From Romanomermis culicivorax (lineage: Eukaryota > Nematoda > Enoplea > Mermithida > Mermithidae): a stretch of 64,000 nucleotides of DNA. The DNA lies in the NCBI GenBank assembly GCA_963922205.1, contig CAWUHX010000302.1, positions 186,001-250,000 of the forward strand, in the 5' to 3' direction. Position numbers and translations under genes: made by a program. Each line of letters begins with the position of its first letter. Position 1 is the stretch's first letter. The notes under the pieces are model-generated. The model was not told the origin of the DNA and ran no database searches. It worked only from the letters and a program-made list of their open reading frames with translations. Positions 1-64,000 of this stretch are shown here, piece after piece.

Positions 1-760
1 ATCTACATGGCTGCAGTACTCAAAAGTTTGAACTTTTTGAATTTATAAGAATCCTTTGGCGTGTAAATAGCATACCTCAGTCTATGGAAGCCATAACTCT
101 ATGGCCAAATCTTCAATATGCACAGGAACTTAGGCTCTGGGATAAAGTATGAACTTGTAGCAAAATTCCAAGAAAGTCGATCAAACGATCTTACGTTCAG
201 TAATTGCTCAGGTCCAAAACAGACTGTTGAACTTTAAATCAGAATCGACAATTTTAGGGAGATACAGGGGTCTATTATACCAGACTTTGGTGCCTAAATG
301 TTAGCAGGTCAGCAGATCTTCAGTTAATGAGCAGGTGATGAAAATGAATGAGGTTTATTAATAATAATAGATAGTTCAGATGTAAACATCTAAAACTTCA
401 TTAGTCCAGCCAAAATGGATGCTGAATAGGGTATTTCCAACGAAACAAAAAATACTCTTTCTTCTCTCACAAAAACCAAGCAAAATTGAGGGCGAAGTTT
501 CATGTTAAAAATATTAACTTGCAGATTAAGTGTCTCCAAGCATATATGAGCTGATTGAAGACACCCTGTGTCACATCAAGTCTCAACTAAAAATGAACTA
601 TACATATTTCCAATCATCCTGAAAATCTATTTCTGAAAACGTCATTAATAATACGTCCAGGATAAAATTACACGAAAAAACTTCACTGGAAAGATTTCTA
701 AGTGCATGGGCAAAACTTGTCGATCATGGATTTTTCAGAATGTAGGATGAATTTTTTCAG
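1..760. repeat. Segmental-duplication piece matching the region upstream of receptor 1
   Basis: This stretch aligns over most of its length with 14,740-15,480, which lies just upstream of the first exon of receptor 1; shared landmarks include the run from the lead-in near 235 to the 'ccctattcag' block near 430. No convincing exon is seen in it. By its position relative to the homologous copy, a further receptor gene on the minus strand would be expected to begin a few hundred bases left of the window. That last point is inference. Confidence 0.6.
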
Positions 761-950
761 AATCTAGCATACATGGATGCGGAGGGGGTTTGGGTGTTTT
801 GACCCTTCAGCAAATCCGATAATCCAACAATGATTGAGAAGATAAGGAACGAAAAAATGATCAAGAGAGAAGAGAAAGTAATCAAAAGAATGAAAGTAGT
901 ACCATAGTTAAACAATCTTTCTAAAGGAAGCATACCTGATACAAAGAAGT

Positions 951-1104
951 AGCATTAAAATTTCAAAAAATGCTGTCCAAGCAAATAATATCACATATTT
1001 GACTAATATAGGTTGAAAAATATGCTGCTTAGATGCTAGAAGATCTTTCTTTTCATTATGATGAATGAAAAAATTTTCTCTCCCACCCACAGGGATTCTA
1101 TGCT
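951..1104 (-). CDS. Candidate single transmembrane exon, unknown gene
   Basis: The minus-strand frame is open from a possible AG acceptor just above 1,104 to a possible donor (cag|gtatgc) just below 951. The translation has a charged His/Lys-rich start, then a hydrophobic stretch of about 20 residues beginning VILFAWTAFFEILML and ending in arginine at a phase-2 boundary. The TM1 exon of the receptors in this window also ends in arginine at phase 2, so this could be a diverged exon of a related gene, but there is no clear residue-level match. I do not recognise it and no neighbouring exon could be joined to it. Confidence 0.25.
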
Positions 1105-1436
1105 GTACATGAATGATTAAGATGCATGGTAGAAAAATATCTGAAAAGTGTCGTAATGCACAATTCGTGTAAAAAATATGATTAAACTGTATGTACAGAT
1201 GTTATTTTAAACATCAATATGTTATAGCGACAATATATTACAGTTTTGTAACACATGAGTTATTCGAAATTTTCGTTTGAGTTGAACTTTAAAAGCGGCA
1301 CAAAAAAACTAGAAAAATCTACTCATACATGCCAGGTGGCACCAGGCCGTACTGCACTGCGCCACTTTTTAGTATGAATAGGTCAAGTGGCGCCATGCTG
1401 TGCCACGTGGTACCTCGCAGTGAAGTATGAGTCAAA

Positions 1437-2084
1437 GCTTGAGCCTGAGCCCAAGCCAAAGCCAAAGCTGAAGCCGAAGCCAAAGCTGAAGCCGAAGCTG
1501 AAGCAAAAGCCAAAGCCAAAGCCGAAGCCAAAGCCGAAGCCAGAGCTAAAGCCAAAGCTGAAGCCAAAGCCAAAGCTGAAGCCGAAGCTGAAGCTGAAGC
1601 CAAAGCTGGAGCTGATGCTAAAGCCAAAGCTGAAGCTGATGCTAAAGCCAAAGCTGAAGCTGAAGCCGAAGCCGAAGCCAAAACCAAAGCCAAAGCCGAA
1701 GCCGGAGCTGAAGCTGAAGCTGAAGCAGAAGCTGAAGCAGAAGCTGAAGCTGAAACTAAAGCTGAAGCTGAAGCTGAAGCTGAAGTCGAAGCCGAAGCCA
1801 AAGCCGAAGCGCACACCGAAGCGCACACTGAAGCCAAAGCCGAAGCTGATGCCGAAGCTGAACCCGAAGCTGAAGCCAAAGCTGAAGCCGAAGCCGAAGC
1901 TGAAGCTGAAGCCGAAGCCGAAGCTGAAGCCAAAGCGGAAGCCAAAGCCAAAGCCAAAGCTGAAGCTGAAGCCGAAGCCGAAGCCGAAGCTGAAGCCGAA
2001 GCCGAAGCCGAAGCCAAAGCCAAAGCCGAAGCTGAAGCTGAAGCCGAAGCTGAAGCTGAAGCTGAAGCCGTAGCTGAAGCTTTT
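1437..2084. repeat. Hexanucleotide-based satellite (GCNRAA/GCTGAAGCC type)
   Basis: About 650 bp of degenerate 6-bp units of the form gaagcc / aaagct / gaagct. Because the unit length is a multiple of three and contains no stop, several frames stay open: Lys-Pro/Lys-Leu on the plus strand, Ala-Ser/Ala-Leu and Phe-Gly/Phe-Ser on the minus strand. These long open frames follow from the repeat and are not evidence of a gene. Unlike a perfect microsatellite, the units differ by frequent a/g and t/c changes, so it is an old or diversifying array. Confidence 0.9.
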
Positions 2085-2340
2085 TTGTTCAGTTCATCAT
2101 CATCAACCATCTGAGTTATTAAGAATCCAAATTATGAAAAAATCTCAAAGATTAACAATGAGTATTTCAGGACAGATATTAAAAGATGATATTAAGTAGA
2201 CTGAACCAAAACATGATAAAAAGAGAGTGATGCATTATGATAATGGTGAATTAAAAACATATTGGCATAATCAAAGTAACAGTTTGATGCAGAAAATGAA
2301 TTAGATCATAATGTTTACTTTAGGGGAGAAAACTTTCTAA

Positions 2341-3400
2341 GGTGAGTCATAGGGCCCATAACTTCTATTCACACAACAATAGTAAACAAGAGGAAATAAT
2401 ATCCGAATAATATATGAGTTAGGCGTTCCAATTTATTGGGCGTAGTCAGCAGGATGAACAGGCGAAGTTCACCCAACCATAATACAATTGTCGTGTAGAA
2501 TGAAAACTATCACTTCTGATGAAATAATGTCCTCTGTCTGTGCTATATTAAAAACATTCTTAAGAAAAGAATGAAAAGAAAAATATTTTCTGTTAATACA
2601 CTTTTCTATTAATTTTGTGCTTAATATTCAAAACTGAAATGCTTAATTTAATCAAAAATAGGCTAAACTTTGCAGCTTTTGTAAAACTGTGTAGTAGCAG
2701 TGTTTTTCAATCATAAAAATTCTGACTGAATGGTCCATCATCACTTTTCAATATGTCCTCTTGATTAAAGAAATCAAGACACATAACGAACCAACCTTTT
2801 TCAAGTCTTTTGCTTAGTAATTTATGAATTTGAAAAGTTGACTTTCACAAACTTTGATACGATTTAATTTTGGAGACGGCAGCCTAATACACGAAAGCTT
2901 TGTTTTCTGCTCAGACTTGATGTTTTGCACCCATTATGGGCACAAACTCGGCGACGACAGTATACTTTGCAAGAAGAATTTGATATGCATACCCGACAAT
3001 TGGTACGACGACGGAATTTGCTCCTGTCCGGATTGCAGTGACGAACCGACTTTGTTGAACCGGCGTGGGCATTGGCGACCATGAAGCATCATCACAGTTT
3101 TACGTGCAACTGCAGGATATTTTGTTTACATGAAATTAACCCATATATTTCTATATCAAGCAACAAAAGGCACTTATTTCCGCAGATATACCGTAGCCTG
3201 ATGAGTTTGGTTGTTGGTCGTACGTATTGTATCATTTACTTTTTTAAACATAGTTTTCTTGTAATCTAATCTAATGTAATCTCCATTAAAATTTCTGACT
3301 TTGTATGACATGTGAGCTAAAGTGAGAGCTTAGCATAAGTATATCAGATAAACTTGAACTACTGAATATATGATTTAACTACCAAGTTTAAGTTCAGCAG
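2341..3400. repeat. 3'-flank segment of receptor unit A (duplicated at 19.2-20.1 kb)
   Basis: From 'gagttaggcg' near 2,417 through the LDLa-like remnant to about 3,240 this aligns with 19,230-20,110, and in part with 30,960-31,480. It lies downstream of receptor 1 in the same arrangement as the copy downstream of receptor 2, so it marks the tandem duplication unit. Apart from the LDLa-like remnant no exon is visible. Confidence 0.7.
2915..3084 (+). pseudogene. LDLa-like Cys-rich exon remnant, copy 1
   Basis: A strong acceptor-like site (tgttttctgctcag) precedes an open plus-strand frame with six Cys in an arrangement reminiscent of an LDL-receptor class A repeat: CKKNLICIP, then NWYDDG, then CSCPDCSDEP (the usual family ending is an acidic CxDGSDE-like motif). 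The frame runs to a TGA after HWRP. It lies on the strand opposite the receptors, and no partner exons could be found. The copy at 19.7 kb differs at several amino-acid positions and has lost the acceptor AG; the copy at 31.1 kb is broken. Decay and isolation argue for a relic rather than a working exon. The LDLa assignment is tentative. Confidence 0.35.
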
Positions 3401-3689
3401 CTACATGGTCCCATACAAGGACACTAATCCTGTGTGGCGAGACACAGGGGGTGTGGAAAATATAGACGAGTGTGAAATTCTATATGAATTTGTTATAGCA
3501 TTCGGGGTGTTACATGGGACATAAAAGTACAATTGATGCTTCAACATGTGGAATCTTATTGCAGTAAAAAATGCGGTAGGAGCGAGCAAAAAATTAGGGC
3601 ACAATTTTTTTAATTCAACTTTGATATGGAGAGTACGTCTACTCTACACAGTATAAGCAGGTTTTGTTGGCACTACACTTATAGTGAGT

Positions 3690-4010
3690 AGTTATACAGG
3701 CCCGTACAGGAGGTATACAAAAGATACCCTGTACAAAACATGCACTTCGAACTTTGCGCCCTTAACTGTGTGGGGCGATGCAGGGGTGTAGAAAGTACGC
3801 CCTAAGCTTCAATGTGTAAAATTCCACTTCCATGTAGAAAGTACGCTCCAAGCTTCAACCCTAGAATTCTACATTCACGTAGAAAGTATGCCCGAAGCTT
3901 CGATGTGAGAAAATCTACTTCCATGTAGAAACTACGCTCGAAGCTTAATGGGAAAAAATCGACCTCAAAGTGGAAAATATATCTCGATCGACTTGACTCA
4001 GGTGTTAAAA
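3690..4010. repeat. Fold-back family arm with 46-bp tandem units
   Basis: A conserved lead-in (tacaaaagatacc ... cttaactgtgtggggcgat) is followed by about four 46-bp units starting gtagaaagtacgc and ending in acttccat. The same lead-in and units form both arms of the inverted-repeat element at 52.26-53.15 kb. A related stretch lies at 3,390-3,660 and again at 20,740-21,060. Non-coding. Confidence 0.7.
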
Positions 4011-4039
4011 TTGATGACGTAATATCTCTATCGGGAAAT

Positions 4040-5100
4040 TTAAAAAACACCTTCACTCATTTTTTACATACTCAGGACACATTTTATGATTATTCCCAAT
4101 GCGCATTGTTTTATGGCCACATTTTTAACTATTTTGGGGCATGATTTTCTGTTTTGTAAAAAGACATCCGGAAAATAGTTAAAAACGTGTCCTGAAAACA
4201 TTGCTTAAGCATTGGGAATCATCAAAAAACGTGTCTGGAGTATGTAAAAAATCTACAAAAAATTTTTTTTGCAAAAGTTTTGTAAAAAATGAGTGTTGGA
4301 TCGTTAGATTGCTGTTTGTTGGATCGTTAGATCACTCAGCTGTTTTTAAAAAATTCTCCCTAGAATGCATTATGAATCGACCACTACAGTCAACAACTAT
4401 AGTATCGATTTTTTCAAAAATTTTTTTACATTTTAACAAAAATCTAAACAAATTTTCTGTACAATTTAGAGAGTGAAATAGTCAGATCGTCAGATCCTAA
4501 ATCCAGCATTTATCATCCGACTCTTAAAATCTAACAGTCTAACTGTTTTACACGTTTTTTACAAGAAAATTTTGCTTGTGGAACTAAATTTAAATGCTTA
4601 ACCATTGTTTTTGGAACATGTTTTTTACTCTTTCAGGTACGATTCTTTTACAAAATGCATGCTAAATCTTACCAAAAAATTTAAAAAACGTGTCCCCAAA
4701 AACAATGGTTAAGCATAGGGAATCATCAAAAACGTGTCCCGAATATTTAAAAATTGTGCCACCAACAAAATTTTTTTGTAAAAACGAGTAAAACCATTAG
4801 GTCGTATAACTCGTACATGTCTTTTCCAAAAAAATATGAAATCATTAGATACCAAGAGTCTGACCATTTAATTCTAAGTTGTTTTCATAAAAATTTTTGA
4901 GTTAACCCGTTAGATCGTACGCTCGGATCCCTAAAATCTAATGATCCAATGGTTTTACTCGTTTTTCAGTGAAAAATCCATTAAATCATTAGCTCCTGCT
5001 GAATTTACACTGAGTAAAACTGTTAGATTCGTTAGATCTTACTCTTAGAATCATTCGATTTTACTTGTTTTACAGAATTTTAGTGTTAGACCTGTTTTCA
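4040..5100. repeat. AT-rich internal sequence of the same repeat family
   Basis: Contains repeated phrases such as 'aaaacgtgtcc' and 'gcttaagcattgggaatcatc' in several copies on both strands, also present in the spacer of the 52.3-53.2 kb element. No gene is seen. Confidence 0.45.
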
Positions 5101-5508
5101 AGAACTATGCAGGACAAGCAGGAAAAACTGACTATCCGACAAGAGCATAAACTAGCAAAATGAATTATTGTAGACGATCTGTTTTTTCTGAAATGCTTTT
5201 AAATAATGAAAGTGGAAAGCGAGTAGTATTTCAGATTTTCACGATTTTCTGATAAACAATATATCAAAGAGGAGTGTAAATTTGTGAGCATACTGACATA
5301 ATCTTAAAAGAACTGACCACAATTTTTACTTTTGAACCAGATATAGTTACTGTACAGCTAACATGAAACGCACAATGATCAATGGAAGGTGAGCGAATTA
5401 ATTATAGTAAGTATTACCTGAACACGAAACTGAAATAGACAATAACACAACCACGACTCTACATAGCCAATGGAATTTAAATATAGAAAAATTAATATTA
5501 AGGAGAAA

Positions 5509-8500
5509 TTAATGTTTTGCAAAGATATGTATGTCTAATTTTTTCAGATATAGCTGAATACGATGATAAACCGACACCAATAGCGTATTGACCTAAGGAA
5601 CATAAAATATTCAAATATCACTCCATTTCTAGCACAAGTTTGAGCAATAAGATGTTCAGGATTCCGACATTTTAAACTGCTTTATGATGTGATGGATGTT
5701 TCTTCTAGGTCTCACAAAAATAAATCAGGTCATTGAATCCTGATAGGAATAAAAGAGAAAATTTGTGATTATTGAAACAAAAATTTTTGAATCAATTTCA
5801 TTATCACTTTTGAAAATATTTGAAGAAATTCTGACTTTGATAATACCTTGTTATTGCAAATAGCATGGGCAACGAAATTGAACCAACCAAAAGCAACATT
5901 GATCCCGAGGGCAGCAGGAAACGCTATGAAGTTTTGGCTGAATACAGCATAAGAGGTTAGGGCGAATGATGCAATGCTCAACATAATTTTAATCATCAAG
6001 GTCGCCAATGAAACTCTAAACAAAAAGATAAGGTCTTTTCATAAACTGCCCGTTACTCACAGGAGTGTGACAACTTTTTACAGATTTTCTGCTCAACCTT
6101 ACGCCATGATGGACTTGGGGATTTCTGATCAATTTTCACAGCTGTCAGATATGTGTAAAAAAATTCTGTGGTGTAAGGTAGACACATGGAATCCTGTTTG
6201 GATTCCGCTCTTCCCATTTCATGAAAAAAATGCGTGAGAAGTCAGAGAACATTGATCATGCTACAGAAGTGTGCACCATAAAATCAGTTCATCTATCTGG
6301 CTCTGCTGTGAATATTAATCAGCAGTTGGTACCACGAATATTGCTCTCCTAGAGCCAGTTTAGAGCCAGTTTTTGGTTTTGCTGAGACAGTTTCTCGTAA
6401 GATGGCTCTGAGTTGGCTCTAGAATATCGTTCCACAAATGTGCTCTCGAGCTGGCTCATGACAGCTAAAAAACGAGAGCAAGAATAGAGCAAACAGGAAG
6501 ACAGCTCTGTAATGAAATTTACGTTATTTTTGATGCTTTAATGCTTCCATCAATAATTTTTTATATATTATTCAATTATTTTAAAATAATGTTTGCATGC
6601 GTTTCTGTGTTTCTGTTAATTTTTATTGGTTCACTATTTATAAAATAAGTAGTTTAACTTTTTGGTAGAAAGTATTAGAGGTGCAACAGTTCTTGATTTT
6701 AAAGAATTCTGGTTCCAGTTCTTCGATTTGTAGAATGATGGCTCCGGTTCTGGTTCCAAAATTTAGGAACCGTACAGTTCCGGTTCCACTTCCAGTTCTG
6801 GTTCCCATACAAAGGATAGATATCGACATCTATTAACGTCGAATTGTCAAATAATATATTATGATATCACAATATATTTACATGTTTCATTGATCAACTA
6901 CTAACCACACTATACTTGAATAATATTTAGCCAGGTACTACAAAAATGTGAGCAGTCAGAAAATATAACATTTAAAAAAGTATTATCAATCATAATGTTT
7001 ATAAAATCTTCAAGCCTTTCAATTATTCTAGGTTATTTTAAGAACATAAAAATGACTAAGATTCAGAAGTAAGACGTATGTCAAAAACAATTTGCATAAA
7101 AGTCAGAACAATGATGGAAAGGACTTAAATTATGTTATAACTATAGAGACTAGGTGGGTTTTAGCTCGCTAAGAAGCCAGACAGTGCATCCTTTTATGAT
7201 TTCTCCAATTCTCAATTTCTCAACAGAGTGTCCAGCAATCTGGAAAACGTGGAAAAAACAGCGAATGTTGATTATAATTACAGTAAATTTCGACTCTTTG
7301 ATACAGTTGTCTGTTTTGAGTGGGAGTTCATCAATAATCCCGTACCCATATTTGGGTTATTGTTGCCGAAATGCAGCTGATGATGAATTTAGTTGAAATT
7401 CAACTGACCACTAGCTTCAGAGAACATTATGTTGTAGATACTTTAAATGATTCGACTCTAAAAATTTTAACACCGTCAGCAAAGATAATCATTTCAACTT
7501 TAATGCTGTCTTTCAATGAATGAGATATGTCATTTATGTAAAGCAGGAATAAAATAGGTCCTAATACCGACCTCTAGATATAGCTTTTTTGTGCTGGGTC
7601 ATATTTTAAAACAATAATTCTTATTTGGGGAAGACTTTGACGCTTTACATTGCAGAAAAAAGTTGGTGAATTGGCACAAAAAAGATGCTCGAGTTTAAAC
7701 AGAGTTACTTTAAAAAAATCGATTGCTACTGAAATGAGAAAAAGTGGCAGCAAAAAAATGGCTGCTTAACTAATTGATTTCTTTCGTTTTGAACCAGTTC
7801 ATGAAAAATGGCTGATATTTTTGGGTTTATAGTTTGTTGACATCACCTATTTAGCTGATCGAAAACATAAGTAAATTGTTCGGGTATTGCAGGAGTTATT
7901 GATTTTAGCCCCGGAAATACCTGGAAGATTCTTGAAAAATGACCTGGAAAACCTGGAGTTGAATTTTATATATCATAAGAACCGTTTAGGAACCGATATT
8001 TTGAAAAATTATATATCAGTTTCGGCTCTAAAATTTAGTTTTATTTGGTTCCCGTTGCAGTTCCTGTTCCAAAATTTTGTTCGGTTATAGCGGTTCCGAT
8101 TCCGGTTAACCATTTCACCTATAGAAAAAAAATTGATTTTTGGACAGAAAACGCTGAAAATGTCAACTTCTGGTAGTAAATGGTGACTTCTGAGTAGAAA
8201 ACGGTCCACAAATGTCAATTTTTTCGTCGAAATGGTTTTTCCTGAACTAAAAACCATCAGAAATGTAAATTTTCTGGTCTAAAAACATAGTTTTCGTACA
8301 AAAAGATCAAAAAAATACTTTTTCTGGCACTAAGTAGTAATTTTTTAACAAAAATGATCACAAAGTTCAATTTTTTATTCGAAAATGGTGAGTTCTGAAC
8401 AAAAAATGGTCAAAAAGTCATTTTTCTGGAAGTTAATTTCGATCTTTTAACAAAAACAATCAGACGTATCTGTAGGTGGGAGAAAGGGTCCCCCAAAATT

Positions 8501-9669
8501 ATTAAGCGAATAGAAAGTTCTTGATGAGTCCCTCCCACAACTTCCTGTTGTCGATAGCGATCCCCCTTCAGTTGGCCAGAAATCACCGAAAAGTATATAT
8601 TTTTTGGTTGAAAATGACATTTTTTGGGCAAAATTTTTTTCCAAAAATTTGCTTGAGAAACACTTTCTTGGAACCAGCAACAGCGTTTTCCCAAACCTGC
8701 AGTACAGAATTCTTTGGATACTCTTGAAAACTTACTCACTAACTTTTTTTTCTTTCTTTTGCATTGTTGGCAAAGCTTTGCGGATGCCTGATATTCCTGT
8801 TTCTACAAATATCATAGACAGTGAGAAGAAAATACCAGCTACCACCAACATTGATGTGCCGACATGATTATTATAATTTATCCAGCATGAGAAAACCGAC
8901 GGCAAATCTTGACTGTAGCAAATCAGATAAGCGAGAATACTAATTGTGGAACCTGAAAAAAATGATCTGCCTGTAGCAAGATTTCAAAGCTGGACTATTC
9001 AGACTTACACAGTGTGAGAATGCATGAAATTGATTTGAATGAAGGGGTGTTCCATGAATTCAATACATTTGTCAATGAAAGATGGACACATACACATTCT
9101 AACAATAGAAGACTTGCATGAATGCTGACAAATATAATCAATGAGCCTGAGGTCAACTTGCACATAAGCTGTAAAATTTTCAATCAAGATATATCAATAA
9201 ATTTTCAACTGATAAAAAGTGTCTTACTTCATTGTCAACCCGAAAAACGAAAAACATGATTAAAGTATGACTCAACCCAAGCATTATGTCTTGAAAACAT
9301 TGAATTTGATTGACGAAAAGTTTTGCTCTGAAAAAAGATTGAAGCCAAAAAATGCATTACATTTTTACTTGTGCAAAGGTTCAATCAAGTATGTTGTCTT
9401 TTTAAGCAAATCTTTGGTTAATAACATGACAGTAAAGATGAAAATATTTTGCTGCAAAGTTTTTCAAAAGTTTAGTTGGTATGATACCAGTAAATTCAAA
9501 TTATTTCAGCATGTTGAGATAAAACAGCCAGTATGAGTAGAAAAAGTTTAATTTTTTACCTGGTGACGAATGTAAGCAGGGCTGACGTCATTGATGTTCC
9601 AACAACCCACATACTGCCAAAAATGTTCATAAACTTCGCAACAACTTGATGAATTTCTGGCATTGGATT
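5509..9669 (-). CDS. Receptor 1: seven-helix domain exons (TM1-TM7 and tail)
   Basis: Six exons build the membrane domain: TM1 (9,669-9,560, FMNIFGSMWVVGTSMTSALL), TM2 (9,327-9,228, ending FVFRVDNE), TM3 and the start of TM4 (9,168-9,009), rest of TM4, second outer loop and TM5 (8,952-8,736), TM6-TM7 (6,013-5,847), and the C-terminal exon (5,592-5,509) ending in TAA. Every one has a partner in receptor 2 of exactly the same length (110, 100, 160, 217, 167 and 84 nt), with most differences being single codons. Equal lengths with preserved frame across two diverged copies argue for selection on this domain. The intron before TM6 is long (2.7 kb) and holds repeats. Confidence 0.8.
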
Positions 9670-12600
9670 CTGAAGAAGTGTGAATCATTACAATTATACC
9701 CGAATTAGGTCCATAAAATGAAGTCTCACACATGGCATTTTAGTTCCATTGTACGATATGCGTTCTTCAATGTAGCAGTTTTTGAAAAGGTTATTGAGCT
9801 GCCATTCACACTCAAATTGACACTGTTTAACGGTAAATAGCAGATTGGCCAAATTGATTTCTGGCAAAAACAGGAATAAGGTCATTCTGGAATTGTAAAC
9901 AACTCAGGAATGTTTGATAAACTCATACATACAGACACTATACATTAATGACCCATCACTTTTCTGTATTGCTGGTGTTACTGAAATGCTTGAGAAAGAC
10001 TGAAAAAAATTTTTTGTATCCATTCTGACCATAGATGAGCAGCTAGGAGAATCTGGAGGAAGTCAAACTCCTACCAAACTTTAACTATTCATTACGCTGT
10101 CAAAAAACTGTATAGCAATTTTTTTGAATAAATGTTAATAAAATTTATAGATTGACATCAAATGTGTGAGGATTAAAGTCTGCTGAAAAAGTCGCTATCA
10201 GGGTCGCCACACTAACATGTGATTCAGGCTCATGTCTGCTTTCAACAATCGGTTGTGCAATGCTAGGGGTCGGAAAATTTGCCACCATCATGGACACACT
10301 AGCTGATTTAGCATTATTTTGAATTCAAACCGGAAAAACATTCCGAAGGAAGAAACGTAATTCAGGAAGAAGGCAGGAAGAAATAAAGTTTCAGCAAATA
10401 AATTCTCAGGATGATCACCCATTTGTGTTAGCATCATATGAGAAGTTGGCGCAAAAATTCACATGAATTAGCCACCTGATAATTCCTGTAGACACTAGTC
10501 ACAACATTGATAGTTGCATCTTTAAGCGAATTATGTATGAATTGAATGGTGAGCCTATCAAGTTATATAGGTAAACATTTACTCTAAATTTTCGGCAGCA
10601 TTGAAGGAAGTCCTTCCTCACTTTGGAGTGGTGGTCGTGGTACCAATACTAACTGAACTGCCCCAAAAAGATTCATTTTTTGGTCTGAAGCAAAGACCAT
10701 GAAGTTTTATTAAGATGAAACAATGATTCTTTTCCAGAGACTAGTCCATAATGAGCTTCAATGTGCAGGAAGATGTACACACAATTAATAAACAACTTAC
10801 GTACGGACACTTTTTTCTAGAGTTGACTGTAGCAGTTAGACTAAGAAACTGAGAAAAAAATTGCCACCTAGGATGCAGGTTTATTTTCTGTTGACCAATT
10901 TTTATAGATGTTCGCACTGAATTTGACTATGAATAGACTCTAGTACTTTTTAGCATCGAATGACTGCAAAAAATAGGTTACGTGTCCTGGTAGATTCAGT
11001 TGGATTGGTGAATTTTATTTTAGGTGTTTCGGCTAAAGTGAAATTAAACGTGCCTTGACCTGTATACATGCCATAATGGGTCAACTGACGTGAGTCGGCT
11101 TTGCGACACTTACTCATGGGTGTTCGAATCATTAGGTCACTGCTTATTGTTGCGTTGAGAAAGTTGTCTTTTTTCGGTACACTGGGAGTCATGCTTTGGC
11201 TGAATTGGAGAGTAGCTCGAGTGCCTGCAATAGAAGCAGAAGGTGAAGAACTAGTGCAACATCTGAATGTCTTACGTACTGATCAAATCTGTCATTGTGG
11301 ACGGCAAGATTGATGTTGTTTTGAGCATAAATCGTGCTTCCTCCATTCCACGACCTGAAGAATGAACTGTTAGATTCACTCATAATGTGTGCTATACATG
11401 GTGAATGATTGATCAGTCAATGTAACTCCTTTATGTTCCTGGATGGTTCCAATCTTTCATTTAACTCTTCAATATGTTTGTGGATCTGTTAATTCTTTCC
11501 CAAATTCCGAAAATACCACACCCACATTGCAGAGATGAGATTCTAAAGAGGCGTTGCCTTGAATTTTTTCCAATATCCATTGGACTATACATTCGAGTTT
11601 CCAGATTATGTGAATCCAATGTTTGCTCATTGAATTAAGAAGGCTTCAATTGTTGCACAACTGATACAAGTTTGCTAGAAAGTATTCGTTGAAGTTTGTT
11701 AGTGCTTGTAATGAAGACAGACTCAACAAAACAAAACAGCTTGTTACTGACTCGACACGAAGATCCTTTTTGGCTCTCACCTACGAGGTGAAAAGTTTGC
11801 TGCCAAAAATTCACCATTCAATTTTTTTTAAGGTTCATAGTGAATGAAACTTTCGGGAAAACTGTGATATTGAGGACAGAAGATTAGGAGTTTTGATTAT
11901 CATTATTTGGAATTTAAAAACACTCAATCAGCAGCAAGTTTCTTATCGGTGCTCTCGCAAAGCGCGGTCATCTGCTGATTGAAAAATGTATGAATTTAAT
12001 ATTTGATAAAAAAATACTGACAGTCCAGGATTTTAAGTGAAATTGGATATTTGACAATACTGAAGTTAGGCTGGGCAAACTTCATAACTGCAGCTGAATG
12101 GCCTATGGAATTTTCCAAGAACAACGTGAGCCTTCTTTTTTAGTTTTTGAGCAAGGAGCTCAAAATTTCATTGATGCGGTGCAGAATGGTGTATGAAACT
12201 TCCAAAATTTGCATGCAACACTAATAGGAGTATTCAATATTTTCAACACTCTGAAATAATTGCTGACTTACCACATCTTTTAATGGCTAAATTTTGATAT
12301 GCATTTGTTGGATCACATAAAGCAAAACGTGGCCGATAGTTATTCTGGTCATCAGCGTAGAGGCAATAAAAATCTTCCGTGGAAGTTTGAAATTTGATTC
12401 GAAAACACTGTTCAAAATCACACAAATCACTGCTCAATTCTTCTACAGTGAATTGATCTGCTGCAACATGTGCAAGTTCCCCAAGATCGCCATCAAAAGT
12501 GTGTATTTGGTAATTGCTTTCTTCCTTCCATGTAAAATGGCATAGGAGCAGCAATTTGTCTTCGCCAAGTAACAAATGTTCAGCATTTGATGATAAACAA

Positions 12601-14327
12601 TAACCGACATCTTCTGAACAAGAAAGTAATATAGGTATAGCAGTCTAAGTTTCCCACAACGCACTATCACTAGTATACAGATCAGGAATTCTGTTTAATA
12701 GATGGGTAAAAATCATAGGAAAGACTTCATGCCATCAACTACTGATTTGGATAAAATGTTGGCTATGTTCTTACCGTAATTGTCATCCAAAATCAACGCA
12801 AAATCGAAAAATTGAACCAACAGCGCAGTGAGAAGAAGAATGAAGTGATTCATCATTCTTACAATGTTACGTGCTGACTCCGACAACAAACAGGGACATT
12901 ATACCATAATATTATTTATATATAATTTTTTATTATTTAATTTATTGTTGCATCATAAATATAAGGAACTATTGGATTTATCTTCGACGATCCCATCTTT
13001 TGCTGGCTGATCCCATCTTTTGCTGGATGTATTGTGAGTTACGAAGCTTTATGTAGAAGTCTGCAGGAAGCAGGATATGCAAAACCTGAATACTCTTCTA
13101 TTGCAAGCTCGTGTTTAGATACCAGTTACTATCAAACTTGGGCTTTTGTCTGCTAAGGAACTATATCCCGGTACTGACCTTTACATATAGGAAACTTTTT
13201 TGAGTGACTTACAGTAATGAGCCGTGTTCATGTAATACACTCTATCAGTTATATTGCTGATGTCATTTGACCTAAGCGTAGATTAAACATACCAAGAACT
13301 GTGTCAAAATCTGGCCTTACTCGAGAAATTTCAACCACTCAATCAGAGTATCAAAGGAAATTTCCCGCTGTTATGTTTGCTGGTCACTGATGAGAAAACT
13401 TAATCTATTACAGTAAAAACTCACACATTTATTTTGAAATGATTGATGCCGAGACAACTAAGTCAAATTTGATACTAAATTTTCGAAGATTGGAAAACTT
13501 TATACTGTAGAAAATTGCAAAATTTTTCCACAATGGGAAGACTTGATTCTTAAAAGAACCAACATACGTGTTCGGATTATGATTCTGTATGACACCTGAG
13601 TTTTACCCAAGAAATTTTGATCAGTTATCAAGGCATGGAGGAAATTTTCAGTTGTTCTGTTAACCACTCATGGACGAGAAATTTCGTTCATTATTTTTCC
13701 ACATTGAAATACACTCATCGAATTCCTGCATTTCAAAATAAATGGAGTATAGTATAGAGATAAGTGATTTTATTCTATTAGTTTCATTACTGTTTAACGA
13801 AGGACATCGAGGAACATGCATCAGTATGAAAAAATTCCTTTATGGGGTCAACATGCCTCGAAGTAATTTAGGATAGAACCTGCATTGTAACCTCAGTGCA
13901 TCTATGATTAAAAATAAATGAACAGATGTAATCAACATTTTGCAGTATGATAAAGATTCCAGAACAAATTGGAGATGTTTAATGTTCAAATGTCTAGTTG
14001 AATATATAGAAATGCTCACTTTAAAATTGAATCCAATAACTTTTTGGAGAACTCCATATTTAATGAGAAGTATCAACTCGTAGTAAAAAAAATATATTTG
14101 CTACTCTACTTGAAAGTTAATTTTTCGAATTCCGCATCATTCATTCAAAGAAAATACCATATTTGCTTTGAAGACCAGGAATAATCAAAGAATTACGGCG
14201 AATTGTTCACAATTGACAAGAACAAATTTAAAAGAACGTGTCAGACTCCCATTCACTCACCATTAGACAATACTGAGCACACAAATACGGAAATCGTTAT
14301 CACATTGAGAATTCGTTGAACAGCCAT
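5509..14327 (-). CDS. Receptor 1: class-B-like seven-transmembrane receptor, 13 exons
   Basis: Predicted plasma-membrane G-protein-coupled receptor of secretin/adhesion (class B) type; ligand unknown. Exons in transcript order: 14,327-14,261 (or 12,856-12,775), 12,613-12,272, 11,354-11,280, 11,224-11,114, 11,032-10,982, 10,684-10,622, 9,860-9,730, 9,669-9,560, 9,327-9,228, 9,168-9,009, 8,952-8,736, 6,013-5,847, 5,592-5,509. All join GT-AG in frame to about 558-563 residues without a stop. Order: signal peptide, Cys-rich ectodomain, Ser/Thr-rich stalk, short Cys exon, TM1-TM7, 30-residue tail. Class-B-like marks are CKLTSG at the head of TM3 with ASLLLLECV in it, SCWINY in the second outer loop, and a TM7 ending AFGWFNFVAHAICNNKV. 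No GPS cleavage motif is seen. The fine assignment within class B is inference. Confidence 0.72.
6327..6436. repeat. Short inverted repeat, possible small MITE
   Basis: The left arm (tggtaccacgaatatt ... ctagagccagtt) is matched by an inverted right arm (agttggctctagaatatcgttccaca). It sits in the intron between the TM5 and TM6 exons of receptor 1 and is surrounded by 'agagcc/ggctct' words. No clear target-site duplication was found. Confidence 0.35.
8110..8460. repeat. Degenerate tandem repeat rich in 'aaatgtcaattttt'
   Basis: About eight degraded units of roughly 40-50 bp built on 'aaaatggtcanaaatgtcaatttttc'. It lies in the long intron of receptor 1. Similar words recur at 42.0-42.2 kb and 59.1-59.3 kb. 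Non-coding. Confidence 0.45.
9730..11354 (-). CDS. Receptor 1: stalk exons
   Basis: Five short exons (11,354-11,280; 11,224-11,114; 11,032-10,982; 10,684-10,622; 9,860-9,730) encode a Ser/Thr/Pro-rich stretch and a final Cys exon with CQFECEW and a closing YNGTKMPC. The first four begin and end in phase 1, so any of them can be skipped or duplicated without breaking the frame. Homologues exist in receptor 2, where exons 4 and 5 are fused and more modules have been added. The intron after the first stalk exon is only 55 nt. The Cys exon replaces the GPS region expected in adhesion receptors but lacks the GPS signature. Confidence 0.65.
12272..12613 (-). CDS. Receptor 1: Cys-rich ectodomain exon
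   Basis: This 342-nt exon (phase 1 to phase 1) encodes about 113 residues with seven cysteines: YCLSSN near the start, LLLLCHF, LCDFEQCF, FYCLYADD, FALCDP and a terminal RCG. LGELAHVAADQ and the CDFEQCFRIK stretch are conserved in receptor 2 (LGELVHIAADQ, CNFEHCFRIK). It probably forms the extracellular ligand-facing domain. I do not recognise it as a named family; it is not an obvious hormone-receptor (HRM), GAIN or Methuselah domain. Confidence 0.7.
12775..12856 (-). CDS. Receptor 1: alternative first exon with signal peptide
   Basis: Two consecutive ATGs at 12,856 and 12,853 open a frame of 27 residues whose core (FILLLTALLVQFFDFALIL) is a good signal peptide. It ends tacg|gtaaga in phase 1 and joins the ectodomain exon in frame, giving ...DDNYEDVGYC. 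No acceptor precedes the ATG, so it would need its own promoter; a TATA-like block lies 55-68 nt upstream. Receptor 2 has no counterpart at this place. Confidence 0.55.
12911..12924 (-). promoter_or_regulatory. TATA-like element for the proximal first exon
   Basis: On the minus strand the sequence reads tatatataaataat, placed suitably for transcription starting about 30 nt upstream of the ATG at 12,856. The surroundings are very AT-rich, so chance is a real alternative. Confidence 0.3.
14261..14327 (-). CDS. Receptor 1: conserved distal first exon
   Basis: ATG at 14,327 opens 22 residues (MAVQRILNVITISVFVCSVL...), a signal peptide, ending aatg|gtgagt in phase 1. Receptor 2 begins with the matching exon at 30,531 (MAVRRAALGALMISVFVC), which shows that this start is ancestral to both genes. 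It splices in frame to the ectodomain exon at 12,613. Confidence 0.65.
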
Positions 14328-14739
14328 GTTCCAACATGGATTTAGGACGCAGTTAAAGAGGTTTTGTTTGTCGTGAAAGCAGCTGAAAGCACTCAAAAGC
14401 AATCTAGGGACCTTGACAATAGCACTTGAAAATACTGAAATACGTAAGGTAAATTAACGGAAGTGTCGAGAGTCAACTATTTTTGGGATGAATTATGTCA
14501 ATGTGAATTAAATTTCCAGAATCAAGCACAATTAAACTGAATACTTAATAGAGTCCTTTGACGTCTGTCGATGAAACATTAATTTATCTGCCGTTAATCG
14601 ACGCTTTCAATTTTTCTTTTCATTCCCTCTCCCAAATCAGACTGCTCAATGAATCAAATGTTTGAAATGTCACTTCGCTTTTGATAACAAGAGATGTATT
14701 ATGGTACATTTTTGCACACTCAATAATTCAACATTCTGT

Positions 14740-15480
14740 CCTGATCTGGCTGTATGACTTGGGATTAAGTATGAGTTAGAAGACAAAATTCAAAAGAGTT
14801 GATTCAAGGGACTTGCATTTGAGTGCCTCCAAAAATTTTTTTCGTTCCAGTGACTGCTCCTGTCCAAAATAATTTGTTGAATTTAGAATCAGATCAGCAT
14901 ACATTTGGAGAGCTTCAGGGGTTTCATATGCCATAATTTAGCACATAAATATGATATGGTTTCATTAGATCTTCAGGCAATACGCAGGTGATGATAGAAT
15001 GAGGTGTAGAAATAATAAACAGTTGAGACGTACACTTCTAAATTTCAATATTCTAATTCCAAAGGATACTGAATAGGGTATCTTACATGAAACGCAAAGA
15101 ATGTTTTTTCTTCTGTCATAAAAATCAAGCAAAGCTAGAGCAGGAAATTTCATGTTAAAAGTATGAACTAGCCGCTTGAGTGTCTCCAATCCTATTTGAG
15201 CAATAATTGAAGCAGCCTGTTTCACATCAAGTTAGACTGTTGAATGTTTCCAAAGCAGAAATAGTCATTAAAATAACTCTATTTTCTAAAACATGGAAGT
15301 CTACGTATCATAGCAGTTTCCGGTGATTTTGATAAAATTTTTTAAATAATTCAATGGTCATTTAGAGTATCTCATGCACCTACCACTGCGTTTACACCAA
15401 TGGAAACTTGGCTACATAGGAAAGTTTTTTCAGAATTGTACCAGTTCACAGCAACCAGATGACTGAATTTTTTGAATTCG
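14740..15480. repeat. Upstream segment of receptor 1 (copy of 1-760)
   Basis: Aligns with the first 760 bases of the window; the block near 15,000-15,220 is open on the minus strand for about 86 codons, but the homologous copy has stops and frame changes in the corresponding place, so it is treated as non-coding. It marks the edge of duplication unit A. Confidence 0.6.
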
Positions 15481-15502
15481 AGATTCATTATAATCTTCCA
15501 GC

Positions 15503-16205
15503 ATGCCATCTCTTAGTCGTGAATTGATTATGGCTGGCGATATGAAAAATTTCAAGTTCATGGTTCCCATGCCAGCCGATTCCACAGCGTCAAGTTACCC
15601 ATGCTATATTCAACTTGCGTTTCCCAGCGGAACCATGTTCGTATTCGAAACTTTCGCTGCGACACCGGAAGATTGGACCGCGTTATTCTCCCTAGTCAAT
15701 GGCAAACACACCATCGTAATTTCTTTTGATGGAGCTGATAACTGGGCGGGAATTTACACCCTCCTCGGTACACAGTTCTGCACAGATTGCCAGAAAAAGA
15801 ATAAGGATCCCGTCCTAAAAGCCATTCACCTTGACGCTTACTGAGTAATCCGCAACATCGCTATCCCCGCCACTCTAGGAGCTGGCTCGGAGCATAGGTT
15901 TCATCCTGGAAAAACGCAAGCTCAAAGCTACGGTTTCAGCCATGTGGCCCCTCAGTGTTTCACGGCTCACGCTCAAATTTCCGGCCACGTTACGCTTCTT
16001 CAACAACCCACATGCATCATATTTGAAACAAGACGTTTTGGCCTACGCCGCCCTTGACGCATTCAACCCGATTTTGCTTTTTCTCGCTTTCGGTGGATAC
16101 CGTTTCATACCCGAAATTTACAGCGCTCCATCATTGTACCCACATAACTCGTTGGAAGCTGCCGAGATAGATCGACTGAAATCCTACTCACCAGGTAGTG
16201 CATGA
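15503..16205 (+). pseudogene. Intronless 3'-5' exonuclease-like relic (DnaQ/RNase D type)
   Basis: The first open frame (15,503-15,844) contains PCYIQLAFPSGTMFVF and a KHTIVISFDG...FCTDCQ stretch; the second frame, from about 15,900 to 16,205, contains GFILEKRKLKA, MWPLSVSRL and YAALDAFNPILLF. In 3'-5' exonuclease domains (DNA_pol_A_exo1) an IQLa strand, a DTQ-like motif and a closing YAALDA helix occur in this order. The two parts lie in different frames with stops between them, and the Asp-x-Glu of the first catalytic motif is absent. It has no introns and is much richer in G+C than its flanks. A retrocopied or otherwise imported pseudogene is the best reading; the family call rests on motifs only. 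Confidence 0.45.
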
Positions 16206-17280
16206 AGTAGCTCAGACAATAAGTAAAGGTGGACAATTTAAAATGAACTTAAGATGGAGATAAATAGGGACAAAACTAATTTACACACCTAGTTATGCAA
16301 AGGGGCTGTGCTATTACCTAACCAGCCTAACTCACCAGGAGCGATTGCAATCTCTGTGCAGTGAGATGGACTACACAGGAGGTTCCATAGAAGGACAACA
16401 GTCGCTAATACTTTAAAGGCATGCCCAAAATGGGAGTTTGTGTTTTGAACACAATGGACACTCTCCAGGAGTATTATATACAGCTGGTGGCAGGGATGCC
16501 GATCACTGTGTTGCAATGAGGCTGGCTAGGTCACCAGGGGAGGCAAGAGCATGTTGTACCAAGGTGCTATTCTGACACACTCAGTCAGTAAAGAGAAATG
16601 GGGGTCCTTGGCCCAGCTGTTTCAAAAATAAACAGAGGTGGGACTCGCCCAGCTTCCTCCGGATGGTTCGATGCGGACTCCAAGCATCTAGGAACAGGGG
16701 TACAAGGTGTCCCTCTTTGACTTTTGTCAGTGTGTGTAAATTGCTGAGGCGGACTCAGTTTTGTGTTGAGGCGGACTCTAACTTCTTTGCCGAAGCAGAC
16801 TCGCAGTACCTATTATGCGATATGGACAACCACGGAGGCGGACTCTGCATTAAGGGCAACTCTAGTGCAGACATCATTAGGCCATTTAATGACAGCAGTC
16901 AAGTGAAAGAAGTATTACAGAGTGCCCTTTACACTCTAGGCCCAACTGGAGGCTGTGCCGTGGCTCCTTGGGAACCCCTATGGCGGGAACACCAAAGAAG
17001 ATCATTAGATGAAAGCTCGAAAAGATGAAAGAAATGCAAAAGATTTAGATAAGAAATTTACAAGAAGGCCGCTAAACACTTGTGGACATCAGACGCAGGC
17101 AGTACTGACTGCAAATGCCTAACATTCACATGAGGGAAGCAGCCAACCCAGCTGAGGCCAAGTGTAACTTGTTCAAACCTGCAGTTAAAGCTTGAAGGCA
17201 GCCACATGCTGATCAACAGTGCCGCTACCCGGACAGACAACCTGATCAGTATCACAGACTAAAAAGGCATCTCAGGTTGG
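16206..17280. other. GC-richer spacer, no supported gene
   Basis: Contains repeated 'aggcggactc' words near 16,740-16,850 and an open plus-strand frame at 16,663-17,028 of low complexity. Nothing recognisable. Its base composition continues that of the exonuclease relic and the following minisatellite, suggesting one foreign or satellite-derived block between units A and B. Confidence 0.4.
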
Positions 17281-18260
17281 GTATGCATGTTGACTGATGT
17301 TTCCCAGGCATCAGTTCCGCACCTAAACAACCCTTGACAAGAGCTGCAGGTGATAGGGTCATGTACCAACAACAACCTACAACTCAAGTGGCAACCTCAG
17401 AAACCAACAGTTACCGGTGCTGATGTCAAAGGTGGGGGTATAAACCAACACACAAACTTGGTGCTAACCACAAGTGTCTGGGATTTGAGTGCCAATGTTT
17501 CATGTCACAGTTGCAGATGTCAGGGGTAGGGGCCTACAGCCATCAAACCCCTGTAGTAACACAAAGTGTTGCCATTGTGGACGTCAGAAATAGGGTCGTA
17601 CAACCTCAACTCTGCTGCAAGAGCATGAAACATTGTCATTGCAGATGTCAGTGATAGGGTTCTGTAGCCAACAACCTGCATACGGCAACATGTAATGTTA
17701 GGGTTGCTGACATCAAGGGATAAGGGAGAGTATCAACCACCCTAAGGCAATGACATGAGATGCAGTTGTTGCAGACGTCAGATGTAGGGTTTGTAAGACC
17801 CACACATCCCAGAACAACAACACATGGTGTTGTCATTGCTGATGTCAAAGATGGGGTTCGGTGGACCAACCAGTCCCCATGCAACAACATGAGCCTCCGC
17901 TGTTGCAGACATCAGGGGGAAGGTGCTGTAAGATCACCGACCCACAGGGGCAACATTTTATGTTGACATTGCTGACGTCAGAGGTAGAGCCTGTGAGGCC
18001 ACCCACTTCTTAAATCAACAGCAAGGGATGCAGCTGTTGCGAGCGCTAGGGGCAGGATACAAATGATCAACGACCACGAACTGCCACATGTGATGCAGCC
18101 ATTGCTGACGTCAAAAATAGGACCCGAAGGGTAAGCTACCTCAATGCAACAGCAGCAGCTGAGCCAGTTCAGACGTCAGGGGCAGTGTCTGTAAGACTCA
18201 CTACCCGGGAACAACAACATGTGATGTTGCCGTTGCCAATGTCAGGGGTTATGACTCATG
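17280..18260. repeat. Degenerate minisatellite, about 75-80 bp unit
   Basis: About a dozen imperfect units with a shared core of the form 'ttgctgatgtcaggggtagggt' followed by 'acaacatgtgatgtt'. Units differ by many substitutions and small indels. Short frames inside it are products of the repeat. Confidence 0.75.
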
Positions 18261-19229
18261 AAGTCATCACCTCCTTGCAACAGAAACAGAAAGAGACCTT
18301 ACAGAAAGTAGATGAAGTAGAAAGTAAATAGTACTCATGTAAGGGTGTCATACTGTAATGCTTGTGTGACTGAGAAGAAAAAAAAGGATTTTTTTATTAC
18401 AATGATAAGATTTGTTTTTAGTTGAAAAGGAATGAAAGAATATATGTTTTTGAAAGAAAGAGAAAGAAAGTTGTTTTGGAGATAAGAAAATGTTTATTTA
18501 TTGATTTTGGGAAGAGGAAGAATAAAATTTATTGATTATTTGTTGTCACACAAGATGTACAGGGGACAGAGAAAGAGAGAAAGGAAAATAAATAAAAAAA
18601 GTTTGAGAAAAAAGAGATAAGATGTGTGATTCTGATACACACATGTGTTAAATGTGTCAACAGTACGGTTGAATTTACTTTAGACCAGAAAAGTGAGCAA
18701 CTCCGAAAATGCCTGGTTAAGATAAGAAAATATAAAATATTGAAACTGGTACTGTACACTGATAACCGGATCACAGCCACATATGACGTCCAGGATCAAG
18801 CGTGGAAGGTGTACTGTATCACGTGATTGTGAACCACGCAAAGTTCAGGGGGCTAAACATATGAATGTCTTTAATAAAAACTTCTTGACTAGTCGTTTTG
18901 CGTAGCAAAAACGAGGCTAGTTTTACCAATAAGAGGCGCACAGAATGCACCAAATATGGCCAAGAGCTCCTAGAGCTCGCTTGGGGGAAGTTTTTAATTA
19001 AAGGGCATACTGCAGCCCACGTGCGAGTGAAACAAAAACAAACAAAATACAATAAAAAACGAAACACAAAAAATGCATGTAAAAATAATGAACGAAATAA
19101 AATAAAAGCAAATGATTGTAAAATTAAAAATGGTGAACAAAACAAAGTATCAACATGATGAGAATCACATGACATTTGGGAAAATTGGTCAGCACGTGAC
19201 AATAGGAAATAATATCGGAATATTAATGT
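18261..19229. other. Low-complexity spacer, no gene seen
   Basis: Purine-rich A/G tracts (18,300-18,620) are followed by ordinary AT-rich sequence and an A-rich block near 19,030-19,150. No exon, RNA gene or mobile element could be supported. Confidence 0.4.
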
Positions 19230-21060
19230 AGAGGTTAAGCATGTCCTAATTTATTGGGCATAGTCGGTGGGCCGAGCAGGCGTCATTCACAAAACCATAA
19301 TCAAATTGTCATATAGAATAAAAACTCTATCACTTCTGATCAAATAATGTCCTCTGTATCTGCAATCGTAAAGACATTGTTGACGAAAGAATCAAAAGAA
19401 CAAAATTCTCTGTTGACTCACTTTCCTATGAATTTTGTGCTCATAATTCTCAGCTGAATTGCCTAATGTCATCAAAAATAGATTAAACTTTACAGGTTTG
19501 GTAAAAGTGTGTTGTTGTAGTGCTTTTCAATCTTAAAAATTTTGAATGAATGGTTCATCATTATTTTTCACGATGTCGTCTTGATTACCACGCAGAATTA
19601 AAAAAAATCAAGATACACAACGAGCCAACATTTTTCAATGCTTTTGCTCAGTAATTCGCGAATTTGAAAATTTGACTTTCACAAACTTTGACACGATTTA
19701 ATTTTGGAGATGGCACCAATAATACACGCATGTTTTGTTTTCTGCTCTGACTTAATGTTTTGCACCCATTATGGGCACAAACTCGGCGATGACAGTATAC
19801 TTTGCAAGAAGAATTTGATATGCATACCCCACAATTGGTACAATGATGGAATTTGCTCCTGTCGGGATTGCAGTGACGAACCGACTTTGTTGAACCAGCG
19901 TGGGCATTGGCAACCTTGAAGCATTATCACAATACGTTTTTGTAATGCCAATTTCCATTTTTTTAGTTTTAAGTGCAACTGTAGGATGTCGAGTTTTACA
20001 TAAAATTAACCCTTATATTTCCACATGAAACAATGAAAGGTACTTATTTCCACAGATATACTGTAGCCTGATGAATGTGGTTGTTGGTCGTACATATTGT
20101 ATCATTCACCTTTTTAAATATATTGTTAAATATATTTTAAATATATTTTAAATATAAAAATATATTTGAAATACTTTAAATATTTAGATATATTTTTAAA
20201 TATATTTTTAAATATATTTTAAAAAATAAAATTTAATGACCATTGTAACAGGTATGTAAATGTATCAAAATATCTATGAATTTTGTAGAGTCATGAAAAC
20301 AAGAAAACTAGACAAAAAATTTATTGCCAGGTGACAAAAAGTGACAAATACAAATAAAATGAATAAAACATCGATAAAAGGTGACAAGTCCCATTTATAA
20401 CTTTTTGTCATGATATGTTTTTTGAAAGCAAGTGACAAGTACCAATTGTCACCTTTTGTCATATCACTACATTTTGCTATCAATAAATGACAATTCAATA
20501 CACCATGATACACTGCAGATTGGACTTGTAACTTTTTGTCATATCAAAGTAGGTATGTCAGAGGCACCAGAAACAGTCATAACTCCATTTTAGAAAAAAA
20601 GTGGACTTGTCACCTTTTGTCCGGGTAGGGACGATTTCTAACTTCGTACGAAATGTGAGCTAAAGTAAGAACTTAGCATAAGTATATCAGATAAACTTGA
20701 AATACTGACTATTTGATTTAAAACCAACTTTAAGCTCAGTAGTTACATAGGATTATACAGGGTATATTGTAAAGATGCCCATAACAAAGCATGCTTATGC
20801 TGTGGAGCAGAATACAGGAGATGTGGAAAGTACAGGTCAGTGTAAAATTCTATATGAATTTGTTATAGCATTTGGGGCGATACATGGGATGTAGAAAGTA
20901 CGGTTGATGCTTAAACATGTGAAATTCCTTATTGCAGTAAAAAGTACATTTGGAGTGAGCAAAAAATCAGGCCACAATTTTTTCGATTTCACTTTGATAT
21001 GGAAAGTACGTCTACAACACACAGTATAAGCATGCTTTGTTGGCACTACAGTTTTAATGT
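19230..21060. repeat. 3'-flank segment of receptor unit B
   Basis: Duplicate of 2,417-3,660 with two extra blocks inserted after the LDLa-like remnant: an AT-rich array of tatattttaaata words (about 20,115-20,230) and a 'gtgacaa/ttgtcac'-rich stretch (about 20,320-20,630) whose words occur on both strands. The fold-back arm follows at 20,740-21,060. Position relative to receptor 2 mirrors that of unit A relative to receptor 1. Confidence 0.65.
19704..19919 (+). pseudogene. LDLa-like Cys-rich exon remnant, copy 2
   Basis: Still open across the CKKNLICIP ... CSCRDCSDEP region and ending HWQP-stop. Compared with copy 1 it carries several amino-acid changes, and the acceptor AG is changed to TG. 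Changes at coding and silent positions look similar in frequency, as expected for unconstrained sequence. Confidence 0.35.
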
Positions 21061-23010
21061 AAGTACCTTTTCTATACCTCTTGTATGGGATGCATAACTA
21101 CAAAGTTCAAATAGAAAATCTAACTTTCCATTCTTAAGCCACAATGCCTCGGAGACTTAGGTTTGAACTTGAGCGACAGTTAAGCCGACTTTGGTAGAAA
21201 TTCCGTGGATTAGAGTCAAACTGTCCTTCCTCTGACTGACTTTGACTAATGACTTCACTCCCATCATCATTTGGTTAATGACTCGAATTGGAGTTGAATA
21301 CCCAACCTGGTCAAATTAAATACTATTTGACCTGAGAACTAAGCCCCATATATGTGTGGTTATCATTTATGATCTTTTGATTAAATTTCTCATGAGTGGT
21401 CATGGCACACATTTCTGTAAACTACAACTATGAGCTGCTACACAGTGTGTATTCCCAATGACCAGTGGCACTCTGAGTGTCATCAGCTTGAGAATCATCC
21501 AACCCATCGATCAATGGTCAATCTGTAGAATTTTTAAAAAAATCATTTATACAACTCAAATGACCACTGATCCTTCTAATGACCTTTGAAAGATCATTGT
21601 TCCCACTTTTCAACATACAGATTCACGATACAACAGGATTTCTATTTTCACCTGCCTCATTCAAGATGCAATATAAAACCTATAGTCGGTTTTTCTTTAA
21701 ATGCTACTAAATTATAAAAGTGGAAAGCAAGTGCCATTTTAGATTTCTACAATTTTCTGCTAAATCATTTGTCACGTGACACAGAAAACTTGTGAGCTTA
21801 TTCAATCAACTTTCAACAATTTTAAAAATGAAAAATATCACCGTGAAAGCTTTATGTATGCGATTTGGACTACATAGTTGATTTTGTTTTTTTTTCAATT
21901 TAAAAGCATTTTATAAAAAACAGACTATAGAAGAAACACAGAAAACTGATTCTTTTAATTTCCAATCTATTAGCTAAATTTATCTGAAGAACCAATGCCC
22001 ATCTAATTTAAAGCCATTGGGGCAGATAGGGGCCAAAAAAGTATATCCACTTTGATGACATGCAATCTCCAGTTATGGTGCAAAATTTTGTGCTGTAGAA
22101 AAACTAAATTTCGTCATGTGAATGGGGGGGGGGCACAAAATATTGGAAGACATGAAGCTTATCAACTGTCGATTTGGTACAAGACTGCATATATAATTGA
22201 GTGTCACTCAAGAAATTTTCATCACTTGATCAGGTTATTAAACAAAATTTTCAGTTGTTCTGTTTTCAGCTGACCAATGGAAAATTTTTTCCCATTGATT
22301 TCAGTAATAAACTCACCAGTTTTTTCTTCAATTGAACTTATGTTCATCAGATTGCTGCATCCATAATTTCAAAATTAATGAAGCAAAGAATAGGTATGAA
22401 CAATTGAAAATTCACATTGCTTAGTCTAGTGCATTTCCAAGTATCTTATGAACTTAAATCGGCTGCAGTAGAACAACTGATACCACATTTTTGCAAATTT
22501 TGATGCTCATGTCGTTCAATTGACCACAGAAGGGAAATAACAATAGTAAGCTTTGTGTTCCACGGAAAAATTATTACATGCCATAATTTCGTGAGTGTTT
22601 GGGATTCATAGACAGACTCTTTGTAGCTGCAAAAACAGTCATTTTTGCGGTTTTAAATAGTATTTTTTACATCCTGACACCAATAAATAATGAACTGTTG
22701 ATTTATTGCGTCTTAAATAGAATAAGATAGACATTATTAATGAAGAGGATAATAATAAAATTATTTCTTAAAAAAGCAGATGAGTGAAAGTATATCGAAC
22801 CAAGTGTGATATAACCACAAATCTTGAAACGAAAATGCATTACCCAATGAAAAATTGACATAGTTATACCTAAGAGCTTTAGAAATAAAACGATCCTTAG
22901 AGCCAAAGAGCTCCTGACCAGGTGAAACCGAAATGGACAACAATACAACAATGAATATCACCATATCATTTATGAAAATTCAATTTCAATAAAAGTTCAC
23001 ATAGAGAAAA
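21061..23010. other. Spacer 3' of receptor 2, no gene seen
   Basis: AT-rich sequence with short unconvincing frames. A G9-run lies near 22,125. The frame at 22,761-22,964 begins with a hydrophobic stretch resembling a signal peptide, but no splice partner is visible and the corresponding place in unit A (about 5,400-5,460) is closed. Confidence 0.4.
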
Positions 23011-23013
23011 AAA

Positions 23014-24881
23014 TCATTGTTTGTTGAAGACACGCATGTGTGCTTCTTTCAGATGAAACTGAATGCGATGACAAAACTTCGCCAATAACGTATTGACCTA
23101 AGGAAAACACATTTTCAGATATCAATTCATTTCAGCGGCAGTTGATAAATTTTGATTTTGAGGCACATGAGTGCCTTCTAGTACAGTGAATGCTTTTTTG
23201 AGACCTCACAAAAACGAATGTAAAAATGAAATTTTGATGAAAAGAAAGAATACAATTTGTAGTTTATGGAAAAGCAAATTTCCGAACATCAATTTTGTTG
23301 CCACTTTTGAGAAGATTTGAAGAATTTCGAACATTGATGTTACCTCATTATTGCAAATAGCATGGGCAAAAAAATTAATCCAACCAAAAGCCACATTGAT
23401 TCCAAAGGAAGCAGGAAACAATTCGAAGTTTTGGCTGAATACAGCATAAGAGGTTAGGACAAATGACAAAGTGCCCAACATAACTCTGATCATCAAAGTT
23501 GCCAATGACACTCTGAATAAAAGGATTAGTCAAGTTTTGCCAAAGAGCCAGTCTCCATGGAAAGAGTAAATCATTTTTCACAGTTTTTCTGTCCAGTTTT
23601 ACATTATAATTAATAGTCAATTTCCATGGCTGTCACAGATGAGTAAAATTTTTTTATGATGTTGTATCAGTTGATGTGATGCTCCTCAAACCTTTTTCTT
23701 TCCATTTCATGAGAAAACTATTATGTCAAAAGCCTTAGAATTTAGATCATGTTGCAAAAACGAGTTTAAGGTCAAAAAACTATGAATTGCAAACCTGCAG
23801 ATTGAGCTCCAAAAGACTTACTCGCTAACTTTCCTTTCTTCCTTTTGCATGGTTGGCAAAGCTTTGCACACACCTGATATTCCTGTTTCTACAAATATCA
23901 TGGACAGTGAGAAGAAAATACTAGCTAGCATAATTATCGATTTGGCAACATGATTGCCATAATTTATCCAGCATGAGAAATCTGAAGGTAAATCTTTGCT
24001 GTAACAAATCAGGTAAGCGATAATACTTATTGCGGAGCCTGAAAAAGATGAATTTCCACATTAAAAATTTCAAGGCAAACAGTTCAGTCTTACACAGCAT
24101 GAAAATGCATGAAATTGATTTGAATGAAGTAGTATTCCATGAATTTAATGTGTTTGTCATTGAAAGATGAACACACACACATTCTAGCAATACAAGACTT
24201 GCATGGACGCTAGCAAGTACAATCAATGAGCTTGCTGTCAACTTGCACATCAACTGTAAAACATTCATTCATTATTGGTCATAATTATTTAATCAAAAAA
24301 GAACATCTTACTTCATTGTCAACCCGAAAAACGAAACACATGATCAAAATATGGCTCAAGCCAAGCATAATGTCTTGAAAACATTGAATTTGGTTCATGA
24401 ATAGTTTTGGTCTGAAGAAAGAATAAAAGCTCTCAAATGTTCATTACATTGTTAGTGATGGATATAAATTTGATAAGTATGCTGTGTGTTTTTTAAACAA
24501 ATTAACAGTGAATAAGACTGTATACTGACATTTTGTCACAAATTCTTCCAAAAGTTTAGCTATCAATTTCTTTTAACTAGTCCATTAGACTTCTTGACAC
24601 AGCCGCGACCATGATGACAACAAACAATCAAAAAAATTAGCACTAATTATAATTGATCACATTTGATGTGCTCTGAAACTTCATTGGCCTTGGCTGCCTA
24701 GCTGCAGCCATGCCATAAAGTATAAATGCTGCTTAACAGTCATCATCTATTGAAAAAATTTTATCCTTTACCGCATGGCAAATGTAAGCACTGCTGATGT
24801 CATTGATGTTCCAACCACCCACAAACTTCCGAATATATTCATAAACTTCGATACAATTTGGTATGTTTCTGGCTTGGGATT
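23014..24881 (-). CDS. Receptor 2: seven-helix domain exons
   Basis: TM1 exon 24,881-24,772, TM2 24,411-24,312, TM3 24,253-24,094, TM4-TM5 24,038-23,822, TM6-TM7 23,510-23,344, tail 23,097-23,014 (TGA stop). Splice phases and lengths equal those of receptor 1. CKLTASSLIVLASVHASLVL marks TM3; INVAFGWINFFAHAICNNEV marks TM7. The donor after TM5 (gcga|gtaagt) fixes the reading of the same boundary in receptor 1. No stop or frameshift occurs in this block, unlike in the ectodomain exon. Confidence 0.75.
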
Positions 24882-27800
24882 CTGAAAATTATAGATCAGA
24901 ACTATTGTACTCAAACTAGCACCTTGAAGTTCTATCTCACACATGGCATTTTTGTTCCATTGTACAGTGCATGTTCCTTAATACAGCAGTTTTTAAATAG
25001 GTTACTGAGTTCCTGTTTGCACTCGGCTGGACACTGGTTGACTGTGTGCAGAGGGCTGGCTGGATGGATCCCTGGCAAATACATGTTAAGGGTCATTTAG
25101 GAAATGCAAATCCAGAAACACCGATTTAGCACTGACTCCAGAATGTTTGATTAGCCGTTACATACAGACAATATGTTTTTCTAGTACAAACACTATCTAG
25201 AGAAGCAAAAGCGGAATGTTAAGAATTCACGTGATCTAGTAACTCGTAGTATTTATGGTATAGTAAATTTTATCTTAAAAAACAATAAAAAAACAAGCAT
25301 ACAGCTTTTGACTCACATTTAGTTCCACTAACTGGTTTAGCAGTTGTAATGGTGGGAGAGGTTTCTTCATCTACCGGCATCTTTGGTGCTTTTGCTCTAT
25401 CTTGCATTCCAGCTATGAAATCTCTTTGATCTGAATTACAAGTCATGAACTAACTTATATATCCAAATGAATTATCTAGGAGAATCACTTGTTGGTATTG
25501 GCATTACATCAGTAGTCCTTGGAATTGTCAAAACAGATTTGGTTATGACATGATTACTCTTGTATGCAGTTTTCAGAACACTGTTAGTCGAACTGAGTTT
25601 AGGAGTAACCATTTTTCGATCTGTAGAAGAATTATTGGTCAAATGAAAGAAGAGTTTATCAAGTTATAATTATCTACTCAGTGGTGTTGGCAGTGCAGCA
25701 GTGCTGGATGGAGTTCTTGCTTCCAATTCCGTCCAATAGGTGATTGTGGGAGCCATGGTTATGAAATTAGCCAGAAAAATATCCGTTTTTGAGCCTGAAA
25801 TAGGAATGAAGTGCAAATAGAAATCCAGTCATTGATGTGGAAACTATAATATTCAATAAGAAATTCACGTCTGAAATGTGGATCAAGATTTAGATTTTGG
25901 ATTCCGGATATGCATTTTTCGATGTGGATTATGACTCTAAGTCAGATTTTGAATTTTGAATGTGTTTAAATTTTTCGAATTCCAAAGTTCATATAATTCA
26001 AAATTTTTTGTTTGTTATTTTTCATATTTTTGTGTCCTGCTGAATTTTATCGTGTGATTTTGTTTCGTGTAATTATCATTCATATAGCGATTACACTTTT
26101 ATTGTTGACATTTGTATATTTTAGGGTGTACACAGTTTTTTGTATATTATATAAAAGGAAGGAAGGAAGGAAGGAAGGAAGGAAGGAAGGAAGGAAGGAA
26201 GGAAGGAAGGAAGGAAGGAAGGAAGGAAGGAAGGAAGGAAGGAAGGAAGGAAGGAAGGAAGGAAGGAAGGAAGGAAGGAAGGAAGGAAGGAAGGAAGGAA
26301 GGAAGGAAGGAAGGAAGGAAGGAAGGAAGGAAGGAATGAAGGAAGGAAGGAAGGAAGGAAGGAAGGAAGGAAGGAAGAATGGAAGGAAGGAAGGAAGGAA
26401 GGAAGGAAGGAAGGAAGGAAGGAAGGAAGGAAGGAAGGAAGGAAGGAAGGAAGGAAGGAAGGAAGGAAGGAAGGAAGGAAGGAAGGAAGGAAGGAAGGAA
26501 GGAAGGAAGGAAGGAAGGAAGGAAGGAAGGAAGGAAGGAAGGAAGGAAGGAAGGAAGGAAGGAAGGAAGGAAGGAAGGAAGGAAGGAAGGAAGGAAGGAA
26601 GGAAGGAAGGAAGGAAGGAAGGATGGAAGGAAGGAAGGAAGGAAGGAAGGAAGGAAGGAAGGAAGGAAGGAAGGAAGGAAGGAAGGAAGGAAGGAAGGAA
26701 GGAAGGAAGGAAGGAAGGAAGGAAGGAAGGAAGGAAGGAAGGAAGGAAGGAAGGAAGGAAGGAAGGAAGGAAGGAAGGAAGGAAGGAAGGAAGGAAGGAA
26801 GGAAGGAAGGAAGGAAGGAAGGAAGGAAGGAAGGAAGGAAGGAAGGAAGGAAGGAAGGAAGAGAAGTAAACATATTTGTATATTGATTCTGTATAAACAT
26901 TTGTGACAAGGAAAATCTAGTAGAGGTCAACGAAATTTTGACTGAACTGTAACCATCCTTATCTCCAAAAAATATCTGAAGTAATGTTTTGAAGTAGATC
27001 TCAATGAGATCTACCAATTCATATCGAATTTGCTGTATTTTAAATGAAAAAATTGTTCTCGATTTGAAAAATTAAAGTCCAGATGTGAGCCCAACTTCCC
27101 CCACCACGTCAATATTGTATTCCAACTCACATCCAGTTTCAGCATTTGCTTGTGCTGTGGTAGAGGCAGTCCCGGCATTCATCTGCATATTTGTTGCCAC
27201 AGCAATATTCTGAACTCCAACTGGAAAATCTCCTCGACCTGAAGGACAAGTCAGGAAATAATTGAATTTAAGCAAGTAAATTCTCAGAAAGACAACTCTT
27301 CAGTGTTGGTGTTGTATCGACAATCTTTGGTATTATCATGGCAGATTTGGTTGGACTCGCTACCCAATGACTTTTGGAGCTGCTAGTAACAACACTGATA
27401 GTTGAACCAGAGTCAGGTGTAACTACTTTTCGATCTGTAAAGGAATTATGGATCATTCATGAGAAAAGTTTATCAAGTTATAAACATTTACTCCTTGATT
27501 TTGATATTGCTGCAGTAATTGATGGAGTTTTTGCATTTGACTTTTCCATATAGTATGTGGTCCTGGCACCAATGCTGACTAAATTAGCCTGAAAGATATC
27601 CACTTTCTGGCCTGCAACGGAATTCGGGAAATTGTTGATTGGAGATTGGAAATCATTGTGTATTAGATTAGCACTTTTTGTCGTTGCATGGTTGATAAGA
27701 ACAGATGGCCTTATCACAGTGAACTTAGTTGGATTGATGACTTTGGGATTCTTCAAGATGGGCAAATTTTCCGCTCTCTGAACTGAAATATAAATCCCAA

Positions 27801-30531
27801 ATCATTGATATAAAATAATATGAAAATCTAGACTAGTACCTTTTGTCATTGTATGATCAATAAAATTTGACGATTTCATCACAATTGGATTGTTCGATTT
27901 GTTGTTCTTGTAGCTGGTTGAGGTAGAGCGCGACTCAACAATGGTTTGACCTGCCCATGTAATCCTGGACAATTGAAAGATGACTTTATCAGACTTGAGG
28001 AATTTTACTCATTGAGGCTGGCATCTTTTGTGTAATTGATACAGGCTTAATTTTGAATGTTGTCGAAAATAAGGCTATGGAACTGATTTGAAAATTTTCT
28101 TCTGTGTTATCTGAAATATATATTCCAACTAATTGTGTTGTGAGAACTATGAGGGTTTAGACCGGCACTGTTGAGTATTTTATGATTTGTTGAAAAAGAT
28201 GATGTCGTGGCAGCAGATTCAGTTGGCTGGTTGGTCGTATACTTTATTGATACGGACTTCGGGTCACTGCTTGCTGGTGCAATGAGAAAAGTGTCCATTT
28301 TTGGTAAAGTGGAAGTCATGCTTCGACTGATTCCAGGAGTTGTTCTAGTATCTGCAATAGGGATAGAAGTTACTGATCTGATCCAACAAAATCTTCCATA
28401 CTTATTGATGATGTCACTACGGATGGCGGGGTTGGTGTCATTTTGAGGAGGAAACGTGCTTCTTCTCTATGTCCGTCTGAAAAAAATATTATTTTGATAG
28501 ACATACTCATGATTTTTTGGCAAAAATTACTATCTTTTAACTGTTCTTCTGGTTTTCTGAATTAAAAATTTTTTCAATAGCTTCCCCTATAGTTTCGGGC
28601 AATTGATGACCCAACTCATAAAAAAAGGCCTATACCGCTGAAACCTCGGACCTTCGTTATTTTCCTGGTATTAAGTTCCTCGATTTCCATGAGAAAGAGA
28701 GCCTTTTTGAATAGTCACTAACTTACCAAGGATAACTTTCGTGATTTGCCACTTTTGATTTTCACTTGTAGGATCACATAAATCGAAGATAGGTTGATTT
28801 ATGAGCCGCTCTTCGGTGTAGAGGCAAGAAAAAATATTCGGGTCAGTTTGAATTTTGATTCGAAAGCAGTGCTCAAAGTTACATAATTCTTCATTCAATT
28901 GTTCTACGGTGAATAATTGGTCAGCAGCAATGTGCACAAGCTCGCCAAGATACCGAATAATGCTACCGTTGAGCATTTGATGTCAACTCGTAACGGGCAT
29001 CTAGATGAAAATGTATATATTCCACTTATTTTCGGAAGTGCAAGAGACACAGCTTTTCCAAACAAAACAATGCAGCAGATATCAGTAACTCTATTGCAGC
29101 AGACTGTGTTGAAATAGCTGAAAAATATGCATCAAGGAAATGCAACAGCCTCAAAATAAGAATGTACACTGTAACCTTGCTGAATCGACCATTTAAAATA
29201 AATACATGAATTTCAGTTGCTACACATTAAAATAACGATTTGAAAAAAATATTCGAGGTGTCAAGTATACAAAATTTTTGTAGGAGATGTCTAAGGACAC
29301 GAAGCATCCAGTGAGAAATTTTATCGAACCTCCATTGTGGAACTTCCTATTCGACAAAAACTTTTCACAAAGAAGTACTGAGGAAGTAATAATTTGGTGT
29401 TTTGTCCAACTCTACAAGAAAATATTGTCTTAGTCGATGTAGTGGCATGATAAACAACGCAATAAAAGGGAGCAGTCAAAAATTATAAAGCTTAAGCCGT
29501 AGGCATACTTGACCGGTTTTTTTGCGGCCGCAAATTTTGCGACCCGCAATTGCGGGTCGGTTGCGGCTCTCACAATGGCATACTTTTCCGCGGTTCCGCA
29601 AAAATGCGGGACCGGAAAACCGCAATGGTAAGCATAGTTAACCGCAATTTCGAACCGGAAATTACTTAAGAGATGCAAGGTTGTAGGTTTCCGAATCCAA
29701 AAGCGTCAAAATGCTTGGGTATGCTCCTAATTGCATGGAAAAGCATCCGTAGGTAGGCACATTACAAACGTTTTTAAAAATGGGGAAAATTTTTGGAAAA
29801 TGAGGAAAAAAATTTTGGGTCCGGTTCTCATGTGGAAAAAATCAACCGCTCTGAAAACATCATGTTTTAAAAGCTTAAAAACACTAAAATAAACCGTCTA
29901 TGAGCATTTTTAAGCGAAAAAAGACTTTAGAAAATTGGGGAAAAATTTTTTACCCCTATCGCCATTTGACGAAAAAGCCGGCGGGAAGAACAGTGTTCAC
30001 CAAAATACATCTTTTCAGTTTCCGATTCCCGAAAATTTTTTCGACAATGAGAACCTTGCATAAATTTTATTCTTTGTTCCCGAATTTTTCTCCTCAAAAG
30101 ATTCCTTTGCAGAAAAAAAACACTGGACAAAGCAAATTCTGGAAATAATTGAGTTTTCTAGTTGATAAAGATCAGGTATTCAGTGTTATTCAGCGCGAAA
30201 CGGCATATACTGTATCAAGTGCGGCTGCCAGAACCGCAAAAAGTACTCCACTCGAGAACTCTTTGCGGGTCGATAAACCGCACTAAACCGCAATGCGGTT
30301 GCGGGTTGCCAACCGCAACCGTATTGCGGTTTTGCGGGTGACTTGCGGGTCGCAATTTTTGAAAACCGCAAAAAAGTGTGCGAGCCGCAGACTTTTTCGC
30401 CCGTTGCGGCTAAGTATGCCTACGGCTTTAGTAGACTCACGTTTGTCCCATGGTGACGAATCTTCAGAAAATACTATGCATACAAATACTGAAATCATTA
30501 GTGCACCGAGAGCAGCTCGTCTAACAGCCAT
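23014..30531 (-). CDS. Receptor 2: paralogous seven-transmembrane receptor with expanded stalk
   Basis: Tandem paralogue of receptor 1. Exons in transcript order: 30,531-30,441; 29,000-28,727 (damaged); 28,476-28,402; 28,351-28,163; 28,110-28,009; 27,950-27,840; 27,782-27,675; 27,611-27,492; 27,434-27,297; 27,238-27,131; 25,794-25,678; 25,620-25,489; 25,430-25,317; 25,071-24,941; 24,881-24,772; 24,411-24,312; 24,253-24,094; 24,038-23,822; 23,510-23,344; 23,097-23,014. With the damaged ectodomain exon left out the frame is open for about 790 residues, because the flanking boundaries are both phase 1. The membrane domain matches receptor 1 exon for exon. The extracellular stalk is about twice as long owing to repeated Ser/Thr-rich exons. 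Either it is a functional receptor lacking the ectodomain, or a young pseudogene. Confidence 0.6.
25317..25794 (-). CDS. Receptor 2: duplicated three-exon stalk block, distal copy
   Basis: Three phase 1-1 exons (25,794-25,678; 25,620-25,489; 25,430-25,317) encode modules beginning SKTDIFLANF, RKMVTPKLSS and QRDFIAGMQD. They are homologous, in order, to the exons at 27,611-27,492 (QKVDIFQANL), 27,434-27,297 (RKVVTPDSGS) and 27,238-27,131 (RGDFPVGVQN). The block duplication added about 120 Ser/Thr/Pro-rich residues to the stalk. Confidence 0.65.
26157..26862. repeat. (GGAA)n microsatellite, about 176 copies
   Basis: Nearly uninterrupted ggaa units with three interruptions (near 26,336, 26,376 and 26,623). 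It lies in the intron separating the two copies of the three-exon stalk block of receptor 2. The very long Arg-Lys-Glu-Gly and Pro-Ser-Phe-Leu open frames are translation artefacts of the repeat. Confidence 0.97.
27131..28476 (-). CDS. Receptor 2: proximal stalk exons
   Basis: Eight exons, every one starting and ending in phase 1, encode Ser/Thr/Asn-rich modules: 28,476-28,402 (GHREEARFLLK), 28,351-28,163, 28,110-28,009, 27,950-27,840, 27,782-27,675, 27,611-27,492, 27,434-27,297 and 27,238-27,131. The first has exactly the length (75 nt) of its receptor-1 partner, across an intron of only 50 nt. The fourth and fifth share an ending (DHTMTK / NHATTK), suggesting they too arose by duplication. 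The donor after 27,297 (gttgtc) is weak. A mucin-like, O-glycosylated spacer is the likely product. Confidence 0.6.
28727..29000 (-). pseudogene. Receptor 2: frame-broken ectodomain exon
   Basis: Homologue of the receptor-1 exon 12,613-12,272. It starts in the expected frame (RYELTSNAQ, matching GYCLSSNAE) but reaches TAG after a few codons, then continues in another frame with LGELVHIAADQ, CNFEHCFRIK and FDLCDP. It is 274 nt against 342 nt, a deficit of 68 nt that is not a multiple of three; the lost part corresponds to LLLGEDKLL through NYQIHTFDGD. Skipping the exon keeps the gene in frame. Confidence 0.6.
29495..30427. mobile_element. MITE-like element with TTA target duplication (PIF/Harbinger-like)
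   Basis: The ends are inverted: AGCCGTAGGCATACTT at the left and its complement AAGTATGCCTACGGCT at the right, flanked by TTA on both sides (29,492-29,494 and 30,428-30,430). A 3-bp TWA target duplication is typical of PIF/Harbinger elements. Subterminal regions are rich in tgcgg/ccgca words on both strands; no transposase frame is seen. It sits in the first intron of receptor 2, its right end eleven bases from the splice donor. Receptor 1 lacks it. Confidence 0.75.
30441..30531 (-). CDS. Receptor 2: first exon with signal peptide
   Basis: ATG at 30,531 opens 30 residues with a hydrophobic core (ALMISVFVCIVF), ending aaac|gtgagt in phase 1. It aligns with the distal first exon of receptor 1 but runs about eight codons further before its donor. 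Confidence 0.6.
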
Positions 30532-30570
30532 GTTCAGTTTTTGATTCTGCAGTACAGTTTTGAAATTGAG

Positions 30571-30578
30571 TATTTATA
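30571..30578 (-). promoter_or_regulatory. TATA box of receptor 2
   Basis: Minus-strand TATAAATA in a less AT-rich context (gggtataaatact), about 40 nt before the first ATG. This would give a very short 5' leader. Distance and context make it a fair core-promoter candidate. Confidence 0.4.
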
Positions 30579-30959
30579 CCCGGAGCTGTACCAAAAAACC
30601 TTAGAGTAAACAAGAAAACCAGGGCAACCGGATACCCAAATATATGAACTGACATTCAAAATAGTTGTTGAACGATTTAGTTATTTTTGGGATAAGATAC
30701 ATTAGTGCAAAAATTAGCTAAAGAATAGAACTTAAAGCTGAAAAAAAGTAACAGAATTGAATGGATGGAGGTGTCTGACATCTATTGACGAACCATAATT
30801 TGTTTTCAGTAGTTGCTGCTCTTTGCTCTCTCAAGCAAATCGGATTTTTTCAAAAACAGCAATTATCAGAAATGCTGTGAAAAACCCGGAGAAGTTCTTT
30901 AAAATAGTGAAAGACAAAAATATTGTTCCAAAATCTTGTAGCAATCGGATGACCGAATT

Positions 30960-31480
30960 TTCGAATTTGTTGTTTGCACATCATTTCTCAGGATGTAATT
31001 TTGATTACCACGCAGAATTAAACAAATCTAGATTTATACATTAAATCGTTCGAGAATTTCGATTTTTGAAATCTTAAATAATTCATGACATCGAAAAATT
31101 GAAATTCACAAGCTTTGATACAATTTTAGTTTGAAATGACAACTTATACATGAGTGCTTTATTTTCTGCTCAGACTTGACGTTTTGCACTCATCACCTAT
31201 GCAAGAAAAATTTGATTTGTATAACTAACAATAGTGTAATGACAGCATTGAACTGCAGTGATGAATTGACTTTGTTGAACCCGCGCGGACATCTGCAACT
31301 ATGATGCATTACCACAATAGATTTTTGTAATGTTAATTTTGGTTTTGTCGATTTTAGTGCAACATTACGATATTGAGTTTAATTCGAATCGAACCACATA
31401 TTTCCGCGTAAAACCACAAAAATAACTTATTTCCACAAAATTTGGATGTTGACCGGTCGTCTCATCTCTTTTATTATATT
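30960..31480. repeat. Truncated third copy of the LDLa-like 3'-flank segment
   Basis: Aligns with 2,760-3,250 and 19,580-20,100 (shared phrase 'ttgattaccacgcagaatta' with the unit-B copy, then the Cys-rich exon remnant, here with deletions). This is what would be expected at the 3' end of a further receptor unit, but no receptor exons follow on the right, so the unit is truncated. Confidence 0.55.
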
Positions 31481-31965
31481 TAAGACACGATTTCTGAGAC
31501 ATTCTACCTTCTACTCTTGACCCGAGATAAGTTAAAAATTAATAATATCCGAAAAAGCGATATTTTAGGTAGTTTTATTTGCTGAAGTATCATACCAGGA
31601 TTGTTTCAACATAAAAATGAAAATTCGCATAGATACACTGTTCCAAAGTTTGTGTTAGTTTTTCGGCCTTTTTCAATACTTTTTGGTCCGTGCAGGTGTG
31701 TCGAAGTATTACTGCCCAGAAAAGGCGTGACTCTGAAGACAAATGTTCATTCCATGCCTAAGACCATGCTCTATATGCGGACATGAAAAACATTTTCTAA
31801 TCCCTTACTTAACATTTCTTATTCCATTTTAAAATGTCAAAATGGAAGTTAAAATAAAACTAAAAAGTCGTTTGAAGTCTTTTTTGGGCACCTCCCGGTT
31901 GGATGCCGCAGAATTTTTCTCTCGATTTCTGTAGTCACTAATGTCTGACATATTTCATTAAACCA
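31481..31965. other. Spacer, nothing recognised
   Basis: AT-rich unique-looking sequence between the last receptor-unit remnant and the first SINE. Confidence 0.4.
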
Positions 31966-32222
31966 TTTTCGAAATGTTTTTAGCAATTGGTTATAATAAG
32001 AATTCATTGTTGACTTCTATTGGCCTTACAATCACATAAAAATGTGAAACACCTTTATTAGAATAACACAATATAACACACAATAATACAGTGGTTCAGT
32101 AGTGCACCTACTACCTTCTTCACACTTTGACAATTAGAATAATTTTCAATAAATCCTTGCTTCCACTGGGGTTTGATCCCTGAACTTCGATATTGTGAGT
32201 TAAGAGCTGTAACCCCCACCAG
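31966..32222 (-). mobile_element. tRNA-derived SINE, copy 1
   Basis: Minus-strand member of a family also found at 32,254-32,496, 41,212-41,469 and 58,300-58,558. The tRNA-like head is diverged here; the body (caaaccccagtggaagcaagg, then the 'gaaggtagtaggtgcac' segment and a 'taacacaatataacac' tail in plus-strand reading) is well kept. Confidence 0.65.
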
Positions 32223-32253
32223 CGTAAATGGATGATCTAACCAGGCAAAGCTT

Positions 32254-32496
32254 GGCTCCAATGGCCTCGTGGTAACAGCTCTCGACTCACAATCTCAAAA
32301 TTCAGGGACCAAACCCCAGTGCAAGTAAGGATTTATCGAAATCTATTCTAATTATCAAAGCCTGAAGAAGGTAGTAGGTACACTACCGAAACGTGGCTCA
32401 CCACTGTATTACTGTGTGTTATAGTTATTGTAATGAAAGTGTTTCGCATTTTCTTGCGATTGTAAGGCCAATTATAGCCAACAATGAATTCTTATA
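32254..32496 (+). mobile_element. tRNA-derived SINE, copy 2
   Basis: The head reads GGCTCCAATGGCCTCGTGGTAACAG..., with a good RNA polymerase III A box (TGGCCTCGTGG) and a B-box-like stretch (gggaccaaacccc) about 40 nt on. Body and tail match the other copies. It lies head-to-head with copy 1, forming an inverted pair. Confidence 0.7.
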
Positions 32497-35112
32497 TTTT
32501 GTTGAAATTTCAATCAAATTAATATACCGTTTAGGGAGCTGTAGGTGTCTGCACTTTCTGAAAGTTGACACAAAATTGGCGTTTAATGACACTGAATATC
32601 CCATTACCGGGATGTAGGAAACATTTGGAAATGTTTAGATGAAACGAATATATAGGAGCGATCTGAGTCGAATCACTGGTAAAATTTCATCAATCAATTC
32701 ACAATTGTTGCACAACAGGATGCTTCAGGAGAGATGTGACAAAAATTACTCTCTTCAGTAATTTGACTGGAAAAAAATTGAAGCTGCAAGTTGTATGTTA
32801 CAAAATAAATGTCGGCTATGACTCCGGCCTAAGTTATAAGCTGTGCGAAAGTGCTCTACAGTTGAAGATACCCTGCTTCACAGCATGTGATTTTTGCCAG
32901 ACGAAAATACAGCAAATGATAGTAGATTTCAGTGCCTTTCCGATAAATCAAAGAGTATCCGAATACATTTTGCCGTTATCCTGTAAATGGATTTGAAACA
33001 ATCACTCGATTTCTAAAATTTATTCAAAAACATCAAACTTAGATTAATAAGAATTGACCAAGACGTCGAGCCACATATTTTCTTATAATGTTTTGGGTAA
33101 TGACACATCATGTACTCGCAGAGCTTCATTGGTTGAGCTTGAAAAACACTATAGTGTATGCAAGCCACACAGCTGCCAAAACGGTGCGCGACAAGGAATA
33201 AAAAGATGAAATTCCTCCCCATCATAGTTGAAGGTGCTTGGAAGAGCCCAGGAACAGGATTTCTCTTTTCCTTGCTTCGCATTTTGGTCAGTTTGAACTT
33301 TTTTACAGAGCGTAAAATGTTCGTGCATCAAACAATCAGTACATCAAACTATGGTCTGTTAGTTATTTGATAATTCTATAGAACAGATAATAGACTTATC
33401 ATATGTGATAGACAAGAGCCAACCGAACTTCTGTGCCTGACTTCCAAGCAATGCCTTCTTCAGAGCCGTGCAGCTCCCACAATGGTACAAAAATTTTGAT
33501 GAAAATTTAACCAATACATTAAAAATCCATGAGCTAGAATAAAATTCTGTAACACTCGATGGGAAACTGCTCCAGAGTGCACATAAACAAAATTTTTTCG
33601 ATTTTGACGGCTGATTTTCGATACTTCAAACTGTCTGAAAAAGTGTAATATGCAATAATGTAATGTAAATATTGCATGTTATTGTACGATTCCTACATTT
33701 TTGCAGTATTCTAGCATGAAATTGCCTACAATGAAAGCCATACTTATTTTGGTCCGTGCAGCTCACTAGATGAACATATTCAATTTCCCATGTGTAGTCA
33801 GAGAAAAATCTTCATAACGCGCAAAGTTTCGACCATCCACAATTTTCAGCCAATTGTTCAGCTGTATTTCGGCGTAAATCGTAAGTGTTTTCACTAAAAA
33901 CCCAGTTTCTGCAAGAGTGATCACTAGTAACTAGTAACCAATGGTCACTTTGTTGACCTTGTCGGAAATATTTATAGTTTAATGAGGATTGTCTTCACAA
34001 TCATTCGTGTGACTTAAGTGACCACAGATCCTTCTCATAACCCTGAGAAAGAATCTTCATTCATTCCCTTCAACACATGGATTCATAATGCAACAAAATT
34101 TTTACTCTGATATTCCATATCTAAGATGTAATACACAACCTAGAAAAAACAACAGTAGAAAATCGACTATTTTTCATTTCCAAGTAGCTTTATCCTGTAG
34201 TGTGACCACAGCTTCGTTCGGTTCGTGTAATTCGAACATGACAATCTGAAGTTTAATTCGTATACTGTGTACGATATAGTACATCCAAAAGTATGCAACA
34301 CTGCTTAAATTATCTGGTTCACATAATCAGTTTCAATAAATTCAAGTTTCAGTCGCAGGAAAGGTTATTTCGTGTGGAAATTCTGAGTTCATAAATGCAC
34401 ATGACCTTAGAGACCAGAGTAGATTCATACAGTAGCCCATTCACTTTGAAATGATAGGTGCATCAACAATCAGAAAAGCAGGTTAGATTTCACACTGTTA
34501 GTCTCATAACAGAATCAATGTACTTCGTAGGCCATAGGCCGTTGCAACTTATTGAGCCCAGATTTGCCAATATGGAGTAAAATTACTGTAGTATCAAGTG
34601 TTAGAGTTTCAGGCATGTTCAGAATTCATACATCGATTGCAGTTTCTTTGATTATTTTTTGATAGATTCGAGGAAAATCGACGAATTAAAAAAACACTGT
34701 CGAGGAATGCAGTTCGAATGAAAAGGGCTCAATAACATGAAGGTTTGATTTAGATGACTTTTCCATAAGTTCCAGATCAACAGCTCTCAATTAGACAAAA
34801 ATAAAAAACTTCAAGAAACTGTAAATCAACCTGCTCAAAACAGTGTTTTTGTCCATGAATAGCAAAAAGTAATGCTCAGAAACCAGACTTTCTGTGTTTT
34901 ATCCGTTCAATTTTTATTTTTAGTGATAAATTTTTATAGGAAGTTTACGCTACAATAGCCCAATTTGTGAACATCAATAACAGTGGTTTTCTATGAATAC
35001 TCACAGCTCATGATATACTGTAGCTATGAAAATGAAATTTTAAATTGAGAAACTTGAGTAATTAGGTTATCTGTAGAACGAAATTCGAACACTCCAGAAA
35101 TTTTCATCTTAC
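32497..35112. other. Region 3' of the beta-galactosidase gene, no gene supported
   Basis: AT-rich, with scattered short frames such as 33,013-33,282 on the minus strand that show no recognisable domain and no splice partners. If the beta-galactosidase has a short extra last exon it must lie here, but I could not identify it. Confidence 0.4.
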
Positions 35113-38100
35113 CAAGTTATTTCCCTTCCTCAGTAACGTTCCAGGTAGATAAAGGCTCATCTGGGATCCGATATTCCAATATCTTCCCAAGTTAAAATCG
35201 TTGACGAACGCCACGCCTTTCTTCCATGTCTAATTATAAATATTTTTCTTAATATGTTTCATCGCATGAAATGAGTTTGACGGTTACTCATTCCAATAGT
35301 TTGAATACTTTTGAATCACTTAGCTGCAGTGACATTTTTGTGCTACAATACAATGGAAAAAATGAAAATTGGAGAGAGCTGAAAATGATGATATCAACGT
35401 ATCTAACCCATACTGTAGATGTAACAGAAATATCCGCTTTTTTGATATTTGAAATTTATCAAATTCTATCCAAATTTGTACCTAGGTCACGACCTCGTGA
35501 GTTGTAGGGTTAAATTTCGTTATAACACTACTCACTTCGAAATTTAGAAAGTAATCTTTTATCGTATCATCCTCGACTAAATTTGCTTCAAAGTGATAAA
35601 ATGCCGGCTGTGCTAGTTTTTCTTGTCCATGATTGTGCTTAGCTACATCCCTGAACAACGCTAGATCATCGAATGCCAATCCATAGATAGTCCAATCAGC
35701 GAAATCTTCCAGCTTGCCTTCAGCCGTTCTACATTTCACATCGCCCTGGAAACCTTTCCTTTGATTGTCCAAAACTGTATAATGCGCCCGGCCCATATTT
35801 TCGACCAATAGGATTAGATCACGTGATTCGGCAATTTTAGCTGATGGTAAGTCTACTTTTCTGTTAAGCTGCAAATCTACTTTCCAAATTTTATAGTTCA
35901 TCCTATCGAATAAAGTAGATACAGTACGACCGTCCACCAGAATTTGCATTCGATCGGCGATCATGCCCATCAAGACGAGGCTTTCGCAATCTGGCGGTAT
36001 TTGATTACGATAAACCACAAAGCCATGTAGAGGATCAGCGCAGTCTGGAAAAAGGATTACTGTGAAAAATATCTGTATGATTCAGAAATAAATTATAATA
36101 CATCATCCAAATGTAATAAATTTGACGTCAGCAGAATGGAATTGATCACGAGTTATTGGGATCCGAATCATGATTATGCTAATTCTTGAGCAGCAATGCA
36201 AATCTGGGAGAGATCAGCAAATTTTTTATAAAAAATTTTACCACCACTGAGTCAATCAAAAAATGAAGAAACATGATTTTAGATCATGTTTGTGGATAGA
36301 TCTCAATGAGACCTGACTACTGATGCCCAAAGTGATGCGTTTTGGAGCAAAAAAACCTGAAGGGGCTGGGTCAAACACTTGGTTCAATGAGTCAAACATT
36401 TTTTGAGTGAGACGTAAATCCGAAAATCTTTGCCCACGCCACTTTAGGGCATCAGAAATGGATCAAAATGAAAAGTTTTTAAGCTTTCGACTTCTGGTTC
36501 AGAATTTAAGGATTAACCAGATATTTTGGGTCGCGATACTCGCAGAGATATATATGTTATAACGTGTCTCATAACATACAAAGTAATTACCTACGTCATA
36601 ACATATAAAAAAATATTTTTTTCCAAAAAATTTTCTTTATCGAAGTGTTATAAAACAGCCCATGTTATAACATACCTCTCCATGTTCTAACATACTTCGT
36701 GTGATATCATATCCTATGTTATAACATGTTATATGTTTTAACATTAGATATTTTTTAACATTGCATATGTTATAACGTAGTTTATCTTATAACATGGTCG
36801 ATGATATAACATTGTATATGTTATAACATGATGTATGTTATAACATAGACCATGTTATAACATAGACTATGTTATAACATAGACTATGTTATAACATAGG
36901 ACTATATTAAAATATGTCAGTATATTATAATATGTCGGAAAAATGAAAAAAATTTTAATATGTTATAACATAGGCTCATCTTGAAACATAGGGTTATGTT
37001 ATAACATAGGGATATTTTAAAACATAAAGCTCCGAAAAAATTTTTTAAAAAGAATTTTATTAAAATATGTTATAACATTTATTAAAATATGTTATAACAT
37101 AGGGCTATGTTATAACAAATGGCGTCATACTGTGGGTATATTTAATGTACAGCATGTTCATACATTGCCCTATATGGTGCTGATCCGAGTCGTTCATGTT
37201 CTTTTAAAAAGGTATATATACTTGTAGTTGATTTTAACTCAATGCGGGAATAACCAGAATCACATTTTGCTGTGATATTAACCAAGTCCTCATACAAAAA
37301 AAAATTTTAAACGAAAAGGAAAATGTGAATTTTCACCATACACATGCAACAGTTTTAAAAACATACAGTACATTATCAGGAATGGAAATCCATGTTTAAA
37401 CAAAGTAATCATAGAATTCTAATTTTTCGACTCATTCGAAACATACAGAAAATTTTACAAAGACCGACCGGTCTTTAAGTGTGAATTTTGAAATAATAAA
37501 TGATCCACCGTGACCTGTCTGTAAAAGTATTTTTTTGTTCATAGTAACATCTTTCATCAAATTTGCAAAAGTTCGAAATGAGATCGAAACTTTGCATATG
37601 AATGAATCTTAGCTAGATACCGATAAGTTTAAATTCGCATTTGATATGAGTCTTGATACCGAAGGAATATTTAGTTTGTTGAATATTCGACACTTCACTG
37701 ATTTCATACTGAATCTCCCAAAGGATGTGTGGTCAAAAGTAAATACAAGTCTGATTTCCGAATAAAACTTGGGAACTACGCTTTTTATTTTCGAAAAGTA
37801 AACAGAATCTGTAAGATTTAAGAATATTTCGTTTGCATTATATTTTCGGATCTTACGATTCCGATTCCAAACCTTAGTTTATGCTGATCTCTTTTCACAT
37901 ACCTTCGCCAATCTCCGCACATATGTGCTCCACAAACAATGGTTTTTCGATTTGTCCCATAGATTTTACAACTCGTAAAATATCAGTCAGTAAACTGTAT
38001 CGACTACTGTTCAAAAAAATGGTCCGTTCCGATTGATGATACGATTTTTGATCGTTTTTTATCACATTGGTCGAAAATGATTTTTTCTCTGGTGAATGTT

Positions 38101-41100
38101 TTGCGATCAAATTGCGGGCCAATCGATATTTAGGTGTCAATTGACCGTCCTCGGTCAAAAGTGCGTCGTAATCGTAGCTAGTTATCACCGGATTATAAGC
38201 TGATCTGAGAAGTTAATTTACGTTATATGAAGCAGTACATAATAATTTTTTTCTGAAAGTCAAAAAATTGAGTAATTCTGCTAAAAAGCACAGTGTACTT
38301 AAAAAATATGGATCAATGATTTCGTTGGAAGATTTCTATTGTCAATTCCTAACTTTCTACACCAGGAACTTTATCCAGTCCTGTGTTTCTCAAACACATA
38401 TGCTAGTCGGTAGCATAGTATTTGCAAATTTTAGAAATTCGTGTTGAAACAAGGAAAAGGTGCTATCCAAGGACTTAATCAGGATCTCTGTTACCAAATG
38501 CGATTCAAATGATTCAAAACCAAAATTTATGAACCTTTTTAAAGTAATATCTGGAACCAAAAAATTTGAGAACTTTTTGAAACACGAATAGGTTCGTGGC
38601 GATGCTGCTACATTTTCTTCAGTGTAAAAATTCCAGGCTTCAGATTTGGTCAAAAATGAAACAGTCATATTTTCTATCAGAACATCTAAAGAAAAATATT
38701 TTATAAAATGCAATCTCACCAGACGTTACGGTATAATTCAATAGCAGGTTCACAATGTTTCAACTTACTCTAACCAAAGCTTTTGCATCCCATAGAAAAA
38801 ATACACCAGTCTAGTATCATGTCCGAGGATTTAATGCCTGATCAAACATTATGTTTGATGAAAAAATCCAAGTAGAGTTACGCAGAATAAAAGAAGCAAA
38901 ACGAATTAAGAAAGCCTCGTCAATCCAGTAAGGGGCTTTATTACCTTACATAGGGTGCTGGGGCATCTCTGGCGCCACTAAGAATAAGTGGAGTCCTAGG
39001 ATTGCAACGTGAGATAAAAATAATCGATTTTTTCCTTTAAAAAATGCCCTCAACTTTTCTTGGGGTATACATCAAATTTTAAGGTAAGAAACCAGTGTAG
39101 CCAGATCATATGATCAGCAAAATGAGACACTTGAACACTTGCTTCACTGGTTGAGATACACATAGCTTTTTAGGTTATTTTTTATAGGACTACTGTGGGT
39201 AAGGGAATTGCAAAAGTTTGAAGTGTTGAAATAATCTCGTTAGTAGAAAACGAACTTGAGGTGTAAAGAATGACACTAAATTTGATGTAAAAACTATGAA
39301 TTACTGTAAATGAAAAAATTTTGAATGCCATGATTTGACTCACTCTGCACCAATATTGGCGCCGTTGGTAAAACCGAAATTTGTACCACCAACAAACATG
39401 TACAAATTGAATGAAGCGTTACGTTCTAGTATAATTTGGAATGTTTTCTCGAACGTTTCCAATTCGAAAGTGTGGTGCTGTTCGCCCCATTGGTCGAACC
39501 AGCCTGTCCAATATTCGGCCACCATCAATGGTTTGTCCGGCTGATACTTTCTTAAAACGTTCAAGCCATTTTCAATTTGGCGCTATAAATGTAGATATAC
39601 ATATAGCTATAGCAAGAACTATTTGTTAGGCTACAGTGGGTTTGGGAAAATGATGAGATTACCTTTTGGGTTTATACAAAGAAAGTTGCAACAGTTCAAC
39701 CACAGGCTAGCAATACACAAACACTTCAAAACTCTCTCCAGACGCATGGATTCCTCACCAGAAAGCTCCCTAAATCTCAGGCAGAACATCGTGACTTCTG
39801 ACAGAGAAGTTCCTACTTTTGTCTCCAATTTTTAATCTTATTGAAGCTCACAAAATAATACAAGTTACCATGTTGAGCTTGTATTGGGTAAACAATATCA
39901 CGATGCCAATACCAATAAATAACAAAAATAAGTATAAAGGTGAAGAGTGATGCATTAATTCGATAACCAGAAATACATAATGAAAAATGACCGAAAACAC
40001 GGGAAACAGTGGCAACATAAATCTGTGTAAATTCGAAACTTCTGCCACTTCCTGGGCACGGATGCTGGAAGTTGAACATGTGCACCTACAGTAAGCCTAC
40101 CTACGGTATTCTAGAATTTACACCTGGAAATCCTTACTTATGAAATATTTTTCTATCCAGCGCCTTTCATCTCTGTAATTGAGGCATGTGATATCTCTTT
40201 TGCGAATAATTTCATGGATAAAAGAACAGTGAATCACATTAATCCCTGATCGAAACTTCACTGGCTGAATCATATGTGTTTGCTTGCATTATTTCTTCAC
40301 ATTTCCTTACATCATTATTGCCCCCAAAGTTATTCAAATTATTAAAATATTAAATAATACTTCCTTTCTGCATCTGTTTTTCAGAAATATTTCAAGCAAT
40401 GCAAATTATAAACATGCCTCACTCAGACAAATGATTACTGCAACAGCTACTGAACTAATCTATTGGCTCAGGGGACAGATAGAGTAGTCGAAAACCAACA
40501 AAAAAACTAGTTCTTCATTGGTCCCTATTGTGGTGGAATTTGAAGTTTTCAACTTTATATAGAGGGTAATATTATGCAATGTAGTGGCCAAAAATTCAAC
40601 ATTACACTGATAAATCAGAAACTAAAGCGTATATCTATTTGGTGTGGGATCTACTAAACTACTGAAACACTAGTAGCCACAGCTGAAGCATTAGAGATGC
40701 AAGTTGCAACACTGAACCATTGAAAAATCGAGTTTGATACAACTGAAACATAATGGACTACTGGATTGAAACTACTACTGAAAAAACAGTATATATTCTG
40801 CTTTTTCGAATAATATTTTTTGGTAGGAGTAGGAAGCAGGTGCTATATTTATGTTCAACAAAGTTTACTGAATTACTCTAGAGGAAAAACTTCTTGAGTG
40901 CAAAATTTTATGTTGCAAAATTGGGTGAGAATAATGGTCGTTTATTGTTTGTTTTCATTTCAGAAACGATAGAATATATGTTAAATGCAGGATAGCTAGA
41001 CAAACAAAATTTATGGAAGAAAAGCTTCAGTTTTTGTTGGAAGGGGAATGAAAAAACTGAGCATTCAAATTTCGAAATTTATCTTTTCAGGCTTACCTAT

Positions 41101-44100
41101 GTCCAGTTTAAAGAATTTTACTTCAGTTCCAATAATCCACCAAGAAAATATCTGTATGACTTTCTTCAAAACTAACATATTGATCAGTAACAATTTTCGA
41201 AATGTTGTTTGTGATTAGTTATAATAAGAATTCATTATTGGCTATTTATGACCTTACAATGGCGTAATAATGTGAAACACCTTTATTAGAATAACACAAT
41301 ATAACACACAATAATACAGTGGTGAGTGACATTTCGGTAGTGTACCTACTACCTTCTTTAGGCTATGACAATTAGAATAATTTTCAATAAATCCTTGCTT
41401 GCACTGGGGTTTGATCGCTGAAGTTTGAGATTGTGAGTTGAGAGATGTAACCACTGGGCCATCGGGGCCAATATTTGTCCAGTTAGATCTTCTATTTAAG
41501 CTGGTGGGCAATTGCATTCCTAAAGGAACCTCCTCAAGAAGGTTCTATTCCACATATGGCCTATTTCAATGCTTTTCGTTCCTACATTGCTGGAATGTGC
41601 TACTTCCATTTCCATTTTCTCCTCAATTTTTCTCTTGAAGGTGTTGCTTTCAAGGGCCAGTATACTGGTGTTATCAAAGCTTGGCCTACACCTACACTTT
41701 AGATAATGTCCTGCTACTCTACTACTTTTCTCATTCAGGTTCTTCAATCCATTTCTTTGTCCTAAGAATCTAGTCTTGAACTGAATTGTAGCACTATTTG
41801 GTGACTGTTCTTTTCTGTTGTTACCCTGAGAATAAATTTTCTACTTTCGTTTACCGAAATTGCCAACAATGGTTGTGTGGAACCATACATGTAATTGGGG
41901 GGGGGAAGTGCTATGGGACCCCCCCCCCAGAAATCGTCGACCATATGGCTAGCCATTGGGCGACCACCCCCCAGGATTTTCCAATCCTATGGCTAGCCAT
42001 ATGGTAGCCGTAGGAACCCCCATACTTTTAGTCGGAAAAATACTGAAAAATGTCATTTTTTCAAGAAAAATGTCATTTTTTCAAGCAAAATGTCAATTTT
42101 GAACAAAAAATTGTCAAAAACGTCAATTTTCTCGGCGCTTGGCGCCATAAGTACATTTTTTATCATTTTTTTAGACAAAAGTTATTATTTTTTCAACCGT
42201 TTTTCGGACTTTTTTCATGAAAAAATCGATTTTTTTTCCTTGAGAGACCCCTCCCCCCAAAATTTTGGGAATTACTGACCCCCGACCCAGAAAAAGTGCT
42301 CCAACTTCCCCCCCACCTCAGATCTCGGAGCTCCGTTACATGTATGTGTGGAACAGATATTCCATTGTAAGCTTGCCCTTAATGCTTAAAATCAAATTTT
42401 TTGTTCAATGTCAATATACTCATTTTTGCGAGATATATATAGTAGAGTACCCTGCTTTTAGTTCTTCCCAGAAAAATAGCATTCGAAAAAACCAACTTTA
42501 GTAGTCATGCACCCAAGCAATGTAGCAGTGAACTATTAAATTGCATATGTTGGTATTTTTCATAGAAAATTTTACCATGAATATTCTTCATACGAAAACT
42601 GCATAATGGATATATTCACTTTATGTCCCCAAGATTCTACCATTAAACGATGTTTCAACATTTTTGTTACTTGTTCATTGACGGTAGCCAGGACGCCGGA
42701 CAAAATAGTTGATGTGTTCATTTTTATCAAGTCTTTTGGACCATCGGAAACAAAAAGCAGTTCAACCAGACCCATTTCGGTGAAAAGGTCTTTCAATGCT
42801 CTAAAAACATAACAAGGATGCTAGATCACACTTACAAATATAGAGAAAGTGGTGGGGTAGACATAAATTTGATCGGTCAGCAATTAACTCTGTTTGGATA
42901 CTCCAGCCTCTTCACAATGAAATTTGTATAGATATGGTAATCACTCGAAAGTTTATGATCCAAGACCATACATATTCTTGGGCGATCCACCCCCAGAATT
43001 TTCATCTGTTTGGATTTTGGAAACGAGGGAGTAAAATTTTTCTCAAATAAATGTTGAAAACGAATATATTAAGCATAGAACAAACACGATATGATTCGGC
43101 GCTGTTTGAGGAATTGATCATATAAAGACTAGGAAATTTTCTAGCCTAAATGTTGAAAATTATCAAGAAAAAACTTAGATTTTGTTTTGAAACTGTAAGA
43201 GCACATGAAAAACATTTAATAGCGAACTTTTGGAGCATGTTGATCAATTTTGACTGATTCTGAGCACTTTTGAAAAAGAAAAATTGGTTCTTAGCCCTCC
43301 TCATATTTCTATGCTGTACATGTATACTCAGGACTCATTGAACATGATCAGATATAAAAAATTGAGTTTGATATGGCCCGGTATCAAAAAAGTTTTTCAT
43401 GTGATGCATGTCTGATCATGCAATTTTCCGAAATGACAGCAGTGCATAAATCGACAGAGAGTAAAGTCTGATACGGCGTCAATGCAATAACAACCAATTT
43501 TAAAAAAAGTAAATTCGGGATTTTAAATTATATTTTTATATATTTGCATGTGGCCTAATTTCTCTATCCTCAATCATCATTTTCGACCTATCCAATACGT
43601 TACTTTCTTATTTCTGAGAACAGCCGCATATGTAGATCATTGATTTATTATATGCAAATTTTAGTGTAAACATGGCACACGAGCAAAAATAATCACTGTA
43701 AAGTCACTCACTTCACCACTTGTACTGAATGCAATATTATTATATATATCGGAACTTACATCCCTGAAATTAAGCATGCTATAGCTCGTTCGATAGCCCA
43801 CGACAAATCAAATTACATTGATAACTTTTGTCCAAAAGTCCTGTTTACACTTGAATTTGCATAAATGAAAAAATATTAAAATTTTCACCTATATCCAATA
43901 CATCACGATGGATGGGAAAACGTGAATTTAAACGACTGTAGTAATACTGTGCAAGAAGTAATGAAATTTTTAACACTTGCTTGGATATATGTTAACAATG
44001 TTCGCTGTATTTATGAGGCAAGTTTATATGTGAAAAGATGTAATGATGAAACTGACTTGTGAAAAACATGATTTAACTCCATACCAAAAGACACATATCA

Positions 44101-47100
44101 TAGATGTAATATATTTTGTATTAAGTATTGATTGCATGTCACCATAGATTCAACAGCTAAGGAGAAGAAATTCAAAAAATTGCACCTACCATAATGTGTT
44201 GAACTAATGCTACACTAACCTTTTCAACTCGTGGGTCTTATTTACACTAAAATTTGCATAAATGTGGTAAAAAATGGAAACTTTACCTTCACACAATCTC
44301 AACAATTACAAAAGCATATTTAACAGCAACACATGTGCGGTATTAATATAGCATATCTCCACATGGATCAAAAATATAGTATGTTTTTATAAAATGCTTC
44401 CAAATGGTAAAGTGACACAAATCAGTACTGTCGTCAAAATCGTCTATAAGAGCTTTCGATGTGAAATTTTTCACTCGAAAAATTGTCATAGGTTAGGTCA
44501 GGTCAGTGTGTTCACAAATTTCCAGTCCTACATGATATATTGTCTATCAGCAAATCGTGAAAATCTGAAATACTACTTGCTTTCCACTATAATTATTTAG
44601 AAGCATTTCAAGAAAAACAGACTATAGATGGAAAAAAATTTTGAGTTTAAATTAGAATAGTTTCTTGGCTAAATCGATGTCGCTGATTACGAATATGATA
44701 TCAGAAATTTTATACGAGAAGGTCTTTACGCGTTTTTAATAATAAATATAAAAATAATTTCAAAGTTCAATCAAAATTTATTCTTGCACAGCTTAGACAC
44801 ATTTTTATCAGACTAAGGGGAACTGACGAGCTATTTCCGCACACATATTATTGAATGGTGTATCAATGCGCATATTCTTCCACCAGTACTCAGTAAGGTT
44901 TTGAACCAACTTTGCTTTGATATGGCCCCAGTGGTATTCAATGCGCTGCGTATTGGCGCCAGTTATCGGGTCGACGAAGTTCTTACTATGGTTCACGGTT
45001 TGGTGAACAAAGTTGAAACCAGGCCAGTTGGCTATGTTTCAGTACGCAGCCGATTCGTCTGAAACGATCGTTGTTCACGGAGGGACATGTGGAGACATGC
45101 TATACTATTACCCACATGTGCTAGATAGGTCATCTCAACCGCTGCAGTAATGCTCATGTGACTAATCAATGATCATTTCTGAAATACGCAGTTCTAAAGT
45201 AAGGTGATGTTTGAAAGATTAATTTATCTTTCCACAGACGAGGTACTTTTTGGATATTAACTGGTTGTATCAAATCCGACGAGTTACATGTTGGCGATTT
45301 TTACGGTTCCTTAGATCAAGTGTAGGCCAACTTTATATTGTTTTACGCATTTATGCAAATTTTAGTGTAAGGAACGCCTATGGGGAGAAACGGTTAGTGT
45401 AACATTACAATGGGCTGCCGGATGCCCTATAGCTTGTGGAATTCCAAAATTTGCAGCTACGAACGTTCTCTTGTAAGTAATTCTGTCTGCTTACTTCGAA
45501 TCAAAAATTTCTGGAGAATGTAGTCTCAGTTGCGTCCATTTTCCTTAACTATAGAAGTTATATCACTGAGCTGAATGTTTCGATGATGCAAATAAGTAGT
45601 TGAATGGACAATGAATGGAATATCAACTATAGTCTGTTTTTTATAAAATGCTTCCAAATAGAAAAATGACACGAATCAGTACTGTCGTCAAAATCGTTAA
45701 TATTTTTACCGTAGAATTTTTCACTGGAAAAGTCCTATACGATATACTGTTTGTCAGAAAATGGTGAAAATCTCAAATACTACTTGCTGTCCACTTTCAT
45801 TATTTAGAAGCATTTCTAGAAAAACATACTATAAGTTATATAATTCGTGAAATTTGGATCATACGTTCTTGTCACCTCAATCTTTGGACTCTTAAATTTG
45901 TCAAAAATTAACATAAAACGTTGTAGATAATATTTTTAAATAGATCTTGATCAGATCAATTTATTGGTCATGTTTTTACACAATCTCTGTAACTTTGAAT
46001 TTAACTGGAAATTTTTGACGAAATATTTTCAGTGCTGTGCATAGTCCTTATTCATGGTCACACGATTTTCACCTCAAATATTCGACATCTCGTCCGTAAG
46101 CGTAATATTCATTTTCAATTTGAAACGCAACGATAGGGCCGCCGTATGAAAATTGTTTGGCGGCCAATTTGGGCAATAGGACAGAAAAATAGTCCTGAAC
46201 GGCGGTTAAAAAGCCCGAGTAAGAAGACCGTACTTTCATTCGATGGTCGGACAATAGCCAAGCAGGCAAACCGCCAAATTCCCATTCAGCACATATGTAC
46301 GGCCCTGGGCGAACAATTACGTAAAGGCCGAGCTCTTGAGCTTGGTCTATGAACGATTCGACGTCCAATTCACCTGGAAAGTGCAATGAAGCTCATGGTG
46401 GGCGTTATAGAAAGAAGTTCAACTATAAGAATCCTATAGATGGGGACGCTATGGCGTTAGAACACAAGACATTAAGACGCACGGAGATTTAGGACGCAAG
46501 GACACTAGGAACCCACGAAAACCGTGAACGATAGGTATAAACTTTTTGGATTTATTGTCTTCTCATCGCATAGATTAAATGTTTCATCCTTGTAGTTGTG
46601 AAAATCTTCATAAAAAAACATAGACAAAAGATTGCTGGAAGAAACGAAAGATCAAAAGGAAGAAAACGTCAGCAAAAATAAAAGCGTTAAGACCAAGTGA
46701 AAATAGGTAGAAAAGCATTAGAACAATAAAGAAAACACGAAGAAAAGTGACAAAAAAAGCAACATAAAGAAAGCAGCAAGAAAGAAAGAAGGAAAAAATG
46801 ATAAAAGAACGAAGAGAAGAAAGGAGAATAGAAAAAAGAAAGATAAAGAAATAAAATCTAAAAAAAAACTAAGATGAAAAATAAGTAAGAATGAAAAAAA
46901 TCACAAGCGTGAAAATTGAATAGGAAATGGAGCATGCCGAACTGTATAAGAATTATATGGGTTATTCAGAACGGCTACTTGTTATGTATTGTTTCATGAA
47001 CAAAGAAGGGAAAAGTTGATGACAAGAGAGAAGGAAAGTGAAAAAAATGAAATGAAAAGAAAATTAAAGAAAGCAAAATCAAAAGATGAAAACGTACAAA

Positions 47101-50100
47101 CGTACGTAAACGAAAACAAAAGCAACACACAGAAACCGAAAGAAAAAAGGAATACATACAAAAAAATATAAGATATAGAAGCAAAATATGAAGAAACTGT
47201 TATCAAATTCTTGGTCGCTCATTGAGAATCGCCAAATCGGGAATTCGTTAACTTCAGAATCGCTCATTTGGGGATAGACCTTTTCAAAAAGCTGTTCAAA
47301 ATTATTATCTCTTGCAGACAGCAGTTGCCTTGAAACACCTACCATTTAATACCTGTTGATAGCAGCACTTAGAGTACGAAATTGATCTATCGTCTTATCA
47401 ATCAGTGTTCACAGAATTTCGTAGGGGTATTCGTACAATTTCCTTTCTTTTTTTGAATTTTTACGAAGTACCCTTTTTTCCTATAGCTGGAAAGGCAGGC
47501 TTTACGGGACCATATGGTGATATAAATGCCCAGCTCATATGAGGGATGCTCTTTATGAGCCCTTTGCTGCCTGGTTGAAGCCACATTCCGTTAAGTAGCA
47601 TCTGCCAAATGAGCAGGACTTGTTAAGCTAACGGCGTGTCCCCAATGCAGCGAAAGACAGAACAGCGAAACTCAAAATAGCGGGATACAAAACAGCGTTT
47701 ATCGAAAAAGCGAAGTCTCAAAACAGCGACTCTCATTACAGCGAAGTTTCAATGTAGTGACTCTCAAAACAGCGAAGTCACAAAACAGTGATTCTCAATA
47801 CAGCGAAATCTCAATATAGCAATTCTCAAAACAGCGATTGTCAAAAGAGTGAATCTCAATACAGCGAATCTCAATACAGCGAGTATAAATTTCTATGGGT
47901 TAGAGTAAATGCACACATCATTTTTATAATAAACATGCAAACTAGGTATATTAAAACCGTTTTTACACTGTTGAGAGTCTATTTTTTATTGCATTCGGCC
48001 ATCTAAATTTTACATGCTTTTGTGCTGCAATAGGTATGCACGAACAGACCATTCCAAAATCACAAAAAATATCTGTCAGAAAAACATCTTTGCAAAACTT
48101 TTGAAAGAAAACAAAAACAAAAAGTTATCATAAGGATCCCCAATTAAATTTGTATTGTGTGGAGCTTATTTGCAAAAAATAAAATTAATGAAATAAATAA
48201 AATAGAACGAAATAAGCAAATAAGATGAAATGAATAAAATAATTAAGGAGTAAAGGTAGAACAAAAAAAAGTAATGAAGAAAGGAAAATTAAAATAATGA
48301 AAAAAGGAAAATTAAAATAATGTAATAAAAAGTAGGTAAAAAATTGAACAAAAGTACAAAACCTGAAAATTAACAAGAAGTGGCTCAAAATAAGAAGAAT
48401 GTGAAAGAGAATAGTTCAATAAAGGAAAAAAAAACAAAAAACTTGCATGTAGACATGTTAGTAATAAAGAAACCAGAATTAAAATCTGTAATGTGAAAAC
48501 ACACGCTATATAGCCATAATGTCAGAAATCTGGCGAATGGTGCCAAAATGTGTGACAACCATCCACCAGATCGAAATGGACGATCAAACAGGATATGCGC
48601 CAAAACGTCTACACAGCCCGATCTTCATTTTTTCATTCTAAAAACAACTTTTTTTGAAAATTCGCTATTTTGAGAAAGACTTCGCTGTTTTGAGAATCAC
48701 TGTATTGAGACTTCACTGTATTGAGAATTCGCTGTTTTGAGAATTCGCTGTATTGAGACCTCGCTGTTTTGGGAATTGGCTCTATTGAGAACTCGCTATT
48801 TTGAGAATCGCTGTATTCAAACTTCGCTGTATTGAGAATAGCTGTTTTGAGACGTCGCTATATTGAGAATCGCTGTATTGAGGACTTCGTTGTTTTGAGA
48901 ATCGCTGTATTGAGACGTCGCTATATTGAGACTTGCTGTTTTGGGGCATCGCCGTTTTGAGACGTCGTTGTCTTGAGAATCACTGTATTGAGTCTCATTG
49001 TTTTGAGTTCCACTGTTGTGTGTTTCGCTGAATAGGGGTGAAACCCGAATACCTACCTCATGGATGGGGAATAGGCCCAGATTCTCATTCGCCGCACTAT
49101 CACCAAGATGCTAACTGGGCTGAATGGACCTAAGCAAGACGCGTTCCAAGCTTGCCTTCACAATTTGTTTACTCCCTAAGGTGTTGCCGTTATGATATGC
49201 GAAACATAGTCCGCCTAGTCAAAGTGCTTCTAAATCAAAAAGTTACTGAAATTAGCACTGTCATCAATATCATTTAAACAAAGGCGAAAAATTGTTGAAA
49301 TTTAGTTAAATATGGTCAAAAACTCTCAACTCTATGTGGCAGAAAATTTTAAGAATATAAACTAGAACTTAACTTATCAATTTGTTAAGATTTATAAGCA
49401 TTTGAAGAAAAGAAAACTATAGTATGATATACAGAATCATGTGGAAATTTCAGCTCTGTATAGTTCTGAGAAAAAATGGGAATATTAACATTAAGACGTG
49501 CAGAGGCATGTGGAAAAATCTTTCGTATAGTTTGGAGTGAAAATTTGGTAAGTATAATTATGTGAATCTTTTTTTGTAAAATGCTTCTAAATCAAAAATG
49601 GCGAAAAAAAATTGTCTTCAAAATCGCTATCACCTCAATTCAACTGTACAATTTTTACCCAATAATTTTTCATGGTTATTTAAATTAACTTACAATTTTC
49701 TGTTTCTACAAGATGTGTGGCTCAGTAGGAAATTATAAAGTATGCAGCAGGACTTGTTTTCAGTTTTCGTTTTTCAAAGACTAGATCTATAGTTTAATAA
49801 GCAGAAATCGTGTACTGGTCAAATCTCTGACTGGTCAAATTTGAAAGTGTGATATTCTGGAGAATTATGAGGCGAGCCGTAAAGAAATTGCTTCCACAGC
49901 CACGTGAAAATTATTGATGATTCAGATCCTCCAGAATGATATGCATGATCACGTAGAATAGTCTGATCAGTTATATTCTTCAGTATGATATTCAGAATCA
50001 TGTGGGAAGTAGTGAACTGTCAGATATTGAAAGCCTTGACCGGTCCACTTCGAAAGTATCATATTATGCGAAACCATGTGGAGAATTCTAATCATGCAGA

Positions 50101-51779
50101 TTCTCTAGAATGGTATCCAGGACCATTTGCGAAGCTCTGACAGGTCAAATTCTTTGTGTTAAACAATATTATGCAAAATTATGACGAAAGCTTTTTACTT
50201 TTCGAATGTATGATACGCAGAATCATCTGGAGGGTTGTGACAAGCTTGCTTCTACTACGTTAAACGCAGAACCATGTGAAAAACACTGATTATTCAAATT
50301 CTGCAGTATGATATGCATAATTATTTAGAAAACGTTCTGAATAGCCTAGATTCTAGCATGCGAAATTTCAAATCATGTGCATAGCTCTCATTAAGAAGAT
50401 TCAGTATGATTCTCAAAATTATGTAAAATAATTCTACAACAGATTTTCCAGAAAAAATATTTGAAAAATCGATCCACTCTTACAGTAAAACATGTGTAGA
50501 ATATGCTAATAGAATACAATGCATCAAAGAGTGAATCATAGTTGTAGTACATTTTTCACGGTAATAAATGATTTATGAACGAATTTTTTGATTTTTGATA
50601 CATTGCTCGGAGTTAATTATTGCTCAGTGTTGGGTAAACCTATGGGCCATTTCGTGAACTACATTTTGTGAATGCCGCTCATGTGGAACTTCTGTATTTG
50701 TATGTAGTTTTACTTCGGCCGAGTTGAAGGACTCAAGTTAACAATAACAGTCTCTGAGTACAGTGATTGTAGACTTGTTCAGTTGAGCAGAACTCATTTT
50801 CATCATGGAGTCACTGATAACTAAGTAACATAAGTAAGTGTGTGACACTCATCTTTAGCGCGGAAGTATACAGGGTGACCGAAAAATACGTCTTCCCAAA
50901 GTTATGTAGTATCTCAGTCATTCAAGCTAAGGTTTTCGGGTTTTGATCTACATTTCCTTTGATCTTTCATCTTGAAATTTCTTACTTAATCTAAACCACT
51001 GTGCTTCACCCATGCATGGATAAACAACTGGTTTATCATTTTTTGCGAGCAATCAACTGCGCTAAACTGTCAATCTGTAATCTTTGGTTTTGATTTCATG
51101 AGCGAAGTACAGCTTATAGTTGACAGTTCTGTACATTTTTCGAAATTTCCTCTATTAAAAAGTATAGGAAGAGTGGAATACTATTTGGAAATCAGATCTT
51201 ATGCAAATATTTTCAATCAGTATGTTCGATCCGGATATGGCTCTTCATCATGGAATGAATGATCGTGAAATGAATGATCATGAAATGAATGATCATGAAA
51301 TGAAAGATCATGATCTGACGCTGAGCTGTCAGTCAGTCTGTGAATTTCGAACACAAATGAAACTTTATCATATGATGTTGAAATAATTGTGCTATCGATC
51401 GCAGAAGGACCGAACATTAGATAGGCTCTAATTACTGTATGGTAGCAGTTTTTGACGGCCATGAATGAATCTGGAGTTCAAACTTTAATTAATTTCTAGA
51501 CGTCAGCACACCTGTAAAGTCGAACTTCCCGCGTTCTTTTTCATGAAGATTCCACGCTACGTAAGTTTCTACAGTATTCAGACCGCAATCTTTCAATTTT
51601 TCTAATCGATCTTTCCAATAGGCTCTCGGAATTCGGAAATAGTGCATCGAACCGCTCATAATCCGGAATTGCGTTCCATTCAAATAAAATCCGGTCTTTT
51701 CCGCCACCAGGCTGCTTCCACGTAAGCCAGAATAAAACGATACAAAAATTATGCAAATGAGCATACGACTGATTAACAT
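35104..51779 (-). CDS. Beta-galactosidase, glycoside hydrolase family 35 (GLB1L2/GLB1L3-like)
   Basis: Hydrolyses terminal beta-galactose from glycans; animal GLB1-like members are secreted or lysosomal. Exons: 51,779-51,512; 46,373-46,073; 42,800-42,671; 39,582-39,344; 38,204-37,903; 36,044-35,536; 35,229-35,113. All splice phases agree, and the joined product is about 622 residues, close to the family's usual 630-650. It opens with a signal peptide, then [18 protein letters not shown], the acid/base glutamate in FQIENEY, the nucleophile in [26 protein letters not shown] and [13 protein letters not shown], and the C-terminal beta domains up to [25 protein letters not shown] and [11 protein letters not shown] place it nearer GLB1L2/L3 than lysosomal GLB1. 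The exon-3 donor was chosen by homology from three in-phase candidates. Exons 2 and 3 recur at 63 and 59.8 kb. Confidence 0.9.
35113..35229 (-). CDS. Beta-galactosidase exon 7
   Basis: A 117-nt phase-0 exon with [16 protein letters not shown], the conserved carbohydrate-binding strand near the C-terminus of GH35 enzymes. After RKGNNL the frame reads VR-stop, but gtaaga at that point is also a good donor. The family usually continues with a hydrophobic strand (I/V-V-L-x-E), so a final exon may be missing; if not, the stop is at 35,104-35,106. Confidence 0.85.
35536..36044 (-). CDS. Beta-galactosidase exon 6
   Basis: 509 nt, phase 1 to phase 0. Carries the first and second C-terminal beta domains: [26 protein letters not shown] and [13 protein letters not shown] are typical GH35 strands. 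The largest exon of the gene. Confidence 0.9.
36540..37115. repeat. Satellite of 14-bp perfect palindromes
   Basis: About 30 variants of TATGTTATAACATA, each its own reverse complement, separated by 1-10 bp such as 'gac' or 'ggc', plus diverged units. It lies in intron 5 of the beta-galactosidase gene. Non-coding. Confidence 0.85.
37903..38204 (-). CDS. Beta-galactosidase exon 5
   Basis: 302 nt, phase 2 to phase 1. Opens with [16 protein letters not shown], the end of the catalytic barrel, followed by [15 protein letters not shown] and a long variable linker. Confidence 0.9.
38390..38719 (-). other. Isolated 109-codon intronic open frame
   Basis: Open minus-strand frame inside intron 4 of the beta-galactosidase. 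No recognised domain and no splice context; long for DNA of this composition, so it may be a worn mobile-element fragment or chance. Confidence 0.2.
39344..39582 (-). CDS. Beta-galactosidase exon 4 (nucleophile)
   Basis: 239 nt, phase 0 to phase 2. Contains [17 protein letters not shown], whose Glu is the catalytic nucleophile in GH35, and [17 protein letters not shown] lining the active site. Confidence 0.92.
41212..41469 (-). mobile_element. tRNA-derived SINE, copy 3
   Basis: Minus strand head GGCCCCGATGGCCCAGTGG (a very good A box), then gcgatcaaacccc in the B-box position. Same body and 'gaattcattattggc' tail as the other copies. Lies in intron 3 of the beta-galactosidase. Confidence 0.7.
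41880..42330. repeat. G- and C-homopolymer-rich intronic segment
   Basis: Runs of 8-9 G or C alternate with 'gaaaaatgtcattttttcaag' words. The copy at 58,980-59,400 differs mostly in the length of these runs, as expected from slippage or base-calling error. Confidence 0.6.
42671..42800 (-). CDS. Beta-galactosidase exon 3
   Basis: 130 nt, phase 2 to phase 0: [31 protein letters not shown]. Donors also exist after HRLM and after WGHK in the same phase; the NEQ donor (caa|gtaaca) gives the spacing to the nucleophile strand seen in GLB1L2-like proteins. Confidence 0.8.
44808..45074 (-). pseudogene. Merlin-type (IS1016/ISXO2-like DDE) transposase relic
   Basis: Translation runs TIVSDES..AY, a stop, then [39 protein letters not shown] and IKAKLV. 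The phrase VNHSxxFVDPxTGAxTQxIE..W is the hallmark of the ISXO2-like transposase domain of Merlin elements; the second Asp and the final Glu of the triad are visible. A TGA inside the AY|NIA segment, missing upstream sequence and absence of ends show it is dead. It lies in intron 2 of the beta-galactosidase. A bacterial contaminant is unlikely because it is embedded in AT-rich intron sequence and duplicated with it. Confidence 0.75.
46073..46373 (-). CDS. Beta-galactosidase exon 2 (acid/base)
   Basis: 301 nt, phase 1 to phase 2: [27 protein letters not shown], then [13 protein letters not shown] with the acid/base Glu after Asn. Splices ttgag|gtgaaa to exon 3, giving YLRALKDLF. Confidence 0.92.
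46560..47170. repeat. A/AG-rich low-complexity stretch
   Basis: Long A-rich tracts with gaaaga words in intron 1 of the beta-galactosidase; similar tracts recur at 48,170-48,440. Short lysine-rich frames here are not genes. Confidence 0.6.
47640..49038. mobile_element. Fold-back element with tandem-repeat arms
   Basis: The left end reads CCCCAATGCAGCGAAA and the right end, inverted, CCCCTATTCAGCGAAA. Inside each end are arrays of 'acagcga ctcaa' units, about 47,660-47,885 in one orientation and 48,660-49,025 in the other (cgctgtattgaga). The 0.8-kb centre is AT-rich without a transposase. No clear target duplication. This layout is that of a fold-back (FB-type) DNA transposon. It lies in intron 1 of the beta-galactosidase. 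Confidence 0.65.
49420..50430. repeat. Degenerate minisatellite, about 70-bp unit
   Basis: Repeated phrase 'tatgatatgcagaatcatgtggaaa ... tctgactggtcaaattc' in many worn copies within intron 1. Non-coding. Confidence 0.55.
51512..51779 (-). CDS. Beta-galactosidase exon 1 (signal peptide and start of barrel)
   Basis: ATG at 51,779 opens a 268-nt exon ending acag|gtgtgc in phase 1. The first 20-22 residues ([18 protein letters not shown]) form a signal peptide; [20 protein letters not shown] and [14 protein letters not shown] are hallmark GH35 strands. A second in-frame Met at codon 6 would also leave a signal peptide. Confidence 0.9.
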
Positions 51780-52263
51780 ATTTTTTGTTTCAACGAAATT
51801 TTCGATATGAAAATAAACCGCTAATATTATTTGATTTATGATTTAAATACATATTGATATAAATTGTCGAAGCATTCCACGGTTAATCAATTTTTGAAGG
51901 ATAATCTTTCAAGAACTAGATTCTATTCCAAGTGTTATTACGTCATACAAACTTGCTTTGGCAAAACATGTGGTTCTAGCGAGATAAAGAAAAAGCATAA
52001 TCCTGCAGTTCGAAGGTAAATACGTCGTTTCTTGCAGTTCCATTTCATTCAAGAATATCATTAAATATTCATGCCTGTGTCCGGACAAAGAACTGATTGG
52101 AAGTAAACATTCTTGCAAGCAAAACCTCAACATTCAGCAAATTGAGAAAAATTCAAAGAAGTGGACTGCTAAGTTTGGCTAAATTTTCGAGCTTTTCTGC
52201 CATACATTAAGTTTTTTCTCTAGTTTCCCGGACTACTTTCATAAAACTCACAATTAAAAACCA
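51780..52263. other. Sequence upstream of beta-galactosidase, no clear promoter motif
   Basis: AT-rich, without a convincing TATA box in the first 100 bp before the ATG. Confidence 0.35.
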
Positions 52264-53152
52264 AGTAGTTTTAGGGGACCGTACAAGGGGTACACAAAAG
52301 ATACCCATGTACACAACATAAACATCAAAGTTTGCCGCCTTAACTGTGTGGGGCGATGCAGGGGGTGTAGAAACTGCGCCCAAAGTTTCAACATGTGAAA
52401 TTCGACTTCCATGAGTATGCCCGAAGCTCCAACCGATAAAATTCGACTTCCATGTAGAAAGAACGCCAAAAGCTTCAATGGATAAAATTCGACTTCCATC
52501 TACAAAGTACAATCAAAACTTTAACGTGTAAATTCAATTTCCATGTAGAAAGTATACTGGAAGCTTCAACAGGTAAAATTCGGCCTCAATGTTCCTCGTT
52601 CGACTCGATGTTGAAATCGATGATGCAATGTCTGCTAAAAATTTTTCAAAAAGTGACTTAGGAGTCATTGAATCTAACAGCTTTACTCGTTTTTTATACA
52701 AAACCCATGGAAAATTGTGTCCTGAAAGAGTGACAAACGTGTCATGGAAACAATGCTTAAGCAAAGGGAATCATTGAAAAATGTGTCTCAAATACATAAA
52801 AAATGTTTTCCAAACAAGATCTTTTCTGGAAATTTTGTAAAAAATTGAGTAAAACTGTTAGATCAATAGATTCTGTGACCCTCAGGCGTTTTTTTAAATT
52901 TTTTTGAGAGACATTGCATCATCAATTTTAACATCTGATTCGGTCGAGGAACATTGAGGTCAAATTTTACCCACTGAAGCTTCGGGCATACTTTCCAGAT
53001 GGAAGTTTAATTTTACACGTTGAAGCTTCGGGCGTCCTTTCTGCATGGAACCCTGTATCGCCCCACACAGTTAAGTTTGCAAACCTTGATGTATACATTT
53101 TGTACAAAGGTATCTTTTGTGTACCCCTGTATGGGCCCGTATAACTAGGAAA
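52264..53152. mobile_element. Fold-back element with 46-bp units in its arms
   Basis: Left arm: gggaccgtacaaggggtac, acaaaagatacc, ttaactgtgtggggcgatgc, then about five units ending 'aattcgacttccat'. The right arm (52,925-53,152) is the same order inverted, with two to three units. The spacer carries the 'gcttaagcaaagggaatcat' phrase seen at 4.2 kb. Related arms lie at 3.69-4.01 kb. Confidence 0.65.
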
Positions 53153-53998
53153 CCACTGCATATAAAATTTAGTTATCAGTTAAAACAGGAGGTCCAAATT
53201 GAAAATTCTCAATTTCAGTCTTTGTGAAAAATTTATATCCGCAGGACCGTAGTGATCTACTATAGCCCATTTACTTCGAGATGACATACCACTTGATAAG
53301 CGTATAAGAAGGTTCAATTTGGCGTGAAATATTCACTTGATGAAAAACTTAACACTGTAGAAAAAAGGGCCAAAATCGTGGAACAACGTCATGCTTTCCT
53401 GCTTGATTTGGGCTGCGTCGACACCTGAATGCTCCTCGAGTCGAGATCCACTGAAGATATACACTTTATTGAAGCGAATTTTGAGTTGTACTATCTGCAG
53501 CTTATGGACGAGAAAATTGTCATCGATTACAGTAATAACCTTTCTAATTTTTCGAGTCGGATTTATATTCATGAGATCGCTGCATCTGTCATTTTAAAAT
53601 TAATAGTATACTTTTACCGTAAACTTCAACCTAAAAGCTTTGCCTGATTTCACAAAAATATATAGCCTCTAAATGTTTTGCTTCAGGGTGCTTAATAAAT
53701 TAAAAAATTTTAAAATAAAAAAATTACCTTGATTCAAAACCACTTGTTTATGCCATTTTTATGGACATTTTTGGCAGGTTCCAGTAAAACGTACAATTTT
53801 GAAGAAAGAATGACGAAATTGATCACACAATTTTTGAGAGAAGCAATAGTTTATATGAATGATTACAGCTGGTGACATGCTCTAAATATATATATGATAA
53901 TCTAAAGTAAGAAATTAGACCAAACAGGTCATGTGACGAACAAACTCGAACATTCTAGCTAAACGACTCAGACACCACAGGCTTCTCAGACAGATCAG
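53153..53998. other. Spacer, nothing recognised
   Basis: AT-rich with overlapping short frames on both strands at 53,330-53,650; no domain or splice context. Confidence 0.4.
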
Positions 53999-54223
53999 GG
54001 GCCGGTTTCATCAAAGAGACTTAAGCTCCAGCTGACTCAGACACACAAAACATATTGGGAAAGTTAAGCTGCAGCTGAGCTGCACCTTAAAGACGGTGGT
54101 ATAACATACAGAGTTAAGCTACAGCTCAGCTGCAGCTTAACGGGATGACATGACCTACGGAGTTAAGCTACAGCTTCAGCTGCAACTCAGCTGGAGCTTA
54201 AGTCTCTTTGTTGAAACCGGCCC
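53999..54223. mobile_element. 225-bp MITE with long inverted ends
   Basis: The left end GGGCCGGTTTCATCAAAGAG continuing ACTTAAGCTCCAGCTGA is matched, with one difference in the first 20 bases, by the inverted right end. The centre is built of 'ttaagctgcagctgagctg' words. No transposase; a target duplication could not be settled. Confidence 0.75.
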
Positions 54224-55953
54224 TTTTTCAGACCATCCTGTATAGATAGGTTATTTGTCTTGTAAGATCTACATTTCTTATACTAGCCAATCAAAGGCGT
54301 TGCCCCGCCTCCTATGTTTTTATATACTGGTACCCTTCAAAATGGATTTCTGAGGTCATAGCTTTCTTTCGGAGAGCGAACTTAGTTCTGTGTGGAGATT
54401 ATTATCGGCGAAAATATTTTTCACGGGAGAATCCGATGGACATATTGGTTTTTAATAAAAATTTTCATTTTTAGAGATTTTTCAGAAAAAATGTCAATGT
54501 CAAAAATGCTTGTTCACCCAAAATGCAGTAATGTTGGATTTGATCGGCTGTTCCATTGTCGTTCTCTACCTACTCAGGAGTAGGACAAAGAAACGAAAAT
54601 TTCCATTATTTTCCGAAATAACTGCATTTTATGTGAAAGACAAGGTTTTTTGACGTTTATCTGAAAAAACGTGAAAAATAAAATTTTTTTAATTAGAAAT
54701 CAATATCTCCGTTGCGTGAACTCCCCCTCTGTAACCCTTATAAAAACCAAATGTGCCCTCCGTCAGCAAGCCCTGACTTCAAAAATCCACTTTGAACTGT
54801 TTCGGTAAGCATAGTAGGTAAGTAACGTCTTTGATTGGCTAGTTTCAGAAATTTTCATCCTTCGATGCACCGCCCATCTTGATTTCTTTCAAGATGATAT
54901 CTTTTTTAATCTTGATTTTTTAAGATAATATCTCGATTTCTTTCTTGATTATATTGAAAAAATGCGGTGGATTTATCGCGGGGTAATAGTAGTCTTAGAA
55001 ATTCACATCTGGTCCCCAAAGTCAATTTTTCATCCGTTCCCGAAACTTTAAACTTCTGAACCCCGCACTCCCCTTCTCTCACCTCCCTTTCTCTTCCATC
55101 TTCATTCCTTTTCCACCTTTATCGCATTTTGTTTTCCCCATGGTTGGGGGTGCAGGATGCCACACTTTTAGCTAAACGGGTACTATATTTTCTTTCTGTT
55201 ACAGTAAATTAACTTAATCATTATTACAATTCATCAATAGTTACTTGTTTATTTTTTCTGCGTTTCGTCTTTTTTTCTTTGTATTTGCATAAACCATGTC
55301 TTGTTATTTTTGTCCACTTTGGAGTGAAAAGAGCAACAGTTTTGTATGTCACTGCGTAGATTTGCTGCATTATTGATCTGCATGTGTCACTACTTATCTT
55401 GATTCTAGTTTACATCACGTATTTTTCTGTCATCAAATTTGATACTGTTATAGTAACACTTCAGAAAGTTTAAAAAACGATCATAAATATTAGACATAAA
55501 TCTTTTTCATCTTTGAACATTCTTGTTCAAGGGAGGAAAATGTGTCAAAAACATGCCGCCTAATTTTACTATTGTAGTCCGTTTAAGGAAATGGCGTCAC
55601 AGGCTGGTTTTGATTCGAGTTACTCCGTCCATCTTTTAGGTGGGGCAATGCCTAGTTTTGCATATTAACCTCTGAGCAAGAGAGAACAAATGAAACTCGA
55701 TGGTGTTTGAAAACCCTAGTCAAAACTGCGAGGTGTACTTTTGAAATTTGGCATAAAGCTCAATGACAATTTCTTCGCTAAAAACGAACATTTCCGAAAC
55801 TCAATCTAAACCGCCGACTTTATGAAATAGTGTTGTGAATACAAAGTCAAAAATGGATCAGCATCCTTTTAGTTATAATCAGCTAAAATTTCTCGGCTAC
55901 ATTTCTATTGCCATATGACAAAATTTATGTGTCCGGTGCAACAGGAAAATAAA
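54224..55953. other. Spacer, no gene seen
   Basis: Ordinary AT-rich DNA with a pyrimidine-rich patch near 55,055-55,140. Confidence 0.4.
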
Positions 55954-56022
55954 GCAGGGAGAGCGGCTCGAACCCTCGACCTTCTGCATACAAGTCAGAC
56001 ACGTTACCAATGCTAAGCCACT
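55954..56022 (-). mobile_element. tRNA-Thr(TGT)-like SINE head, copy 1
   Basis: Minus strand: tggcttagcattggtaac (A box region), cttgtat in the anticodon-loop position (anticodon TGT) and a perfect B box GGGTTCGAGCC. The 3' side ends tccctgc but the 5' side cannot pair with it, so there is no acceptor stem and no functional tRNA. Confidence 0.55.
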
Positions 56023-56029
56023 TGATAGT

Positions 56030-56690
56030 TTGGAAAATGTTGTAGTGGTGGTCCCTTCAGCCGGGTGGTCCTTGGAGGGTTATCAATGTCGCATGCTCAA
56101 GTCTGCATGTTCAGTGTAATAGACATATAATCTTGGTGAAGGCCTCGAACTATAAACCCTCTGCATACAAGGTAGATGCTCTACCAACAGTTAAGTGAGC
56201 CTGATGGATGGTTCGGAAATTGCAGTTGTAGTAGCGGTAGTGAGTGTGCAGCAGGCCACATGATGAGCAGCTGGACACACCATCGCAACACCACGCCCTT
56301 CGAGGAAGAAGGGTCCTGGAGGTCACCAGTCATGTTGATGGTTCGGAAATTGTAATTGTAATGGTATCATCAACAGAGCTGGTTTTGTAATGAACTGCTG
56401 GATGCGTCACTCCAACACCATTTCCACCCTTGAGGAAGATGAAAGACGCTGTATCATTGCTAATGTCATATGCCTAAATCTGGAACAACAGAAAAATAAA
56501 ATTTTATCAATATCTAAAGATGAATAGGCAGTGTAGACGGCTTGGAAATTTTGGTCGAGTGGTGGTGTGAATGGAGCAGACCACGTGAAGAACAGATAGA
56601 TGCACTACTACAGCCACCCCTTTCGAAGAAGGAGCCCTGGATAGCCACCAATGTTGGAAGCCCAAATCCATGTGCCCAGAGCAACAGCTT
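56030..56690. repeat. Repeated module of about 150-180 bp
   Basis: Four related modules share 'gtttggaaattgtagt', 'gcagaccac..gaagagcag' and 'cttcgaggaagaagggtcctgga'. They follow the tRNA-like heads and may be the bodies of the same SINE family, or a local minisatellite. Confidence 0.5.
56135..56202 (-). mobile_element. tRNA-Thr(TGT)-like SINE head, copy 2
   Basis: Minus strand: ctgttggtagagcatctacc, then cttgtatgcagagggtttat and agttcgaggcc. Same anticodon position (TGT) as copy 1, with a mutated acceptor stem. Confidence 0.5.
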
Positions 56691-57289
56691 CAGAGGGAAA
56701 GTACCTTTTGGAAAGCACACAAAAAATGCAGTTCTCAGTAAACTTTCAGCTTTCTTGAGTACAGCTTGAGGATAGCTTGAGGATAGAATAGCTTACATTG
56801 ACAATTTATTTGTATTTTCTTCTTCCAGGCTGATCTTGTCCACATTAAAACGAGACTTTTCTATTATACCTACTTTTGGATTGATTAGTTATTAGAGCTG
56901 AAATTTAGGTACTGATAAGTGTTCATTGGTTTTCCTACATGTCCCTGTTTCCAGTCTTTTTTGTCTCTCGCAACTTGAACATCCTGGTGTTGCGTGGGTC
57001 AGTAGGTTTATCGTCTACTGGCAGCCCACACATACAATATATTGAAGGTATCTGTTACACTGGCCGATTAGCATAATTTATTCGTAAACAATGACAGTAA
57101 ATAAAAGAGGGAGGTAAGGCGGAATGGGACGAATGAATAGTTGGCCAAAGGCCCAACTATTTATACACGAAAAACGACGCACATATAAATTTACATTGGT
57201 CTGGTGGATCAGAAATAATACACAAAAATGTGGGCGAAAAACACGTGCCAAAAAACTAAAGAAAAAGTAAACTCTTATTATTTTAGATT

Positions 57290-57392
57290 TCAATTGTGAC
57301 AATTCATATGGTTCAGGAACACTTGCAAGACACCTTCGCTTTCATCCCAATGTGTGAATGTGTCGTCCACATATCGGAACCATAGGCTTGGT
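57290..57392 (-). pseudogene. Penelope-like reverse transcriptase fragment cut by the scaffold gap
   Basis: Reading leftward from the gap: PSLWFRYVDDTFTHWD, then VLQVFLNHMN and a stop. WxRYVDDtF followed by a FLxHLN-like helix is the catalytic palm motif of Penelope-like elements; non-LTR elements usually have YADD or FADD in this place. Only about 33 codons lie on this side of the gap, ending in TGA, so this is a fragment. Confidence 0.65.
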
Positions 57393-57492
57393 NNNNNNNN
57401 NNNNNNNNNNNNNNNNNNNNNNNNNNNNNNNNNNNNNNNNNNNNNNNNNNNNNNNNNNNNNNNNNNNNNNNNNNNNNNNNNNNNNNNNNNNN
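57393..57492. other. Scaffold gap of exactly 100 N
   Basis: A run of 100 N, the conventional size for a gap of unknown length between joined contigs. Confidence 0.98.
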
Positions 57493-57517
57493 AAGCAGTG
57501 GTATCAACGCAGAGTAC
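57493..57517 (+). other. SMART template-switch/PCR adapter left in the assembly
   Basis: The first 25 bases after the gap (beginning aagcagtggtatcaacgc and ending agagtac) match the SMART cDNA/PCR primer used in template-switching libraries. It is synthetic, abuts the gap, and is followed at once by genomic sequence matching 40,432 onwards. It marks the raw end of a contig. Confidence 0.95.
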
Positions 57518-58299
57518 TTGATTACTGCAACAGCTACTGAACTAATCTATTGGCTCAGGGACAGATAGAGTAGTCGAAAACCAACAAAAAAACTAGTTCT
57601 TCATTGGTCCCCTATTGTGGTGGGAATTTGAAGTTTTCAACTTTATATAGAGGGTATTTTATGCGATGTAGTGGCCAAAATTCAACATACACTGATAAAT
57701 CAGAAACTAAAGCATCTATCTATTTGGTGTGGGATCTAAATAACTACTGAAACACTAGTAGCCACAGCTGAAGCATTAGAAATGCAAGCTGCAACACTGA
57801 ACCATTGAAAAATCGAGTTTGATACAACTGAAACATAATGGACTACTGGATTGAAACTACTACTGAAAAAACAGTATATATTCTGCTTTTTTCGAATAAT
57901 ATTTTTTGGAAGGAGTAGGAAGCAGGTGCTATATTCACGTTCAACAAAGTTTACTGAATTACTCTAGAGGAAAAACTTCTTGAGTGCAAAATTTTATATT
58001 GCAAAATTGGGTGAGAATAATGGTCGTTTATTGTTTGTTTTCATTTCAGAAACGATAGAATATATGTTAAAATGCTGGATAGCTAGACAAACAAAATTTA
58101 TGGAAGAAAGCTTCAGTTTTTGTTGGAAGGGAAATGAAAAGACTGAGCATTCAAATTCGAAATTTATCTTTTCAGGCTTACCTATGTCCAGTTTAAAGAA
58201 TTTTACTTCAAGTTCCAATAATCCACCAAGAAATATCTGTATGACTTTCTTCAAAACTAACATATTGATCAGTAACAATTTTCGAAATGTTGTTTGCGA

Positions 58300-58558
58300 T
58301 TAGTTATAATAAGAATTCATTATTGGCTATTTATGACCTTACAATGGCATAATAATGTGAAACACCTTTTTTTAGAATAACACAATATGACACACAATAA
58401 TACAGTGGTGAGTGACATTTCGGTAGTGTACCTACTACCTTCTTTAGGCTATGACAATTAGAATAATTTTCAATAAATCCTTGCTTGCACTGGGGTTTGA
58501 TCGCTGAAGTTTGAGATTGTGAGTTGAGAGGTGTAACCACTGGGCCATCGTGGCCAAT
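58300..58558 (-). mobile_element. tRNA-derived SINE, copy 4 (duplicate of copy 3)
   Basis: Same insertion as at 41,212-41,469, carried by the duplicated segment; differs by a longer T run and a few bases. Confidence 0.7.
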
Positions 58559-59749
58559 ATTTGTCCAGTTAGATCTTCTATTTAAGCTGGTGGACAATTG
58601 CATTCCTTAAGGAACCTCCTCAAGAAGGTTCTATTCCACATGTGGCCGATTTCAATGCTTTTCGTTCCTACATTGCTGGAACGTGCTACTTCCATTTCCA
58701 TTTGCTCCTCAATTTTTCTCTTGAAGGTGTTGCTTTCAAGGGCCAGTCATACTGGTGTTATCAAAGCTTGGCCTACACCTACACTTTAGATAATGTTCTG
58801 CTACTCTACTACTTTCTCATTCAGGTTCTTCAATCCATTTCTTTGTCCTAAGACTCAAAGTCTTGAACTGAATTGTAGCACTATTTGGTGACTGTTCCTT
58901 TCTGTGTTACCCTGAGAATAAATTTTCTGCTTTCGTTTACCAAAATTGCCAACAATGGTTGTGTGGAACCATACATGTAATTGGGGGGGGGGGGAAGTGC
59001 TATGGGAACCCCCCCAGAATCGTCGACCATATGGCTAGCCATTGGGCGACCACCCCCCCCCCCACCCCAGGATTTTCCAATCCTATGGCTAGCCATATGG
59101 TAGCCGTAGGAACCCCCATACTTTTAGTTGGAAAAATACTGAAAAATGTCATTTTTTCAAGAAAAATGTCAATTTTTGAACAAAAAATTGTCAAAAAACG
59201 TCAATTTTCTCGGCGCTTTCGCGCCATAAGTACATTTTTTATCATTTTTAAGACAAAAGTTACTACTTTTTCAACAGTTTTTCGGACTTTTTTCATTGAA
59301 AAAATCGAATTTTTTTTCCTTCAGAGACCCCTCCCCCCCCAAATTTTGGGAATTACTGACCCCCGACCCAGAAAAAGTGCTCCAACTTCCCCCCCCCCAG
59401 ACCTCGGAGCTCCGTTACATGTATGCGTGGAACAGATATTCCATTGTAAGCTTGCCCCTAATGCTTAAAATCAAATTTTTTGTTCAATGTCAATATACTC
59501 ATTTTTGCGAGATATATATAGTAAAGTACCCTGCTTTTAGTTCTTCCCAGAAAAATAGCATTCGAAAAAACCAACTTTAGTAGTCATGCACCCAAGCGAT
59601 GTAGCAGTGAACTATTAAATTGCATATGTTGGTATTTTTCATAGAAAATTTTACCATGAATATTCTTCATTCGAAAACTGCATAATGGATATATTCACTT
59701 TATGTCCCCAAGATTCTACCATTAAACGATGTTTCAACATTTTTGTTAC

Positions 59750-59879
59750 TTGTTCATTGACGGTAGCCAGGACGCCAGGCAAAATAGTTGATGTGTTCAT
59801 TTTTATCAAGTCTTTTGGACCATCGGAAACGAAAAGCAGTTCAACCAGACCCATTTCGGTGAAAAGGTCTTTCAATGCT
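59750..59879 (-). CDS. Second copy of beta-galactosidase exon 3
   Basis: Same frame and splice sites as 42,671-42,800, with one changed residue inside the exon (Ser to Pro in TILPGVLATVN). Pro also fits the family, so both versions are plausible alleles. Confidence 0.75.
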
Positions 59880-61897
59880 CTAAAAACATAACAAGGATGC
59901 TAGATCACACTTACAAATATAGAGAACGTGGTGGGGTAGACATAAATTTGATCGGTCAGCAATTAACTCTGTTTGGATACTCCAGTTTCTTCACAGTGAA
60001 ATTTGTATAGACATGGTAAACACTCGAAAGTTTATGATCCAAGACCATACATATTCTTGGGCGATCCACCCCCAGAATTTTCATCTGTTTGGATTTTGGA
60101 AACGAGGGAGTAAAATTTTTCTCAAATAAATGTTGAAAACAAATATATTAAGCATAGAATAAACACGATATAATTCGGCGCTGTTTGAGGAATTGATCAT
60201 ATAAAGACTAGGAAATTTTCTAGCCTAAATGTTGAAAATTATCAAGAAAAAACTTAGATTTTTTTTGAAACTGTAAGAGCACATGGAAAAAACATTTAAT
60301 AGCGAACTTTTGAAGCATTTTGATCAATTTTGACTGATTCTGAGCACTTTTGAAAAAGAAAAATTGGTTTTTAGCCCTCCTCATATTTCTATGCTGTACA
60401 TGTATACTCAGGACTCATTGTACATGATTAGATATAAGAAATTGAGTTTGATATGGCCCGGTATCAAAAAAGTTTTTCAAGTGATGCATGTCTGATCATG
60501 CAATTTTCCGAAATGAAAGTAGTGCATAAATCGACAGAGTGTAAAGTCTGATACGGCGTCAATGCAATAACAAGCAATTTTTAAAAAGTAAATTCGGGAT
60601 TTTAAATTATATTTTTGTATATTTGCATGTGGCCTAATTTCTCTATCCTCAATCAACATTTTCGACCTATCCAATACGTTACTTTCTTATTTCTGAGAAC
60701 AGCCGCATATGTAGAGTTATTATTATTTTTTTATTATATGCAAATTTTAGTGTAAACATGGCACACGAGCAAAAATAATCACTGTAAAGTCACTCACTTC
60801 ACCACTTGTACTAAATGCAATATTATTATATATATCGGAACTTACATCCCTGAAATTAAGCATGCTATAGCTCGTTCGATAGCCCACGACAAATCAAATT
60901 ACATTGATAACTTTTGTCCAAAAGTCCTGTTTACACTTGAATTTGCATAAATGAAAACATATTAAAATTTTCACTTATATCCAATACATCACGAAGGATG
61001 GGAAAACGTGAATTTAAACGACTGTAGTAATACTGTGCAAGAAGTAATGAAATTTTTAACACTTGCTTGGATATATGTTAACAATGTTCGCTGTATTTAT
61101 GAAGCAAGTTTATATGTGAAAAGATGTAATGGTGAAACTGACTTGTGAAAAACATGATTTAACTCCATACCAAAAGACACATATCATAGATGTAATATAT
61201 TTTGTATTAAGTATTGATTGCATGTCACCATAGATTCAACAGCTAAGGAGAAGAAATTCAAAAAATTGCACCTACCATAATGTGTTGAACTAATGCTACA
61301 CTAACCTTTTCAACTCGTGGGTCTTATTTGCACTAAAATTTGCATAAATGTGGTAAAAAATGGAAACTTTACCTTCACACAATCTCAACAATTACAAAAG
61401 CATATTTAACAGCAACACATGTGCGGTATTAGTATAGAATATCTCCACATGGATCAAAAATATAGTATGTTTTTATAAAATGCTTCCAAATGGTAAAGTG
61501 ACACAAATCAGTACTGTCGTCAAAATCGTCAAAATCGTCTATAAGAGCTTTCGATGTGAAATTTTTCACTCGAAAAATTGTCAAAGGTTATGTCAGTGTG
61601 TTCACAAATTTCCAGTCCTACATGGTATATTGTCTATCAGCAAATCGTGAAAATCTGAAATACTACTTGCTTTCCACTATAATTATTTAGAAGCATTTCA
61701 AGAAAAACAGACTATAGATTGAAAAACATTTTGAGTTTAAATTAGAATAGTTTCATGGCTAAATCGATGTCGCTGATTACGAATATGATATCAGAAATTT
61801 TATACGAGAAGGTATTTACGCGTTTTTAATAATAAATATAAAAATAATTTCAAAGTTCAATCAAAATTTATTCTTGCACAGCTTAGACACATTTTTA

Positions 61898-62164
61898 TCA
61901 GACTAAGGGGAACTGACGAGCTATTTCCGCACACATATTATTGAATGGCGTATCAATGTGCATATTCTTCCACCAGTGCTCAGCAAGGTTTTCAACCAAC
62001 TTTGCTTTGATATGGCCCCAGTGGTATTCAATGCGCTGCGTATTGGCGCCAGTTATCGGGTCGACGAAGTTCTTACTATGGTTCACGGTTTGGTGAACAA
62101 AGTTGAAACCAGGCCAGTTGGCTATGTTTCAGTACGCAGCCCATTCGTCTGAAACGATCGTTGT
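61898..62164 (-). pseudogene. Second copy of the Merlin-type transposase relic
   Basis: Keeps TIVSDEWAAY, the form expected in the family, where the first copy has SDESAAY; shares the same in-frame TGA. Three or four other residues differ (LVENLAEHWW, KNMHID). Confidence 0.7.
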
Positions 62165-63162
62165 TCACGGAGGGACATGTGGAGACATGCTATACTATTA
62201 CCCACATGTGCTAGATAGGTCATCTCAACCGCTGCAGTAATGCTCATGTGACTAATCAATGATCATTTCTGAAATACGCAGTTCTAAAGTAAGGTGAAGT
62301 TTGAAAGATTAATTTATCTTTCCACAGACGAGGTACTTTTTGGATATTAACTGGTTGTATCAAATCCGACGAGTTACATGTTGGCGCCTTTTACGGTTCC
62401 TTAGATCAAGTGTAGGCCAACTTTATATTGTTTTACGCATTTATGCAAACTTTGATGTAATGAACTCCCATGGGGAGAAACGGTTAGTGCAACATTACAA
62501 TGGGCTGCCGGATGCCCTATAGCTTGTGGAATTCCAAAATTTGCAGCTACGAACGTTCTCTTGTAAGTAATTCTGTCTGCTTACTTCGAATCAAAAATTT
62601 CTGGAGAATGTAGTCTCAGTTGCGTCCATTTTCCTTAACTATAGAAGTTATATCACTGAGCTGAATGTTTCGATGATGCAAATAAGTAGTTGAATGGACA
62701 ATGAATGGAATATCAACTATAGTCTGTTTTTTATAAAATGCTTCCAAATAGAAAAATGACACGAATCAGTACTGTCGTCAAAATCGTTAATATTTTTACC
62801 GTAGAATTTTTCACTGGAAAAGTCCTATACGATATACTGTTTGTCAGAAAATGGTGAAAATCTCAAATACTACTTGCTGTCCACTTTCATTATTTAGAAG
62901 CATTTCTAGAAAAACATACTATAAGTTATATAATTCGTGAAATTTGGATCATACGTTCTTGTCACCTCAATCTTTGGACTCTTAAATTTGTCAAAAATTA
63001 ACATAAAACGTTGTAGATAATATTTTTAAATAGATCTTGATCAGATCAATTTATTGGTCATGTTTTTACACAATCTCTGTAACTTTGAATTTAACTGGAA
63101 ATTTTTGACGAAATATTTTCAGTGCTGTGCATAGTCCTTATTCATGGTCACACGATTTTCAC

Positions 63163-63463
63163 CTCAAATATTCGACATCTCGTCCGTAAGCGTAATATTC
63201 ATTTTCAATTTGAAACGCAACGATAGGGCCGCCGTATGAAAATTGTTTGGCGGCCAATTTGGGCAATAGGACAGAAAAATAGTCCTGAACGGCGGTTAAA
63301 AAGCCCGAGTAAGAAGACCGTACTTTCATTCGATGGTCGGACAATAGCCAAGCAGGCAAACCGCCAAATTCCCATTCAGCACATATGTACGGCCCTGGGC
63401 GAACAATTACGTAAAGGCCGAGCTCTTGAGCTTGGTCTATGAACGATTCGACGTCCAATTCAC
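63163..63463 (-). CDS. Second copy of beta-galactosidase exon 2
   Basis: Identical in sequence, as far as I can see, to 46,073-46,373, including flanking intron. It lies 5' of exon 1 in the present scaffold order, where it could not contribute to the gene. Confidence 0.8.
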
Positions 63464-64000
63464 CTGGAAAGTGCAATGAAGCTCATGGTGGGCGTTATAG
63501 AAAGAAGTTCAACTATAAGAATCCTATAGATGGGGACGCTATGGCGTTAGAACACAAGACATTAAGACGCACGGAGATTTAGGACGCAAGGACACTAGGA
63601 ACCCACGAAAACCGTGAACGATAGGTATAAACTTTTTGGATTTATTGTCTTCTCATCGCATAGATTAAATGTTTCATCCTTGTAGTTGTGAAAATCTTCA
63701 TAAAAAAACATAGACAAAAGATTGCTGGAAGAAACGAAAGATCAAAAGGAAGAAAACGTCAGCAAAAATAAAAGCGTTAAGACCAAGTGAAAATAGGTAG
63801 AAAAGCATTAGAACAATAAAGAAAACACGAAGAAAAGTGACAAAAAAAGCAACATAAAGAAAGCAGCAAGAAAGAAAGAAGGAAAAAATGATAAAAGAAC
63901 GAAGAGAAGAAAGGAGAATAGAAAAAAGAAAGATAAAGAAATAAAATCTAAAAAAAAACTAAGATGAAAAATAAGTAAGAATGAAAAAAATCACAAGCGT

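Follow-up and report, generated by a model that had tools for sequence, protein, structure and literature searches.

The stretch of Romanomermis culicivorax DNA analysed here, referred to as the window (64,000 nt, positions 186001-250000 of scaffold C302), carries on its minus strand a predicted GH35 beta-galactosidase gene, hereafter gene A. To the right of the first exon of this gene stand exactly 100 consecutive N, with no other N run in the window, and directly after them come a laboratory sequence and then a second copy of DNA already present on the left (Table 1). We refer to the sequences on either side of the N run as the left and right contigs, and to the two copies as A and B. A 180-amino-acid join of two exons matches PF01301 at 4e-67, above the curated cut-off, which predicts membership of GH35, and in the PDB it matches GH35 beta-galactosidases (best 3.8e-54); seven of the nine Pfam queries had no match. 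Gene A comprises four PF01301 matches between 51.7 and 38.1 kb of the window and, presumably, the PF21317 domain that lies beyond them. With both domains, and with matches to beta-galactosidases of known structure, the predicted gene resembles known GH35 beta-galactosidase genes, from which it departs in nothing unusual.

Table 1. Features at and around the join; positions are those of the window unless preceded by the scaffold name.
Feature	Position	Strand	Basis
Copy A: right-hand end of the left contig; recurs in full at the start of the right contig	40432..57392	+	BLASTN
Scaffolding gap, 100 N, size unknown	57393..57492	.	N-run scan
Adapter, 26 nt (25-nt oligo + ligation T), best read as a PacBio ultra-low-input PCR adapter that stayed on the read with which the right contig starts	57493..57518	+	Sequence match, alignment; same 26-mer 562 times genome-wide
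Copy B, start of the right contig; repeat continues past the window to the equivalent of 74811	57519..64000	+	BLASTN, global alignment
Tract of A differing by ~2.3% from B (probable haplotype difference)	40432..45400	+	114 mismatches
Tract of A identical to B, 7,385 bp (probably the same haplotype in both contigs)	45401..52785	+	0 mismatches, 0 gaps
Predicted GH35 gene A exon, PF01301 positions 2-62	51507..51689 (C302:237507-237689)	-	PF01301 genome search
Predicted GH35 gene A, PF01301 54-186 match; open stretch 46072-46392, remainder over stops	45997..46395	-	PF01301 search
Predicted GH35 gene A, PF01301 positions 210-285, outside the repeat	39349..39576	-	PF01301 search
Predicted GH35 gene A, PF01301 positions 285-318	38099..38197	-	PF01301 search
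First all-beta domain PF21317, presumably gene A	35482..36018	-	Pfam
Second copy of the PF01301 54-186 match, probably spurious	63087..63485	-	PF01301 search, A/B alignment
Other repeated exon of B, outside the window	C302:254597-254779		PF01301 search

The laboratory sequence, AAGCAGTGGTATCAACGCAGAGTACT, occurs once in the window, and the 23-nt reverse complement of the primer is absent from it. It is 26 nt long, with genomic alignment restarting at 57519, and its first 25 nt have the letters of the SMART oligo; the base after GTAC is read as the T of a ligation overhang. The earlier note had described the 25 bases after the gap as the SMART primer, which is right as to the letters and to their place against the 100-N gap, and one base short. 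It had also described what follows as a near-copy of 40,432-46,910 and as a duplicated 6.5-kb segment. The near-copy is borne out: 57519-64000 and 40432-46910 are 97.0% identical over 6,523 columns by BLASTN, and their global alignment has 6,319 matches, 119 mismatches and 33 indel events. The repeat is present but its supposed length is not, 6.5 kb being simply where the window cuts it. In the scaffold sequence up to 30 kb past the window end, the scaffold equivalent of 57519-74811 was found to match 40432-57392, that is, up to the final base before the gap, and a duplication limited to 6.5 kb is rejected. BLASTN (query 30001-57392; target the scaffold from 57519 on) returned the repeat in two pieces, 40432-55314 at 98.6% and 55316-57392 at 99.2%. 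The whole of 40432-57392 has its counterpart in the 17,293 genomic bases that open the right contig, which extends past the point equivalent to the end of the left contig. One boundary of the overlap is exactly the base at which genomic sequence starts in the right contig, the other exactly the base with which the left contig ends, and the repeat thereby reaches both contig ends at the gap. The geometry is that of a dovetail overlap, the left contig finishing on the sequence with which the right one begins.

Over the whole overlap, a second alignment gave 121 mismatches and 39 gap events. The divergence, 2.3% followed by 7,385 identical bp, appears allele-like. Between 45401 and 57392 there are 7 mismatches in total; after the identical tract, on to 57392, these 7 are accompanied by 5 indels, one of them of 338 bp, and with differences of this kind in the near-identical part more than two haplotypes, or a PCR or assembly error, have to be reckoned with. 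The 338-bp segment is present in B (equivalent of 72410) and absent from A at 55314, in near-identical surroundings, and may be either a haplotype indel or a deletion made in PCR or assembly. The sharp step from 2.3% to zero is expected if the two contigs share one haplotype over part of the overlap and differ in haplotype over the rest; it does not look like a pair of paralogues, though gene conversion could mimic it. When two segments of the overlap were searched for in the genome (359,112,060 bases, 595 contigs), each had two full copies, all on C302: 50400-51900 at 100% and 100% (all five candidates scored) and 42350-43350 at 100% and 98% (among the best 40 of 441 candidates). The remaining matches listed for both segments are short and 70-81% identical. 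Taken alone, the dovetail geometry would fit equally well a true tandem duplication with its junction inside the gap: a recent event that copied at least 17 kb, the 5' half of the GH35 gene with it, and that was later homogenised in part by gene conversion. The junction itself is indeed not in the sequence; against such an event, however, both contigs end inside the copied segment, one of them at an adapter, and the abruptness of the step is more simply accounted for by reads of a shared haplotype.

The other GH35 genes bear on the same question. The PF01301 search of the genome, in which all 20 candidates were scored, gave 19 exon matches, which we grouped into genes by position and strand. 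The B fragment consists of the first two exons of gene A only and is truncated by the start of the right contig. Another three GH35 genes span C302:295260-335720 in both orientations, at 295-311 kb (minus strand, four PF01301 matches), 318-327 kb (plus strand, four) and 331-336 kb (plus strand, three); one more, with two PF01301 matches, lies at C393:195355-199831. That diverged GH35 genes are found on C302 speaks for a locus that does duplicate, and so lends something to a tandem event; yet in the two exons the other genes are 40-67% identical to A in protein (the three on C302 by 59-67% in the first exon and 61-62% in the second, the C393 gene by 52% and 40%), whereas no residue differs between A and B in either shared exon (100% identity). 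We therefore regard a real tandem duplication as very improbable, and would give even less credit to its fuller version, in which a duplication of at least 17 kb has just added a near-identical GH35 gene to an expanding cluster and gene conversion has erased the differences over 7.4 kb. Among themselves, the other three C302 genes have protein identities of 74-80% (first exon) and 53-63% (second exon), and all the genes other than A are 32-80% identical to one another. The other C302 GH35 genes could be suspected of being false copies of one another, which is rejected by these protein values (53-80%) and by their exons, which align to one another in DNA pieces of 73-86% identity; nor is the whole family an artefact, given diverged genes on both C302 and C393. 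As judged from sequence, GH35 is thus predicted to be truly multi-copy, with four genes on C302 and one on C393, the B fragment being spurious and no separate gene, and by inference there would be a local GH35 cluster in this mosquito-parasitic nematode. Advice in the earlier note to discount any GH35 copy claim made from this scaffold holds for the identical two-exon fragment across the gap, but goes too far for the four diverged genes.

The sequence next to the gap is not peculiar to this locus. Screening the assembly for the primer, as had been proposed, returned 256 + 307 = 563 occurrences of its 23-mer in 359 Mb and none of a reversed-pattern control, so that the recurrence is not due to chance. 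The 26-mer, which is the 23-mer followed by ACT, occurs 255 + 307 = 562 times; 562 of the 563 copies thus run on with ACT. We examined 38 distinct sites, these being all the sites within the loci fetched, which were taken from the first places listed of the 563 genome-wide. At each of the 38 the adapter lies at the edge of a 100-N gap or at a scaffold start and continues with ACT, so that the 26 nt ending in GTACT stand at read (contig) ends; the earlier claim that the contig ends at an adapter agrees with this, the right contig here starting with one. In 20 small loci with 25 adapters, 9 adapters stand immediately against the gap; on the outer side of the other 16 lies CACACTCTATCAGATT or ACACACTCTATCAGATT. 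The full string of barcode, T and adapter has 60 + 82 = 142 copies in the genome, the adapter in each being preceded by the full 17 nt of ACACACTCTATCAGAT + T, where ACACACTCTATCAGAT is the PacBio barcode BC1019 (16 nt; given in Table 4 of PMC7962047). A second-round barcoded SMRTbell adapter is thus found outside the PCR adapter in these 142 copies, although BC1019 is missing at the window's own adapter site. This nested order agrees with the two rounds of ligation in a sand fly paper, which describes adapter ligation, PCR and a second ligation (PMC11344823).

The primer could instead mark an RNA or cDNA contaminant, a template-switch or oligo-dT product, that was built into the assembly. The shared SMART letters would suit such an origin, and in the SMART oligo-dT primer these letters precede a long run of T. 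Both the 23-mer and the 26-mer occur in RNA-sequencing papers as well, and two papers that pair these letters with 'ultra-low input' deal with RNA and with chromatin plus transcriptome. The letters alone are therefore indecisive, and it is the single T, the outer barcode and the genomic sequence inside that decide. Against an RNA origin, all but one of the 563 copies continue with ACT; none of the 38 sites has a run of eight T in the 15 nt that follow the 23-mer, and one of the 38 has GGG within 10 nt; in 142 copies the adapter is flanked on its outer side by BC1019; and what follows the adapter at this locus is intron-containing genomic DNA, not template-switch Gs or poly-T and then spliced sequence. 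We consider an RNA or cDNA contaminant to be barely credible. The reading that fits best is a genomic PCR adapter from a PacBio ultra-low-input library, with no RNA template switching involved, so that of the "SMART template-switch primer" of the earlier note the laboratory origin stands and the template switching does not. The same 26-mer has been removed with lima from HiFi reads as adapter contamination (PMC12613986, in a passage that does not call the library ultra-low input). Our case is like that carry-over in its identical 26 letters, with the trailing T, and has the outer barcode at many sites; it is unlike it in that the adapter has been kept 562 times in a finished assembly.

The assembly analysed corresponds closely, in size, scaffold number, gap style and library type, to the published version 2 of the R. 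culicivorax genome (359.1 Mb, 595 scaffolds, 716 gaps and 70.6 kb of N; PMC10879605), and from these statistics we infer that it is the same. The 70.6 kb of N over 716 gaps come to slightly less than 100 N per gap. RagTag pads gaps that are unknown or negative with 100 N. The 595 scaffolds, with their 716 gaps, would have about 2,622 contig ends, of which some 21% would carry the adapter if all 562 copies sit at contig ends as the 38 examined do. By the account in PMC10879605, the HiFi data were ultra-low input from up to 10 individuals, NextDenovo contigs were made from them, purge_dups was run once, and RagTag scaffolded the contigs against a hifiasm assembly; the authors report a k-mer spectrum with "some remaining artefactual duplications", and the main text of that paper uses the word adapter once, for Nanopore reads, with lima and pbmarkdup unmentioned there. 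Such a recipe could produce a misjoined overlap of this kind. We hold it to be almost certain that the duplication is false, an unmerged contig overlap of about 17 kb whose two copies were placed next to each other in scaffolding, the join being marked by a library adapter that had not been trimmed. HiFi reads from the PCR-amplified, ultra-low-input library of several worms would have been assembled without removal of the PCR adapter, and contigs whose outermost read kept it would end in adapter. Two contigs of one locus, of partly different haplotypes, would have about 17 kb in common at their ends; the overlap would have escaped haplotig purging, and reference-guided scaffolding would then have set the contigs one after the other across a gap of fixed length, 100 N. 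The beta-galactosidase fragment on the right would accordingly be an allele, or a copy from the same locus, of the complete gene on the left. A mis-assembly from two redundant, overlapping contigs is well supported by the dovetail geometry, the haplotype-like mosaic, the adapters at gap edges or scaffold starts at all 38 sites and the published recipe; it upholds the proposal that an alternative haplotype or redundant contig was placed beside its twin. The join resembles the false haplotype duplications, or unmerged overlaps, that purge_dups targets, in its near-identical copies across a gap, dovetail arrangement, haplotype-like divergence and pooled source, and differs from them in that the right contig also has an untrimmed adapter marking a read end.

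At 10 other adapter-bearing gaps we compared the first ~2 kb on the right of the gap with ~17.9 kb on its left, a range that overlaps of more than ~18 kb would escape. A collinear overlap across the gap was found at two: at C1:2229801 the flanking contigs overlap at 99.8% identity, and at C2:939690 in pieces of 94-98%; both are probably the same artefact. No collinear overlap within 17.9 kb was seen at the other eight, of which those on C8 and C9 have one short match each (86-88%), that on C5 inverted repeats, and five nothing. The idea that every adapter-bearing gap hides an overlap is rejected, and the presence of an adapter beside a gap is not enough to infer a duplication. The duplication is an ordinary assembly error that changes nothing in the biology, and its value is a practical one, for users of the assembly: about 560 places carry the library adapter, and some gaps join overlapping copies and so create false exon or gene duplications. 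Here, an annotation of the minus strand would meet, from right to left, the exon pair of B, then that of A, then the remainder of the gene. The artefact would disappear, and the genuine GH35 cluster become countable, if adapters were trimmed and overlapping contig ends merged or purged ahead of scaffolding.

Several other features of the window lie apart from the join. A degenerate hexamer array at 1448-2080 (AAGCTG, AAGCCG, AAAGCC) is open on both strands; the nematode telomere repeat is TTAGGC, and a telomeric nature of the array at ~1.4-2.1 kb is rejected on its main units. At 26155-26866, 178 copies of AAGG, 98% matching, form an array with an open frame of GRKE repeats, or LPSF on the opposite strand, which implies no gene. 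A palindromic repeat of 500 bp at 31996-32495, 77% self-complementary, is perhaps a small inverted-repeat transposable element; related copies lie at 41172-41508 in A and 58257-58593 in B. Lastly, 2386-9798 and 19199-25009 form an older collinear duplication, with pieces of 77-85% identity, which, unlike the artefact, lies within one contig with no N between its halves.
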